This document shows, in pieces, positions 1 to 64,000 of a DNA stretch of 64,000 bases (within the stretch, counting starts at the first letter, position 1; every line of letters starts with the position of its first letter). The DNA lies in contig JACMZG010001913.1 of NCBI GenBank assembly GCA_018340805.1, forward strand, positions 29,422,400 through 29,486,399, given 5' to 3'. The DNA comes from Microvelia longipes. Taxonomy: Eukaryota > Arthropoda > Insecta > Hemiptera > Veliidae. The position numbers and the translations under genes were made by a program. The notes under the pieces are model-generated. The model was given only the letters and a program-made list of their open reading frames with translations, was not told the DNA's origin and did not search any database.

Positions 1-5
1 TCTCT

Positions 6-953
6 CAGGGTTTCTTTCAACAGGGGGTCCGGGGTTACCTCCCCCTCCCTCTGAACAACAAGGATACCCCCGGCATGAAAAACTAAATATAACCCTTCTC
101 TGTTCCGCGGTGCGATGAAAAATAGTTCAAATGTGTATCTTGCTAAAAAAAAACTTCTTTATATCAAGATTGCAATTAATCATAATTATTTTGCTTACTA
201 TTATTTGGTTATTTTGATACTACTTTAGATAACTCTGAAAAGTTAAGAAAATATAGTTATAATACCGTAATATTGTCTATTTTGAAACCCGCATAAGACC
301 TAAGAAATTGTAAACTAATATCATTACATTCCGGTAACTTTACAACACGCTATTGTTTGACATAGTTATATCTCAGGCTTTTGTTAAAAATGTTTCTTTC
401 TTTTAGTTTTCAACAAAAAAACCAGGATATAATATGTCAAACGATAGCGCAATAAAAAATTACCGGAATATATTGGTATTAGTATCAAGTTTCTTAAGAT
501 TTATTCCAGTTTCCAAAATAAGCAGTATAACTTAACCTGTAACTTAACTTTTCAAACTAACTAAAATTAATAACTTAATTAGCATATTAGTTACTAAAAC
601 AATTATGGTAAATAATTTAAACTTGCAAGAGTCAAGAGTCATGTCACTCATGTGCAATTTTAAATATTTTTAAAAAATACTTTGTATTTCGTCAATTTAA
701 TATCTTTGTACAAAAGACTTAAAGTCGCAGTGGATGGGTTTTATACCTGCCCTCAAAATTGAATCTAATAAATTTAATATTTCTTTTATTTCAATCAATT
801 TATAATTAAATATATTATTCCTTGAATTAAGTTTTACTTGATTTGACCAATGTGAGGAGAAACTTAAATCTCCCTTTTTGTCACTGGCTGTAACTATTTT
901 TACAAATGTATTGTATATCCCCACCCCATAAAAAACAGCTGAAAGAAACCCAG
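6..953. mobile_element. hAT-like nonautonomous DNA transposon
   Basis: The left end reads CAGGGTTTCTTTCAACAG and the right end, reverse-complemented, reads CTGGGTTTCTTTCAGCTG, giving imperfect terminal inverted repeats of about 18 bp. The 8 bases after the right end (954-961) are AGCTCTCT. The five bases before the left end (1-5) are TCTCT, exactly the last five of that octamer. An 8-bp duplication and a CAGGG-type end are typical of hAT elements. The interior is AT-rich and encodes no recognisable transposase, so it is a deletion derivative. Part of the interior (about 700-790) is repeated, diverged, at 32550-32640. The first three bases of the left duplication lie outside the window, so the call cannot be fully closed. 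Confidence 0.6.
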
Positions 954-1195
954 AGCTCTCTAATTTAACTTTTCAAGATTGCCGAGTCGTAATAAAATTA
1001 CCAATTTTAGGTAAAAGAAGTTACCATATTTAGGTAGTAAAATTACCATATTTGCGTAATAAAATTAATTTATTATCAGCATTAGTTTAATTTTCTCAAA
1101 AGAGTTCTATACTTTTTCTTAAAAAAAAAATTGCAAAAAGTCGGAAAATTATTAAATTGGTTGAAATTCTGTGCAAGTAAATGCAATAAATAAGT

Positions 1196-1490
1196 ATACT
1201 AAGTTTTTTTTTCAATACGGCCAGTAAATATAATTTTAGGATTCAATATAATCCTATACAAAAACTGTAGATGTGAGTTTTTTGTGCGATCATAAAAGTT
1301 AAGCAGCATTAAGTAAGGTCAGTGCTTGATGGGCAGCAGCTGGCAATAATACAAATATATTTACTATCTGATTTATTTACTTTTCTGAGGACGATCGAAG
1401 CGAGTCCGAAGTAGAGAGGATAAGTGTAGCGTATCCAAGGAGATGGAAAATAAGTTCCTCGTATACCTTTTTTTGAGTCAAATCTTAACA
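1196..1490 (+). mobile_element. 5S rRNA-derived dispersed repeat, copy 1
   Basis: Around 1290-1340 the sequence follows the internal promoter part of a 5S rRNA gene (GTTAAGCAGC, then GGTCAGTGCTTGATGGG). It is followed at 1370-1485 by a body that recurs elsewhere in the window (ACTATCTG, then GAGGACGATCGAAGCGAGTC, then GAGGATAAGTGTAGC). A conserved leader (CAATACGGCCAGTAAATATA) precedes the 5S part. Related copies lie at 42588-42835 (minus), 51420-52150 and 59240-59460 (minus). It is too diverged to be a working 5S gene. Confidence 0.6.
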
Positions 1491-1559
1491 TTCTCTTTTA
1501 CCAATTTCACTATTCACTTTACCACACCAATAATTTTTTAATGTTACTTATTACAATTA

Positions 1560-2086
1560 TATTTCTGCTTTAAATAGTAGCATACAATTAATAAAAAATG
1601 AAGTTATATGCAATTATTATTTTTCTGCTATAAATAGTAGCATACAATTAATAAAAAATTAAGTTATATGCTATTATTATTTTTCTGGAATAAATAGTAG
1701 CATACATTTAATTTCTTATTAATTATATGTTACTATTTATAGCAGAAAAATAATAATAAAAAGTAACTTATTTTCTTATTAATTATATGCTACTATTTAT
1801 AGCAGAAAAATAATAACTTGATTTCTTATTAAGTATATGCAACTTTTTATAGCAGAAAAATAATAATAGCAAATTGCTTAATTTCTTATTAATTGTATTC
1901 TGCTTGTTATAGCAGAAAAATAATAATAGCATATAACTTAATTTCTTATTAATTATTAATAAGAAATCAAGTTATTATTTTTCTGCTATAAATAGTAGCA
2001 TATAATTAATAAGAAAATAAGTTACTTTTTATTATTATTTTTCTGCTATAAATAGTAACATATAATTAATAAGAAATTAAATGACG
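1560..2086. repeat. AT-rich tandem/inverted repeat block
   Basis: About eight copies of a roughly 60-bp unit built around TTTTTCTGCTATAAATAGTA are arranged head-to-tail, then inverted, then direct again. Copies run one way at about 1560-1720, the other way at 1720-1955, and the first way again at 1965-2085. The block can fold into very long hairpins. No coding potential is seen. Confidence 0.8.
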
Positions 2087-2789
2087 TTAATATAATATAT
2101 ATTGTGTATCAAAGGTGTTAACCTTGACATAGTAAGTACATGTGTGTGTGTTTTAATGTAACTACGTTTGCATTTGTTGTCACTGTGTAGGTCATCAAGT
2201 TGTAAACAATATGTTGATGACTCTTTTCTCCTTACTGAGGTCAATAATTTTTAATAAAAACTTTTTATATTTAAATTATCTCACAAATTAAATTGTAGAA
2301 CAACAATGCTTCCGTTTTAGAACCTTTAGAGCGAGTTGTCATCAGAAAATGACGCTTATGAGGTTTGAAGGAAGTGAAGGAGAGATTAATCGATCCTAAA
2401 TGGGCTTCCTAACTCCGAACATTTTAGATACATCAATAGTAAACCCTTAACAACAAAAGGGAAACATGGTCCAAGACTTTTATTTTTATTTTTTATTTAT
2501 TTTTGTAACTGTAACAGAAATTTGGTAATTTGGTAACATTGAAAAATTATATTAAAGCATAACATAACATTACTTATTTTTAAAATTGCATTAAATCCTA
2601 AAAATCGTAATACTAATATCACTAGATTCCGGTAATTATTAATCAAGCCATTTTATCTTTATTTTATTATACCTATATTTTTGATTATAAAAAGAACAAC
2701 TTTTTACTTCAAAAATTGTATCAGTTTTATAACATTTCAATTCAAATCAAAAATGTTAGTTGAGCAACATTTAACCTGAGAATAGAATT

Positions 2790-2930
2790 TTAAAGTGCCT
2801 CGGGTCGTTATGGTCGAACCGGACAGGCCCTTGTAGGGAATAAATCATTCCCGCCCTATACACAGTATATACACACTAAACAGGCAGGCCAATCTAACCA
2901 CTTGACCAAGCTAGCTTGTCCTATGTCATC
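2790..2930 (-). repeat. possible tRNA-derived SINE remnant
   Basis: Read on the minus strand, TTGGTCAAGTGGTTAG resembles a pol III A box and CCGGTTCGACC resembles a B box. The gap between them (about 80 bp) is long for a tRNA, so this is either a diverged SINE or one with an insertion. No intact tRNA fold can be drawn. Confidence 0.35.
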
Positions 2931-3429
2931 ATTTTTGCATAAGTGCATACAAATAGAAATCTCTCAAGCATTTTGACTTTAATATTTATGTGTGGTCATG
3001 GTTACTCGATGTAAAAGGTTGTCTACGTTTGATTTTGGAAAGACTAAAGGTAGATTTTGTATGTCATAGATTCAATGACGTCATTAGGGACTCATAGAAT
3101 GATATTTACCGTAATATTCTAAAGAATAATAAAACCAAGTAGGTATTGAAGATTGGTTATAATTTTATATTTATAATACGGGCCTTCAGCCTGTAGTCGC
3201 TACAAGGCCCGGGAGTTCCCCCGTGAGTGACAGGGGAACGTGTGACGTCATAACTTGGGTTGATGAATTTCATGATATTTTTAACAACAAACAAGCCTCG
3301 CAACGTCCCCAACATCTCGCGATGGGCTGTTTTGTTTCGATTTGTGAGAAAGCCTTTGAGAGTTATTGTTCGCCATACAACAAATTAAATCTTGAGCACA
3401 CACAAACACACATATAAATAAACAAAAAA

Positions 3430-3457
3430 AATATATATATATATATATATATATATA
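3430..3457. repeat. (AT)n microsatellite
   Basis: Uninterrupted AT dinucleotides, about 14 repeats. The sequence just after it (3460-3600) is shared, diverged, with 61615-61720 and with short stretches near 44,800 and 52,800 (GATGAAAATTCGC core), marking another dispersed repeat. Confidence 0.9.
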
Positions 3458-3591
3458 ACTTTTTTCAGATTTTGGTATCAGGAAGCCAAACTGAATCGAT
3501 TCACTCCCCTTCCCAACTTTCGTCATGCAAACATCCTTATAAGCGTCATTATCATAATGAAAATTCGCTAAAACTTACTATTTGCGTTGAT

Positions 3592-3880
3592 TAATTAATA
3601 GTTAGTAATTGGGTTGATAGTAATTTTATTGTTAATCAATTAATAAATTACATGTTGTGTGTAATTTCATTGGAAATCAAATTATAAATTATGGGTTGCT
3701 GGTAATTTAATGTTAATTAGTTAATAAATTACAAGTTGAGTATAATTTTATGGTCAATCGATAAATAAATTTTAAGTTGAATATAATTTTATTGTTAATC
3801 AATTAATAAATTACAGGCAGAGTGTAATTGTATGGTCAATCAATTAATAAATTGTAAGTTAAGTATGATTTTACACTCTA
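3592..3880. repeat. minisatellite, unit about 41 bp
   Basis: Roughly seven diverged copies of a unit containing TCAATTAATAAATTAC followed by GTTGAGTATAATTTTATGG. It is AT-rich and non-coding. Confidence 0.8.
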
Positions 3881-5600
3881 TCAAATGATACCCAGCTGTT
3901 AGCTAAGAAACTGTTTATAAAATGTTTTCATTTTAACCAAGACGACAATTGACAATGCTTTTACATTCCTATTGCAATGTGATGTTGAGGCGGAGCTAAA
4001 TCAGTATGCGTTTAATCACTTAGTACGTTCACACACCCTTCTAGATCCGCGGATCGTATTGTATACGATCTCTCATTACGGTAATATTAGCTGTATGAAT
4101 GGAGGAAATCCGATCACATACCCTAGAACTAGGGAGATGGAATCTAAATGGATCCCCCGATAGGCTCTATGTACCTTTAGAGACGATCGTATTTAACGGA
4201 TAACCTTCTCGTCGAACTTTTATTTCACTTCAATATGACCGTTTTTTATCAAATAACTTTTGGAATATATTTTTTTTTGTGTAACTTTATTATTATGCAA
4301 AGAAATCACAATTTAATTAAATATATATTTTTGTTTTAAACTTCCATAAAACCAAAAGTTAACCTTCACTATAAAAGACGCGATGTTTTGGCGGGAGCAG
4401 TTATCACATAATCTCACTCGATCGACTAAACAAATACGGTGCAAGAACCTTATCGTATTTAATGCGTATCCAATAAGATCGCCTGTTAAATACGCTATGT
4501 GTACGTAGTAACTGTCATGTTACAAACTGCTCTTGTTTACTGACAGAGGCCTGCTTTGGTAAAATCTTTCGAGATCGGAATGGAGTCGTGACAACGAGTT
4601 ATAAGATACGGTTCCTTCAGATATGCCTCATTTAGTTAGGTGTTTCAACAGCAAAATATTTGACATAAATACCCTTCTGAGAGCTATCATTATCCTATTA
4701 AATGAATGAACTGATTAAAACCTAAGTAACCTGAGAGAGCAATCTAAGTAATCGAAAATTAAAGTTCTATAACAGAAAACGAATTCCTTTAAGTCTATTA
4801 CAGCATTGGACAGGTACATAAGTTATTAGGGGTGCAGGTGCATAAGGTATCTTACAATTTGGGTGCTAAATCGATTAAAAAAAAGTTTTGCTAAAAATAA
4901 AAAAAGAAAATTGAAAGGTCACTTTTATTGGGTTTAGGACGAAAAAAGGCTTTTTGCCCCCTTGCATAGTTTTGTCCAGGATCGCTATTTCAGCAGGACT
5001 AAGAGGCCAAAGTGGAAACATTGGTAATTTTAACTGAAAATTTAAGCTTAAGTTTTAAAATTAGAAATGATTTGCCAAAAGTGAAAAAACCTTCTTTTCG
5101 GCAAAATAACACAAAGCATTCATCTCTTTGCCCTCATTTTATATTTTATATTAAAAAAATCAACGATTTTTGCAAAATTTAGTGTTCCATGGGACACCCA
5201 AAGGTAACTACGCCCATAAATAGAAGTGTTCTTTACACAAAATAAGTACCCCAAGTCCCATTAATTTAAGATCAATGGTTCAAAATTTAAAAGAAGCCGG
5301 GGCTTTTGGTCCACCCTGTATATATAATGCATTATATATTGTATTACCACTCCAAAACCCATAACCTCATAACCCCAAGTGCCTGGGTAATGTACTTTGA
5401 CTGAATACTAAACATTATATGCATACACAGCCGGGCGTTATATCGACAATTCCTGTGTAAGATACACGAATACATAACCAACGTGAAGATACGAGCTGGT
5501 GAGTAGGTGTAAGTGAAAAGAATTTTGAAGCGAGAAAGGGGGGGGGCTAGGGTGGGGCGCAGATCCGTCACGCCTGCGCTTAGTTTAGATATTTAGTTAT
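3881..5600. other. non-coding, probable DNA-transposon remnants
   Basis: No gene is seen. Around 4018-4512 there are weak outward inverted ends (ACTTAGTACGTTCACACAC against AGTTACTACGTACACATAG on the other strand), which may be a decayed MITE. A stretch ending near 5326 with GGTCCACCCTGTATATA looks like the end of a mariner-type element. Neither can be proved from this copy alone. Confidence 0.3.
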
Positions 5601-5733
5601 TATCGGGACACGTTGGCAACCCTGACTATTTTAACAGCTGTTTTATCATTTTCTCAAGGACTTAGGGAAAATCTTTTTTGCATCGTCTTTTGTTCCACCT
5701 TATTTATATTTGTGCTAAGTAAATTTGTTTAAA
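5601..5733 (+). promoter_or_regulatory. probable COX5A promoter and 5' UTR
   Basis: This is the short stretch between repeats and the COX5A start. It is less AT-rich than its surroundings, with an E-box-like AACAGCTGTT at about 5633 and a pyrimidine-rich segment (CATCGTCTTTTGTTCC) that could hold the transcription start. No TATA box is placed convincingly. The call rests mainly on position. Confidence 0.3.
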
Positions 5734-6186
5734 ATGTTTCGCGTAGCAGTTAATTGTTTAGCGACAAGTGCTAGGAATACTCTGACAGCGCGTGTTTTAC
5801 CCTGCAAGGTAAGGCAGTACTCTAGCGCAGTCGTCGAATCCGACGATGCTTTCGACGCGAGGTACGTTCAATTTTTTAGTAAACCAAACATCGACGGATG
5901 GGAAATCCGCAAAGCCATCAACGATTTAGCCGGTATGGACCTTGTTCCGGATCCTAAGATCGTTAACGCCGCTTTAAAAGCATGCAGGAAAGTAAATGAT
6001 TATGCTCTTTGCGTCAGGCTCCTAGAAACCATTAGATTCAAATCTGGCGGTGATACTGATATTTATAAGTATGTTATGCAAGAAATCAAACCCACCATGG
6101 ACGAGCTTGGTATCGACACTCTGGAAGCCATGGGATACGACAAACCTGAGCTAGCCCTCGCCTCAGTCTACGATATCCACGGTTAA
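5734..6186 (+). CDS. COX5A: Cytochrome c oxidase subunit 5A, mitochondrial precursor
   Basis: A single open frame of 150 codons, the usual length of the COX5A precursor. Residues 1-30 are a typical mitochondrial targeting peptide: rich in R, S, T and A, with no acidic residue until the mature part. The mature domain shows the family's strongly conserved blocks, ARYVQFF, IDGWEIRKAINDLAGMDLVP, ALKACRKVNDYALCVR, DELGIDT and the ending YDKPELALASVYDIH. COX5A is a nuclear-encoded structural subunit of respiratory complex IV on the matrix side of the inner membrane. I chose the ATG at 5734 (context AAAATG); an upstream in-frame TTG at 5725 is not a plausible start. There is no intron in the coding part, but the frame is intact, so it is probably the working gene; a young retrocopy is possible. 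Because the 5' exons of the transporter that follows on the same strand were not found between 6.2 and 10.6 kb, COX5A may sit inside that gene's first intron. Confidence 0.95.
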   Translation: MFRVAVNCLATSARNTLTARVLPCKVRQYSSAVVESDDAFDARYVQFFSKPNIDGWEIRKAINDLAGMDLVPDPKIVNAALKACRKVNDYALCVRLLETIRFKSGGDTDIYKYVMQEIKPTMDELGIDTLEAMGYDKPELALASVYDIHG

Positions 6187-6560
6187 ACTAGTCACATTAC
6201 CATTACCCACATAATCTGTTAAAGAGTTAGTCTTAACCTGTATAGATGTTCCTGCATTCTTACAATATTAATTTTTAATTGAAGAAGGAACTTATTTGTT
6301 AATTAATCTACATTGAAACACTTCAGGCTTAAGCATTACATGTGGATTATTCTCATTCACATTAACTTATAATCCCAATTGGTCTAATAATGACTATATT
6401 CTTGTCCATGCATAGCCAAAATCATGGAGGAATGCTTCTATCAGTTGATGCTAAGCTAATTGATTGAAAACATTAAGTGGTATATATTGTTACAAATAGT
6501 GTCATTTGTACAGTATATTATTTTACGGTTTTGACTAACTTTTTAACACTTCATTAGTAA

Positions 6561-6566
6561 AATAAA
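6561..6566 (+). terminator. candidate COX5A polyadenylation signal
   Basis: First AATAAA after the COX5A stop, about 375 bases downstream. A second lies at about 6897. The choice between them is not visible in the sequence. Confidence 0.4.
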
Positions 6567-7574
6567 TAATATCAAATCTATATTGCATCAGCTATAAATA
6601 TGTTTACTGCTTAATTTATAATAGTAATTTCATAATTTCAAATCAACATTTTGGTATGAGCAGATCTTGTTGCGTCTGCTATGAACTTATAATTTTTGGC
6701 AGTATTTTTCTATTGTTGTATCATGTAACTGTTTACACGTTTTGCAACCCACCTCTATCTTCCAACCTGTTATTTTCCTCCATAAAACTGTACAATTTCA
6801 AAATCTTTTTTTTCAAAGAATATGATTGTATTTTTTATTTGTAATATATTGTTATACTGTTTGGTTGTCTTATAATTTTAACAAAAAAATAGTTAAAATA
6901 AAATCATGATTTTGTGTTATTTTCTAATTGTTTTTGTTTTATTTATTTTTATTTTTTAAAAATCCCAATTATTACATGCTAACTTTACAATAGTGGAATC
7001 AAATAGATGGAATGAACAAGTGAATCCTCTACCCTCAAAAACTTCTGCAAGTTTCCATCAAACAAAATTTTGTAAAATGGCTGCGCACTTTGGCATACAA
7101 AGAATGACTGGAAAAGATCTAATAATAGAGTAAACAAAAGTTTCACAAGATTTTGGATATTTCTAATGTTAATCAAACATGCAAATGGGTTAATGGAAAA
7201 ATAACTTAAATGACAGGCATTTACGTCTTCAATATTGAACTCTCTGTGAATGCAGCCCTGGCAACCGGAATTAATATATTTTTTTACATTAGTAGTCGAT
7301 GTGAATCATTGAAATGCAGAAGTAAATTCACTTATCACATTTATGGTTTGTTTTAATTCAAGTCCCAGGCTAGGCTGTCAGTATTTACCATGCAATACAA
7401 GAATGCCCAAGGGGGGTATATAATAATGCATAATGGGGCCGTCAGTATGTCCATCTATACAAAGAGTAGACTGGACCAAATATCAAGGTGTAACTATTGG
7501 CAAACTGACATCTTGGTAAAAACATATTGACTTCAAACCTACGCAAACGTAAGTAAATTATTTGTATTTATAAA

Positions 7575-8050
7575 AATAAGGCCCTATCAATCCATCAAAC
7601 AAAGAAGATCTGTTTACTACGGACTAGTGGATTCAATAATAAGCTATGACCACTAAAAATTTCTATGCAACAGAAATCCATTATTAGAATAATATCTTAC
7701 CAAAAATAGTATGAACATACCGCTCCTTTGTTTGAAAAACTAGCCATACTAAAGACAGAATACATGTTACAACAACAGTGCATAGTGAGAATATTCAACG
7801 GGAAACATAATCTACAACTGACAGAATATGATAACGTTAACACAAGAGCAAAGACAAACCAACTTTGTAAACTACTCTTACACAGAACAACAAAGCACAG
7901 AGACAGTGTCAATACAAAGCTGTGACCTTATGGAACAACTTACCATCCAATATCAAGACAATTTACAATAGAAAAACATTTAAAACTAAACTAAAAATCA
8001 TCTACTCGACTTCCAACTTAAAGACAGCCAAACAATTAAAATAATAAGAA
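7575..8050 (+). mobile_element. LINE reverse-transcriptase C-terminal fossil
   Basis: Conceptual translation in broken frames gives a YYGLVDSIISY block followed by PLFEKLAILKTEYMLQQQ and a tail ending near LLHRTTKHRDSVNTK. This is the pattern of the last part of the ORF2 protein of jockey/CR1-like non-LTR retrotransposons. Several stops and frameshifts interrupt it. It is a dead 5'-truncated copy in non-coding DNA between COX5A and the transporter. Confidence 0.65.
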
Positions 8051-9399
8051 GCAAAGAAAAAAAACTCGCTAAATCTTGTAAATTGAATGATATGTAATGT
8101 GTGTGTCTATGAGTAATATAGATAATACTTATTCTTACGCTAAAGTATTTGACTATACAGTATAATAATAGATCAGAAAAATAAATAAATTACCAGTTTT
8201 GTATCGTCTTAATATGTTTATATTGTCAACTAAAAACTTAGAAAACATATTGAAAAATACTTAAACTAAGATATATATGGCAGATATCTAATCAAAATTT
8301 CTAAAAACAACGCCTTTTTACCTATGTAAATGCAATTAAAATTATAAAAGTGTGGAATTAAATACTGCCCTCCACGGCACAAGAATATTTTTTTATTCTT
8401 TAGAGGAGGAATATACCTCTATGTAAAATTAAAATAAAAGTTATTGTAATTAAAAACAAATAAGGGTTTAAAAAAAAATAATGAATTCCAACTCCAGCCA
8501 TTGCTATGAGCTTAGTTGATCGTGAAACACCATTAAAAACAGTAACTCCATTAGGGTGGATACCATCATAAATTATAAGTTATGTTATTTTTAAGATGCA
8601 TTTAAAGTTAGGTATTTATGTGACTTGTAAAAAATCTAAACTGGGTGTATTCCTCCTGCCTAGAAATGTAAACAACTCATATACAAGTGTGAAACGGGAT
8701 TATTTATATAACCCTGTATTCTCAAATTTGGGGGATTAAAAAGAATGAAACTGTAGAGTATTTAAAGATTTTTCCTAAAAAACATACTCTCGCTTTGAAC
8801 TGAAATAGCTAACTGTATGGTACAACTTGAAACAGGGTTAGAATCTCTTGTTGTGTTCACTATGGGAATGCATATGAACTACAATGCAATTTTTTTGTGC
8901 ATTCTCTAACTTTAAATAGTAAAAAAATTAGGATAGAAAAAGTTTGGCATGATTGGTTACAATAGCTAAACTTTTCTATACACGGGAAAGAGTTGAAAAG
9001 TGTCAGAAATGCCTCAGACTGTATTTTAAGAGAAAAAAAATTACATGAAAAAGAGCTCTTTTTCTAGTATAAGAATAAGAATAAGAATAAGAATGCTTTA
9101 TTGTTTTTTTTTTAAAAACATACATATAAAATAATTTAAAAAACCAACTTAACTTAAAAAATATTATTTAAGGAGATAAAATTAAGATCATACAAAAAAA
9201 ACAAAAGGGGGGTAGTCAAAAGTTATTTTTTTTAAGGAAAAAATACTTTTGTTCTTCCCTACCTCCCTTATAATAACAATAGATTAAAATTCTAGTGGGG
9301 CTGTGTAGCTTTGCCCCTCTATACAATGAGCTAAAATCAGTTGATAATGTAAACAATGCAATTTTCAGGGTAAGGACAGAAATGGCCAGGTCTAAATTA
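8051..9399. other. non-coding, no recognised gene
   Basis: AT-rich DNA with homopolymer runs and a short (AAGAAT)n-like stretch at about 9069-9095. I looked for the missing first exon of the transporter (a segment coding ALGVGSTLG-like sequence) on the + strand here and did not find it. Confidence 0.4.
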
Positions 9400-9594
9400 T
9401 AACAAATGAACACCAAAATGCATGGTCACCAACAGGGACCATGCATTTTGTGCAACAGTGGCTCAACAGAGAATGTTTTCCATTTTATTACAGAGTACAC
9501 ATCTTTAAAAGAGATCAGACTACCCTTTTTGGGGTCATTTGTATGTAGGTCAACGATTTCAATTTCTAGCTTAAGTTCTCAGATTTTCTTTTAA
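9400..9594 (+). mobile_element. LINE 3'-end fossil with CxxC...H motif
   Basis: An open stretch reads GPCILCNSGSTENVFHFI followed by LKEIRLPFLGSF. The spacing C-x2-C-x9-H-F, followed by a leucine-rich tail, is the usual ending of insect non-LTR ORF2 proteins. It carries a perfect 14-bp inverted repeat (CAAAATGCATGGTC and its complement, about 9415-9451). Confidence 0.55.
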
Positions 9595-10662
9595 AACCTG
9601 ATAAGTAGCATCAGATTGTTACTCAAGTTATGAAGCATAACTGAAAACTTAAGCAACAAAATAGATTTTTGAGCAAGGAAGCAAGTATTTTAAAGGAAAT
9701 TCGCCACTAGTGGACCTCTGAACCTAAATTATTGTGTAGTTATAAGCTTATATATAGTGTAAATATAATGATAAAATAATTGCGGGTGCCAAGGTTCCAA
9801 CCAGAGATCTTAGAATGCTTGTATGGATTCAGTGTCCAAATAAAAGATGTTTTTCCAACAAAAATGTAAACCCTTAATTTCACTGATTTTTCCAAAAGGG
9901 TCAAATATGAGGGGGGCATTACAGAGATGAAACAATAATGAATGAAGTAAAACAAGGCTTTGTCCCTCAAAGGCATTCTTTTGGTTTAAGTTATGAGGAG
10001 AAGGAAGATCTAGAACCTCCCTCTTCCCTTGGTTATACCGTTGTAAAGAGCATTGTTTCAACAAACAAATCAGCTAGAAAAATTTACCAGATAATTTTTT
10101 TGTTATACTTTGCATTCTTATTTTAAGAGTGTTTAAAAATGGGGTGAACACAATATCTTCTTTATACCACAGAAATACAACAATTTTGTCTTTATTCTTC
10201 ATCATGGGATGATCCAGTTAACAAGATAAATTTAGGCATATTTGTTGTTCTTATTCAAGTCTACATTCGCGTCAAATTTCAAATTGACTCACATTTATTT
10301 CACATTTTGACTCAAATTTCAAACTCTTTCACATTTTATGAATTTTCTAAAATTTGGATGTGTGGTTAAAGACGCTAACCTAAATATTTATTTTTATATC
10401 AAGTTTCAATTATCTAGCATATAAACAAACTGGGCTTTATAAGGATAACCAACAATATACCCATTCAGATAGATAACTTAGTAAAAACCAGTTAGAAGGT
10501 CTTAAAACACCTGTAATGGATGATTCAGTTTAAATCCTGGTTTCGGACTTTTAGCGCAATCACATTACTTTCCGTATAAATGAGGAAAAGTACAAATATT
10601 AATTTATTGTCACTCTTCATAAATAAAATAATAATTAAAAAAATACCTTGATGTGTTTATAG
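9595..10662. other. non-coding; dispersed-repeat end near 10.38-10.59 kb
   Basis: No gene is seen. About 10380-10590 matches the 3' part of the composite repeat described at 54225-54680 (CACCTGTAATGGATGATTCA, then CACATTACTTTCCGTATAAA, then TGAGGAAAAGT). The remaining sequence up to the transporter's splice acceptor is unremarkable. Confidence 0.45.
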
Positions 10663-10791
10663 GTTTATGCTATGCTGAATTTGCTGCTAGAGTACCGAAA
10701 GCTGGATCAGCGTATGTTTACAGCTATGTCACTGTGGGGGAACTTGCTGCTTTCATTATTGGCTGGAATCTCATCCTGGAATATGTCATAG
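10663..10791 (+). CDS. transporter exon (first found; TM2-TM3)
   Basis: Acceptor TTTATAG, donor GTAACA; it starts with two bases of a glycine codon and ends with one. It encodes [20 protein letters not shown], then VTVGEL with the conserved transport-critical glutamate, then [11 protein letters not shown]. Confidence 0.95.
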
Positions 10792-13700
10792 GTAACATGT
10801 AGTAAAATTATATTTTGTTTAAAACCAATTATTTATATTAATAACAAGAGTATTCACATTCTTAATTTAAGCAAATTTTATCAGAAAATTACACTTATAA
10901 GGGTGATCTATCCCAATTTCACTCTCTTGACATCTAGGCATTTCTATTTCAGAGAAAAGTGACTTTAATTTTATTAGCAATAATCAAAATACTTGGAAGT
11001 CAATGTCTCTTTTACCTAGATAAAAATAAGCAGCAGGCTGAGTTATTGTACTAGTTAATGGGATAGGTGCCATAAATTATTTTTAAGCCCTGGCTTAATT
11101 GAAGAAAGTAATTTTCATAAGGTTGTTTGTAGATTTCACCTCATGGTTACAGCGTGGTTCTGCTGATCAAATAAGAAGAGAGATAGCTGAAAAAAAGAGA
11201 ATAGGTGGAGATGACTAATCTAAGTAACTGAGAGTTCAGATATCTCTATAGGTTAAGTTCTCTAGTACGTTGGCATTCGAGAGATTAGGTATGGCTGCTT
11301 CCACTGGACAATCAGTTAGAATAGAATTTGGACAGGTTGTTAGAGGTTCATAAGGGGGCAAAAAATGCGGATCATGCTGAGGTTGGATCAGTTAGGTCAT
11401 AACACAGGACTAGACAAATAGATTGCCTACGGGTAGACTTGACAATAGCGATATGCGGGATAGACTTTTTTTTAAATTGATTTCATGTAAGTTGACTAAA
11501 CAAATAATCGACTTGGAATCGATTTGAGTCAAAAGTTGATCCTGGTCTAATTCAAATTTACTTGATTAGTGGAGTAGGTTCAAATAGATCTGATTTGATT
11601 GAAGTCGAGTTGGTTCAAATCAACTTGCATCTATTTAAGTTTATACAATCTGACTTGAGTAAATTCAAATCCACCCTAGTTAATGGAATTAACCTGAGCC
11701 GACTTCAATCGATTCAAGTTGATTGGCATCAACTTGATTTGTCTTGTACCGACTGGAATCGACTTGAATATGATTCAAGTCAACAAGAGTATATTCAATT
11801 CACTCGAGTCGACTTTAGAGTCAGTCGACTTAAGTGATACAAATCAACTCTAGTCGACTCAACAAGAATCGACTCGAGTGGATTGTGAGTAATGACTCAA
11901 CATATCACTACTTGACAACACAATAAAAACTGTTAAAACAACTACTACTACAACTTTTAAGACTAGTGCTTTTCAACTAACTATAATTTGCATTATATAT
12001 AAAAAGAAAACTGTGAGCTAAGCTTATACTTAAATCTTTTTGAAAAGATCAAGGAGGAGGATGATGAAGCATTCTTAGCTTTTCGATTTATGCATCTATT
12101 CACCTTTCTTTTATCGATTAAATCCCTTTTATTGTTACTTTAACTTAAAAAGCACCTTAAGAACAATCAAAATAATTTTAATCTAAGAATTACCTGGTCA
12201 AGATGTTCGGTATAAAATTTGATATAAAAATCCATCCTTTCGACCCGAAAACCGGAACTATTAAGAACGCTGAGCTACAAAATCAGCTATACCAACTTAA
12301 GATTTTTTTTAAAAATTGCATTTATCGTTCGTTTAATCTTCACACGTAATTATTTTTAAACTGAAGTAGCATTAATAAGCAGTAGTAGTATTAATTAATT
12401 CGGTATTCCAAATTATTTTAATAAATTAATGCCTGAATAAATATTATTTTTGATGCTTGTATAAAGTTGGCTAAAGTGTAAAGTTCAAAGTCCGGGAATT
12501 TTTTTTTAAACCAACAGAGAAAGATGTTTAAATTAAAAATTAATTAATTTAACCAATTAAGTAATTGTAATAATTGAGATAATTAAATCATTAATTTATT
12601 GAACCGTCAACGTTGGATGTGAATACCCCGAAAACCCCTGGGAGATTTTTGGGATAGCCCGAAAACCCCCTTGAAATTTGATATTTAAAATGTGGATGTT
12701 ACAACAAATTTATAATAACCTGTAACATCAAAGTTTTATAAATAGAACTTAGTTCTGTTTATAAAACTTAGTGTAATACCTATCTTCTTCCATTGGTATG
12801 GGTGAAATAAATTACGCGAATTGTCTTGGCGATTCGTTTAAACTTTTTGGTCTTATCAATCAAATCAAAAACTTGAAGGAAGGGTGAGTTGAAATACTTT
12901 ATTTTAATCATAATGAGAATATTTTATGCATTACTTTTATTTTAGTTCATTATAATTGATATCTATTTGAACTTACGGGACTGAAGTTTGGGGCTCCGCT
13001 AAGCTTTCCAACACCAACTGCCTCCAAATACTCCAATACATCATCCTTCGCAAAATTACCGATTCCCCCTTTAACGTATCCAATCTTATCCTTCATAGAA
13101 ACCTCCACGTTCCTTGTGTCCAGGGGTATATTTCTTCACGTTATATAAAATTCCATGACACCCTAATTGATCATACCAACCAATCCAAAACCTATCCTCA
13201 AGAATCATTCCAGATAACCCTCCTCGCCGCCTTAGACGTCAGTGGCCCAGAGATCTTCTAGAAGATTAGATAATTATGTAAGCAGTTGTTTACCGTGTGT
13301 ACATTGACGGACTTGTTTATTGTTTTTAGCCCATTAATGTCCTTTCAGTTAAGATAGACCTGGTGTACGCACGCTAAACTCTGTCCAAGCGAGAAAGTGC
13401 AGTCGCTGCACTGTTTCTTTTGTCATTACTTACAGGTCAAAATTAATTTCAGCTATATCACTCTTTTCAGCTTTCACACTCTTTTAATAAACATATAAAT
13501 AGTAAAAAAAAATATATTTAACTGATATGTAATTGTGGGAGTGGTTTATCACCCAGAACTAACCTCATTATTTATGCTCCCTCGCATTATTTTCCCATGC
13601 TGTCAACTAATTTTAACTGTGTATCATATTCATATTATACCACTAAAGAGACTAAAATAAAGTGATGTAGAAATTCACACAGTAGAGAAGGGGGCATGGG

Positions 13701-16700
13701 ACACAGTGGTCCAACTCCCTGGTTTTAGGTGGTCCTAAATAAATGGGCTCATTGCATTAATTATCGCACCAAGCGCAGTAACATTGTACATTTAAGTATA
13801 AAAAATTTACCTTTAATATATTCAATACAATTTTTAACATTATTAAAAATCCCTCTAAATAAATTTAATCTTGGAAATGAAGAAATAATTATTTTTATAT
13901 ATGCAGGAAAAGGTAAACCGACCTGCCTCTTGTGGAGAACTGTGAACTAAAAAGCAGTCCCATCTAAAACAGCTTATTCGAGGGGAGTTGGACCACTGTG
14001 TACTGTGCCCCCAACCCTACTTTATGAATTTCTACATCCATTTAGACTATAATGATATCTTTATTAAGCAATGACATATTACATATTATTCCAATTCCAA
14101 TTACATTTTGCAAACAACTTAGGTAAATAAAAGGAAACATAAAACATTGAGTAAACTATAGGAAATTTGAGTAATATTTAATGATAATGTATAACAAATA
14201 AAAACATAATGAATTACAAAAAACATTGCATTTACTGCAAGTTGATGGAGCAATTGAAGTACTTAAAAAGTTAAATTATTTTAAGTGAAAGTTAAATAAG
14301 TTTAATTTGCTGAAGTGTACATATATGTTTGTACAGATGTGGCGTAAGTGTGTTAAAGATTGTAAGAAAATTTTTGGGTGCATGTTGGTGATATGTTGTT
14401 TGAGCATACTGTTGGCTTAAGTTTAAAGTCTGGAAACTTTTTGAAACAAACAAACAAAGATGTTTTGAAGAATAATTAATTAATTGAACTGACAAAACTA
14501 AATTTTAACTAATTAATATATTGATAAATTATGAAATTATATGCACATAATTAAACATTTAGTATGTATAGTTGTGTAGCCTAAGGCTCAGATGCTCATG
14601 TACATATTTTTTTTGATCACCAGAAGTTCATCCATCTACAGTTTAGTAGGTATAGATGGATATAGGGTATCCTAGTTTTCACCAGCATGTTTGTTCCTGG
14701 GGGTTCAGAAACAATTATTAGTATTTGAAAAAATTCTAATTTTGTAGAGGGAATCCTAACGTTCAAGCAAGACATTAAGTGAAATCGAGCATATGGTTTA
14801 TCGGGTACATTCGCGATGTCCGACCATCCAGAGGGCTCTGATCATAATGCTCAGGAGTGGAAAGGGGTAGAGGGGATTAAAATCCCCTCCCTCCAACATT
14901 CTGACCAGTCTGGTTTTGCAAACAAGTTTTAACAGTCTTGCTGTTAAACAGATAATCTGTTACCAGTTTATCTGTGCTATATCTTGTTTGTGTATCATAA
15001 AGCCATAGCCTTTTATATTAAAGAGATAACAAAGTTCTCATGAAGAATGTACCTCATTACTCTATGATACATGTTCTAATATTTAAGCTTAATACAAACC
15101 TTATTGTAATTATCAGGATTAGTTATGATTTTATCATTTTAATTTTATATGAACAAATCATGGTTTTTTAATAATACATTTGGAATTCACTAATAATGTG
15201 GCATATTGTATCCAATATGCCATATTGGACAATAGCCATGTGCCTGCAAGGTGAACAACTGTGGCCAATGTGCCCAATCAGGCCAATTTATTATTTAAAT
15301 TGGTTGATTAGTGACCAGAGCCAACTCTTATTGTACTTTATTGTCTGCTGTTCTGTTTTATATTGGACTGCAAAATAACCTGTATGCGTTGACTATTACT
15401 AAAATGTAATCCTTTATTTCTGAAGTGATTTTCTCTTTTTTTTATTTAATATAATTAATAATTATAAATTATTATAATTAATAATTATAAGTTATTATAA
15501 TTATAAATTATTACTATTAATAATTATAAATTATTACTATTAATAATTATAAATTAGTATTATTAATAATTAAAAATTATTATGATTAGAATGGAATGAA
15601 TGCCCATTTTAGGGCATTTCGGCCTGTCAGGGTATTCACCCTGCAGGAACCATCTACTATACTCTAAGAATTATTTAAAGTTGGCGAAATCTTTTTAATA
15701 CAAATACTATTCATAAAATCATAGAGCATAGCCCGGGCTGTGAGCCCCAGACCTCCGTTGCCGAAATCGAACGCCTATACGATCACGTCCTTGAGGCAGA
15801 CTTAATAATTATAATAATAAAAAAATTATAAATAATAATTTATAAAAAATCTACATTATTTAATTATATGTAAAACTATTGTAAATATTTAAAAATAAAA
15901 GATTTATTAAAAATAAATCTATTAATACTGCATTTATGTTCTATTACTTGTTTGTAATGGTTTGTATGATTATATGTATCCAGGTACAGCTAGTGTGGCG
16001 CGGGCATTCAGCAATTATGTAGATACTCTAGTAGACTACAAGATGTCTCATGCTTTAAATGAAACTTTACACATGCATGTCAGTTTCTTATCACCATATC
16101 CTGATTTCTTATCTTTCGGAATAGTAATCTTACTTACTGGTAAATGATTTGTTTATGTAGTTATAATCAATGCCAAACACTCTCCTCTCTAAAATTTAGA
16201 ACTGCTTAGCATAAATTAATCAAACCTGGGATAATTTCCTCAAAAAAACAATTTCATACATTTTTATTAATATTTATTTCTGAAGAAATATAATTTTTAA
16301 TGAATAATACCATCCAAAGCTGCAATATTCAGTTTAAGGCTGTAATAACCTTAGAATTATTAAACAATGACTTAATGTTTTCAAATTGGAATGCTGCTGA
16401 AATATTAATTCAAGAAACTATTTCTCAAAAACATAGCTTGTTTTACCCAAAAAACACACAACCGGCATTATATTTCTATTGAATTTATGTAGTTGCTATG
16501 CAGTAAGTATCATATGGTCATTTCAAGGGTTGCTTAGAATAACATGCTTCATGTTTTTAAATCAGTTGAAATTTAAACCATTATTTGTTTATTTAACATT
16601 CAACAGCCCCTTGAGGCTAGCAATAGTTAATTAGTCACCTATAGTTTTAATATTAGTGACCTAACTGCTTCCTGAAGTGGCCACAGGAATTATTCCTGAT

Positions 16701-19700
16701 ATATCTATTCCTATGTATATCTAAACAAACATTATCATTATTATTGTACTGTTTCAGCACTTCTAGCCTGGGGTGCCCGTGAGTCAGCAGTTATGAATAA
16801 TATATTTACAGCTGTAAACTTACTAACTGTACTCACTGTCATTGTTGCTGGTTGCTTTAAATGTAAGGTTTTACTTATTCTTCCTCACCTACTACCATAG
16901 ATTTATGAACTAGCTTTAAAATCTGAAACCAGATTTCGCAGTGCCTATCTGCTTCCTACCATAGTTGTATAAATTAGCTGTACAAAACTGAAACTAATAA
17001 TTCACAGCGAAAAAAAAAAAATAAGTAATATAAAATGAATATAAACTACAACTAGTCATGAAACGATATTAATCATTTATAATACTTTAGCTAAAAGATA
17101 AAATTATATTTTCGATAATATAAAATAATAAATTAATTAACATTAAAGAAAAAAAGAAAGAAATTTAAATTAAAACAGCTTGTTTGTTAGCCAGAGCTTA
17201 ATTATTTTTTTAAATATATTAAAATATTTCAAATCCTCTATACTTCTGATTTGCTCTGGTAACAAATTGTATAATTTAGGACCAGCAACACTGGCATGTC
17301 TAAGAAGTAGGATAGTGTTGCATGCAATGTTTATAACTTTTTTATTTGACCTAACCCTAATGTACTTATAGTCTGTAAATTTGTTATCAGTTTTAAAGTA
17401 AAATAATTACACTGATTTCTTAAATAATTTAGAAATATTAAAGACAGTTAAGTTTGAAAATAAATCCTTTGTTGGATAAAGCAATTGTTTTCGTAATATG
17501 ATTTTTATTACTGCTTTTTGCACTATTTATAGTTAAGTTAAGTTGGATGGGTAAGCAGAGTCCCAAACAATAGTTCTGAGGTACAGTGTACCAAATTTTT
17601 TGAAGTGCCTTATTTGATGTATTGATAGTGGAGTGGTTTAACTAAACTTTGAAGTTGGTATAAGATTAAGCAGTTTGAACTATTTGAATCATTAGCAGAA
17701 GGAAGATAAGTTATTAGATTATTTCATCTTAAGAACTTGTTTTCCAGTTTTACTTCTGGCTACCTGTTCTGCCCGTTCTTTACTTTCCTGTTATCTGATG
17801 AAATGATCAATTATTGATTTCTATTTTGTTTTACAGTAAATTTCTCATATTGGACGATACCTAAGGAAGATTTACCTCCTGGAGAGGGTGGTGAAGGTGG
17901 ATTTATGCCATTTGGAATAGCTGGTGTTATGGCTGGAGCTGCCAAATGTTTCTTTGGTTTCGTTGGATTTGATTGTGTTGCAACCACAGGTATAGTTGTT
18001 ATAGAAACATAAAAAAATGACTAAAGAACTAAGAGAGGGTTTATGTTCAGAAAAATCACCATTGCTGAAAACAGCATTAGTGTTCTGATTTTTTCCTGAT
18101 CAGCAATATACAGAGCTTCATTTTTTGTATTGGTTGGTTTTCCTTTATTAGATAGTAGTAATTGATAAAAAAAAACATTTCTTGAAAATGTATCAATTTG
18201 ATTGTTTTTATGCAGATTAGTGTTATACAGGGCTGCCACTTTCAATTTTCAGGGATGCATAGCACCTACCCCTCTAAATGGTGGTTAAATTATTGGCAGC
18301 TTTTAAAATTGACATGACTACAATTTTTAAATGTATTTTTAGCCAGATTTATAGTACAATGATCTAATCTTTATTAATTTTAGTGTGTATTGCTGCAAAA
18401 AAATTTGTGGATTTTACTAGAAAAAAGTTCATAAAAATGAAGAGAGGGATGTTGGTCATAGTCTGGGTAATGAGCATAGAGTAATATAGTTAGTAAACTA
18501 ATCAGTGGTAAAGAGATTTAAAAGAAAATTGTCTTACACTTGATAATGTAAACTTTTCTAATTTGTTGGTTTTTTGTTTTAATAAAATCTCTTTACCCAA
18601 ATGATGACTAGTTGAAATTTCGGAAGTTGAATCTCTACTATTTTGGACTGCTGTCTTCATTTGTGTAAACCTTTTTTATCATCACTTTTATTACAGTCTA
18701 ATCAAGATATCTCTTTATCTTATAAATGTTTGCTCTTAGTAAAAAATGCATAATTGTATGTATTGAAATAAAATAAATTAAATTTTTACGCAGTGAGGTA
18801 GAAGCTTCTTTTAGTCTAATTTTACCACTTATGATATTGAGTATATTTGCTGACATTCATAATTTATCCACTAGTATTGGTATATATAAAAAGGGCTTTA
18901 AAATGGATAAGTGAGCAAAAGTAGAAGCAACTAATCATAAGTTTATAACTTATTATAAGTTGTTTTTAATTTTCCTCATTTTTACCATTGTATTGGAAAA
19001 GTTATGTGTTTGTTAGTGGATTTTACACAGCTTTCTATATGTGTGTGTCTGTTATCATAGTAGCTTCCAGTGTCTTAGTGCTAGAGAATTAAAAATTGGT
19101 TTATAAAATCATTAGTAAAAGAGTCAGGTCTAAAAATGTAACTTATTTTGTACTACTTCAAACCAAATTTTGAAGTAAAATCATAGTCTGCTTATCCAGA
19201 GTGGTGCCCTTCATAAGAATGCACTCCCTCTAAATATTAGAAAATCACACATATTCCAGTTTACTTGCAATAAGTGGTTCCCTGTAAAGGAATTTTTTTA
19301 AAGCTGATAAATGTTCCTATAAACGAGCGTTTTTAATCAAATACAGTTAATGTATTTTTACAGGAGAGGAGGCTAAAAACCCTCAGAAAGACATCCCTCT
19401 AGCTATAGTCTTGTCTCTTATCATCATATTCTTGGCTTACTTTGGCATCTCATCTGTTCTCACTCTTATGTGGCCTTACTATAAACAGGTATATTTTAGT
19501 TAATATGATATAATTATATCATGATATTTATTATAGAAGTTAATGATGTTCATTATATGATTATCACAGGCGATATTCATTATATGAATGCGTAAGCTTC
19601 CTTCAAATTTCAAATTCGTCTAGCGGCAACAAATTTAATAATAAATACTTTATTTACATTAAGTTTTACAAACCATAAAACAATAGTAAATTGTCAATAA

Positions 19701-22700
19701 TTTTTCTTATAATACTTTTTATTAGCATGACGTATCGTCATGCTAAGATGTTTAAACATGTGAAACAAAAAGAACAAGAAGAATAAAACACAGGTACAGA
19801 GTACCTTGGAACTTTTTCTCACTCTATCAAAGTCACTGTGCTCTTCCTCAGTACTTTACACGGGTTTGACATTTCCTGAAAATTTGTAAAATGCCTTCTT
19901 TATATTTTAGTACATCTTTAGTCTTGATTTGCCCATTCTCATACAGGCAAATTCAGCACTAACCTGTTTGATTTTGTTCAAAACGAGTGATCCTACAAAA
20001 ACCATGGATAAACTAACCATATAAAAATTATATACAGTATTGACCAATAGTCTCCCCCTCCTTTAAAATTTGAACTATAATACATAATATAATGAAACTT
20101 AGGGTATTTATTCACATAAAGGGAACTTATGGTTTTTTTATTGTGAACTTATTTTTTTTAAGTGCGAGAGTCCTTAAAAAGTGTGGCAGTCCTTTATAAG
20201 TGGGGGAGATGTTTTTTGAGTTTGTAAAAAAAGTAAATTTGAAGTTATAGTTTTAAGGATGAATTCAAGACATTTTGCCACCTGTATATTTTTGTCTAAG
20301 ACCACCAATTAAGGGCACCATAAGTGCCCTAAGTGTAAAAATCGGATATTTCATCTCAAAATTGACACTAATGTTTGGACATTAGAAATAATTTTTCAAA
20401 ATTAAAATGCTTTATTTGTCTCTTAAATCACAAATCATTCATTAAATTTTCTATTTAAAGAAATGAAGGGTTACTATTTACCTAAATCTAGCAGTATTAG
20501 TGACTACAAATACCTCAACATGAGGGTAAGGTTTTGAATTATTAGTTTCATTAATTTATGTCTAATGGTTTAAATTTAAGAAGGAGAATTTTGGTCTACC
20601 TTGCATATTAAACTATGTTATATTGTTACAGGATATCAATGCACCTCTGGTATATGTATTCGGCCAGATGGACATGGATATCATTAAAATTATTGTGTCC
20701 GCCGGTGCCATCTTTGCTCTATGCACCAGGTCTATGTATTTAAATTCATTCCTTTGAGTTAAGAGAGAAGGGGGAAGTTAAATCGTCTCAGATAAGATCT
20801 ATTTGCTTAATTATGCTTATTATGGACCTGATTTTGAAGTTTTTAATCCTAAAACTAAAGTTTTTGGGCTGTTTCTGCAATTGTTCCTCCATTTTATGTT
20901 CCTTAATGTTGAAGCAATGATTAGAATTTATAGAAATAATATTGACTATGAATGACATAGAATTGAATTAGATATATTTAAAATTTAGTTAATTTTGAGC
21001 CCTTTTCAGAGAAAGACTTAAATATTTTCCTACATTTGTTAGTTAAGATAGGTTCTATTCAACAGAAGAGTTGGAGTAGTGGTGAGTAATAGTTATTATA
21101 GCATCAAGGGAGTAAAGATACACATTATTCTCCTGAAATTGGTTCCTAAGATGAAAGCCAAAGGAACCAAAATATTTAACTCCTGAGGGAAAAATCAAAT
21201 TTTACTCCCAAGGTGCATACAAGATTATATCTCCAGACGTTAACATCATTTAATTGTAGTTATATTTTTATTTTCATATGTTTTGGAGTATTTTATTATT
21301 CCTAATAACTTATTGGTTTTTGAACCAGTATTTTTTTTGCTTAGGTCCTCCTTATTAATTTTGAAGGTGTTGCCAAAAAAAAATTAAATTGTTCCAAACA
21401 ACTTCTTTTTGCCTGAAACAGATTTTGATCCAGTTAATTTTTTTTTTTTTGGTAGGTTTTTTAATACATCTGGTAGTTTTTACTTTACATCTGGAGGTAA
21501 AATATAATTATTTTGATTAGGTCTATGTCTTCATTAATGCATATACCATAGGCATATACAAATAAGTTTTTACTCAGCTTTAGGCTTCATCGGTACCTCT
21601 ACAAAGTAGTTATTTTTTTAGCTTAAAGCCTTCATTTGTGCCTCCAAAAAACGATTTTACTTTGAATTACACCATCATTAGTTTCTATAAAAGTTAGTTG
21701 TTTTACATGAGATTGCACCATCATCAGTGCTTTTTGTTTTGCTCAGCGTTCGATTATTTGATTAGATTATACTTAGCATTAGGCTATCATTAGTGTCTAT
21801 ACAAAGAAGTTATTTCACTCAGCATTAGGCCTTTATCAGTGCATATAGAAATTAGTAATTTTTTCATCACTAGTGCCTCTAAAAATAAGTAATTTTACAG
21901 AGCACAAAGCCTTTATTCTTTTAATTTTATATTTGATTATTTTATGTGTTTGTTTTTATAGCTTGTTTGGTTGCTCTTTCCCAATGCCCAGAATCCTATA
22001 CGCCATGGCAAATGATGGAATTTTACCTAAATTTTTTGGTAAAATATTTAAACCAACAAAGACTCCTCTCATATCCACTGTTATCTCTGGAATCCTTGCA
22101 GGTTATTTTTTTTATAACTTGCATGATTTTAGAAAAGCATGATTTTTAATAGTTAACTGTAAAACCTTTCTGTAAAATACTCCCACTCTATAATTGTTTT
22201 TTAAATAACATGACAAATAGTAGATTGCTTTTTATTGTGAGGCATGTTTCTTTATTCATGAGGTTTTACTGGTTGGTGGAACTTAACATTACTTTGATGG
22301 AAAAAAGGGGGTAAACTGATTGTGACACTACGCTACTTGATGAAGCCGTCAAATTTCAAAATTAATCAAGGGGTTAACAAAGAGGTGTTGTTTATAGATT
22401 TTCACATTATGAATTGAAATTCTCATATTCTCTAAATTTATCAATTCAATAGATTTTGAAAAAATCATTAATTCTTAAAACGATTTCTCATGATTATTAT
22501 TATTATTTTTTTTTTATATCCAGTTTTATATAACTTTTGGCAAACTGGTTATAAAATATTAAGAAAAGAAAACAAGAAGAAGAAAAAAAAAAACAAATTT
22601 AAAAATCAAATGTGTCAAGGACAAAAACCAAAATTAATAATAACATAATAATCAAGAAGATTGAAAATGCATGTAGTGTTTGAATAAACGAAGCATGCAG

Positions 22701-25700
22701 AAAACATAAATTTCTTTAAAAAAAGAAATATTTTTGTTAAAGAAATAAATTAATAATAATAATAACATTATGAATTGAATTGGACTGATTTTCAGCTCAA
22801 TCTTATCATGTGACCAAAAATAGTTAAAACCTAATTGATTATAGATATTATAAGTCATTGTCATTAAAACAAAGCTTTAAACTTTAGCAGGGGTTGAGTA
22901 AGTTATTATTATTTATAGTTTTTTGACATTCCTAATCGAAAGCAGCTCAATATGGTCATCTAAAATTATTGACAATTGATAGTGTATCCTTTAAAGTAAA
23001 GTTTTTTGTTGACCACCTCACTAATAATGTTATAGGCATTCGTTGTAAGGTCATAAAAAAGGAATAACAAAAAAAAGTACTACAATATTCAACAAAAAAC
23101 TTAAAAATATTACCGAGCAACAATAATGTGGCGGTTTAGGGGCACACCAAGCTGAGCAGTCTGCAAAGAAGTCCATACATTTAAAATTTGCTAATAACTT
23201 GACAAAATGTCACAACAAAAAATTATGCACATCAACCATGTGTGGTGTGTGTGCAAAGCAGACATAGGGAGACCGCTTGGCCGTGAAGTGCACCTGAGGG
23301 GGAGTGCTCCAAAGCAGAAAGGGGCCGAAGGTACCTTATTTGTTGAACTTTGAGGATATTCATTGACTGGTATTTTGTACTGACTCTTGACGTATGGATT
23401 TATCTAGAAACTTGGTTTGGCTGAACAAAAAAAGCCTTAAATGTTATTAAAAAATATCCAAACAAATTTGACTGAAAAGTATCAAAGTCAAAATACCAAA
23501 AAAAAAAACATCTCTTAAAGTGATTTTTTGACAGTGTGCCGAGAAATGCATTAGCTATAGGTTCGTTGACAGACCATTAAAACCATAACCAGTGGATTCA
23601 AAAACACTGGTGTATTCCCAATCCACCAGGAAGCTAAACTCGATTATACAACTCTGCATGCATGTTTTAGTTTGCCTGCTTGTAAAATAAAACACAATTG
23701 TGATTAGATATTCATTATTCGCATGTATTATTTGTATCTCTTGATGGATGATTAGAACATTGAAGTATCAGTGCTTTATTGTAGTTTTTTGCACTAAAAT
23801 ATCAGTGCTTTTAGTAGCTTTTTTGTTTTCTGCACTTAAATATCAGTGCTTTAATGGAGCTTTTTTGTTTTCTGCACTTAAATATCAGTGCTTTAATGTA
23901 ATTTATTTAAACGTGGGTGATACCCCTCTCCTCCTCCACCTAGAGACAAGGCCCAAAAGCACGTTTGACCCATGTTGGATTATATCTTCACTTGGAGTCT
24001 CAAATTTAAGAGGTGAAAAACTAATGCTTTTGTGGGCTTCGGTGTATTAATTTTATTTAATCCTTAGCATTTACTAGTTAAAATGTTTGTTAGAATAATA
24101 TTTAGGATGTTTTATTATTTTTAATATTTGTTAATTAATAATCTTTTAGAATATTGCATGATTTTTATGTTTTTAATTTAAACTTTTAAGTGTGGTTTTG
24201 TTTTAATTTACTTTACAACCCTTAATTTAAGATGATTTTGCACTTGTGTTGTTGGTTGCTAGAGATCAAGCAAGAACTTCTATTTAACCTACCCATCGTC
24301 TTAGTAATAGTGATAATGATAGTAATATGGGGGAGTGGTAGTAACTACCAGGCAAGTAGGCCACGTGGTTGGGCCCTTTTTGCCAGCTCCCCTAAGGTAG
24401 TGTTCTACTTCTTTTAATTTCAAGTGTAGGTATATTTCATCTAACCTTGACAGAAGAGCCGTGAATTTCTATGGTTCCTCTCATGCTTTTTCAAGCAATC
24501 ATGCTTGAAAAAGCATGATGGTTCCTATATGGTCCTATGGTTCCTCCACACACTTTAAACTACAAGGCAGAAACAGTATATAGTATAATAATGAATCTAC
24601 AATGAGGCTCCTAAATTTTGCCTGTACCCAGTTTCATTTAGGGTAAGGGATCTTTAACGAGTACCTGACAACGCACAGGCTCGAGACCACCGGCTTTACG
24701 TCCCTTCTGAAGGACGTGGTACGCAAAATTTTTATTCCTCTCATAAAAATCCTAGAGGCCCGTGCTGGGATTGAACCCATGACTAAGTCCATTCATTCTG
24801 TGTATTGGCCGCGTACCTTAACCACTACACCACAGGTGACTCTTACCCCATCGTCTTACTTTAATAATGATTTTATTTTCTGTCTCGATACCTTGTTGGT
24901 CTAGGATCACAAAAATACACTCTTTGTAGTTTAATTTAATTTTAGTAATTGATGGCATAGTAGTAAAATTTAATAATGAATTAAGTTTTTTGTCAACTAA
25001 TGCTAACGACATTAGTTGCAAGGTCATCTGATAATGTCTCCAGAATTTACTGTTTTGGCAATTCTGCCGACTCGTATCGGTGTCCCAGGCAGAATGCACT
25101 TTAGGGGTCAAAGGTTCTGCCTGGGACACCCATACGATACGAGTCGGCAGAATTGCAGATCCTTGTTCAGGAAGGTATTTACGAAAAATTGAGGCCGGTT
25201 CCAGCCATTACACTTTTTATTAACAAAACACCCCTGGGCTCTTGGTCTAATCCATTTGATGGCTCAATAGTGAAACCTTGTAAGTCAAGTATTTAGTTGG
25301 CTTCGTTACTAATGTCTTAATCATTAGTTGCAAGGTGGATTAATAATGTCACCAGCTTTTGCACTGAAATATAGAAAATGTAGGACATTTTCACTATATT
25401 ATTAGTATATATTCACCACATTAGTGGTAGAAAATTTCACTACATTAGTGGCAGAACATTTTCACTACACTAGTAGTAGGATATTTTCACTACATTAGTA
25501 GTAGGATATTTTTTCTAAATTAGTGGTAGGACATATTTACTACATTAGTGGTAGGATATTTTCACTACATTAGTGGTAGTATATTTTCACTACATTAGTT
25601 GTAGGATATTTTGACTAAATCAGTGGTAGAACATTTTCACTGCATTAGTTGTAGGATATTTTCACGACACTAGTGGTAGGATATTTTCACTACATTAGTG

Positions 25701-27333
25701 GTAGGATATTTTCACTACATTAGTGGTAGGAAATATTCACAACATTAGTGAAAATAAGAAACTAGATAGGAAAGAACTAAAATTAGAAGAGAATTCATCT
25801 TCTTTACTTCTTGATTTATCTCAAGCTGATGAATTTTTAAGTTTGTCTTTAACATTCTAGTTTATTTGATTTTTATGTATTGGTTTTTTGTGGCAGCCTG
25901 ATAGGTAGTTTATTCCCGATGCCTAGAATGCTCTACGCCATGGCATACGATGGCTTGTTATTCAAAAGATTTGCTATTGTCAATAATTTCACAAAGACTG
26001 CCTTACTTGCCACATTCTTCACTGGCGTTATCTCAGGTTTGAAAAACATTTAAAACATATTTTGACTGTGATGTCTGCTTAAAATAAATATAATAAGAAA
26101 GGTCAATATATATGAAAGACTATTCATATATCTTGGTCCTGGGAAAATTGCATTTATTAAGTGATGTTATATTGATTCAATTTCCAGATAAGTAATAAAA
26201 CTTAAAAAAAAACAGTGTTAACTTAGTTTTAATGATTATTTCCTAATTTTACATGTCGTGTAATTTAATGAATTACCAACTTTAAATAATTTAATGCTAA
26301 CTTTAATTATTTCTTTGGCCACAGGGGGTAGCGAAATGACTTGTAAAATAATTCTTTGCCTAAGGTGGATAGGATACCCGCAGAATGACTGAAATGCCTT
26401 AAAACAGAGTATTTAATTATTGTTTTATAATTTATTACATATTTAAGGTAATCTTATTTAATTAAACGTATAACTAAATATATACTTAATATAATAATAT
26501 ATTTATTACACAAATAAAGTATCTCAGCTCTTAGAACCTATGCATGTTATGTGTTATGTAGAAGGGCCGATGTTGACCTTGCAGTGTTTGTAAATAAATA
26601 AATGACCATTTAGAGGCTTTGTAATCCATCTGAGCAATTTTTAGTCAGAGAATTTTTCACACTGCCTTAAAATAGTTGAGTCTTCTGTGTTCAGGACCCT
26701 ATATTTAACTTGTGTATATTGGTGGTAGTTTTTTGTGCTTATTTGCCTAATTTTAATTGCATGTTATGTACTAAAATCCGGAATTAATTCAGTTTGTTCT
26801 TTGTTTAGTAGTAGGTTTTAATTGTTACAGTTAAAAAGAAAACCTATATCATTAAGTTTTACTCCTAAATGTTAATATGGGACAATTTAATTTTTTCAGA
26901 TCTTAAGGAATTGTTTGAAAATTGACCTTATAAATGTACCAAACCCTATTGTTTATGAAATATGTATAATGACATTAACCTAAAATAATGACCCAGCTGA
27001 AATTTCCAAAATGTACTAAATCTCAAGATGTTATTGGATCAAGCTGAAACTTAATACGCATACTCTAGTTTTGTGACCATGATTTTATAAAATTATATTT
27101 TTATGTAAACAAATTACTGTTTTAAACTAGTGCATTTGGAAATTAGCTAAAATTGTAGCAGTATGCCATTTTTAAAGTTCTATTGACTGCTATAGGGCTA
27201 CAACAGTGTGGCTAGGAAATGGCCACAGGAAGGCTTGAGGCCTGAAGCGGTCCCTAGTACCAACATCAGAGGCTAAAGTGGCCAAGGGTCTCTAAATACT
27301 GAGAATCATAACTTTTTATACACAATATTATAT

Positions 27334-27395
<62 letters not shown>

Positions 27396-29850
27396 CACCT
27401 TAGTGTTGTATACAGGTATAATGGCAGCCATATTTGAATTGGAACAGCTTATAGATATGATGTCTATAGGAACTCTGTTGGCTTACACCATCGTAGCTCT
27501 CTGTGTTCTCCTTCTTAGGTTTGTGAATCAGTTATGTTTATTTAAGAAAAAATCTTTGGATCGACAGGTGCTTTTTCAATCAAAGCATGTATCATATATT
27601 TACTTCTACTTAAAATACTCACTTAAGAAAAAATGCATTATGAAGGAGGAGGTTTTAAGGTATTTTAAAGTAAATTTTCTTCGCTAATGAGATTAAAAAT
27701 TGCCAGATGTGTATCTTGGCTTTTCTTGGATTTCAACCCAACTGTTGAATCATCTACTAACTGAAGCACTTTAGGATTATGAGGTAACTTATTTTTCATT
27801 ATTGGCAGATCATTCACAAAATAATGGAAAGTATTGGGCCTAATACAGAACATTGCAGCACTCCGTAGGTTACAATACTCTCATCAGACCACTCTTGACC
27901 TAATTTTACTCTTTGCTTCCTAATAGTAAGGTAAGACTTAAAAAGCTCTAATACAGTGCTCCTAACATTATTATACTCTAGCTTTTTTATCAAAAGATTA
28001 TGTGAAACAAGATCAAAAGCTTCTGATAAGTCAAACAATATGCTTAATAATTCTTCTTTGTTTTTCCAAGCTTCCTGAATATTATTTCCCATGCTATGAA
28101 GTAGGTCAATAGTAGACATTCCTTCTTTATAACCAAATTTATGTTTATTTAGCAAACTGTTTTTGTTTAAATAGTCAATGATTCTCCTTTTGATAGCCTT
28201 CTCCATTATCTTAGCTTCAATTGGTATCAAAGCAATAGGCCTATGTCTGGCAGTAGTCTTATAACCTCAATAACCTGAGCGATAGCCTCACAACTTGTAT
28301 TTACTTTTTTTTAAATTTTCGAAGAAAATGTGCTAAAAGTAGCATAAGCTGAGCTTCCAATGAGGACAAATAATGATGTGCTGAGTAGTGTCCATTTTCT
28401 TTTTTAAAAAAAACCGAAAAAAATAAATAACAAGTTGTGACTTATTTAATAGAACCACTTTTCTAAAGTCTAATCTTGATGCTACAGGTATAGGAGTGCT
28501 ACAGAAGAATTAGGAGTAGAAACTCCAGACTATTCATTCAAACGGTTCACTGGACAGGTTATCAATGTTGGAAGAGTCAAGAGTCCTAATAAACTCACTA
28601 CTTTGGTTTCTGAACTAGCCACTGCTATTTTCGGTAATATTATTTTTTATCTGTTTTTTTTGCAAATTATCAATTGAAAATTACGATTATACAAAATTAA
28701 TAAATTTTTATTTCTACTCCTTTCATCTAGTGAATAAAATATATAATTCCCTTGAACACATGTTATTGGTTCCTTAGAAACCCTATTACATCCTCTAGGA
28801 TGTATAAAATAAAACAATTTTCTCTCTTAATGCATAAATAATTACTCATTTTGTAGGAAAATATATTTATAATACTTGCAGTATGTCTGCCTCCATGGCC
28901 ATGATCGTATAGGCACTCGATTTCGGCACAGGAGGTCCTGTGTTCGCACCCTGACTGTGCTCTAAGATTATATAAATAGTATTTGTATTTATAAAAAGTA
29001 ATTGTAAAAAGATTTCGCCAACTTTAATTAATTCTTAGAGTATAGTAGACGCAACCCACCCGAGGTGGTTCCCACAGGGCACCACCTCGGCCCATCAGGG
29101 CCGAAAGGCCCTAAAATGGTCATTTTATTTTTTATTTTTATATACTAACAGTGATACCCAAGCTTCGCTCAGCAAATATTTTATTGATTCAACTACAAAT
29201 TATTAATCATTCCTTTGACAACTACGAAAAAATAGAAGATGTGCCCAGCTGTAACAATAAATGGAATTCTTAAATCGTGCGTTTTGACTTTTAATGAGAA
29301 TACAATAATATTCTCAACAAAATAGCCCATGAATTAAACAATTCAATTACACCTATTATTTTAGAACACAGAAAGGTATTATTTGAGATATATAAATATT
29401 ATTTTTTACACTAATCTCCTATTGTTTGTAAAGGAATTTCGTTAAAACTTATAATGTGGTTAATGAGACCTATGAGGCCTTTAAGTGTTGTGTTTAGTCA
29501 AGATGTATCAATTAGATTCCAATTTGTAAGCACTTAAAATTTAGTGTTGCATTAAACCCATATTATTTTCGAATGGGTCTCTATAAGACTTAAAAGGTCA
29601 CACAGACCAATAAGAATTCTAAGTTTAAAGTTTAGCAGAAAAAGAAGTTTAAAGTTTATTCAAGATCTATCAATTAGCTTCTGAGCTGTAAGCACTCAAA
29701 AAAAGAATTTTTACACTTATGCCCTATACTGTTATTTTAGCACTGATCAAGATCTGACATTGTTTATGACTCCTTCTAATATATAATTAGCGTAAGTTTA
29801 TACTTTGGTCTAGATCCTTTTCGAGTTATAAGCAACCAAAAGTTTCCACT

Positions 29851-29907
<57 letters not shown>

Positions 29908-32900
29908 ATTATATAAATTATCATATTTCTTGACATAATACAAATACCTGAAAGGTTGTAATTATTATTTATCATGCATATTCTTTAATTAGCTGTGTTG
30001 TATAAAGTGATTTAATGTGATGTCCCCGTTTGTAGAATGTATTATAAATATTTGCTCCAATAGGGGTTGTAGAGGGGGAGGGTCTCTAGTCTCCATCTAG
30101 GAAGGCTCTTATAGAAATTGTCACTCTACCAGCCCTCTTATCACTGTGCTATTCAACCCTTGTCCTTTTAGGTCATTAAGGACAACCCTTGCATATCCAT
30201 GCAAGGGTTTGCCAAATAGATAAAGAATGTGATAAATTATATTTTCAAAGGAAGAAAAGACATGTTGATAGCTACTTTCCCAAAATGTTTTAATGTTAAA
30301 CAACTAACTTTTTCACTAAGTGCCGAAAGGACGATTAGAACTCATTTGTTATCCCATGGAAGTTTTCTGCATTCTTAAAAAGCTTTTATTGATGAAAGCC
30401 ATAGAATATAGCTTGTTTACATGAAGAACTTATTAAATAATATTTTTTTTTATATATTTCATTTGTAAGAAATTATCTTTTAATATTCATATTACTATTG
30501 CTTCCCTAACCCCTAAAAGTTTATGAAATAAGCATAAAACCTTTGTGCCATGCCCGGCAGATTTGTTATTAAATTGCTTATTATTATTTCAAATTATTTT
30601 GTTACAGTCTTGTTCACGATAGCTAGTACATTTATACTGGTGTTCTTCGAGAATGATCTGTCTGAAGGGTCAGTGTGGGTCATAGTTCTGTTCAGTCTTT
30701 CTATGCTGTGCACTGTTCTACCTACGCTTATCATTTCTTTACAACCTCAAGATGACCCTACTCTCTTCTTCAAGGTAAATAAATCCCTGTGTTGTCAAAG
30801 TTATGCCAATTATTTTAATTATTAATTATGATTCTGCCAGTGCTGTAACAATAAAACCTTGTTTCTTTAATTTTTATTTGACCTTGGAAAATCAAGTTTC
30901 AACTCAACTTTGTGAAAACCACTTGATGTATTAAAAACATCTAAAACAGATAATTCAGGTGATATCCCGGTTTTGGAATTTTTTGCCAACACATTACTTT
31001 GCTTTCATATCTATTGTATAAATGAGGGAAAGTAATGAATGGTCAGCTGTTTATTCTTTTTTTCTTTTCCTCATTTATACTATTAGTATTTAAGAAAAAT
31101 AATTAGTTTGCACTAAAGATCTAGTTCTATTAAAGACCAAGAATTCAGGCGTTTTTAAGACATTCTTGTAGTTTTAAACAAGTGTGTATCTTTTATCATC
31201 GTAGCTCCCTTAGAATAATACTATATATAGAAGGAGCACTACTGATAACACGAAAGGGGGTTCACTGGGGGTCTTAAGTTATGCTGTCACCCTAACAATA
31301 TACAATTTTCTTTTAAAAAAGTTGGCAATACTTCCGGTTGCTGAATTACTATGTTCTATTATTAATTAATGATTGATTATTCATAAAATACTAATATAAA
31401 TATCGGTGCATTACTAAATTTTAAGCATTTTAAATTGTAGTTTAACGTTTTTAATTAAAATTATATTAATAGTAGTCCTCGCCGACTGAATGTAGATTCT
31501 TGTATTGCGCTATCCTTTTTTCATCTAAGACCAGTTTTAGTAAATACTCTGCAGGTGTTTTAAGTTATTATATTTGTTCTTTATCATCTTTCTTCATTAA
31601 TGGATATTTATGACCCATATTTAAAATAATATTTTGTTGTTAGGGTAGTACTCTACTTGTGACCACCAGTCAACCGGCTTTCGTGTTATCAGTAGAATTA
31701 CATTGTGTTTACGATCATATGCTCCTTCTATATCAGTATTATTACAAGGTAGCTCCTATTGTGTTTATCACAGAGAGTTAAAACTTGATAAAAAAAATAG
31801 TTTTTAGGTCTAGTTGTGCTATCCAGAAAACATGTTTCATGCTCTCATTATCCCTAATTATTGACTCAGCAAAAATTAAAAAAAAGTAGTTTTCATTTTA
31901 ATAAAATAGGAAATAAACTATCGGCTTAAAGTTCTGTAGGAAAACAAAAAACTTTAAGCTGATAGTTTATTTCCTATTTTATTAAAATTTGGGAGTTCTA
32001 TACAATTAAAAGTGCTACTAAAGAGAAATTACATAGTTTTCATGATATAAATTTGCTAACATGCAAAAAACTCTTTGAATTAATTTAAAATTTAGTACAC
32101 ATGTAGTCATATATAGGTCCCAACAAATGTGCCAAGTTTCATCTCATCAGCATTAGATTCATATTTATTGAATGAAATGTACATGTTTTTTAATTATTAA
32201 AAATCAAAACACCATCTAATTGAGTTGTAATTAAAAACAATCTAAAACAAAATTTTATGTCAATGTGGCTAGTATATATACAGTTTTTGTTGGATCACTG
32301 GTTGTGTTAAAGCTGAATTTTGCTTGGTGTGTACGAGGTAGAGAAACATCCTAAGCCTCTTGGCTCAAAGAGGTTTTAAAAAGTTTGATTCCTAGTCACA
32401 TAAAGGAAAATATAAGTTTTGTGTTGCATTTTATCAGCAAAATAATTATTTCTTGTTACAAAATGGTAGTACTGACTCAATGGTGGATGATTTTGGGGGT
32501 GCTCTATACTACCCAGGCTTAATCTCACTATTAATACTTTCTTGTACAAAATACTCAAAGTCGCAGTGCATAAGGTTCTACACCTACCCTCACAATTAAT
32601 AAACTTAATACTTTTATAACAAATACTATGATGAAAGCTGAGTCCGTGGTAGAGGTTGTTAAACCATTAGTATTCTTACCTTTGACACCACGGAGCTCTG
32701 GGATTCCCATCCCAGGTTTCGTTCTCAGTTTATATAGGATAATTGTTCAAATAAATTGTTGCCAATTTTAGATAACTCTTTGAATCTTATAGTTGCTACT
32801 AACACCAGAAGGTGGTTCCCGTAGGACTTGTTTCTGTAAGGCTCACTGAAAATGTCTCTATGTTAACAGGTGCCAGGATTACCATTTCTACCTTGTGCTA

Positions 32901-33678
32901 GTATATTTATGAATGTTTATTTGATGATGAAATTAGATATACAGACGTGGATCAGGTTTGCTGTGTGGCTTGCTATAGGTAACACTTTCTATATTTGTTT
33001 GCTCAGTTTTATTCATAGGTGTGTGCACAGCAAGTGCCTTGGCAACCATACAAATTTTTCAGGGCTAATTTAATTTAGCATTACTATGGTATATCAAGTA
33101 GTTTTAGGCACACAGATTACAGAGAATCTCTGGGCTCTGATTGCTTCCAACCAATAATTTGTGTGGCAACACAATGCTACCAACCGTGTCAAAAAATAAT
33201 TGCCCTATTTTAGGTGATTTCAAAGAGGTATTACTGTTACAAGGCATCACCTTCTTTTGAATGAAGTTACTCAATACTAATGATTTTACAAACTATTAAA
33301 GGATTTAAAAAAAAAACTTCACTTAACTTTTAGGGTTCTATGAATAATAATTCATAGAACTCCTTTTTCTCCTATTTCTCCTTAATATAATTAATAAATA
33401 CTATAATAATTAAATATAATTAATAATTTAAAAAAGAGGTCCAAAAAGTTTTTTCTATCCATGAATGTATTTTACAGAAATTAAAAAACACCATCATGGT
33501 TTTGTAATTCCCCACTTATTTTATGCATTATTTATTTTAAAATACATTGGCTTACAAGTCTATTTGGTCTAATCTAATTCTCTGAAATGTTCCAGGTGCT
33601 GTGATCTACATATTTTACAGTATTGGCCACAGTGTAGAGGGTGAGAAGAAAAGAAAACAACTCTCTAATACAAAATAA
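10663..33678 (+). CDS. Cationic amino acid transporter (SLC7A/CAT family, slimfast-like), 5' partial, two splice forms
   Basis: Plasma-membrane uptake carrier for arginine, lysine and ornithine. Exons: 10663-10791, 15984-16139, 16758-16862, 17837-17989, 19364-19488, 20632-20729, then either 21962-22101 or 25897-26036, then 27416-27518, 28488-28633, 30608-30774, 32870-32978, 33596-33678. All junctions are GT-AG and all phases agree. The joined frame gives 504 residues plus stop. Full-length CATs have about 75 residues more at the N-terminus, so the first exon or exons (TM1-2) are missing from the window. Family landmarks in order: [20 protein letters not shown]; the glutamate in VTVGEL that is essential in mouse CAT-1; [60 protein letters not shown]; and VYLMMKLD near the end. 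About twelve hydrophobic segments are predictable. The loops before TM9-10 and after TM10 are short compared with mammals. Substrate choice is inferred from the family. Confidence 0.93.
11467..11905. repeat. degenerate GACTTGA / TCAAGTC short-period repeat
   Basis: About 440 bases made mostly of irregularly spaced AATCGACTTGA-type words and their reverse complements, many of them TCGA- or TTGATTC-centred small palindromes. It lies in the transporter intron after 10791. An open frame of 91 codons runs through part of it but is a by-product of the repeat. Confidence 0.7.
11906..12970. other. intronic, no recognised feature
   Basis: AT-rich transporter intron sequence. No exon, RNA gene or clear repeat is seen. 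Confidence 0.4.
12971..13261 (+). mobile_element. jockey-like reverse-transcriptase C-terminal fragment
   Basis: One uninterrupted frame reads [16 protein letters not shown], then [14 protein letters not shown], then [19 protein letters not shown], and ends PEIF at a stop. This is the end of the RT/post-RT region of jockey-clade LINEs (TYG-xxxWG, N-xxLQ, H-x-DL-x-P pattern). It is noticeably richer in G+C than its surroundings and still open, which suggests a fairly recent 5'-truncated insertion. It lies inside a transporter intron in sense orientation. Confidence 0.8.
13664..14038. mobile_element. MITE with about 55-bp terminal inverted repeats
   Basis: The left end (13664 on: GATGTAGAAATTCACACAGT) and the reverse complement of the right end (GATGTAGAAATTCATAAAGT) stay alignable for about 55 bases, including CACAGTGGTCCAACTCCC in both. 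The total is about 375 bp with no transposase. The superfamily is not identified. Confidence 0.8.
14039..15436. other. intronic, no recognised gene
   Basis: Transporter intron. It holds small hairpins (GAGGGGATT/AATCCCCTC at about 14872-14891; a GGCATATTG/CAATATGCC pair at about 15202-15223) but no exon-like segment. Confidence 0.4.
15437..15590. repeat. AT-rich TTATAAATTATTA tandem repeat
   Basis: Repeated ATTAATAATTATAAATTATT words, period roughly 20-25 bp, directly before a tRNA-derived SINE. Confidence 0.75.
15595..15801 (-). mobile_element. tRNA-derived SINE, copy A
   Basis: On the minus strand it starts GTCTGCCTCAAGGACGTGAT, with a tRNA-Leu/Ser-like A box region and a decayed B box (GGGGCTCACAGCCC). 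The tail body GTTGGCGAAATC... and GGTTCCTGCAGGG follows. The same body is at 28881-29126 (plus) and, with another head, at 32637-32868. Confidence 0.7.
15984..16139 (+). CDS. transporter exon 2 of window
   Basis: Acceptor TATCCAG, donor GTAAAT, phase 1 to 1. It encodes [19 protein letters not shown] and a hydrophobic segment [12 protein letters not shown]. An NET glycosylation sequon lies in the presumed extracellular part. Confidence 0.95.
16758..16862 (+). CDS. transporter exon 3 of window
   Basis: Acceptor GTTTCAG, donor GTAAGG, phase 1 to 1. It encodes [20 protein letters not shown] and a membrane segment [14 protein letters not shown]. Confidence 0.95.
17165..17420 (-). mobile_element. 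LINE 3'-end fossil (antisense in transporter intron)
   Basis: The minus-strand translation contains [20 protein letters not shown], then [20 protein letters not shown], then a short basic tail. This is the usual final segment of insect LINE ORF2 proteins ([10 protein letters not shown] pattern). No longer part of the element is recognisable upstream. Confidence 0.6.
17837..17989 (+). CDS. transporter exon 4 of window
   Basis: Acceptor TTTTACAG, donor GTATAG, phase 1 to 1. It encodes a short loop rich in G and E and then [20 protein letters not shown] and [11 protein letters not shown], one of the most conserved CAT segments. Confidence 0.95.
18590..18690 (-). repeat. dispersed repeat (GAAGACAGCAGTCCAAAA family)
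   Basis: On the minus strand it carries GAAGACAGCAGTCCAAAATA, shared with 48235-48320 (plus) and 56690-56780 (plus). The plus copies continue to a TCCTGGTC-ATCAGG segment. Confidence 0.55.
19150..19285. repeat. dispersed repeat shared with window end
   Basis: CATAGTCTGC-TATCCAGAGTGG, then AGAAAATC-CAC, then CTTGCAATAAGTGGTTCCC recur in the same order and spacing at 63880-64000, where the copy is cut by the window edge. Confidence 0.75.
19364..19488 (+). CDS. transporter exon 5 of window
   Basis: Acceptor TTTTTACAG, donor GTATAT, phase 1 to 0. It encodes [19 protein letters not shown], then a membrane segment ending [10 protein letters not shown]. Confidence 0.95.
19790..19870 (-). repeat. 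fragment of the 5S-associated repeat body
   Basis: GTACAGAGTACCTTGGAACT and a following CTCTTCCTCAGTA match the body of the repeat at 59240-59460. No 5S-like part is attached. Confidence 0.5.
20632..20729 (+). CDS. transporter exon 6 of window
   Basis: Acceptor TTGTTACAG, donor GTCTAT, phase 0 to 2. It encodes [19 protein letters not shown] and [10 protein letters not shown]. It is the common exon spliced to either of the two alternative exons that follow. Confidence 0.95.
21962..22101 (+). CDS. transporter alternative exon A (mutually exclusive)
   Basis: Acceptor TTTTTATAG, donor GTTATT, 140 nt, phase 2 to 1. It encodes [19 protein letters not shown], then [16 protein letters not shown] and [12 protein letters not shown]. 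It is the same length and phase as exon B (25897-26036), with 23 of 46 residues identical. Both cannot be included, and neither can be skipped, without shifting the frame. The segment corresponds to the intracellular loop and following helix that differ between CAT-2A and CAT-2B in vertebrates. Confidence 0.93.
22102..23750. other. intron between alternative exons, first part
   Basis: AT-rich with A-rich runs at about 22560-22600. A segment at about 22980-23060 is shared, diverged, with 24990-25040 and 25290-25350 (TTGCAAGGT...AATAATGTC words). No exon is seen. Confidence 0.45.
23755..23910. repeat. 42-bp tandem repeat
   Basis: Three to four copies of a unit containing CTGCACTTAAATATCAGTGC. 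The best two are exactly 42 bp apart. Since 42 is a multiple of three, one frame stays open across the copies; that frame is not a gene. Confidence 0.85.
24481..24518. repeat. perfect 17-bp hairpin, 4-base loop
   Basis: The arm TCATGCTTTTTCAAGCA and its exact complement are separated by ATCA. It lies between the two alternative transporter exons, beside a SINE. Confidence 0.85.
24595..24842 (-). mobile_element. tRNA-derived SINE with clear A and B boxes
   Basis: On the minus strand GTGGTGTAGTGGTTAAGG (complement of 24817-24834) is a good pol III A box, and GGGTTCAATCCC (complement of 24767-24778) is a near-consensus B box, at tRNA-like spacing. A non-tRNA body follows with GGACGTAAAGCCGGTGGTC. 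No complete cloverleaf is present, so this is a SINE head and not a tRNA gene. Confidence 0.75.
25058..25156. repeat. long inverted repeat, arms 37 and 42 bp
   Basis: The left arm (25058-25094) starts GCAATTCTGCCGACTCGTAT and ends GTCCCAGGCAGAA. The right arm (25115-25156) is its complement except for a 5-base insertion. The loop is 20 bases. It lies between the two mutually exclusive exons of the transporter. Confidence 0.85.
25372..25755. repeat. 25-bp minisatellite, about 15 copies
   Basis: The unit is ACTACATTAGTGGTAGGATA plus TTTTC, with few changes between copies. It ends about 140 bases before the acceptor of alternative exon B. Confidence 0.92.
25897..26036 (+). CDS. transporter alternative exon B (mutually exclusive)
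   Basis: Acceptor TTGTGGCAG, donor GTTTGA, 140 nt, phase 2 to 1. It encodes [19 protein letters not shown], then [16 protein letters not shown] and [12 protein letters not shown]. It is closer than exon A to the general CAT consensus in its first half ([15 protein letters not shown]). At the position that separates vertebrate CAT-2A from CAT-2B just before DGLLF, exon A has N and exon B has Y. Confidence 0.93.
26037..27327. other. intronic, no recognised feature
   Basis: AT-rich transporter intron. A short GC-richer patch at 27190-27300 (GGCCACAGGAAGGCTTGAGG) weakly resembles 16600-16700 and may be a repeat fragment. Confidence 0.4.
27328..27393. repeat. (TA)n tract just before a transporter exon
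   Basis: About 65 bases of nearly pure TA ending 22 bases before the acceptor of the exon at 27416. Confidence 0.95.
27416..27518 (+). CDS. transporter exon 8 of window
   Basis: Acceptor TATACAG, donor GTTTGT, phase 1 to 2. It encodes [20 protein letters not shown] and [14 protein letters not shown], the conserved helix after the alternative segment. It accepts either exon A or exon B in phase. Confidence 0.95.
27665..28230 (-). mobile_element. LINE reverse-transcriptase fossil, antisense in transporter intron
   Basis: Two overlapping frames together cover the RT palm and fingers: [18 protein letters not shown], then [19 protein letters not shown], then [20 protein letters not shown], then [13 protein letters not shown], and after a frameshift YFVNDLP and [12 protein letters not shown]. 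The usual F/Y-A-D-D catalytic box is LVDD here. The frameshift and changed box show a dead copy of a jockey/CR1-like element. Confidence 0.88.
28488..28633 (+). CDS. transporter exon 9 of window
   Basis: Acceptor GCTACAG, donor GTAATA, phase 2 to 1. It encodes the cytoplasmic loop [19 protein letters not shown] and the segment leading into the next helix, [14 protein letters not shown]. Confidence 0.93.
28881..29126 (+). mobile_element. tRNA-derived SINE, copy B
   Basis: The head GTCTGCCTCCATGGCCATGA...GTATAGGC is tRNA-Leu/Ser-like and a B box TGTGTTCGCACCC follows. The body runs through TTTCGCCAACTTTAATTAAT to GAGGTGGTTCCCACAGGG and a GGGCCGAAAGGCCC palindrome. It is the same family as copy A. 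Confidence 0.78.
29855..29900. repeat. (TA)n microsatellite
   Basis: Nearly pure TA in the transporter intron after 28633. The rest of this intron (29130-30607) shows no exon or recognised element. Confidence 0.95.
30608..30774 (+). CDS. transporter exon 10 of window
   Basis: Acceptor TTGTTACAG, donor GTAAAT, phase 1 to 0. It encodes [20 protein letters not shown], two hydrophobic helices and the loop [13 protein letters not shown]. Confidence 0.94.
31217..31740. mobile_element. MITE/foldback element, about 520 bp
   Basis: The left end (AATACTATATATAGAAGGAG, then CTACTGATAACACGAAAG) is repeated inverted at the right end (AATACTGATATAGAAGGAGC, then CTACTGATAACACGAAAG). The right copy has about 28 extra bases between the two blocks. 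The interior has no transposase. Confidence 0.75.
31741..32420. repeat. composite dispersed repeat with a 5S-like block
   Basis: Parallel to 51600-52060 through several blocks (AGTTAAAACTTGATA, GGTCTAGTTGTGCT, AAATGTGCCAAGTTTCAT, GGCTAGTATATATACAG, TTTTTGTTGGATCACT). After the last block a decayed 5S-like part follows (GTTAAAGCTGAATTTTGCTT). The hairpin at 31895-31988 is inserted in it and is absent from the other copy. Confidence 0.6.
31895..31988. repeat. 39-bp hairpin, possible small-RNA precursor
   Basis: The left arm 31895-31933 and right arm 31950-31988 pair over all 39 positions. The one DNA mismatch becomes a G-U pair in RNA. The loop is 16 bases. It lies in the transporter intron, sense strand. 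The pairing is more perfect than in most animal pre-miRNAs, so a recent inverted duplication or a hairpin siRNA source fits as well. Confidence 0.8.
32637..32868 (+). mobile_element. SINE with the same tail as copies A and B but another head
   Basis: The head has GTCCGTGGTAGAGGTTGTTA and a B-box-like GGGATTCCCATCCC. The tail GCCAATTTTAGATAACTCTT to GGTGGTTCCCGTAGGA is homologous to the tail at 28881-29126. It runs up to the splice acceptor of the exon at 32870. Confidence 0.6.
32870..32978 (+). CDS. transporter exon 11 of window
   Basis: Acceptor TGTTAACAG, donor GTAACA, phase 0 to 1. It encodes [20 protein letters not shown] and [17 protein letters not shown], a signature near the C-terminus of CATs. 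Confidence 0.95.
33596..33678 (+). CDS. transporter last exon with stop
   Basis: Acceptor TGTTCCAG, phase 1. It encodes [19 protein letters not shown] and a short lysine-rich tail ending TAA at 33676-33678. The C-terminal tail is much shorter than in mammalian CATs. I saw no AATAAA in the next kilobase. Confidence 0.94.
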
Positions 33679-34028
33679 CTTGCATCTCTGACAAAATATT
33701 ATGCTACATTAATGAAGTTTAAAATAGATTTTATCTCTAGACGATATATAATGTGAAGGTTAGTGACTTTAGGGAGTAAAAAGTGTCTTCTATAATGGGG
33801 TTCAGAGCCCCTAAATTTTATGAGAAAATGTATATTTCCATTTTCTGGATTAAATCTTGCCTTTTTGCCGGTAGACCTATAATTTATAGCAGTAACAGGA
33901 AGAGAGAAACCTCTATCAACATTTTTTTAAACACAATGGTAACTAAAACTAATAATATTGAGAAACAGTAAAATCCACTTTTTGGGCATACTTGCTTACT
34001 CCCTAATAGTAGTGAACATTAATTTAGC

Positions 34029-34069
34029 TTATATATATATATATTATATATATATATATATATTATATA

Positions 34070-34104
<35 letters not shown>

Positions 34105-34106
34105 AT
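34029..34106. repeat. (TA)n microsatellite followed by (GT)n
   Basis: TA repeat with a few TTA breaks, running into GTGTGTGTGTATGTATG. Confidence 0.95.
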
Positions 34107-34802
34107 GTTTGTGTGTGTGTATGTATGTAACAAAGCATATTTGTTACTTTCTATATCATACTGTGATATTTTTGCAATCGTTACATTCAAGTAAAAATCA
34201 GGTACCTGGTTAAGTATTTTTAATTACATTTTTGAAGTTTTTAATGAATTCATACATTTTCTTTTTAGAAATTGCTGTTATTTATTTTAATCTTTTAAGA
34301 AAAATTAATGTTAATTTTTTTCTAAAGTTTTTAATCAATTGTTTCTTTCTTGATTGAATTTAAAAATTATGAAACAAAAGTTAATGTTAAATCTAAAGGA
34401 TATTAAAATTATTATATTATTATTTAGATTTATGTACTAATTATTGATAGGTTTATTTATTGTATATTTTTATTTGTTTATAAGTGAATGTACTTAATTT
34501 ATGCTTTAGTAAAGGTGCATTTATTTGACTAAATTTTTCAAATTTTATGAGTACCTAAGAAAAGTAGTTTTTTGGAGCAAGAAAATAATTATAAAGCAAA
34601 AAGCTTTCCAAACTGTTCATTTAAATCACTATTTATGTCTTAATTATTAATATTTCAACTATTTTATAAAATGAGCTCTGAGGAGGCAAAGACTTTTATA
34701 AGCTCTGAGACTTGTTGCTTAGTGTACTTACTTATTTGATTTCAATGTCTCTTGTTATTTTATGGTCTCTATTTGATTTACCCAACTCTATCTACAAAAC
34801 TT

Positions 34803-34803
<1 letters not shown>

Positions 34804-34859
<56 letters not shown>
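34804..34859. repeat. (TA)n microsatellite
   Basis: TA repeat with one TTA break, followed by TATGTATGTA. Confidence 0.95.
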
Positions 34860-34870
<11 letters not shown>

Positions 34871-35327
34871 AGTATTAAGATAATAAGAACATATTATTTA
34901 ACAACATTCATTTGTAGACCGCGTACAATCAATAGATTTTCTTAGAAATTGTGTTAAGCCGATATGTTGTATTAACTATGAAAAATAGTTTATGTGCTAG
35001 TTATGATTAAGGAGAGATAAGAACATTTGAGAAATTTTCATCAGAAAGTGAGGCTTATGTTTCTTTTAAACTCTTATATTTATGAACTGCCATATTTTTT
35101 CATATGGATGTCATCACTGTTGTAGAAAAGAACAAATCTTTCCAAACGGCAACATTTTAAAATACAGTGATATTTAAATAAAACTGAAAAGCATAATTAT
35201 TCATTAATTAAAAATATTTTATTTAATTTAAAAATCCAGCTTCTTACTCCTGCCTGAGTGCCATCAATGCATTGTTTCTCTACCAAGTCTCTCAAGCCAC
35301 TAAAATCATTTAACTAATTCTTGTTGT

Positions 35328-35373
35328 ATTGATTAATACGACAACAATTACAATTGTTGTTGTATTAACCAAT
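35328..35373. repeat. 22-bp near-perfect palindrome
   Basis: ATTGATTAATACGACAACAA followed by TT, two bases, then the complement with two mismatches. Confidence 0.75.
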
Positions 35374-38282
35374 AAAATATGTTTAAAAAAATCCAGCTAA
35401 TAAAAAGAAATGTGATTTAAGAAATACAATTTACTTAAAATGATCTTTTGTTTAAGTTATGTCTGTTGTATATCTATACAATACTAACAGAGACCTATAC
35501 TACAAATGCTGAGCTGTAGTTGTAGTTTGAAGTTCAGTAAATTTAAAAAAAAACACAATTATTGTGGCAACAGTGATTATGCAGTGAACTCTACAAACAG
35601 TGACTTATAGAGTTCACAGACATTACAAGTGTAGTTAAAATTTCCTAAGACCCTGTAGATATGAAATGGGTAACCATGGTAAACAGTATATCGGACATTC
35701 AAAAAAAATCACGGAAATATATTATTGAGTGTAATTATTTTAGTTTTTATTTTAATATTGTATAAAATAGTATTTGTATTATTATTATTTGTAATATTTT
35801 AGTATTGTATTTCTAAACTGTTTTCTCTTTTTCATATCATGGGCTTTTGTAATATTCTCAATATTTCGCAATGTAATTAATTTTAAGTATGTTTTTTATA
35901 ATTTTATTCTTAGTTTTAATTTATTAACTTATATTTTGGCTGTGTTTTATTATTACTTAATTTAAATTTGGTTTTTCTTTTGACAAAATACATCACTGTT
36001 AAAAGACAAATACAACTCATTGATTTCTTTTAAAATAAAATATGATATTTTTTTGATCAACAGTTGTGTATCATCTCTGATTCCTTGACTGTTATCTAAC
36101 AAAAAATAAAGTTTATTGGTAATAATTATATTAAGCTTTGTTTCTAATTAAGTTTAAGAAAACGCCTTTTAAACAGTCTATCTACAATAATTATTATTAC
36201 TAAACCAAATTTTTATCTAAAAGATAATGACCAGTGTCTATTCCTATATTACTATAGATATATTACTAGAGGGGGCATAGCTTATCTCTATACATTAAAG
36301 GGCATAAAATGCCTCATTGAAATCTCCTCCAAGAGTGAGTTAAGGTTTTAATAAAACAATTATTTTCTGCTTACTGCACATTTTTTCTATTTTGATTTGC
36401 ATTTTAAACATTCTACTATATAAGTCACAGTAATTTTGTTCTATTCGTTTGATTATCGATAGTCGAAGTTAGTCAGGTTATTTTTTGATTTTTCAAAATT
36501 CAACTAATAGGGCACCTCTTTTATCATATCTCTATGTCCAAACCAACAAAATAAACAAGCTAATAAGAAACCACTATTAAATTTAGGGTTATAATATATT
36601 TCTGTTAATAATCGTGTTATCATTATCAGCCTTAAAAAATACCCAACATTAAAAGTTCAGCAAAATAGTATTTTTTCAGCCCATTTCTCCTATTTTTATT
36701 TTATAAGTTGTAAAGTATGTTTATTTATCTTTTATGTTGTATAAATAACCAATAATTTGATTTTTAATGATTGTATGTTATTTTATTATATTTAACTTTT
36801 TTTTAAGAAATTGTACTGTAAAATAATAAATAAGATTATGAAGCTAAGATTCTAATAACTGTTTAAGCTATAATTATGTTATATGAGATTTTTAGATTAT
36901 ATATGCTATCTATATGTTTTATTATTTTTTCCTTATCCTTACTGGTACTGTTGGTTTGTTTTTTGAGGTTTACAAATTTTTATATTGTGCCTTAGATTGT
37001 GAAAACTTAAATAATGAATTGTTTCTACACAAAATCAATTTAAAGGCATCAATCCTTACAGTTTATTGTGAATCCAAAACAAAAAAAAAGCAGATAATAA
37101 AGAGAGCTGCCTTAGGAGACTTTCAAGTCATTCTGAAATTTGTAACCTTTTAAAGCACTTTTAGGTGAGACCACATACCGATCCTGGTATTCGATAGGGT
37201 TCTCTTCATTGTGTACTGTTCTATTTTTACAATAGCTTGTAATAATAAAAATTTTGCTCCACCAAGAAATAATTTTGGATAATAACTTTTCATTATTACA
37301 TATTAATATAAATAATAATAATATAATATAAATCATCATTTATTATATAAATATTATAATAAAGTATAAAAATATTAAATAACTAACAATTTTTTTTAAC
37401 TATAAAAAAATCAAAGATTATGTAGTATACCTTGATATACTATATTTAATGTATTACTTAATTGTGGTATACTTAATAATCTTAAAAAAAATGTAGCTTT
37501 TGGTTAAAATAAATCTTTTTAGGCCATCCCACAAGACTGGAGTCTGTGTATGGGGTTTTCAGAAAAATAGTTAAAATAGATTATCATTGCATGAGTTTAA
37601 TGATGAAAAATAAGGTTTTTTGCCCTGTAAAATTTTGTTTTTGGAGTTATGTTTTCAGGTGTATGAGCTAAATATTAAGCTACAAATTTAACAACTTCTT
37701 ATTTTCATAAGTAATTTTGTAGAATTTCTTGTTTCATAAGAGGCGAAAAACGGTATTTGACACAATGAACTGTAATTGTCTGACAATAAATAAAACAATT
37801 TTTGTCTTATATAGGTATACTGAAGTACAGCGACCTTTGTTTATCGACAGAATTCCATTTTTTAACTGATACTAATAATGCCTGTTAAGAGCCATGTGGT
37901 CCTTAACAATCTGCTTTGGGGACCACCTCAGGTGGTAGTGGCAAAATAATCTTATATAACCTGGGGCCGCTCCTGCCTATACTGGTAAAGAAAGTTATAG
38001 AATAGATTATTTTTGTAAACATGATTAGTTAATAATAAAAAGCCTATTGATTTTATTTAATAATTTATATAATGAATAAATACATTATTTAACTAATTAA
38101 AATAAAACAATTTGTAATGTAAATCTTTAATTAGAAATAAATTTTATTGATTTTATTAAAGGCAACACTTTTTGTTTTGGGTTTACTGTCTCATCTTTTT
38201 TTGTTGAGTCATTTACTACTTTTATCATACGAACCCTTATTTAATACAATTTAAAAGTTAGTTTATTCTATAGTGTTTTGTG

Positions 38283-38573
38283 ATGAATATCCTCGAAGAT
38301 ATAGCCGAACTTTTAGAACACACCCCGCCGGATGTTTTGGAAATTGCTACAAATGCCAAAAAGAGCCTACAACCTGGCAAATCAAGAAGTAGGTATGTCA
38401 AAGAATGGTGCTCAGAGAAAAAAGTAAAGAATGTAAGTAAAAACATTGTGTTAGCGTATTTAAAAGAACTGTCAAACACAAAATCGAGCGCTACTCTGTG
38501 GTCAACTTTCTCAATGATAAGATCTGTAATATCAGTCAAAGAAAATGTAAATTTAAACATTATACAAACGTAA
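38283..38573 (+). CDS. Crypton-like tyrosine-recombinase N-terminal fragment
   Basis: An intact 96-codon frame from the ATG at 38283. The sequence KKSLQPGKSRSRYVKEWCSE, then NIVLAYLKELSNT, then SATLWSTFSMIRSVISVKEN resembles the N-terminal SAM-like (core-binding) domain of Crypton-type tyrosine recombinases and host proteins derived from them. The TLW-S-xSM-R-xxI block is the most telling. The catalytic domain with its R-H-R-Y residues is absent, because the frame stops right after this domain. Codon use is less AT-biased than the flanks. It could be a broken transposon or a small domesticated DNA-binding gene. A possible splice donor (GTAATA) lies at the very end, but joining it to the next AG sites in the first 60 bases gives an immediate stop. 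The homology call is from memory of the family and needs a search. Confidence 0.55.
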   Translation: MNILEDIAELLEHTPPDVLEIATNAKKSLQPGKSRSRYVKEWCSEKKVKNVSKNIVLAYLKELSNTKSSATLWSTFSMIRSVISVKENVNLNIIQT

Positions 38574-38664
38574 TAAGTTTTTCAGCAATGCTAGTTTTGA
38601 TTTATTACTGTTCGCAGATAAAATATTGTGTGGAACAAGGTAGGAAAGGAAACATTACTGACTC

Positions 38665-38782
38665 ATATATTTGCCTGCCTCGGCTTTGCCTCGTCAGTCA
38701 AATTATATATTACCTTCCTCGGCTTTGCCTCGTCAGTCAAAATGAAAATTACCTGCCTCGGCTTTGCCTCTGCAGGTAATTA
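38665..38782. repeat. tandem CCTCGGCTTTGCCTCG repeat
   Basis: Three copies of a unit of about 45 bp with the core CCTCGGCTTTGCCTC, followed by GTCAGTCAAA in two of them. A fourth, changed copy (CCCTCGCCTTCGACTCG) follows at about 38793. It stands out as GC-rich in an AT-rich region. Confidence 0.8.
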
Positions 38783-40926
38783 AGATAGCAAACCCTCGCC
38801 TTCGACTCGGGGGCTAACTTCGATACTAGTAGTAATATTCCATTTTCCTGCCTAGTTACACAAATAACTATTATTTAACAACATTAGGATTATACCCAGG
38901 CTTTATTCTCTTAACACTAGGCACTAAATAAACTCAGAGGTATGAAATTATCAAATAAGCCTGAAATAAAATATAAAAGTAATTGTCTTAGGTGTTTAAA
39001 AAAAAGGGGTGAAGTCTGCCTTGTTTGGAGGGGCCTCTTTGGAACTATAAATGTTTCAAGGGGAGATGGACACTTATACCATTAATGTAATAAAATACTT
39101 AACTTAGATAGGGCAAATGATTTTTGGGTGCAATGCTTCCACACCCTTCTGCCTAAGACTCCGGCTCACTGTCTTACCTTTTTATTTCTCTAGTTATCGA
39201 CAACCAGTTTATGATTGATATCAGTAAAGACAGATCAGAGTAACCAGTAATGGGTGATTGAGTATGAAAGACTTATAGTAGCAGAGCATGGATTCTTACA
39301 CATACCCTTGCAATAATAAAGAGGTTGGAATATAATATAATTCATTCAGAGAAAGTAATTAATTTTACGTGTATTCAGGCTCAAAACCAGTTAGAACTTG
39401 TAGGAGAGACAAAGTCAGCCCAAAGGGGTACATTTTTCCTAGGGGAGATGTTGCTCCCTAGTTATAATAGGCCTGAGAGGATTTTGGTGAAGCAAAGCTT
39501 CAGAAATTAATTTCTTGATGCTCAGATTTAGACAATTTTAAATGCTGCTTGGTGGTGCTTTTAATTGATATAAAAACTCGGTTAGATTATGATTGAACAG
39601 TTTATCCATCATCATCATGGTTCTCCGCAGGGGGGAGGGGTCAAACGGGTCACTTTGACCCCATAAAATCAGAAAATTTAGATTGAACACCACTGCAAAT
39701 TATTGATAATTCAATAGTTATTTTTCTTTATTTTATTTTTTACTCTTGAACCCGTAGGGTTATTTTAGTGTTTCTACTCTTCTATATGCAACTCTACTGA
39801 GAACCCCTAGAGTTCACACACACTCTGCTCAAGGGAAGATCTCGGTACTTCTATCCTCCCCTTTACAGCACTGCACCTGTGACCAGTTTCGTAGTTTGTC
39901 TAGTATATTTTCTCCTGTCCTATTAGCTAATCTGATCTCATTATCCTAACAATAAATAAACTATTACATATTTTTTTTTAATAAATTAAAATTTAGTTTA
40001 GCAAATCCCCACTCCTGTGATTTACTAAACTCCTATCTTTGACTTTTGTCAGAGGTTGCTGAAAACTAAAGCCCCAGCACATTATTGATGACTGAACTTG
40101 GCAGCTTTGACCCCCTAGGAAAGAATTCTGTGGACTCCCATGCCCATCACAAAGTTTAAATGAATGTGCAACTGGATCTTCAGAGTGCTATTTAACTTTT
40201 AAAAGTAGGTCCATGTTGCTAGCTCCCCTAAGTGGAATTGCGTCAAACTAGTGTCATAACTTTGTGCTTTTGGCTCCGGTTCAAAGTTTTAGGAGCTGCA
40301 TGTCTTTATATTCTTCTCAATGGTTCTATTTTGATGTCCGATTGGCGCTATAAATGTTTGCTAATTTATGCCATACATTTTGTTACGGGATATTAAGATA
40401 AAGGGATATTACTGGCTCTATTTTAGGGATATTAAGATTTTAAGTAAGGAGCTAGAGCTATGTTGCTCTTAGAGGTGGAATTTTAAGTCTGTATTGACCA
40501 GTGCTGGAATTTATATATATACTCTTAAGACTTATATTTTACTCTTGCAGTATTAGTCTCTTTGTAGCTAACCAATGATTTGCATTGTCATGAGTGAGCT
40601 AAATATATTTAGATCTTAGTTCAGTTTTTAATAACTAGGTCCCTTGGTCAAAATTTAGTTAATTTTTGTTGGTAACACTGAGAGTTCTGTGTCAACATCA
40701 GCTGTTTCGTAAATTTCAGTTGATTGTGTTTATTTTTTTATTTATTTTTAATCAGATTAAATAGTTATTTATTAATTTAGTTTTTAAATATGCCCTTTAG
40801 TCATGTGATAGTTATTAATTTTTGTGTTGTAAGTAAAATACATATTATGAAAAGATAACGAAGTTGTGATTGAACTTCGCTCTGCTTGGCTAACCAAGTT
40901 TTACGTTAAAATTTTTGTTTTAAAGA
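38783..40926. other. intergenic DNA and FEM1 upstream region
   Basis: No gene is recognised. The last 300 bases before 40927 should hold the FEM1 promoter and 5' UTR. An E-box-like ATCAGCTGTT is at about 40698. No TATA box is placed with confidence. Confidence 0.4.
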
Positions 40927-41615
40927 ATGTGGTTTACTGGTAAAAACGATCTGGCTAATTTTAAAGACGCGTTATTTTCCCAGTTAATGAGCGAAGTTAA
41001 ATCTGCCGCGCCCGGGGCAAGATTGACTTACGGCTTGAGGACTCATCTTGAGAAATTTAGACCTTCAGAACGACAAGAGATAGCGTGTCGTATGAGAGAG
41101 GGATGTGCTCCTTTGTTTATAGCATGTAAACGAGGGCACGTAGAGATAGTTGAGTATTTGATAACTGTCTGTAGAGCTGATATAGAACAGAGAGGTCTTT
41201 ACGAAGTTCCTGACGATCGCTCTGTTCATAATGTTACGCCACTATGGTGTGCTGCCGTTTCAGGTAAACTAGCTGTTATGAAATGTTTAGTGAACTGGGG
41301 AGCCAACGTGAACGCCGTATCAGATACGGGTTCTACCCCTGTGCGGTCCGCGTGCTTCATGACCCACCTAGATATCGTTTCGTACTTAATAGAGTGTGGA
41401 GCAGACATTCTCAGACCTAACTATAACGGAGGTACTTGTCTAATTAATTCAGTACAGAGTGTTCAACTTTGCTTATATTTATTAGAACATGGTGCTAAAG
41501 TAAATGCTAAGGATATACAGAATAAAACAGCGCTACATTATGCAATACAGGAACATAGATTTGAAACTACTAAACTATTATTAGAACATGGAGCTGACCC
41601 GTATAACAAAAGCAG
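40927..41615 (+). CDS. FEM1: FEM1 exon 1
   Basis: ATG start, donor GTTTGT, ends in phase 2. It encodes residues 1-229 plus part of 230, including a leader of about 58 residues and five ankyrin repeats (APLFIACKRGHVEIVEYLI, TPLWCAAVSGKLAVMKCLV and so on). Confidence 0.93.
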
Positions 41616-44600
41616 GTTTGTTTTGTTTTATTATCTTAAATTACAATTACTTTGTCTACCCTGGAAATTCATCACAAGTGAGTGATGTTAAAATAATTAG
41701 TAGCACTAGAACATTGTTTTGCCTCTGGCTCCCACCATGACCCTAGTAGCTCCTCTGGACCCTTGTAGATTCTGTCAAGTTATTATATTCTGTTTAAAAG
41801 TTTAAGCTTATGGATTAACGGAGATTTCTAAGTTCTGTTTGGTTCACACTAATTACTCATGGTGAGAAGCACTGCTAAAAACTACCCCAAATTTAAATTT
41901 GGTATTTAAGGCGACGCCATTTGGTTAGAACCAATACAATGCATTATCTTCCCCAATGCTATTTTGTAGCCCTACACTCAGGCACTGCAACCTACAATTG
42001 CTACCCTATGGAATAGCAACCCATTATTGCATTTTTGTTTGCACCCCTTCATTCAATTATACAAGACACTGCTTTTCTAAATGTTTGTTTTAAATCTTGT
42101 TTTGTTTTTTTATTGATCGTATTTTTTTGCAGGTTTTCAATGTGGAGATAAAGAAATTTATTTATTTATTCTTATAGCATGTTCTTTGTCTAGGTACCAT
42201 GATGATGCTCTTCAAACAGCATGCCTTAAAGGGGCTGGACAAATATTTAATTATTTAATAAATAAGGTAGAATATTCACCAGAAAGACTGGCTGATGCCC
42301 ATGAACTTATTGGCTCAACATTCCTAGATGAACATTCGGATACTACTGTCAGTATTTATTTACTATATTTTAGATATTAATCTATAATTGCTTACTCTCT
42401 TGGCTAAGCTAAATAACTTGTTAGACTATGAAGTTTAGCAGCATTGATTGTGGTCAGTACTTTGATGGGGGTATCGCCCATTGCCCATTCCTGTGCTGGT
42501 CATGTGGGTACAAATCAGTTTGATTTTTTCCCTCTAGCCCGGATGTCTCAATTTAATAAATAAAGCTTGATGTTTTAATAAATAAATAAAAAATGGGTCA
42601 CAGGGTAACTCAGAACTTTTCCTCGCCATATCTGATTTGCTTTGATTATTCTCAAAATGTAGGTCTCGCTTAGTTGGCCCTCAGAATATGGAAATCACCT
42701 AATTTACATTGCAATATATGTCTTTGGACTTACTTCATTCGTCCTCAGATAGTAAAACATATGTATTATTTCCTACGGTCACCGTGCTTAAGCTGCTTAA
42801 TCTTGCTCGATGCTGCTTGACATTAGAGACCCAACAAAAACTTTATATTTACTAGTCGTATTAAAATGAAACTTTTACATAAGAGATACACTTGTAACAA
42901 ATTTCAACTCAATTGGGTTTTCTGTCTCAGTTTTTAAAAATCATATAAGTGTCATTTGATAAAAATTGCTTTAACACTATGAGGTGTTTCTTTTTACAGA
43001 CGAAGTTAATCATGACTAAGGTTTTAACAAACTTCTTGGAGATTAACGTCATTTTTAAAGAAATGTTTCTTATGAGCTCATTTATTTTTCTTTTACACAA
43101 TAGGATGACTATTTATTTTTGCCAAGTTTGGAACTAGGAACATTTTATCTGTAAAAAGATGTTGGCAATCAAACCAATACCACAGTGCAAAAGATATATG
43201 GTTAGTTATCTAATTAAATTATGTTGTTTTTAGTTAACTCTTTCACACTGGCACAAAGCTATAAAGATCAGAGAGGAGCTGAACATAGAGAAGATAGTGA
43301 AGGAACCAAGGAGAGAGTTTGGATTTGCCAAAGAGTTTTGTACAGTCCAAGATCTCAGTGCTTTGGACTTGGATGCTATGAGAATACAGAGCTTGCTTAT
43401 AGTAGAAAGAGTTTTAGGACCTGGTCATAAGGATACTCTCTTCAGGTACGGTTCCTTATCCTATTTACTATTCTTTCAGTCATCTAGATGTTTAAAACTT
43501 TTAGGATTATGCCTTGTCAGGTAAGAACAACTTCAGCAGTTTGAGTGTAAGAAAAAAGTTAGTTAGAAGATATAAGAGAATAATAATGTTCCAATGAAAT
43601 CATTTGCCTTCTGCTAATACTTAAAAAACATGACTATAAAGGGTGGTACATTTCATATAAATCACCCCGACCATTTTATTTACAAGGATAAATATAGTGT
43701 GCTGTCCTTAAAGTAAGGAATGCTCAAAAACACAACCAGACGCAGCATTCTAAATCAATCAAATAAGATAATATCTTAAAATATCCTATTGCAATTTTTT
43801 CCAAAGGAAATTTGCTTATAATTCAGCAAAATCACCTAATAAGAATTAAAAATAAATTAAAAATTAGGAAGTTTAAATCAATTTCTGGTTAATTATAATC
43901 ACATCGCCAATTAATATATACACACAAAACATTAAAATCAAACTTAACAAAAAACCCTCAGCGGGAAGCAAACAAAAATGAAGATTTAAAATTCCTAATG
44001 AATCCTAAATTATATTTTCTCCACTGCGTGAAAAACATTAATGATTGTTTGTTTTTATTTTGATGCACTTTTAGAGATTTGAAAACATTTAGAATAGTAA
44101 AAATTATTGTGATTGTGAAATGTTGCAAAATGACATGAATAATTTATAAGTTGGTCTTTTAGCAATAATCTACCTTTTAATTTTAAAAAATATTCTGAGA
44201 TGAGGTATAGTCGAAATAAAAAGTTAATTGTTAATAATTACATGATGGACAATTTTATTATAGATAGTAGTGAAAGCATATGTGATTTAGGTGTTAAGTT
44301 CAAGTATGATCTCTATTTTCATGACCACATAATTATTGAGTAAAATAGGATATTTATTTATTTCATAGACAAATAAAATATATATATTGTAAATAGAAGC
44401 AACAAACAATTGGGCTTCATTAAAAGATCAACTAAAGAATTTAAAAATTTCGGTACAATAATTTTATATATACTTTAGTTATATAAGGTGTACTTAGTAC
44501 ATTGTTTTAGCTTGATGGTGTTTACAATATATTGCTGATGAGGTAAACTAATTATGTTAAACTAACATAATGGAAATTTGTGATTTCTATACTATCACAA

Positions 44601-47600
44601 GCACTACCTAAGAAAAGTTGTTAACATTATTATGTCTGTAAGAATTATTAAGACCTGTTTCTATTAACATTTCCTAATCAAATTGCTTCCACCTGTTTTT
44701 TTATTTTTAAATTTGTTACAGAAACTAAATAACATTGATCCAGCCCACTCCCCCTTCCCTCCTCCACTATTGTCTAGTCATCGAAACAACTCCTTGAATC
44801 ATTTTATGATGAAAATTCGCTAATAATCAATGGAAATGTTTTTATAGGCCTTGTTGTTTATTCCCTTGAGATATATGTTCATGGTCCATTTCTTTTAGTC
44901 CAAAGTATATTTCAAGGAGTGTAGTTTCTATACTATAATTGGTCCTTGTGCTTTCTTGAAGGACCATTGTCTTTTAAAACAGCTGCACCTGCTGCCCTTA
45001 ACTTGTTGCCGGGGGATACTGCTGTCTAACTCCTTATGTTTGCAGCCATTCTCAGCTATGCCTTCACTATAGACTAAACCCAAAGTAATAGTGAATAATT
45101 ATGTTTAGATTGATGTACCGAGGTGCAGCATATGCTGATGATATGAGGTACCAGAAATGCATCGATCTCTGGAGAACAGCTTTAGACACCAGGGTTCATA
45201 AAGATTCTGTAAGTTTTTCTCTACTTAGATTATAGTTAATTGAAGTAATATTCATAACTTCGTACATTAGAGCTGATATTGGTTTGTATGTGTCGCGATA
45301 ACTATCAATCATAAAAATTAACCAATTACAAAAAATATTGGTATGAACGTATCACTAATTTGGCGTTAAAGATTTATAGTTTTTGGCTTAATTTTTATCA
45401 GAAAAAAGGAAATGTTATTCATGGAGTTTATTATTTCTGACTTAAAAAAAGTTTTGTAGCCACTTAAATGGAGCGATAGTATGCAATTTGGATTGTGCCA
45501 ACTACAAGAATATGTGGAAGTCTGGGGCGCTTCTTGTTTTTAACTACTCCTGGTACTTTTCTGATTTATCCAAATATTTTCTTTATATATTATTGGCCAA
45601 TGTCAAGTAGATAATCATGCCGTTATGATGCCGTGACGATTTCATTATAATAACTTAGAAAAGTGGGAAGAATGTTATGATGAGGAGGGTTAACTTTAAA
45701 GCTGCTGCTAGAGACCAGCACTGAGTTCATCTGCTATTATATATAAGATTTCACAGCCAAAATATATGTATAAGATATAAAATGTTGGTAGGTATTCGAG
45801 AGTGTCTGTATTACGCTCTCATATACCTTCTGACATTCTTTGGTTCTACCTATATTTTTAAAATCCCATTTATTGCTGTTAGCAATAAGCCAAGTGATAA
45901 GGGTTATTCCTTTTAGGAGTCTGATATACAGGAGGTTTATATTTTATTATAATAGATGTATGTTAGTTTAATTGTTCTTTTGTTTATTTATTTATTTAAT
46001 TCTTAGTTAGTTTAATATTTCTTTCCAATTATTTTATTAATATTTTTAATTTATTTTAATTATATCATATACTATTATTATTTATTTGTTGATCACGGTA
46101 GGCCCCTACACTAGTCAAGTATTTTTTTAGTCTGTATTTGTCCACAACTTAGAATTGGATGCAAACTACATGGATAAATTGTTGACTCAGGCAAACACCC
46201 ACCTTACTAGTATTTTAGCAAAAAAATACAAATACTTTTTATTTCCAATAAAAAAACAAAGAAACAGAATATACTATAAAAAAACAAAAATATACAATAA
46301 AAAACAGAATATACAATTTTTAGAAACATTGAAGTCTTAATAATAGGTAATATAAAAATTATAAATATATATAAAGATACTTTTTATTTTTGGAGGTTAA
46401 ATCAATTTGTTTTTATTATAAATAAATCACGGGGTCAAATTAGCCAAAAGGATGCATGGAACCAGTCTTGGAACCCACAAGGCTGTGTCTGTGTGTGGGA
46501 ATTCAATTTTAAGGTTCATGTGCAACACTGGTTTTTTTTTTTTGTTTTAAAAGAGATTTAGAAAATATAAGTTAAGTAGAATAATACAACGAATTGAAAA
46601 GTTACAAATGGTGTTGATATTAAAAATGTCAGTCTTTAAGTACAATGAATTACAAACTGCTAATAAAAAAAAATAATACAAATAAAATAGAATAAAAATA
46701 ATACCTAATAATGAGTATACCTAAAAAATTAAAAATTGTGTGTAAATATTTTATTTTTTTTTAATATTTTTTTTGTTTTATAATAATAAAAATTAGTAAA
46801 AAACTTATTACTAACAATTTATCCTGGTGGGTAAAACTGGGCTCTAAATACATTCTCACTATAAACTATGAACTGTTAAATAGACCAGAACAATTAGATG
46901 AGATATTTAACAAAATAATTACTCAAGTTAAAAATACACTAAGGCAGGAAAATATTGATAAGGCAAACGCAGCACAGTTTCATAAACTATATTCCAAATT
47001 AATTCCAAAAGGTGATGGCAAACCTACTTATTTCATATACAATACAGAAGAATAGCAAGCTGGGTGTTTAAGGCTCGAGGAGAACTCTTGCCTTTAAACT
47101 TAAGACCAGGCAGAGAAGGTCAGACTATTCTATGCTCTATATGCAACATGAAAACAAGAGAGGACAACTTTCACTTTCTAGCAGTCTGCCCGGTACTCAG
47201 TTATTATTAAAAACATTATTTAGGCAAAGCTCAAAATCCCCCCCTATCCCCGCTGGCTCCCCCTTCCCTGTGGCTCCTATCTGTTGAGGAGTACAAGGAG
47301 CTGCTCGAGAGTGCAATTTGGGCTCCATTGATAAACTACCTTAAGAAAACAATTAACTGTAGAAAGTATTTAACAGATCACTTCAACTATTAAATAATTA
47401 AAGCTCACTTCTAACGACTTGCAAAAAGAACTAAATAACAAAGAAATAAAAAACAAAACAAAAACTAAATGCTCAAATTATCATTTTTTCACACCCTAAA
47501 CTTTCATTTAATTTGTAATGCCTTAAATCATACCTCTTTATACTTTGTACTAAAATATTTTATTTTATCCTTCTTTTCTTTATGGTTTCAAATCATGACT

Positions 47601-50600
47601 GAACAAGAACCTATTAGATAAACAACTCAAAGACAAAAATGTAACTTCAACCTGCATGTTAATAATAAAGATGCTCAATGCTTAATATGGAAGACTATAT
47701 TCCATAATCCATAATCAATCTTTGATCTCTCATAGCATGACATTCACATATTTTCACATTTTTAGTCATTTTAGCATGACATTCACAAGGTGGCTGCTTT
47801 TATATTAAATCAATTGTTTTGAAACTTAATATTAAGTTATATATATCCCCCATGAGTATATATGGAGTTGGCCATGAGGTAGGCTTTGTAGATTATTTGC
47901 TGAATTTGTAAGAAAACAAACATTTTATGTAAATAAAGCTTTTCTATTCTATTATTATTTATTTTGCTGTTGCAGATCCTATATAGTGATACGTGTTTCA
48001 CAGCTCAAGCTTTAGTTCGTTTATTAGTGGATCTCACGTGTAAGGTAGATGAGGTGCGAGGTGACCAGATGGGTGCCATGCTCTTTGACGAGGAACCTAA
48101 GTTTTCAGATGTTCTGGCCACATTCACTCTGCTATCATCTAACATATTGGAATGTAGGAAACTCCTTGAGGTTAGTTCAATGATAAAGGGATATTAATGA
48201 ACTTTAAAAAAATTGTGATGAGAAAAAAGGTTTTCAAAAAGAAGACAGCAGTCCAAAAATAGATGAGATATAAGTACCAATTTTTCAACTTGGGGTCCTG
48301 GTCGTCATCAGGATAGTGTTCCATATTTTTTTGTAACTTCAACTTATTACTGTTATTATATTTAGGTACTCTGTAATTTCTCTATATTATGTTACCTTCT
48401 TTTATCTTATTGTATACATTTACAATAACTCTTATCATTTTTTATTGTTATTCTTACATTTGAATATGTAAAATCATTTAATTTGTTTGGTTTTCTTTAG
48501 TTTTGCAGTTTTATGTTTGAATAAATCTTTTTACATACCTAATGGCAAGGTGGCTTAATATAAAGGTGTAGCCTTAATATTTTTTTTTAATTTCAAAAAT
48601 TATTAAGGTCTAGATTTTTTTAAATAATTCTTTTATTTTTCAAAAATTACCATACAATAATTAAAAAAAAAGATACAAGAAACAATGGAAAATCCCACAA
48701 ATCTTATGATTGAGTGTGGAGGAAACAATTAAGATTTAAAAAAATAAATTAATTAAAATAAAGTTTAAATAAAAGTTAAATAAATAAAATTATAGTAGAT
48801 TTAAAATATGCTTAAAATTTTTTATACAGCTATACACACAAATTTGTATACAATAATATATAATATAATTATACATAACATATTATATACAACTATATAC
48901 ATACATCTATATATAATTAAACTTTTATTACAGAATAAATAATTGAAAAAGAAATTTTTATTGCACTAATTACAATAAAATTGCATCAAAGTTCATTTCA
49001 GGAAGGCAAAATGTACGAAAGAGAGGAGAAAATAAATGAAAAGCAGAGTATAAATTTAGAATAACAGTTGATGGAAAAGAAAATAAAATTAAGAGTAAAC
49101 ATAAGATGGAATAAATCATAAATAAATTTGAATACACAAAAATTATGAAATAACTATTAAAAGAAAATTTAAAAATAAATGAAATTAAATAAGAGATTAA
49201 AGATAATAAATAAGGAAGACAGTTTAAACTTTTTATAAGAGATTATAAATAAAAAACTTATAATATAAATCAGATCCATCAACTAAAAGGAATTATTAAA
49301 ACAAAATTTAAACATAAGCTTCCTAAAATAAAATAAAAATTGCATCTAAGGTTTAATAAGAGTTTCCAGTTCTTGAAATAGCTTTCTTACACTCATTTTA
49401 AAGAAAATTAATTAAAAAATAAATTAAAAAATAACAAAAATCAAGTATTCTTCCAAAAAGGAGCAAGTAAACCAGTAAAAGAAAAAACAAAGATTACTCT
49501 TCTCAACACAATCATGGGGGGAGAGGTTAAAGGTGAACTACCCAAATTCGATTAACTAAAATCTAGCAACCCTAATATAAGCAAAACACCAAAGTTGTTT
49601 CATAAAACATTTATTGGTTATATGAACGGCCCTATCATCATTAGTATAGTCAAGCATTGTTGAGTAAATCCAATTTAGGTTAGGCAGTGATGATGATCTA
49701 GCAATCAAAAGCTTTTCATAAAATCAATTTGTTTTGCAGAGATAGATAGATAAATGTTTTGTGTTTTGTTAGTATTTATAAGTTAACACCATTAATCTGG
49801 ATGCTAGTTTTGTTAATTATTTTGAAATATTTATTTTTAGATTCGTCCTGTATATAAAAGACAGCAGGAGAGTTTTGACAGGATACTAAAATGTCTGACT
49901 CACCTGATATACCTGCTGGTAGAGACTTGCCATACAGAGGAAGAGAAGGAACTCACTAAGCAGAGTGTCAAGACATTGGTGAGACAGAACCCCCACTCTG
50001 CTACTACTGGCGATACTTTGCTTCATCTTTGTGTCTCTAAACTTAACACCATCAAGAGTACTTACTTTGATGGAAATCAGGTAGCTTATTTTTCTCCTCC
50101 TACTATTTCTGGTAAAAAATGAAAGTAATGATGAAATTAGTCTCTTTCTCATCCATTAAATCTCTATAATTTACAGTAAGATAAATAATGGGTGAAATTG
50201 CTAGTAATAAAAAAATGTTGAAAGATAGTAACCTACACCCATCAAAAAACTTAGTCGGCTTTGGTCAGCAAACTAAAAATAAAACATAACTGTTATTTTC
50301 TATTAAAAAATTGCTAATACATTAAAATAAATTAAATAAACTTATAAGATATAAAATATTAGAGGGTATCTGGATGCAACGGGAACTTATGAGATGTAGT
50401 GAGGAGAAAAGTTAACTATGAAGAGAACTTAGGAATGGTCGCCTTTTAAAAGAAAAGACCACAAGGTTACCTCAATAATTTATTTTCATTGGGGGCTTAT
50501 CTTTTTGGATTTTTATGTGTAGTATGTCATTTTTGTAATTTGTTTAGAAAAACTTTTTAATTAAATAAAATCACACACACACACACAATACTAGTTATAA

Positions 50601-52563
50601 TTTAACAATATCTCAGCTGCATCTATAGTTTACACATTTTTTGAGTTATTTTGGTTTAGTATTTTTGAACAATATACCAGAAAAGCCTATGTTATTTAAA
50701 GATATTACCGTTAAGAAAACATGTTTAACCTTATATTTATTACTTTTTAAACCATTGGATCGTGATGCTTTCCATACTTTGGTGTTGTTTACTTGTTGTT
50801 GTTATTGTTTTAGTTTATATTCCCGAGTATGAAGGTTATAAAGCTGTTACTGGAGTGTGGAGCTCCGGTGAATGCAAGGAATGAGTCCATGTCTACCCCT
50901 CTGCACATTGCTGCCAACCCGTACAACTTCTATAATCCTGTGAGTTTTATACTATAATTTTAAAGTTACAATGGACATTGTTTTCTTATAATGTCTATTA
51001 GTTTTTGAGCCACAAATTAGAAGAGATCTCTGGGCATTAATTGGTTCCTGCCAATAACGTATAGCAGAAAAGCAGTACTATTAAATATGTCAAAATGTAT
51101 TACCCTTGTTGAGGGGACGTCATAGAGATATAAACGTAACAAGGCGTTACCTTTTATTGATAAAGTTAACTCAAATATATATTATTTAAATTCATCAAAC
51201 TCCTCGAGGTCATTGTCACTGTAAAAAAAATATATTTCTTTTAAACATATTTATTTTTATGTAAGAATGGCCAATCAGTGTTGCCAAGTTTAGAACTGGG
51301 AAAACTTTTTGTCTGTAAAAAGGGGTTGGCAATCCTACCATTTTTTAAACCAAATTAGGAGCCAAAACCAAAAACCATTAGATATACAATTGTGCTATAA
51401 TTGAAATTTGTTCTTGCATGGTACTTAAATTAAAATTTGTTTCTCACTTTTCCTTATTTATACAGTAGGTATATAGAAAAAGTGGCGTGTTTATTCTAAA
51501 AATTCAAAACCAGGATTTTCACTTAAAAACTAATAATATATTAATAATATATAATAAAATGTTTCAGATGTTTTTAAGACTTCTTGAGTTGTTTTTATAT
51601 AGTTTTCTGTCTGTATGTGTGTGTCTGTTATCATAATAGTTTCAAGTGTATTTATGCTAGGAGTTGAAACTTGATACAAAAATTAATATTTAGACCTAGT
51701 TGTGCTCTCTGGAAAATACTTTTTTTATGCTATTAATCGGCTAATATTTCAACAATTCATTAAACTCAAAAAAATGTTCATTTTAAAATCTGACACCCAT
51801 GTAATACTCTAGAAAACCGACAAATGTGCCTAGTTTAATTCAATTATTAGCATTAGTTCAATTTTTATAAAATGAAATTTATAGCTTTTTTAAGGAATTG
51901 GTAAAAATCTAAAACTGATCCAAATAAGTTGACATTAAGTACAAGTGTAAAACATGTGGTAAAGTCCTTTTATGCAATAAGTATGTATACTAACTTTCAT
52001 TTTAATATGGCTAGTATATCTACAGTTTTTGTTGGATCACTAATGGTAAGCCATATTGAGTGAAGTTAGTATCTGGATGGGTGACCTCTCGGAATTAGTC
52101 TGAAGTGGTGAGGATGAGGGTAGCGAATCTGATAAGGCAAGAAAAAGTTCTGATTCACTTTGTTCAGGTGCCTAATTTTTTTTATTTGTACCTTCTCTTT
52201 ATTTGTTTTCTACTATGTTTATTATTCTATTTGTTTATTTAAATGTTTGTATTTTAATTTTAAAGCCTTTATTTTTATTATGTTATTTTTGAATTTTCAT
52301 TTTTAAATAAAAAAATTCCCTTCTTGCAGTTGGTTCAAACTCTACTGGACTGGGGTGCTCATGTAGATCAACCAAACAAAGCACGTGACTGTCCGTGGAT
52401 GCTGATATCTTGCAACCCTACCTCCACCATCAACCTAGTTAACTACATCAGCTTGAAATGCCTTGCAGCCACAACTGTCGTGCGATACGACATACCCTAC
52501 CTGGGACAAATACCAAAAACACTCGAAACTTTCGTCTCTTATCATAGGCCTTGTCGTGATTAA
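40927..52563 (+). CDS. FEM1: FEM1-family ankyrin-repeat protein (FEM1B-like), CUL2 ligase substrate receptor
   Basis: Exons: 40927-41615, 42194-42347, 43234-43445, 45109-45208, 47976-48170, 49841-50080, 50814-50939, 52330-52563. Joined they give a complete 649-residue frame, the family's usual size (about 620-670). The ATG is preceded immediately by an in-frame TAA. N-terminal ankyrin repeats lie at about residues 60-90, 103-131, 136-163, 169-195 and 200-227. A TPR-like middle follows (DAMRIQSLLIVERVLGPGH and YRGAAYADDMRYQKCIDLW, the family signature). C-terminal ankyrins are at about 507-590. The end has SLKCLAATTV (613-622, BC-box-like, for Elongin C) and IPKTLETFV (633-641, fitting the Cul2-box pattern). 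FEM1 proteins bring substrates with C-terminal degrons to CUL2-Elongin B/C ubiquitin ligases. The details match FEM1B better than FEM1A/C, but the N-terminus is longer and the repeats are diverged, so target choice is unknown. Two LINE fossils and one 5S-type repeat sit in its introns. Confidence 0.9.
42194..42347 (+). CDS. FEM1: FEM1 exon 2
   Basis: Acceptor TTGTCTAG. The donor is the weaker GTCAGT, chosen because it is the only one that keeps the frame into exon 3. It encodes a degenerate ankyrin unit and ELIGSTFLDEHSDTT, matching the ELLGA-x-F segment of the family. Confidence 0.85.
42588..42835 (-). mobile_element. 5S rRNA-derived dispersed repeat, copy 2
   Basis: On the minus strand TCAAGCAGCATCGAGCAAGA, then GCACGGTGACCG, resembles the 5S internal region. 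The body follows (ACTATCTGAGGACGAATGAA, then GAGGAAAAGTTCTGAGTTAC). Upstream of the 5S part the shared leader (TACGACTAGTAAATATAAAG) is present. It lies in FEM1 intron 2. Confidence 0.6.
43234..43445 (+). CDS. FEM1: FEM1 exon 3
   Basis: Acceptor GTTTTTAG, donor GTACGG, phase 0 to 2. It encodes LSHWHKAIKIREELN and DLDAMRIQSLLIVERVLGPG, the start of the TPR-like part. Confidence 0.92.
44233..44510 (+). mobile_element. LINE reverse-transcriptase C-terminal fossil
   Basis: Broken frames read SICDLGVKFKYDLYFHDHI and, after a stop and shift, NKQLGFIKRSTKEFKNFGT. The DLGV-x-FD-x-L-x-F-x-xHI and LGFI-R pattern is typical of non-LTR RT ends. It is dead, in FEM1 intron 3, sense strand. Confidence 0.75.
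45109..45208 (+). CDS. FEM1: FEM1 exon 4
   Basis: Acceptor ATGTTTAG, donor GTAAGT, phase 2 to 0. It encodes MYRGAAYADDMRYQKCIDLW and RTALDTRVHKDS. Confidence 0.93.
45209..46799. other. FEM1 intron 4, first part
   Basis: AT-rich with A- and T-runs and no exon-like segment. It may include the decayed 5' part of the LINE fossil that follows. Confidence 0.4.
46800..47395 (+). mobile_element. LINE 3'-end fossil with CxxC...H...C motif
   Basis: Frames with one shift read NNLSWWVKLGSKYILTINYE, then RRIASWVFKARGELLPLNLR, then CSICNMKTREDNFHFLAVC, and end WAPLINYLKKTINCRKYL. The C-x2-C-x9-H-x4-C unit followed by a leucine/lysine-rich tail is the usual end of insect LINE ORF2. The poly-purine tail region lies further downstream. 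It lies in FEM1 intron 4. Confidence 0.78.
47976..48170 (+). CDS. FEM1: FEM1 exon 5
   Basis: Acceptor TGTTGCAG, donor GTTAGT, phase 0 to 0. It encodes 65 residues including CFTAQALVRLLVDLTCKVDE, matching the RFAQVF region of FEM1B by position. Confidence 0.9.
48235..48320 (+). repeat. dispersed repeat (GAAGACAGCAGTCCAAAA family)
   Basis: GAAGACAGCAGTCCAAAAAT, then GGGGTCCTGGTCGTCATCAG. It matches 56690-56780 and the minus strand of 18590-18690. Confidence 0.55.
48321..49840. other. FEM1 intron 5, very A-rich on the sense strand
   Basis: About 48.6-49.5 kb is dominated by A-rich words on the plus strand (AAATAAATTAAAT and the like). No exon, RNA gene or element ends are recognised. Confidence 0.4.
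49841..50080 (+). CDS. FEM1: FEM1 exon 6
   Basis: Acceptor TTATTTTTAG, donor GTAGCT, phase 0 to 0. It encodes ILKCLTHLIYLLVETCHTEE and the ankyrin start GDTLLHLCVSKLNT (compare FTLLHLAVNSNT in FEM1B). Confidence 0.93.
50814..50939 (+). CDS. FEM1: FEM1 exon 7
   Basis: Acceptor TTGTTTTAG, donor GTGAGT, 42 codons in phase 0. It encodes VIKLLLECGAPVNARNESMS and TPLHIAANPYN, an ankyrin repeat. Confidence 0.94.
51420..52150. mobile_element. composite dispersed repeat with a 5S-like block, copy 3
   Basis: In order: the complement of the GACAGACA-type module (TTTCTGTCTGTATGTGTG), the block shared with 31741-32300, the leader GGCTAGTATATCTACAG plus TTTTTGTTGGATCACT, then a 5S-like part with GTTAGTATCTGGATGGGTGA (very close to the internal promoter region of 5S genes). 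A body with GGTGAGGATGAGGGTAGCGA follows. It lies in FEM1 intron 7. Confidence 0.65.
52330..52563 (+). CDS. FEM1: FEM1 exon 8 with stop
   Basis: Acceptor CTTCTTGCAG, phase 0. It encodes the last ankyrin unit, SLKCLAATTV and IPKTLETFV, then VSYHRPCRD and the stop. Most family members end at or near the FVxxH, so HRPCRD is a small extension. Confidence 0.95.
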   Translation: MVQTLLDWGAHVDQPNKARDCPWMLISCNPTSTINLVNYISLKCLAATTVVRYDIPYLGQIPKTLETFVSYHRPCRD

Positions 52564-52567
52564 TAAA
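52562..52567 (+). terminator. candidate FEM1 polyadenylation signal, overlapping the stop
   Basis: AATAAA made by the stop TAA and the next bases. A second AATAAA at 52995-53000, about 430 bases downstream, is the more ordinary candidate. Confidence 0.35.
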
Positions 52568-54224
52568 TTGTAAATTATATAACTTATTTATATTTTAATT
52601 TAATTTCAGTCTGAACATAACTAATAATAATTGTACCATTTATAAAATTGTAACATTTATAAGAAGTCAAACTATGAGAAAAGTTTGTCCTCAAAGAAAA
52701 TCAGGATGTAGCTACAGCAAACTTAATCAGTATCCACCACTTTGCAGATACAGCAGAAGAACCTGCTGGAGTCTATGTTCTATTCACACTGTTGCGTTTG
52801 TAATTTTATGATGAAAATTCTCTGAAACCTGTCTTTATTTTATGCTGTTACAGTTAAACTTTAGTTTTGGTTGAATTTTGTTATGACTTAATGTTTTTTT
52901 TAAAGAGTGACTTTTATTTTTTATCAGCATTGCTAATTGGTTCACATCAGGTGCTCTAGAGCTTTGTGAGTTTTGATTTATTGATTGTTAAGTAAATAAA
53001 AGGATAAGCATTGTTAATAATACTCAGATAATATAACAATCTCTCAGTGTTATATCTTTGTTTCCTCACCACTCAATTTATTGATCCTAATGTGCACATT
53101 TGTCAGTATAGTTGAAAGTAATGTACTTTTTGCTTTTAAGTTTTATTTTAACAACTTTGTGATCCATTTTATTCAATGTGCATAGATTGAGTTCAGAAGC
53201 ATAAGCTAGTCATTTTGTCCCTGATGAAGGTCTCCTTTTAAATCAAAAGGGCCCTGCTTTAGTTATTACTAACAATAACTAACTGTGGAATGACTTTTCA
53301 ATTCAATTCGATTAAAAAAATACTTTTTATTGGCAAATAAAATTACAATTTTAAAATTAGAAAGTGTTTGCAATAAGTACCAAACAATAAAGTAAAAGAC
53401 AATCCCACAAGGTCTATATAGACCTGACTATGGGGTATGATGGAAAAAAATAAAGGTTATGGGCTAGCTTATAGCGGATAAAATAACTTTAAAAAAATCA
53501 ATAAAAATAGAGGATAAAGAATATGCTGTTTAGTATTATGCTGCTTGATGGAGTTATTAACAAAATAAAAACTCAACAGTCTCTCCGTTAGAAAGTATAT
53601 TATTAATGAGAAAAAGCTGGTGTTCTGCTGTATCTGGCCATCATCAGTCTATAAAAGCAAAATGAAACAAAAATATTCAAAGAAATTCATAAACAAAATA
53701 ATAATTTTTCATTCTTTTGTTGGATTCATTTTTACTAATTAATGAATTTTTATCAGATTTTTTTTCTATTTATTTTTTTAATTTTTTTACTCTTAGTTAT
53801 GAGGTTATGAAGCACCTAGTGAAAGTAAAATATCATCTGGTCAAGAAAAAGATCATTTAAAAACTACTATTTTTTTATTATTCTTTTTGGTAATGTTTAG
53901 AATAAATTTATTTGTTTTTTTTTAACTTTTATCCTTGGCAAAATATTTTTTACTATTTAGATTGCTTTTGAGGAAAAGAAAAAAGACCTCAATCTTAAAA
54001 TCACAGAATAACATTTTTTTTATTCATTTTTTATCAAAAAATTTTCTTACTGTGACAGTTGTATTTAACAGCATCACTCAAACTTATAAAAAAATAAACA
54101 AAAGCATATATGGCTTTTAGGAAAATAAAATTAAAATTTTCTAAAACATATTGCAAAATTAAAAACTGCAAAAAGAAAAAAGTATCTGTATGAATAAATG
54201 TAAAAAAACTTAATAAGTAACTTT
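52564..54224. other. FEM1 3' region and repeats
   Basis: No further gene is seen. A segment at 53525-53665 (CAACAGTCTCTCCGTTAGAA, then GGCCATCATCAGTCTATAAA) is a second copy of the left arm of the foldback at 54958-55490. Confidence 0.5.
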
Positions 54225-54680
54225 ATTAAAAATCGGGTAGAGGGTACCTCAGAACTTTTCTTCATCACATAAGATTTGCTGCGCTATGCTTCAGACTCTC
54301 TTCACTCGTCCTCAGAATATACAAGTTGTTAAATTTATATTGCAACATTTTTCTGCATTTTATGATTTCTCAAAATTTTTGTGAAGTCATTGTTGCAGGT
54401 TATTAACATCATACATTTTTTTCCTGATAGCTCAACTACACCTGCAGAGTATTTTTTTTTTAATTTCAACTCTCTAGCATTAATACACTAGGAGTTATTA
54501 TAATAACCGACACACACATACAGACAGACAGAGTGAAAACCACTTAGGAGGCCTTTAAAACACCTGAAACGGATAATTACGGTGACATCCTGGTTTGAAT
54601 TTTTCTTTTGCTAACACAATACCTTTCTTGTATACCTACGTTATAAATGAGGAAAATTAAAAAGTACAATATAAAATAGT
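54225..54680. mobile_element. composite dispersed repeat, copy without 5S block
   Basis: Modules in order: AATCGGGTAGAGGGTACCTC to CACTCGTCCTCAGAATA, then a different middle, then CAACTCTCTAGCATTAATAC with ACACACACATACAGACAGAC, then CACCTGAAACGGATAATTAC to TTATAAATGAGGAAAA. Parallel copies lie at 56815-57140, 61280-61560 and in part at 62180-62420. Confidence 0.65.
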
Positions 54681-54957
54681 ACCTAAAAAGTAGTAAAAGT
54701 ATGTGAAAAATGGTTCACTTCTAATATTCTGGACTATTTCATCGCAACCCACCCCCCCTTTACTTAAATATCTGTTTCCCTATTTTTATAATATTTGTCA
54801 CTTATTTTTAATTTATTGATTTTTTTCTTACTTGATTATTTTATCAATTAATTTACTTAAATATTTATTTCATGTAGCTACATTTATTTATTATTGTATT
54901 TTCTTCCTCGTTCCTTGTTTGCAGTTTTTAAGGTTCGCAATCGCTTGTTTTAGCTAA

Positions 54958-55490
54958 TCTAATTTGCTGCTTAGTGGAGTTTTTAACCAAATAAAAACTC
55001 AACAGTCTCTCAGTTTAAAAGTGTATTGTTAATAAGAGAGAGTTGGTTTTCTGCCTTATCTGGCCATCATCAGTCTATAAAAGCAAAATGAACCAAAAAT
55101 ATTGAAAAAAATACATAACACAACATTACAAAATAGAAAAAAAGCGGAAAGTAAAAACAAGAAACTATGAAATTAAACTAAAGAAAATATAGCTATGAGA
55201 TGAAAGAAATGTATGAATTTCCTTCCATTCTTGTGAGTTGATTTAGCACCTGGCAGCACTCATAAGATTTACAGGTTTATTTATGATACAGTTTGAGCAT
55301 TATTTTGTTTTATCTTGTTTTTTATATTTTGTAATGTTTAGTTATGTATTCCTTTTAAGGTTTTTTTTTATTTATTATGCTTTTATAGACTGATAATGAG
55401 GGATACATCAGAAAGTCTGCTCTCTATTACAAGCAATATATGTAATTTTAAAGAGACTGTTGAGTTTTTATTTTGTTTTAAGTACTGTTA
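54958..55490. mobile_element. foldback/MITE-like element with about 110-bp inverted ends
   Basis: The left end (AATAAAAACTCAACAGTCTC to CATCAGTCTATAAAAGCA) is repeated inverted at 55375-55490 (TGCTTTTATAGACTGATAAT to GAGACTGTTGAGTTTTTATT). The interior is AT-rich and non-coding. A solo left arm lies at 53525-53665. Confidence 0.7.
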
Positions 55491-55990
55491 TGGCATTAAT
55501 AGGATTAAATTAAATTGTTTTTAATTAATAAATTATGCTAAACAAAGTAGCACGGTAGTTGTTGGTTATTGCACCGTGATTTTCTTAGCCTTGTCAAGTC
55601 TTATTATAAAGTTGTATTTAATTTTCTTTAAAAACATATTTGTAAAAAATTGGTATTTGTAAATATTTATCTAGAAGTACTTAATGTTTTAACTATGAGT
55701 CATGTATGTATTTTAGCATTTTCATTGATTCCTTTTGAAAATATTAAAGAAGCTCAATCAAGGAACTGTAGGTTTTACTCATATGTGATAAATTTTGTTT
55801 GTCAGTTTGATCATTTTTGAGCTTGGTAACCAAGGTTAGATTGCCTGGATAAAACTTAATCTATTGCTTTGCTCTCAAAAATATATCAACAGTTTTAAGT
55901 TATAAAACTTGTGAATAAAACTAACTTTGCATTTCGCATAGTCTCACAGTATCATTTGTTCCTACAGTAATAATTTGTCATCACCAGCAT

Positions 55991-56003
55991 ACATACATAC
56001 ATA

Positions 56004-56067
<64 letters not shown>

Positions 56068-56068
56068 C
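55991..56068. repeat. (CATA)n then (TA)n microsatellite
   Basis: CATACATACATACATA runs into nearly 60 bases of TA. Confidence 0.95.
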
Positions 56069-56689
56069 TATGATTTACCAAATAATGGGAAGCCTTAGGT
56101 GTTTGTCTCTAAAGTAAATAAAAAAATATTAATTACTACATATCTAAATTAATTAATTTAAAGAATAATGTTAATTAAAAATGAAATATAGTAAAGGAAT
56201 GGGAGCTTCCTCATTATATTTCTAAAACCTATCATATCTTTGGTTAAAATTAGCCTTAAAGTCTGCAAACATAATATGTCTCTTTGTTCTGCCACCTCAG
56301 TTCTTTGATAGGGCCAAATAAGCCTTTTTATAAAAATGCCTTTTTTGATTAGTACAAGTTGTAGAAGTAATGTAACCTAATTAGCCTAATATTACATAGA
56401 AGTACAAATATCCATTCTTATCTGTTTCTTTGTAAATCTATTTATATTTAGATGTCTTTTTGGAGTTCCAACCATTTGGTTATTTCCTTGCAATAAATAA
56501 AATCTATACTTGGTAATATATACAGAATGGGGCATATCAGATATTACATAATTAAATGTTTAGAAACATGGATATAGACTTTTAAAAATAGTTTCTACTC
56601 TCCAGTAAGATGATTCATGTTGATTTAAAGTTGCAATAATCTACTGTAATAATTACCTAAATGACGAAAATAAGATTAATAAAAAAGAA

Positions 56690-56780
56690 GACAGCAAAGT
56701 CTAATATACTTGAGATTTTACTTCCAAGCATTTGATCAGGAATCCTGGTCATCAGGGTAAAGAGATTTATTAAAACATAA
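56690..56780 (+). repeat. dispersed repeat (GAAGACAGC family)
   Basis: GAAGACAGCAAAGTC, then GAATCCTGGTCATCAGGGTA, matching 48235-48320. Confidence 0.55.
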
Positions 56781-56814
56781 ACAAACAAAACAAAATTTAA
56801 TTTAAAACAAAAAT

Positions 56815-57140
56815 TGGATACGGGGTACGTTGGAATCTCATTTCACCAAATTTTCACATTGCCAAAATAATTCTGCAACAAGTCTTAAAACTCGTTTCGC
56901 TCATCCTCAGATAAGTAAATATATTAGTAATTGTCCCGCAATCACCCATCCTGCTTAACTTTTATGAAAAAAAAAAATATTATTTTTGTTCCAATTTTCA
57001 ACTCTCTTGCATAAATAAACTGAAAGATACGATGATTACAGACAGACAACATTTTGAATCCATTAAGAGCTCTTAAAAACACCTGTTACAGATAATCCAG
57101 GTGTAACCCTGGTTGGTGTTTTTGCAAACACAATACGGTA
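56815..57140. mobile_element. composite dispersed repeat
   Basis: GGATACGGGGTACGTTGGAA to TCGCTCATCCTCAGATAAGT, then CAACTCTCTTGCATAAATAA with ACAGACAGACAA, then CACCTGTTACAGATAATCCA. Same module order as 54225-54680. Confidence 0.6.
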
Positions 57141-59239
57141 TGATCGGCGACTAGGATATCTCAGATGTCAATTTACTGGAAGGTAGAGGTCATTTATGAG
57201 GTCTAGTACCATTTTTCACCATTAGAAGATAACTTAGGCACATCTGTAATATCCTACTCTAATATACTAAGTATTAACTTATTAGAAATAAATATAATTG
57301 TGGTTAAATGTTAAATAAAAAATAACTAAATTATAATATTTATTAAAAATATTTTGGAAAATATAAGAGTTTAACCGTTATGGCCTTTGCATTTTTAACA
57401 ACTCTTATTAATATAATGGTTTTAACAATCCCTTCTTGTAACACAAAAATGTAATAATAATTTTATGAATTAATTTTAAAAATCCAAGCTTTTTAGTGTA
57501 ATACATGTCCATCCTTATAAATGTTATTCGATTTTGTGAAAAGTCGGACATTTTTTAAATCTGCAGCCATTTTATTTATTTTTTTAATTAATATATTTTA
57601 AAATTATGTATGATGCTATTTTGAAGTGTTTTAAGTCCATAATAACCTTAACCATATCTGTGATTGATACTGCTCTCCAGATATGGGAGATTAAAAAACA
57701 GGGAGTTTGAAATATTAAATAATGTAAAGAAGCTTAGCTAATTCTAGGTGTTTGCTATGATAGGTTACTTGCTAACTAAGTCAAGTTTTCTAGTAAATTA
57801 TTTAATAAATCTTTTCTAAAAGTTAGATGCTAGATTACATTGTGCTAAAAAGAAAATCTAACTGCTAAGTTAATGTTGGAAAACAACCATGTTGAAATTT
57901 TATGGATACAGTTGTTCACATTTATCTCAATATTTTAACTTATTACCTTAAAATAAATAAAAAAATAATAAAAATCAAGAAACTAATTAATGATGTTAAT
58001 ATAAATCTGATAAATACTCCCCTGTTAAGAGTTATAAAAACTTATTATGGGGTTGTCTCCCTGAGCTCCAAACCATCTTGCTAGATTAAGCTTCATATGA
58101 GGGCATCAATGTCACAACCTGTTAGCTAGTGCTAAGAATCAGCTAACTTTTTGACCAAAGAATGTCTCACCTCATAGATATTTCTTTGTTCCACTGTCTT
58201 ATTGACAAAAGAAATATCAATTGATTGAGATATTTATTTGTCAACATACTTATATTTCTATTATTTTTCAACTATAACCCTCACCTAAATTTTTACTTAA
58301 GTGAGGATGTTCGTTATTACATAGGTGTCTGATAGTAGATGAATCAACAGTTTGTTGTTTTTCTGTGGTGAGTCTTAAAATGCGATTTCGTTACATGAAG
58401 GAATACATGTTTGGTATTATATTTTGGTTAAATAATGGTCACCTGGGTTTTAACTTTAGTCAGATAGTTTCTGTTGCACTTGTGTCAGCTCAGCTGGGTG
58501 TGATAATTTGTTCAAAAACTGTATGAGAAATAGTTACTAAAGCCCCACAAATGAGGTACTTAATTGGGTTTAAAAAATTGGTTTCCCTTTACAATCTCCT
58601 GATCAGATGTCTGTTTGTGCAGACATCTGAAGTTTTGATGAAGCAAACAGATGAACTTTAAAAGTTTTAAATATTTAAATAATGCTTTATCATATACCAT
58701 TCATGAAATAAATTTTTGTGCAATATTTGCTTTTAAACACATTTTATAAACTTACACAGTTTTAAATGTTGATCTTTAATTTTTAAAATATTTTAATCTT
58801 TGAGTAATAAAATAGTTTTATATGGTTTTAAAAAAGTTTTATCTTATGATGTTTAAAATATTAAATAAATGATGATAATATGTTATCGATGATTTTATCC
58901 TTATCTTAAGTTCATAGATTAAATAAAAATACAAATACGAGTATACAAATGTTTGCCCTAATTATCCTTATGTAATTAGAGAAAAAGTTCTGAATATACA
59001 AATTTATAAATACTACTATAATATCCTTCTTGTGCATAAATATTGGAAAATAAATGAAACTGTGTTTTGTAAATACACAGTTTTTTTTTATCATTTAATG
59101 AATGTTAAATAATTAAAAACAACATTGTAAAATTATTTTCGAATGAGTTCTTATTTTATGAATTAAAATATTTATAAATAAACATTAACAAATACATTGC
59201 ATGTTTTATTTTTTCCTTTCAGCAAATCCCCAAAAGAAA
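57141..59239. other. AT-rich intergenic DNA, no gene seen
   Basis: A short inverted repeat at about 58606-58634 (CAGATGTCTG...CAGACATCTG) is the only structure noted. Open frames of about 60 codons here have no recognisable product. Confidence 0.4.
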
Positions 59240-59460
59240 GAAAAATCGGGTACAGATTACCTCGGAACTTTTCCTCATTACATTGGATTTGCTACGCTCA
59301 TCCTCCCTGCTTCGGACTCGCTTCTCTCGTCTTCAGATAGTAAATGTAACCTTACCATTCTCAGTGGTCACCAATACCACACTGACCACGCTCTATGCTT
59401 CTTAATTCTTTTGATCCAACAAAAATCTTGGATATACTTGTAGTATTGAAACAAAACTTA
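59240..59460 (-). mobile_element. 5S rRNA-derived dispersed repeat, best-preserved body
   Basis: On the minus strand: the leader with GTTGGATCAAAAGAATTAAG, a 5S-like AGCGTGGTCAGTGTGGTATT plus GGTGACC, then ACTATCTGAAGACGAGAGAA, GCGAGTCCGAAGCAGGGAGG and GAGGAAAAGTTCCGAGGTAA. It is the clearest copy from which to define the family. Confidence 0.7.
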
Positions 59461-59623
59461 GTGCACTTATTTATTTGGTGTGGTATACACTTACTATAAG
59501 TAATTGTATATAGTTATATTTTTAAAATTAAGTGAACTCCACATTATTTACAGTGAACTAGGTGTAACGATTAAAATGCGCAATTACGTGCCCAACAATC
59601 TATTTTCTGTTGGTGGTTTATAA

Positions 59624-59639
59624 CCCCCCCCCCCCCCCC
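59624..59639. repeat. poly-C run of 16
   Basis: Sixteen C in a row in an AT-rich context; the length may vary through sequencing error. Confidence 0.95.
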
Positions 59640-60479
59640 TTATTACTATTCTTGTAACTTGATTTTTCCGAAATTTTCTAGGGATCGCACATACTTATCT
59701 CAAAGTTTATACGAAACTATAGTCATCATTCCAAAATCGGCACTGAAAAGCATTTACCCATTTTAAGCTCAGTTTATGCTAGTTTTTAAAATTGTAACCC
59801 ATTTTTTTGGAATTACCGGAAAAGTTTCCGGTAATTTCTAGTAATGCTATTGATGGTTAAAATCGGACTAATGCTAATGTTATTCACCGCAATTAAACTA
59901 GGCTGGTTTTATTGGATTCAGCGGCCTAAAATGCATAAATATAGGTATTTTACCTGACGATAAATATAACTATTAATTTTAATGATTTTTTCTCAGCAAA
60001 CCAGGGTCATGACGTTACATCATCTAGTTTTAAATAAGGTTCTTGTCCTTCCCAAGTTTGATTAAAAATAATAATTCGTTCAAAGAATCCGTGAATCTGT
60101 TAGAAATACACACACACAAGATATCTTGCGGGAGGGCCCTCAATGCTGTTGCTTCGCCTCTGCAGGGAATCAGCTTTATTGCTCTGGGAATTATGCATCA
60201 ATTTAATAATTTTTATCGCATCTATAATAAATAATTATTATAAATGTTTGATTACTAGCCACTCGCCCAATCTATTGAATATAACGAATTTGAGGTTTGG
60301 TGGTACTGAAATGAGAATTTAGCCTATTACAAAGAGGATTTAAAGTTAAATAGGCCATGACCAGGCCATTACAGTTCAATAAACAATAACAAAGTTTAAA
60401 TATAAGCACCGTTATATCTTAAGGTATCTTTTTTCTATTGTTAGTTCAAGCCTCTAAAAACAGGGATTTAAAAAATTAA

Positions 60480-61017
60480 AATCCCGGCAGTAGAGTAAGC
60501 ACAGACAAGAAACAAGTATTGCACATTGCGCATGTCACTCAGCTGTTTGTTGACGTCACATATCCCACCCCTCAGCTGTAGTTCTTGCAGTCGCCATCTT
60601 GCCTTCAGTATGCTTTTCGGCTTTATTGTATAAACTTCGCTAAACCCTACTCTCTCGCGTTTTTCGTCTATTTTATCTATCACTTATGTATTGATAATAC
60701 TTGTTAAAAATTACCAAATTTTAATATTAAGTTAATTGATTCAATCATAAAAAAAAATAATTTAATATTTGTTAAAGTGTTTTAAAGTTTATTATTAGCT
60801 TTATTTGCTTATCGATTTAATAGAGTTCTGTGACTCGACCACATACAAGTTCTGTGCTGAATATTTAATATCGGACACAATTAATAGATTTGTAACTAAT
60901 TAAAATCTTTCTAATCTATGCGTACTTCTTTGTGTTCATAAAGTTATTTGCTGAAAAAATCGTTAATCTACTGCAACGAAAACTAAAAAAAAAAACAACA
61001 ATGATTCTATCTAAAAT
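60480..61017 (+). promoter_or_regulatory. possible promoter and first exon of a downstream gene
   Basis: 60530-60640 is a local GC-richer patch with CAGCTG, a full TGACGTCA (CRE-like) and GCCATCTTG (the complement of a YY1-type CAAGATGGC). About 380 bases on, AACAACAATG at 61001 is followed by five codons and a consensus donor (GTAAGT at 61018). This could be a 5' UTR plus first coding bases of a gene continuing past the window, but no next exon was found. The patch could equally serve a minus-strand transcript. Confidence 0.25.
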
Positions 61018-61279
61018 GTAAGTTAAGTAAAACTAGGTAATTTTATTTTGATTTTGTCATTTTCTTTTATACCTTTTTCTAAAAAAAAATTGTCTATTTA
61101 GTTGCTAGTTTAAGAATTTATAAGAGTTATTCTTTGTATGTAACTTGTTTCTGTGCATTCTTTAAGCATATTTTGATCGATGAATTTTGTATGACTTGTC
61201 ATTTTTATATTAAAAAACTTAACTAATTAAAAATCATTTGTTGTTCCTCTCTAGGTCTTCATTGGTTCATGGTTTAATC

Positions 61280-61560
61280 CAGGTTCGAACCAAAGAAATC
61301 GAGTACAGGGTATATTGGGCCTTCACAGGAGACATACGTGCCAAATATAGTGTTAAACATTTTCCCCTTATCTTCGAAATTTTTTGCTGAGTCATTATTG
61401 CCGCTTGATGACTCAGCTAATTAATTTCCGGATAGCGCGGGACCTAAAAATTGCTTTTTGTATTGCTTAAGTTTCAACTCTCTAGCATTAATACACTGGG
61501 AGCTATGATAATAGACGCACACACACATACAGACAGACAACTAACTACATGAATGACATC
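61280..61560. mobile_element. composite dispersed repeat, partial
   Basis: GAGTACAGGGTATATTGGG at one end and CAACTCTCTAGCATTAATAC with ACACATACAGACAGACAAC at the other, with a distinct middle (TTGATGACTCAGCTAATTAA). The module order matches 54225-54680. Confidence 0.55.
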
Positions 61561-62179
61561 CTTCGTTACAACTTAGTAAAAATCTCTAATAAATAAATCT
61601 TGTCAGTATAACATTTTTTTGGAATCAGGTGGCCAAGTGGAATCGATTCCCTACTTCTCTTTCACTTCTGCTCGAACAACCTCATAAGCGTCATTAAGTG
61701 ATGAAAATTTGCCCATAGGAACATCTACTTTAGACATTCCCTCGGAGAAATCCCTGAGGATCCCACTCTGCCAGGTTCAATAACCAGTAAAACTCCACCG
61801 GGAGACTCATTTACAAGGCTTTATACAGTGAAATGTAATATAGTTCTGGTGCATTGGTCCGCAAGTTGGGCGAATTTTCTTTTAAATGCTTGCTTTCTTG
61901 CTCACCAAACCAGTTTTTGCTCAGGGGGGTTATGCTTCACAGTCGGACAGCAAAAACTGCTTTCACAGTCGCTTTTACGTTTCTGTCAATTTTCAAAGGA
62001 AATGCACATTTTCATACTCTAGGTTGTTCAAAATTATGCTTTTATTTGCATAATGGGCATTGAACTACATTTCAGGCAGTCATACAAAGCTCAGTTTAAA
62101 CTAAGCTACAATTTGGTTTAACGTATTTACTTTGAAAATTGCATACAAAGTGACAGTAAGAAGTGCTACTGTTACGACT

Positions 62180-62420
62180 ATGATGCATTCACTGAAAACC
62201 TTAGCAACCTGAGAACTGGATGGGTGCGCAAGAAAGCATACGCTCTAGCATAAATACTCCGGGAGATACAATGATAACAGACGCACACACATCTTTGTGA
62301 CAAACCAATCCGTAGGTCTTAAATCCCCTGAAATGGATGATCAAGGTGAAATCTAGGCTTTGCAGTTTTAATGCAAACGCATTCATTTTTCAATCTACCT
62401 ACGGTATAAATGGAAAAAAA
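62180..62420. repeat. composite dispersed repeat, 3' part
   Basis: GGGAGATACAATGATAACAG with ACGCACACACA, then CCCTGAAATGGATGATCAAG, then CCTACGGTATAAATGG. Confidence 0.55.
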
Positions 62421-63299
62421 TTAAAAAATATTATTCATCGTAAATTCATGAATAAATATCATAATTGTTAGATGAATTAGTCGTAATGTAATGAAGATAT
62501 GAAACCTGCGTTTGAACAAAATGTAATTTGTTTTATGTGTTTCCAAACTTAACATAAAAGACAAACTTGATCCTGGGCCCTGAACTCAACACACGTTTAC
62601 ACAACAACATATTCACCATTTTTTAACGACCTACAAATCTATTAAAAATGTTTAAGATAATATCAATCCTTTTGATATAAAAATCCTATTTCTATTCTTT
62701 GGACGAAATGTCGGAGAAATATTCGTCGAGTAATTCTTCATAATTTTGTTAACAGAAAACATATTATTGGGCAGGTACTCTGGTATTTGTTGCCTCTGGG
62801 TCAGGTCGTGCCCTCTCACCATCTACTAGGGCTACATTTCGCTTAGCGAGCCTCGATCTAGTCTAAAGACCTTCGTCTTCTAAGCACACCGAAAATCTTC
62901 TTACCTGTTTATATTTTGATTTATTGATAATGTAAGCAAGATACATTAAAAAAATCAAATTATCTGGGCGCTGTTCCTTTATGTAATAGCAGTTAATTAT
63001 AGTTTATTCGATTATAATAGTTAGTTTTGATTACATTAGGTCTATTAATATAGATAACTTTCACCTGGCGTATTTCGGCAATAATCACTAGTGTGTGTTA
63101 GATCTACGCTATTGGGTCATTAAGGCTCTCTCGCCAAAAATAGGGGTAAAATTTATATAAATGTAAACATATCCAGTTGTAAGCAGTTTGAGAATTTCGC
63201 TTTTTAACTCAAATACATACTCAAATTGAGCTCTCTTTAATCTTCAGTGGAAATGCAAGGCGTGATAACGCAAATATTTTACCTATATTAAGGCTTATC
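62421..63299. other. non-coding, no recognised gene
   Basis: Mixed composition. The patch 62760-62890 is GC-richer and may be a repeat fragment; nothing in it could be identified. Confidence 0.35.
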
Positions 63300-63462
63300 T
63301 ATCAGCTGTTATGTTGGTAATTAAGGTATTTGTTTTTAAACTTATAGCGTGGCAATTAAACACCTCAAAAAGACTTTTAATCAGCTGTTAAGCTATTAAT
63401 TTACACTTAGTTTTTAACGCGTTAATACTATTTTACTGTAATAGGGTTGTTATCAGCTGTTT
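63300..63462. promoter_or_regulatory. three spaced ATCAGCTGTT sites
   Basis: ATCAGCTGTT occurs at about 63300, 63380 and 63452, roughly 70-80 bases apart, in otherwise AT-rich DNA. CAGCTG is an E-box core. The same decamer occurs once upstream of FEM1 and a close match lies upstream of COX5A. A regulatory role is only a guess. Confidence 0.25.
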
Positions 63463-63879
63463 TGTAGTTTATATAGGTTAAATCAGGGTGTAGGGTAGGT
63501 TGGGTAGTGTAGTATGCGTCCTGTAGGGTTCAGCTCGTCTCTCCAGCCTTTATTGATTACTGGAATTTTCCATTCTAAAACGCAGTGAATATCAAGGCAT
63601 CCAGCCGTCCTTTTCCTCTTAGGGTAAATAAACAAACCATTAAGGTCCTTTGGCTGTAATGAGGGGTAAAATGCTCTAATATATAAATTTCACCAGTTTT
63701 AAGCCAAATATCAGAATGTCCCTGACTTCCACGCTCGTCTTCTCATTAAAACATGTATCCAATAATTCAATGTTTTAGTATTATAAATAAGTAAATAAAT
63801 AGCCTCTCTAAGGTATATAGTCCAAGAGCCAGACCCAAAAAACTTGACTCATTTCGTACAATTTTTTCTGAAAATATAC

Positions 63880-64000
63880 CATATATTATGAAGGAAAGGC
63901 ATAGTCTGCCTATCCAGAGTGGAGTCCTTAATATGAATGCGCTCGCTCAAAATATAAGAAAATCGCACGAATCCCCGTTTTCTTGCAATAAGTGGTTCCC
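63880..64000. repeat. dispersed repeat shared with 19150-19285
   Basis: CATAGTCTGCCTATCCAGAG to CTTGCAATAAGTGGTTCCC, in the same order as the copy in the transporter intron. It is cut by the window end. Confidence 0.75.

Follow-up and report, generated by a model that had tools for sequence, protein, structure and literature searches.

A slimfast-like cationic amino acid transporter gene of Microvelia longipes with two putatively mutually exclusive exons at the segment swapped in vertebrate CAT-2

The slimfast-like cationic amino acid transporter (CAT) gene of Microvelia longipes carries two homologous exons of 140 nt that are probably spliced one at a time, which would give rise to two carriers likely differing in affinity or selectivity. 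The gene lies in a 64,000-nt stretch of genomic DNA at positions 29422400-29486399 of contig JACMZG010001913.1, the whole of which is called the window here, and the two exons are 8A (21962-22101, plus strand), encoding Cys347, Asn360, Pro365 and Phe372 in mouse CAT1 numbering, and 8B (25897-26036, plus strand), encoding Ser347, Tyr360, Phe365 and Asn372. A preliminary description of this DNA had placed both exons at these coordinates with acceptors, donors and equal entry and exit phases, had counted 23 identities between their 46 residues apiece, and had set the flanking junctions at 20729 (exon 7) and 27416 (exon 9), all of which proved correct, the acceptors being AG and the donors GT. It had also assigned the pair to the segment in which CAT-2A and CAT-2B, the isoforms of vertebrate SLC7A2, differ, and vertebrate and hemipteran isoform pairs do swap the same stretch. 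Provided that both forms are in use, a single 46-residue module would be exchanged by splicing in the same type of carrier in vertebrates and in true bugs, a natural experiment that could show which part of a CAT determines its affinity and selectivity.

By its sequence, the gene on the plus strand of the window is an SLC7 cationic amino acid transporter of the SLC7A1-3 type. The predicted protein matches the Pfam families AA_permease_2 (PF13520, 2.6e-40) and the CAT C-terminal domain (PF13906, 1e-16), both above the cut-off, has Ser and Met where CAT1 has the substrate-site residues Ser343 and Met405 (roles according to PMC13022406), and is predicted to transport cationic amino acids. Relatives were drawn from a protein database clustered at 90% identity, in which isoforms can be hidden by clustering; the search returned 6962 matches, and among the best 120, which were listed, Rhodnius prolixus shares 67% and Ranatra chinensis 66% identity with the window protein. 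Diploptera P0001 attained the top score at only 55% identity because its gene model contains more than one copy, and the Drosophila melanogaster relative among the listed matches is slif (slimfast; P0023, 57%). In a gene tree built from the protein minus exon 8, the window falls in a starred clade together with eight rows, namely Ranatra, a member of Heteroptera, Rhodnius, two Cimex forms, Nesidiocoris, Lygus, Halyomorpha and P0006; Rhodnius, Cimex, Nesidiocoris, Lygus and Halyomorpha are true bugs, and this placement makes the host very likely a true bug too.

Exons 2 to 13 were modelled from splice sites and homology, using tblastn with the relatives as queries. Both lines of evidence place exons 2 (10663-10791), 3 (15984-16139), 4 (16758-16862), 5 (17837-17989), 6 (19364-19488), 11 (30608-30774) and 12 (32870-32978), all on the plus strand. 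Exon 7 (20632-20729) and exon 9 (27416-27518, from splice sites) flank the pair on the same strand and are constitutive in the model. Further downstream on this strand, the homology of exon 10 (28488-28633) is weak, with frame and splice sites in agreement, and exon 13 (33596-33678), which includes the stop codon, follows from tblastn and the reading frame. Exon 1, encoding TM1-2, was found upstream, outside the window, which makes intron 1 27,175 nt long. Both isoforms are open from exon 1 to the stop over about 580 residues, with the start codon and the 5' boundary of exon 1 placed approximately.

The reading frame predicts that each transcript should contain exactly one of the two exons. 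As the preliminary description had stated, the inclusion of both or of neither breaks the frame; each way a premature stop follows, and either single-exon form is open. In the model of exons 2 to 13, each single-exon form ends at the same stop; the first stop is met at residue 304 with 8A and 8B together and at residue 263 with neither, which puts it 663 nt and 506 nt, respectively, ahead of the last junction. Stops at such positions would trigger nonsense-mediated decay, by which transcripts with both or neither exon would presumably be removed. The junction itself accommodates either choice, since exon 7 leaves AG and both 8A and 8B start with C, completing a Ser codon (AG|C) either way. The plus strand of the window holds 176 stretches of 140 nt between an AG and a GT, and 10 of them are open in the phase of exon 8; therefore, exon length and openness by themselves are no proof. 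The locus has the anatomy of mutually exclusive tandem exons, in which adjacent homologous exons share their phase and the frame is lost when both are included or both skipped. Both exons would be expected to serve in this species.

Swapping of the same segment is visible in predicted isoforms of other Hemiptera, each with one of the two exon forms. Annotated isoforms X2 and X3 of Cimex lectularius, and likewise X1 and X2 of Homalodisca vitripennis, lie on one contig each and are identical except for exactly the exon-8 segment. Pairs of related proteins follow the same pattern: P0006 and Halyomorpha P0007, both stink-bug-like, are 95% identical over the 327 residues before the segment and 94% over the 208 residues after it, with 20/46 identities inside; Nesidiocoris and Lygus share 82% before, 82% after and 22/46 inside; and Nilaparvata and Laodelphax share 74% and 63% on the two flanks and 23/46 inside. 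The contig of P0006, at 1970 nt, is cDNA-sized, and its source, 'lgn', presumably consists of RNA assemblies.

The distribution of exon types was compared between two trees, with the labels A and B assigned by the analyst from exon sequence. On the gene tree, built by a quick method from the protein without exon 8 (34 rows, 18 of them labelled), exon type changes 7 times, and shuffled labels required as few changes or fewer in 415 of 500 trials for A and in 430 of 500 for B; the 16 unlabelled rows include the window, which has both types, the aphids, Planococcus, P0017 and two leafhopper paralogues. The exon tree has 48 rows, of which 18 carry a label; here the five A rows need 1 change and the eight B rows 2, counts that none of 500 shuffles reached, with the 30 unlabelled rows, some of them placed between labelled ones, left uncounted. 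Since the type is scattered on the gene tree and grouped on the exon tree, it follows the exon and not the gene copy; and since the 7 changes are no better than those of shuffled labels, the segment is swapped within one gene. Leafhoppers additionally have a second CAT gene copy (P0062, P0072) on the gene tree.

Heteroptera have both exon types, as do leafhoppers and planthoppers, so that the duplication seems to have preceded the split between these groups. However, the A rows of Auchenorrhyncha have no Pro365 and resemble the single exon of other insects, which leaves the age of the pair unsure. The B group has a weak support of 81/84 on the exon tree, with Cimex X2 outside it. Two individual rows are also of interest. 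P0017 joins an ordinary auchenorrhynchan backbone to an exon-8 segment that has diverged strongly (its end branch on the exon tree is 1.39), perhaps a third exon type in Auchenorrhyncha. P0011 (Cimex X3) has an 8A segment with two residues fewer in the same loop in which vertebrate CAT-2A has one fewer, a possible parallel to CAT-2A.

The preliminary description knew of no account of the swap in insects, and no description was met in the openly accessible literature searched; predicted isoforms of Cimex and Homalodisca with the swapped segment are already in public databases. A term search of the accessible text of PMC5740500 and of insect papers did not find the exon-8 swap described. Slimfast of D. 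melanogaster and Aedes aegypti resembles the window gene as an insect CAT with a TOR-linked nutrient role, and differs from it in having one segment type; for AaSlif, no alternatively spliced variant is reported by its authors. Neighbouring homologous exons of which one is used for the other have been surveyed as tandem duplicated exon substitutions, often invented independently in vertebrates and arthropods according to the sections available (PMC9741552). The accessible main text of that survey has neither SLC7A2 nor any amino acid transporter among its events, and a hemipteran event would escape it because its gene sets are those of human, D. melanogaster and C. elegans. For a fruit-fly CAT2, isoforms of greater and lesser length with a sex bias are reported in PMC11215311; going by the available part, they are apparently a different event from the exon-8 swap.

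The likeness to the vertebrate pair is considerable. CAT-2A and CAT-2B belong to the same transporter subfamily, are two homologous forms of one gene differing in the same segment, and have the 3' end of the swap at the same residue as the window pair; the vertebrate 5' border is not readable from the proteins, whose first four to five segment residues are identical. The residues inside the segment tell a different story. The preliminary description had noted that the residue preceding DG is Asn in 8A and Tyr in 8B, which is right and is one among the 23 differences, and had equated its position with that of the residue that helps set affinity in vertebrates. An affinity difference of the vertebrate kind is not supported on this basis, as neither exon has the vertebrate signature. 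As given in the consulted part of PMC4486710, residue 369 is Glu in hCAT-1, -2B and -3 and Arg in hCAT-2A, and Asn381 is present in the first three and missing from hCAT-2A; by contrast, the window exons have Asn (8A) and Tyr (8B) at 369 and Phe (8A) and Asn (8B) at 381. Further, CAT-2A has 45 residues and CAT-2B 46, whereas both window exons have 46, and position 347 is Ser in human 2A and 2B alike and Cys or Ser in the window pair; four listed mammalian 2B forms have Cys there.

It is unlikely, though more probable than the other alternatives, that the pair goes back to the very duplication that produced CAT-2A and CAT-2B, which would then be ancestral to bilaterians, with one exon lost in most insects. 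The shared segment and the shared 3' end of the swap speak for such an ancestry, and approximately unbiased (AU) tests on the 46 columns did not reject a clade of 8A and 2A (p 0.361), nor one in which 2B and CAT1 are joined by 8B (p 0.408) or by 8A (p 0.406). A weak branch joining 8B to 2A already exists: on a trimmed exon tree, which left out P0017, the two leafhopper paralogues, Cimex X2, Graphocephala and P0026, the B rows form a branch only if vertebrate 2A rows are included in it (48/82). Against it, the vertebrate marks at 369 and 381 are absent from both exons, and forcing all vertebrate rows together on the trimmed tree costs only 0.45 log-likelihood over the 46 columns. Moreover, the other insects among the 120 listed matches show one conserved segment type, so that many losses would be required, and an independent origin is likelier for the same reason; clustering at 90% may hide isoforms, which weakens this argument. 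The AU tests on 46 columns reject neither shared ancestry nor independent invention. The reading preferred here is that the exon duplication arose on the line to Hemiptera, separately from that of vertebrate SLC7A2.

That one of the two exons is decaying or unused, so that a single isoform matters, is improbable. The donors of 8A (GTTATT) and 8B (GTTTGA) are both poor at +3, which would fit such decay, and the donors of exons 7 and 9 are likewise poor. On the other side, both exons are open and score alike against their relatives: a profile of 46 columns from 46 relatives, with the window left out, was scanned against 2844 six-frame fragments of the window and gave E = 4.9e-23 for 8B and 1.6e-22 for 8A. 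Each exon also has relatives of its own type in other bugs. Between 8A and 8B, codons differ at the first position in 20/46 cases, at the second in 7/46 and at the third in 24/46, and the low count at second compared with third positions is a pattern expected if protein constraint held on both. Under the preferred reading of one exon picked per transcript, the choice may even be aided by the poor donors. Looking across the gene post hoc, the donors of the neighbouring exons 7, 8A, 8B and 9 are without a purine at +3 and the other eight donors have one.

No third exon-8 copy was detected in the window by the 46-column profile, the next-best fragment scoring 0.23. With exon 8B as query against the species' own 664.6-Mb assembly, six places scored among the best candidates listed; these are 8A, 8B and four places fitting other CAT-family genes, with a match of just 25 residues at one of the four, and the window gene alone holds two exon-8 places. 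A protein search with 8B restricted to the region found 45 candidates sharing words, none of which scored. That the two segments stem from two tandem gene copies is barely credible: CAT paralogues do exist, as the four further genome places and leafhopper P0062 and P0072 attest, but tblastn with five relatives finds every other CAT exon once in the window, the Cimex and Homalodisca pairs are each on one contig and identical outside the segment, and exon type does not track the gene tree.

By alignment to mouse CAT1, from which the numbering was taken and checked at Leu398 and Met405, the 3' end of exon 7 lies inside the codon of the Ser equivalent to Ser343, and the swapped segment begins directly after this residue of TM8, includes position 347 and continues through TM8c into the next loop and helix. 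In the available text of PMC13022406, the side chain of Ser343 bonds the substrate carboxyl, Ser347 is among the groups (backbone or side chain) coordinating the side-chain amine of lysine or ornithine and is reported essential for arginine-dependent stabilisation, and TM8c is described, with reference to CAT1/CAT2 chimeras, as critical to the affinity for arginine. A triple change in SLC7A4 including L336S raised arginine affinity, according to the part consulted of PMC13194723; by offset, L336S would correspond to position 347.

At this pocket position, 8A has Cys and 8B has Ser. The four heteropteran A exons, including that of the window, have Cys, Cys, Ala and Cys, and of the six heteropteran B exons five have Ser, Ser, Thr, Thr and Ser and that of Cimex X2 has Cys; aphids have Thr. 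Among the 118 of 120 listed matches giving a segment (P0113 and P0117 yielded none, and P0012 is without most of it), position 347 is Ala in 93, Ser or Thr in 18, Cys in 6 and Gly in 1. Position 365, readable in 117 listed matches, is Phe in 97, Tyr in 15 and Pro in 3; these three, P0004, P0007 and P0011, are heteropteran A exons, and with window 8A they are the sole holders of Pro365 among the proteins compared. Residues 347 and 365 were chosen post hoc and serve as leads rather than tests.

The 8B carrier would be the more CAT1-like form, the direction being a guess, and the 8A carrier could be altered in affinity, in its preference for cationic over neutral side chains, or in the inward gate. 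Tentatively, and with less confidence than in the exon swap itself, it is possible that Hemiptera independently evolved a splice switch that alters the pocket at the substrate-site Ser of TM8, toggling between a cationic-specialised and a broader carrier. If so, 8B would contribute a polar, CAT1-like Ser or Thr at 347, and 8A would place a small nonpolar residue or Cys there, as does the one exon 8 of most insects listed, with the 8A of true bugs adding a helix-bending Pro in TM8c; the two isoforms might then share out the dual affinity shown by one mosquito Slif protein. In flies and mosquitoes, TOR nutrient signalling receives input from Slimfast, and Hemiptera feed on blood, sap or prey; an exon 8 switch, if true, would therefore act directly on nutrient sensing.

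The introns around the pair were also surveyed for features of splicing control. An Rfam scan of the window gave no matches. Inverted repeats between exons 7 and 9 (25 listed of 66 pairs) are mostly A/T-rich or imperfect, apart from a near-perfect local foldback at 25058-25156 (arms 25058-25094 and 25115-25156), which lies in the intron separating 8A from 8B and may be a small mobile element; a docking-selector pairing is not proposed from these repeats. At 25380-25750, a 25-nt unit is repeated about 15 times in an array that ends 147 nt before exon 8B, and its core motif occurs nowhere else in the window. A role of the array as a splicing silencer was considered, with no supporting evidence.

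Other sequences lie within or beside the gene. Intron 9 holds an antisense reverse-transcriptase fragment (27817-28266, minus strand; RVT_1, 3.5e-14). Downstream of the CAT gene, an ankyrin-repeat exon (40924-41682, plus strand; Ank_2, 6.1e-31) belongs to a gene that, we presume, resembles FEM1. Inside intron 1, an intact intronless reading frame of 150 residues (5734-6186, plus strand) is COX5A-like (Pfam COX5A, 1.4e-42) and is possibly a nested retrocopy.
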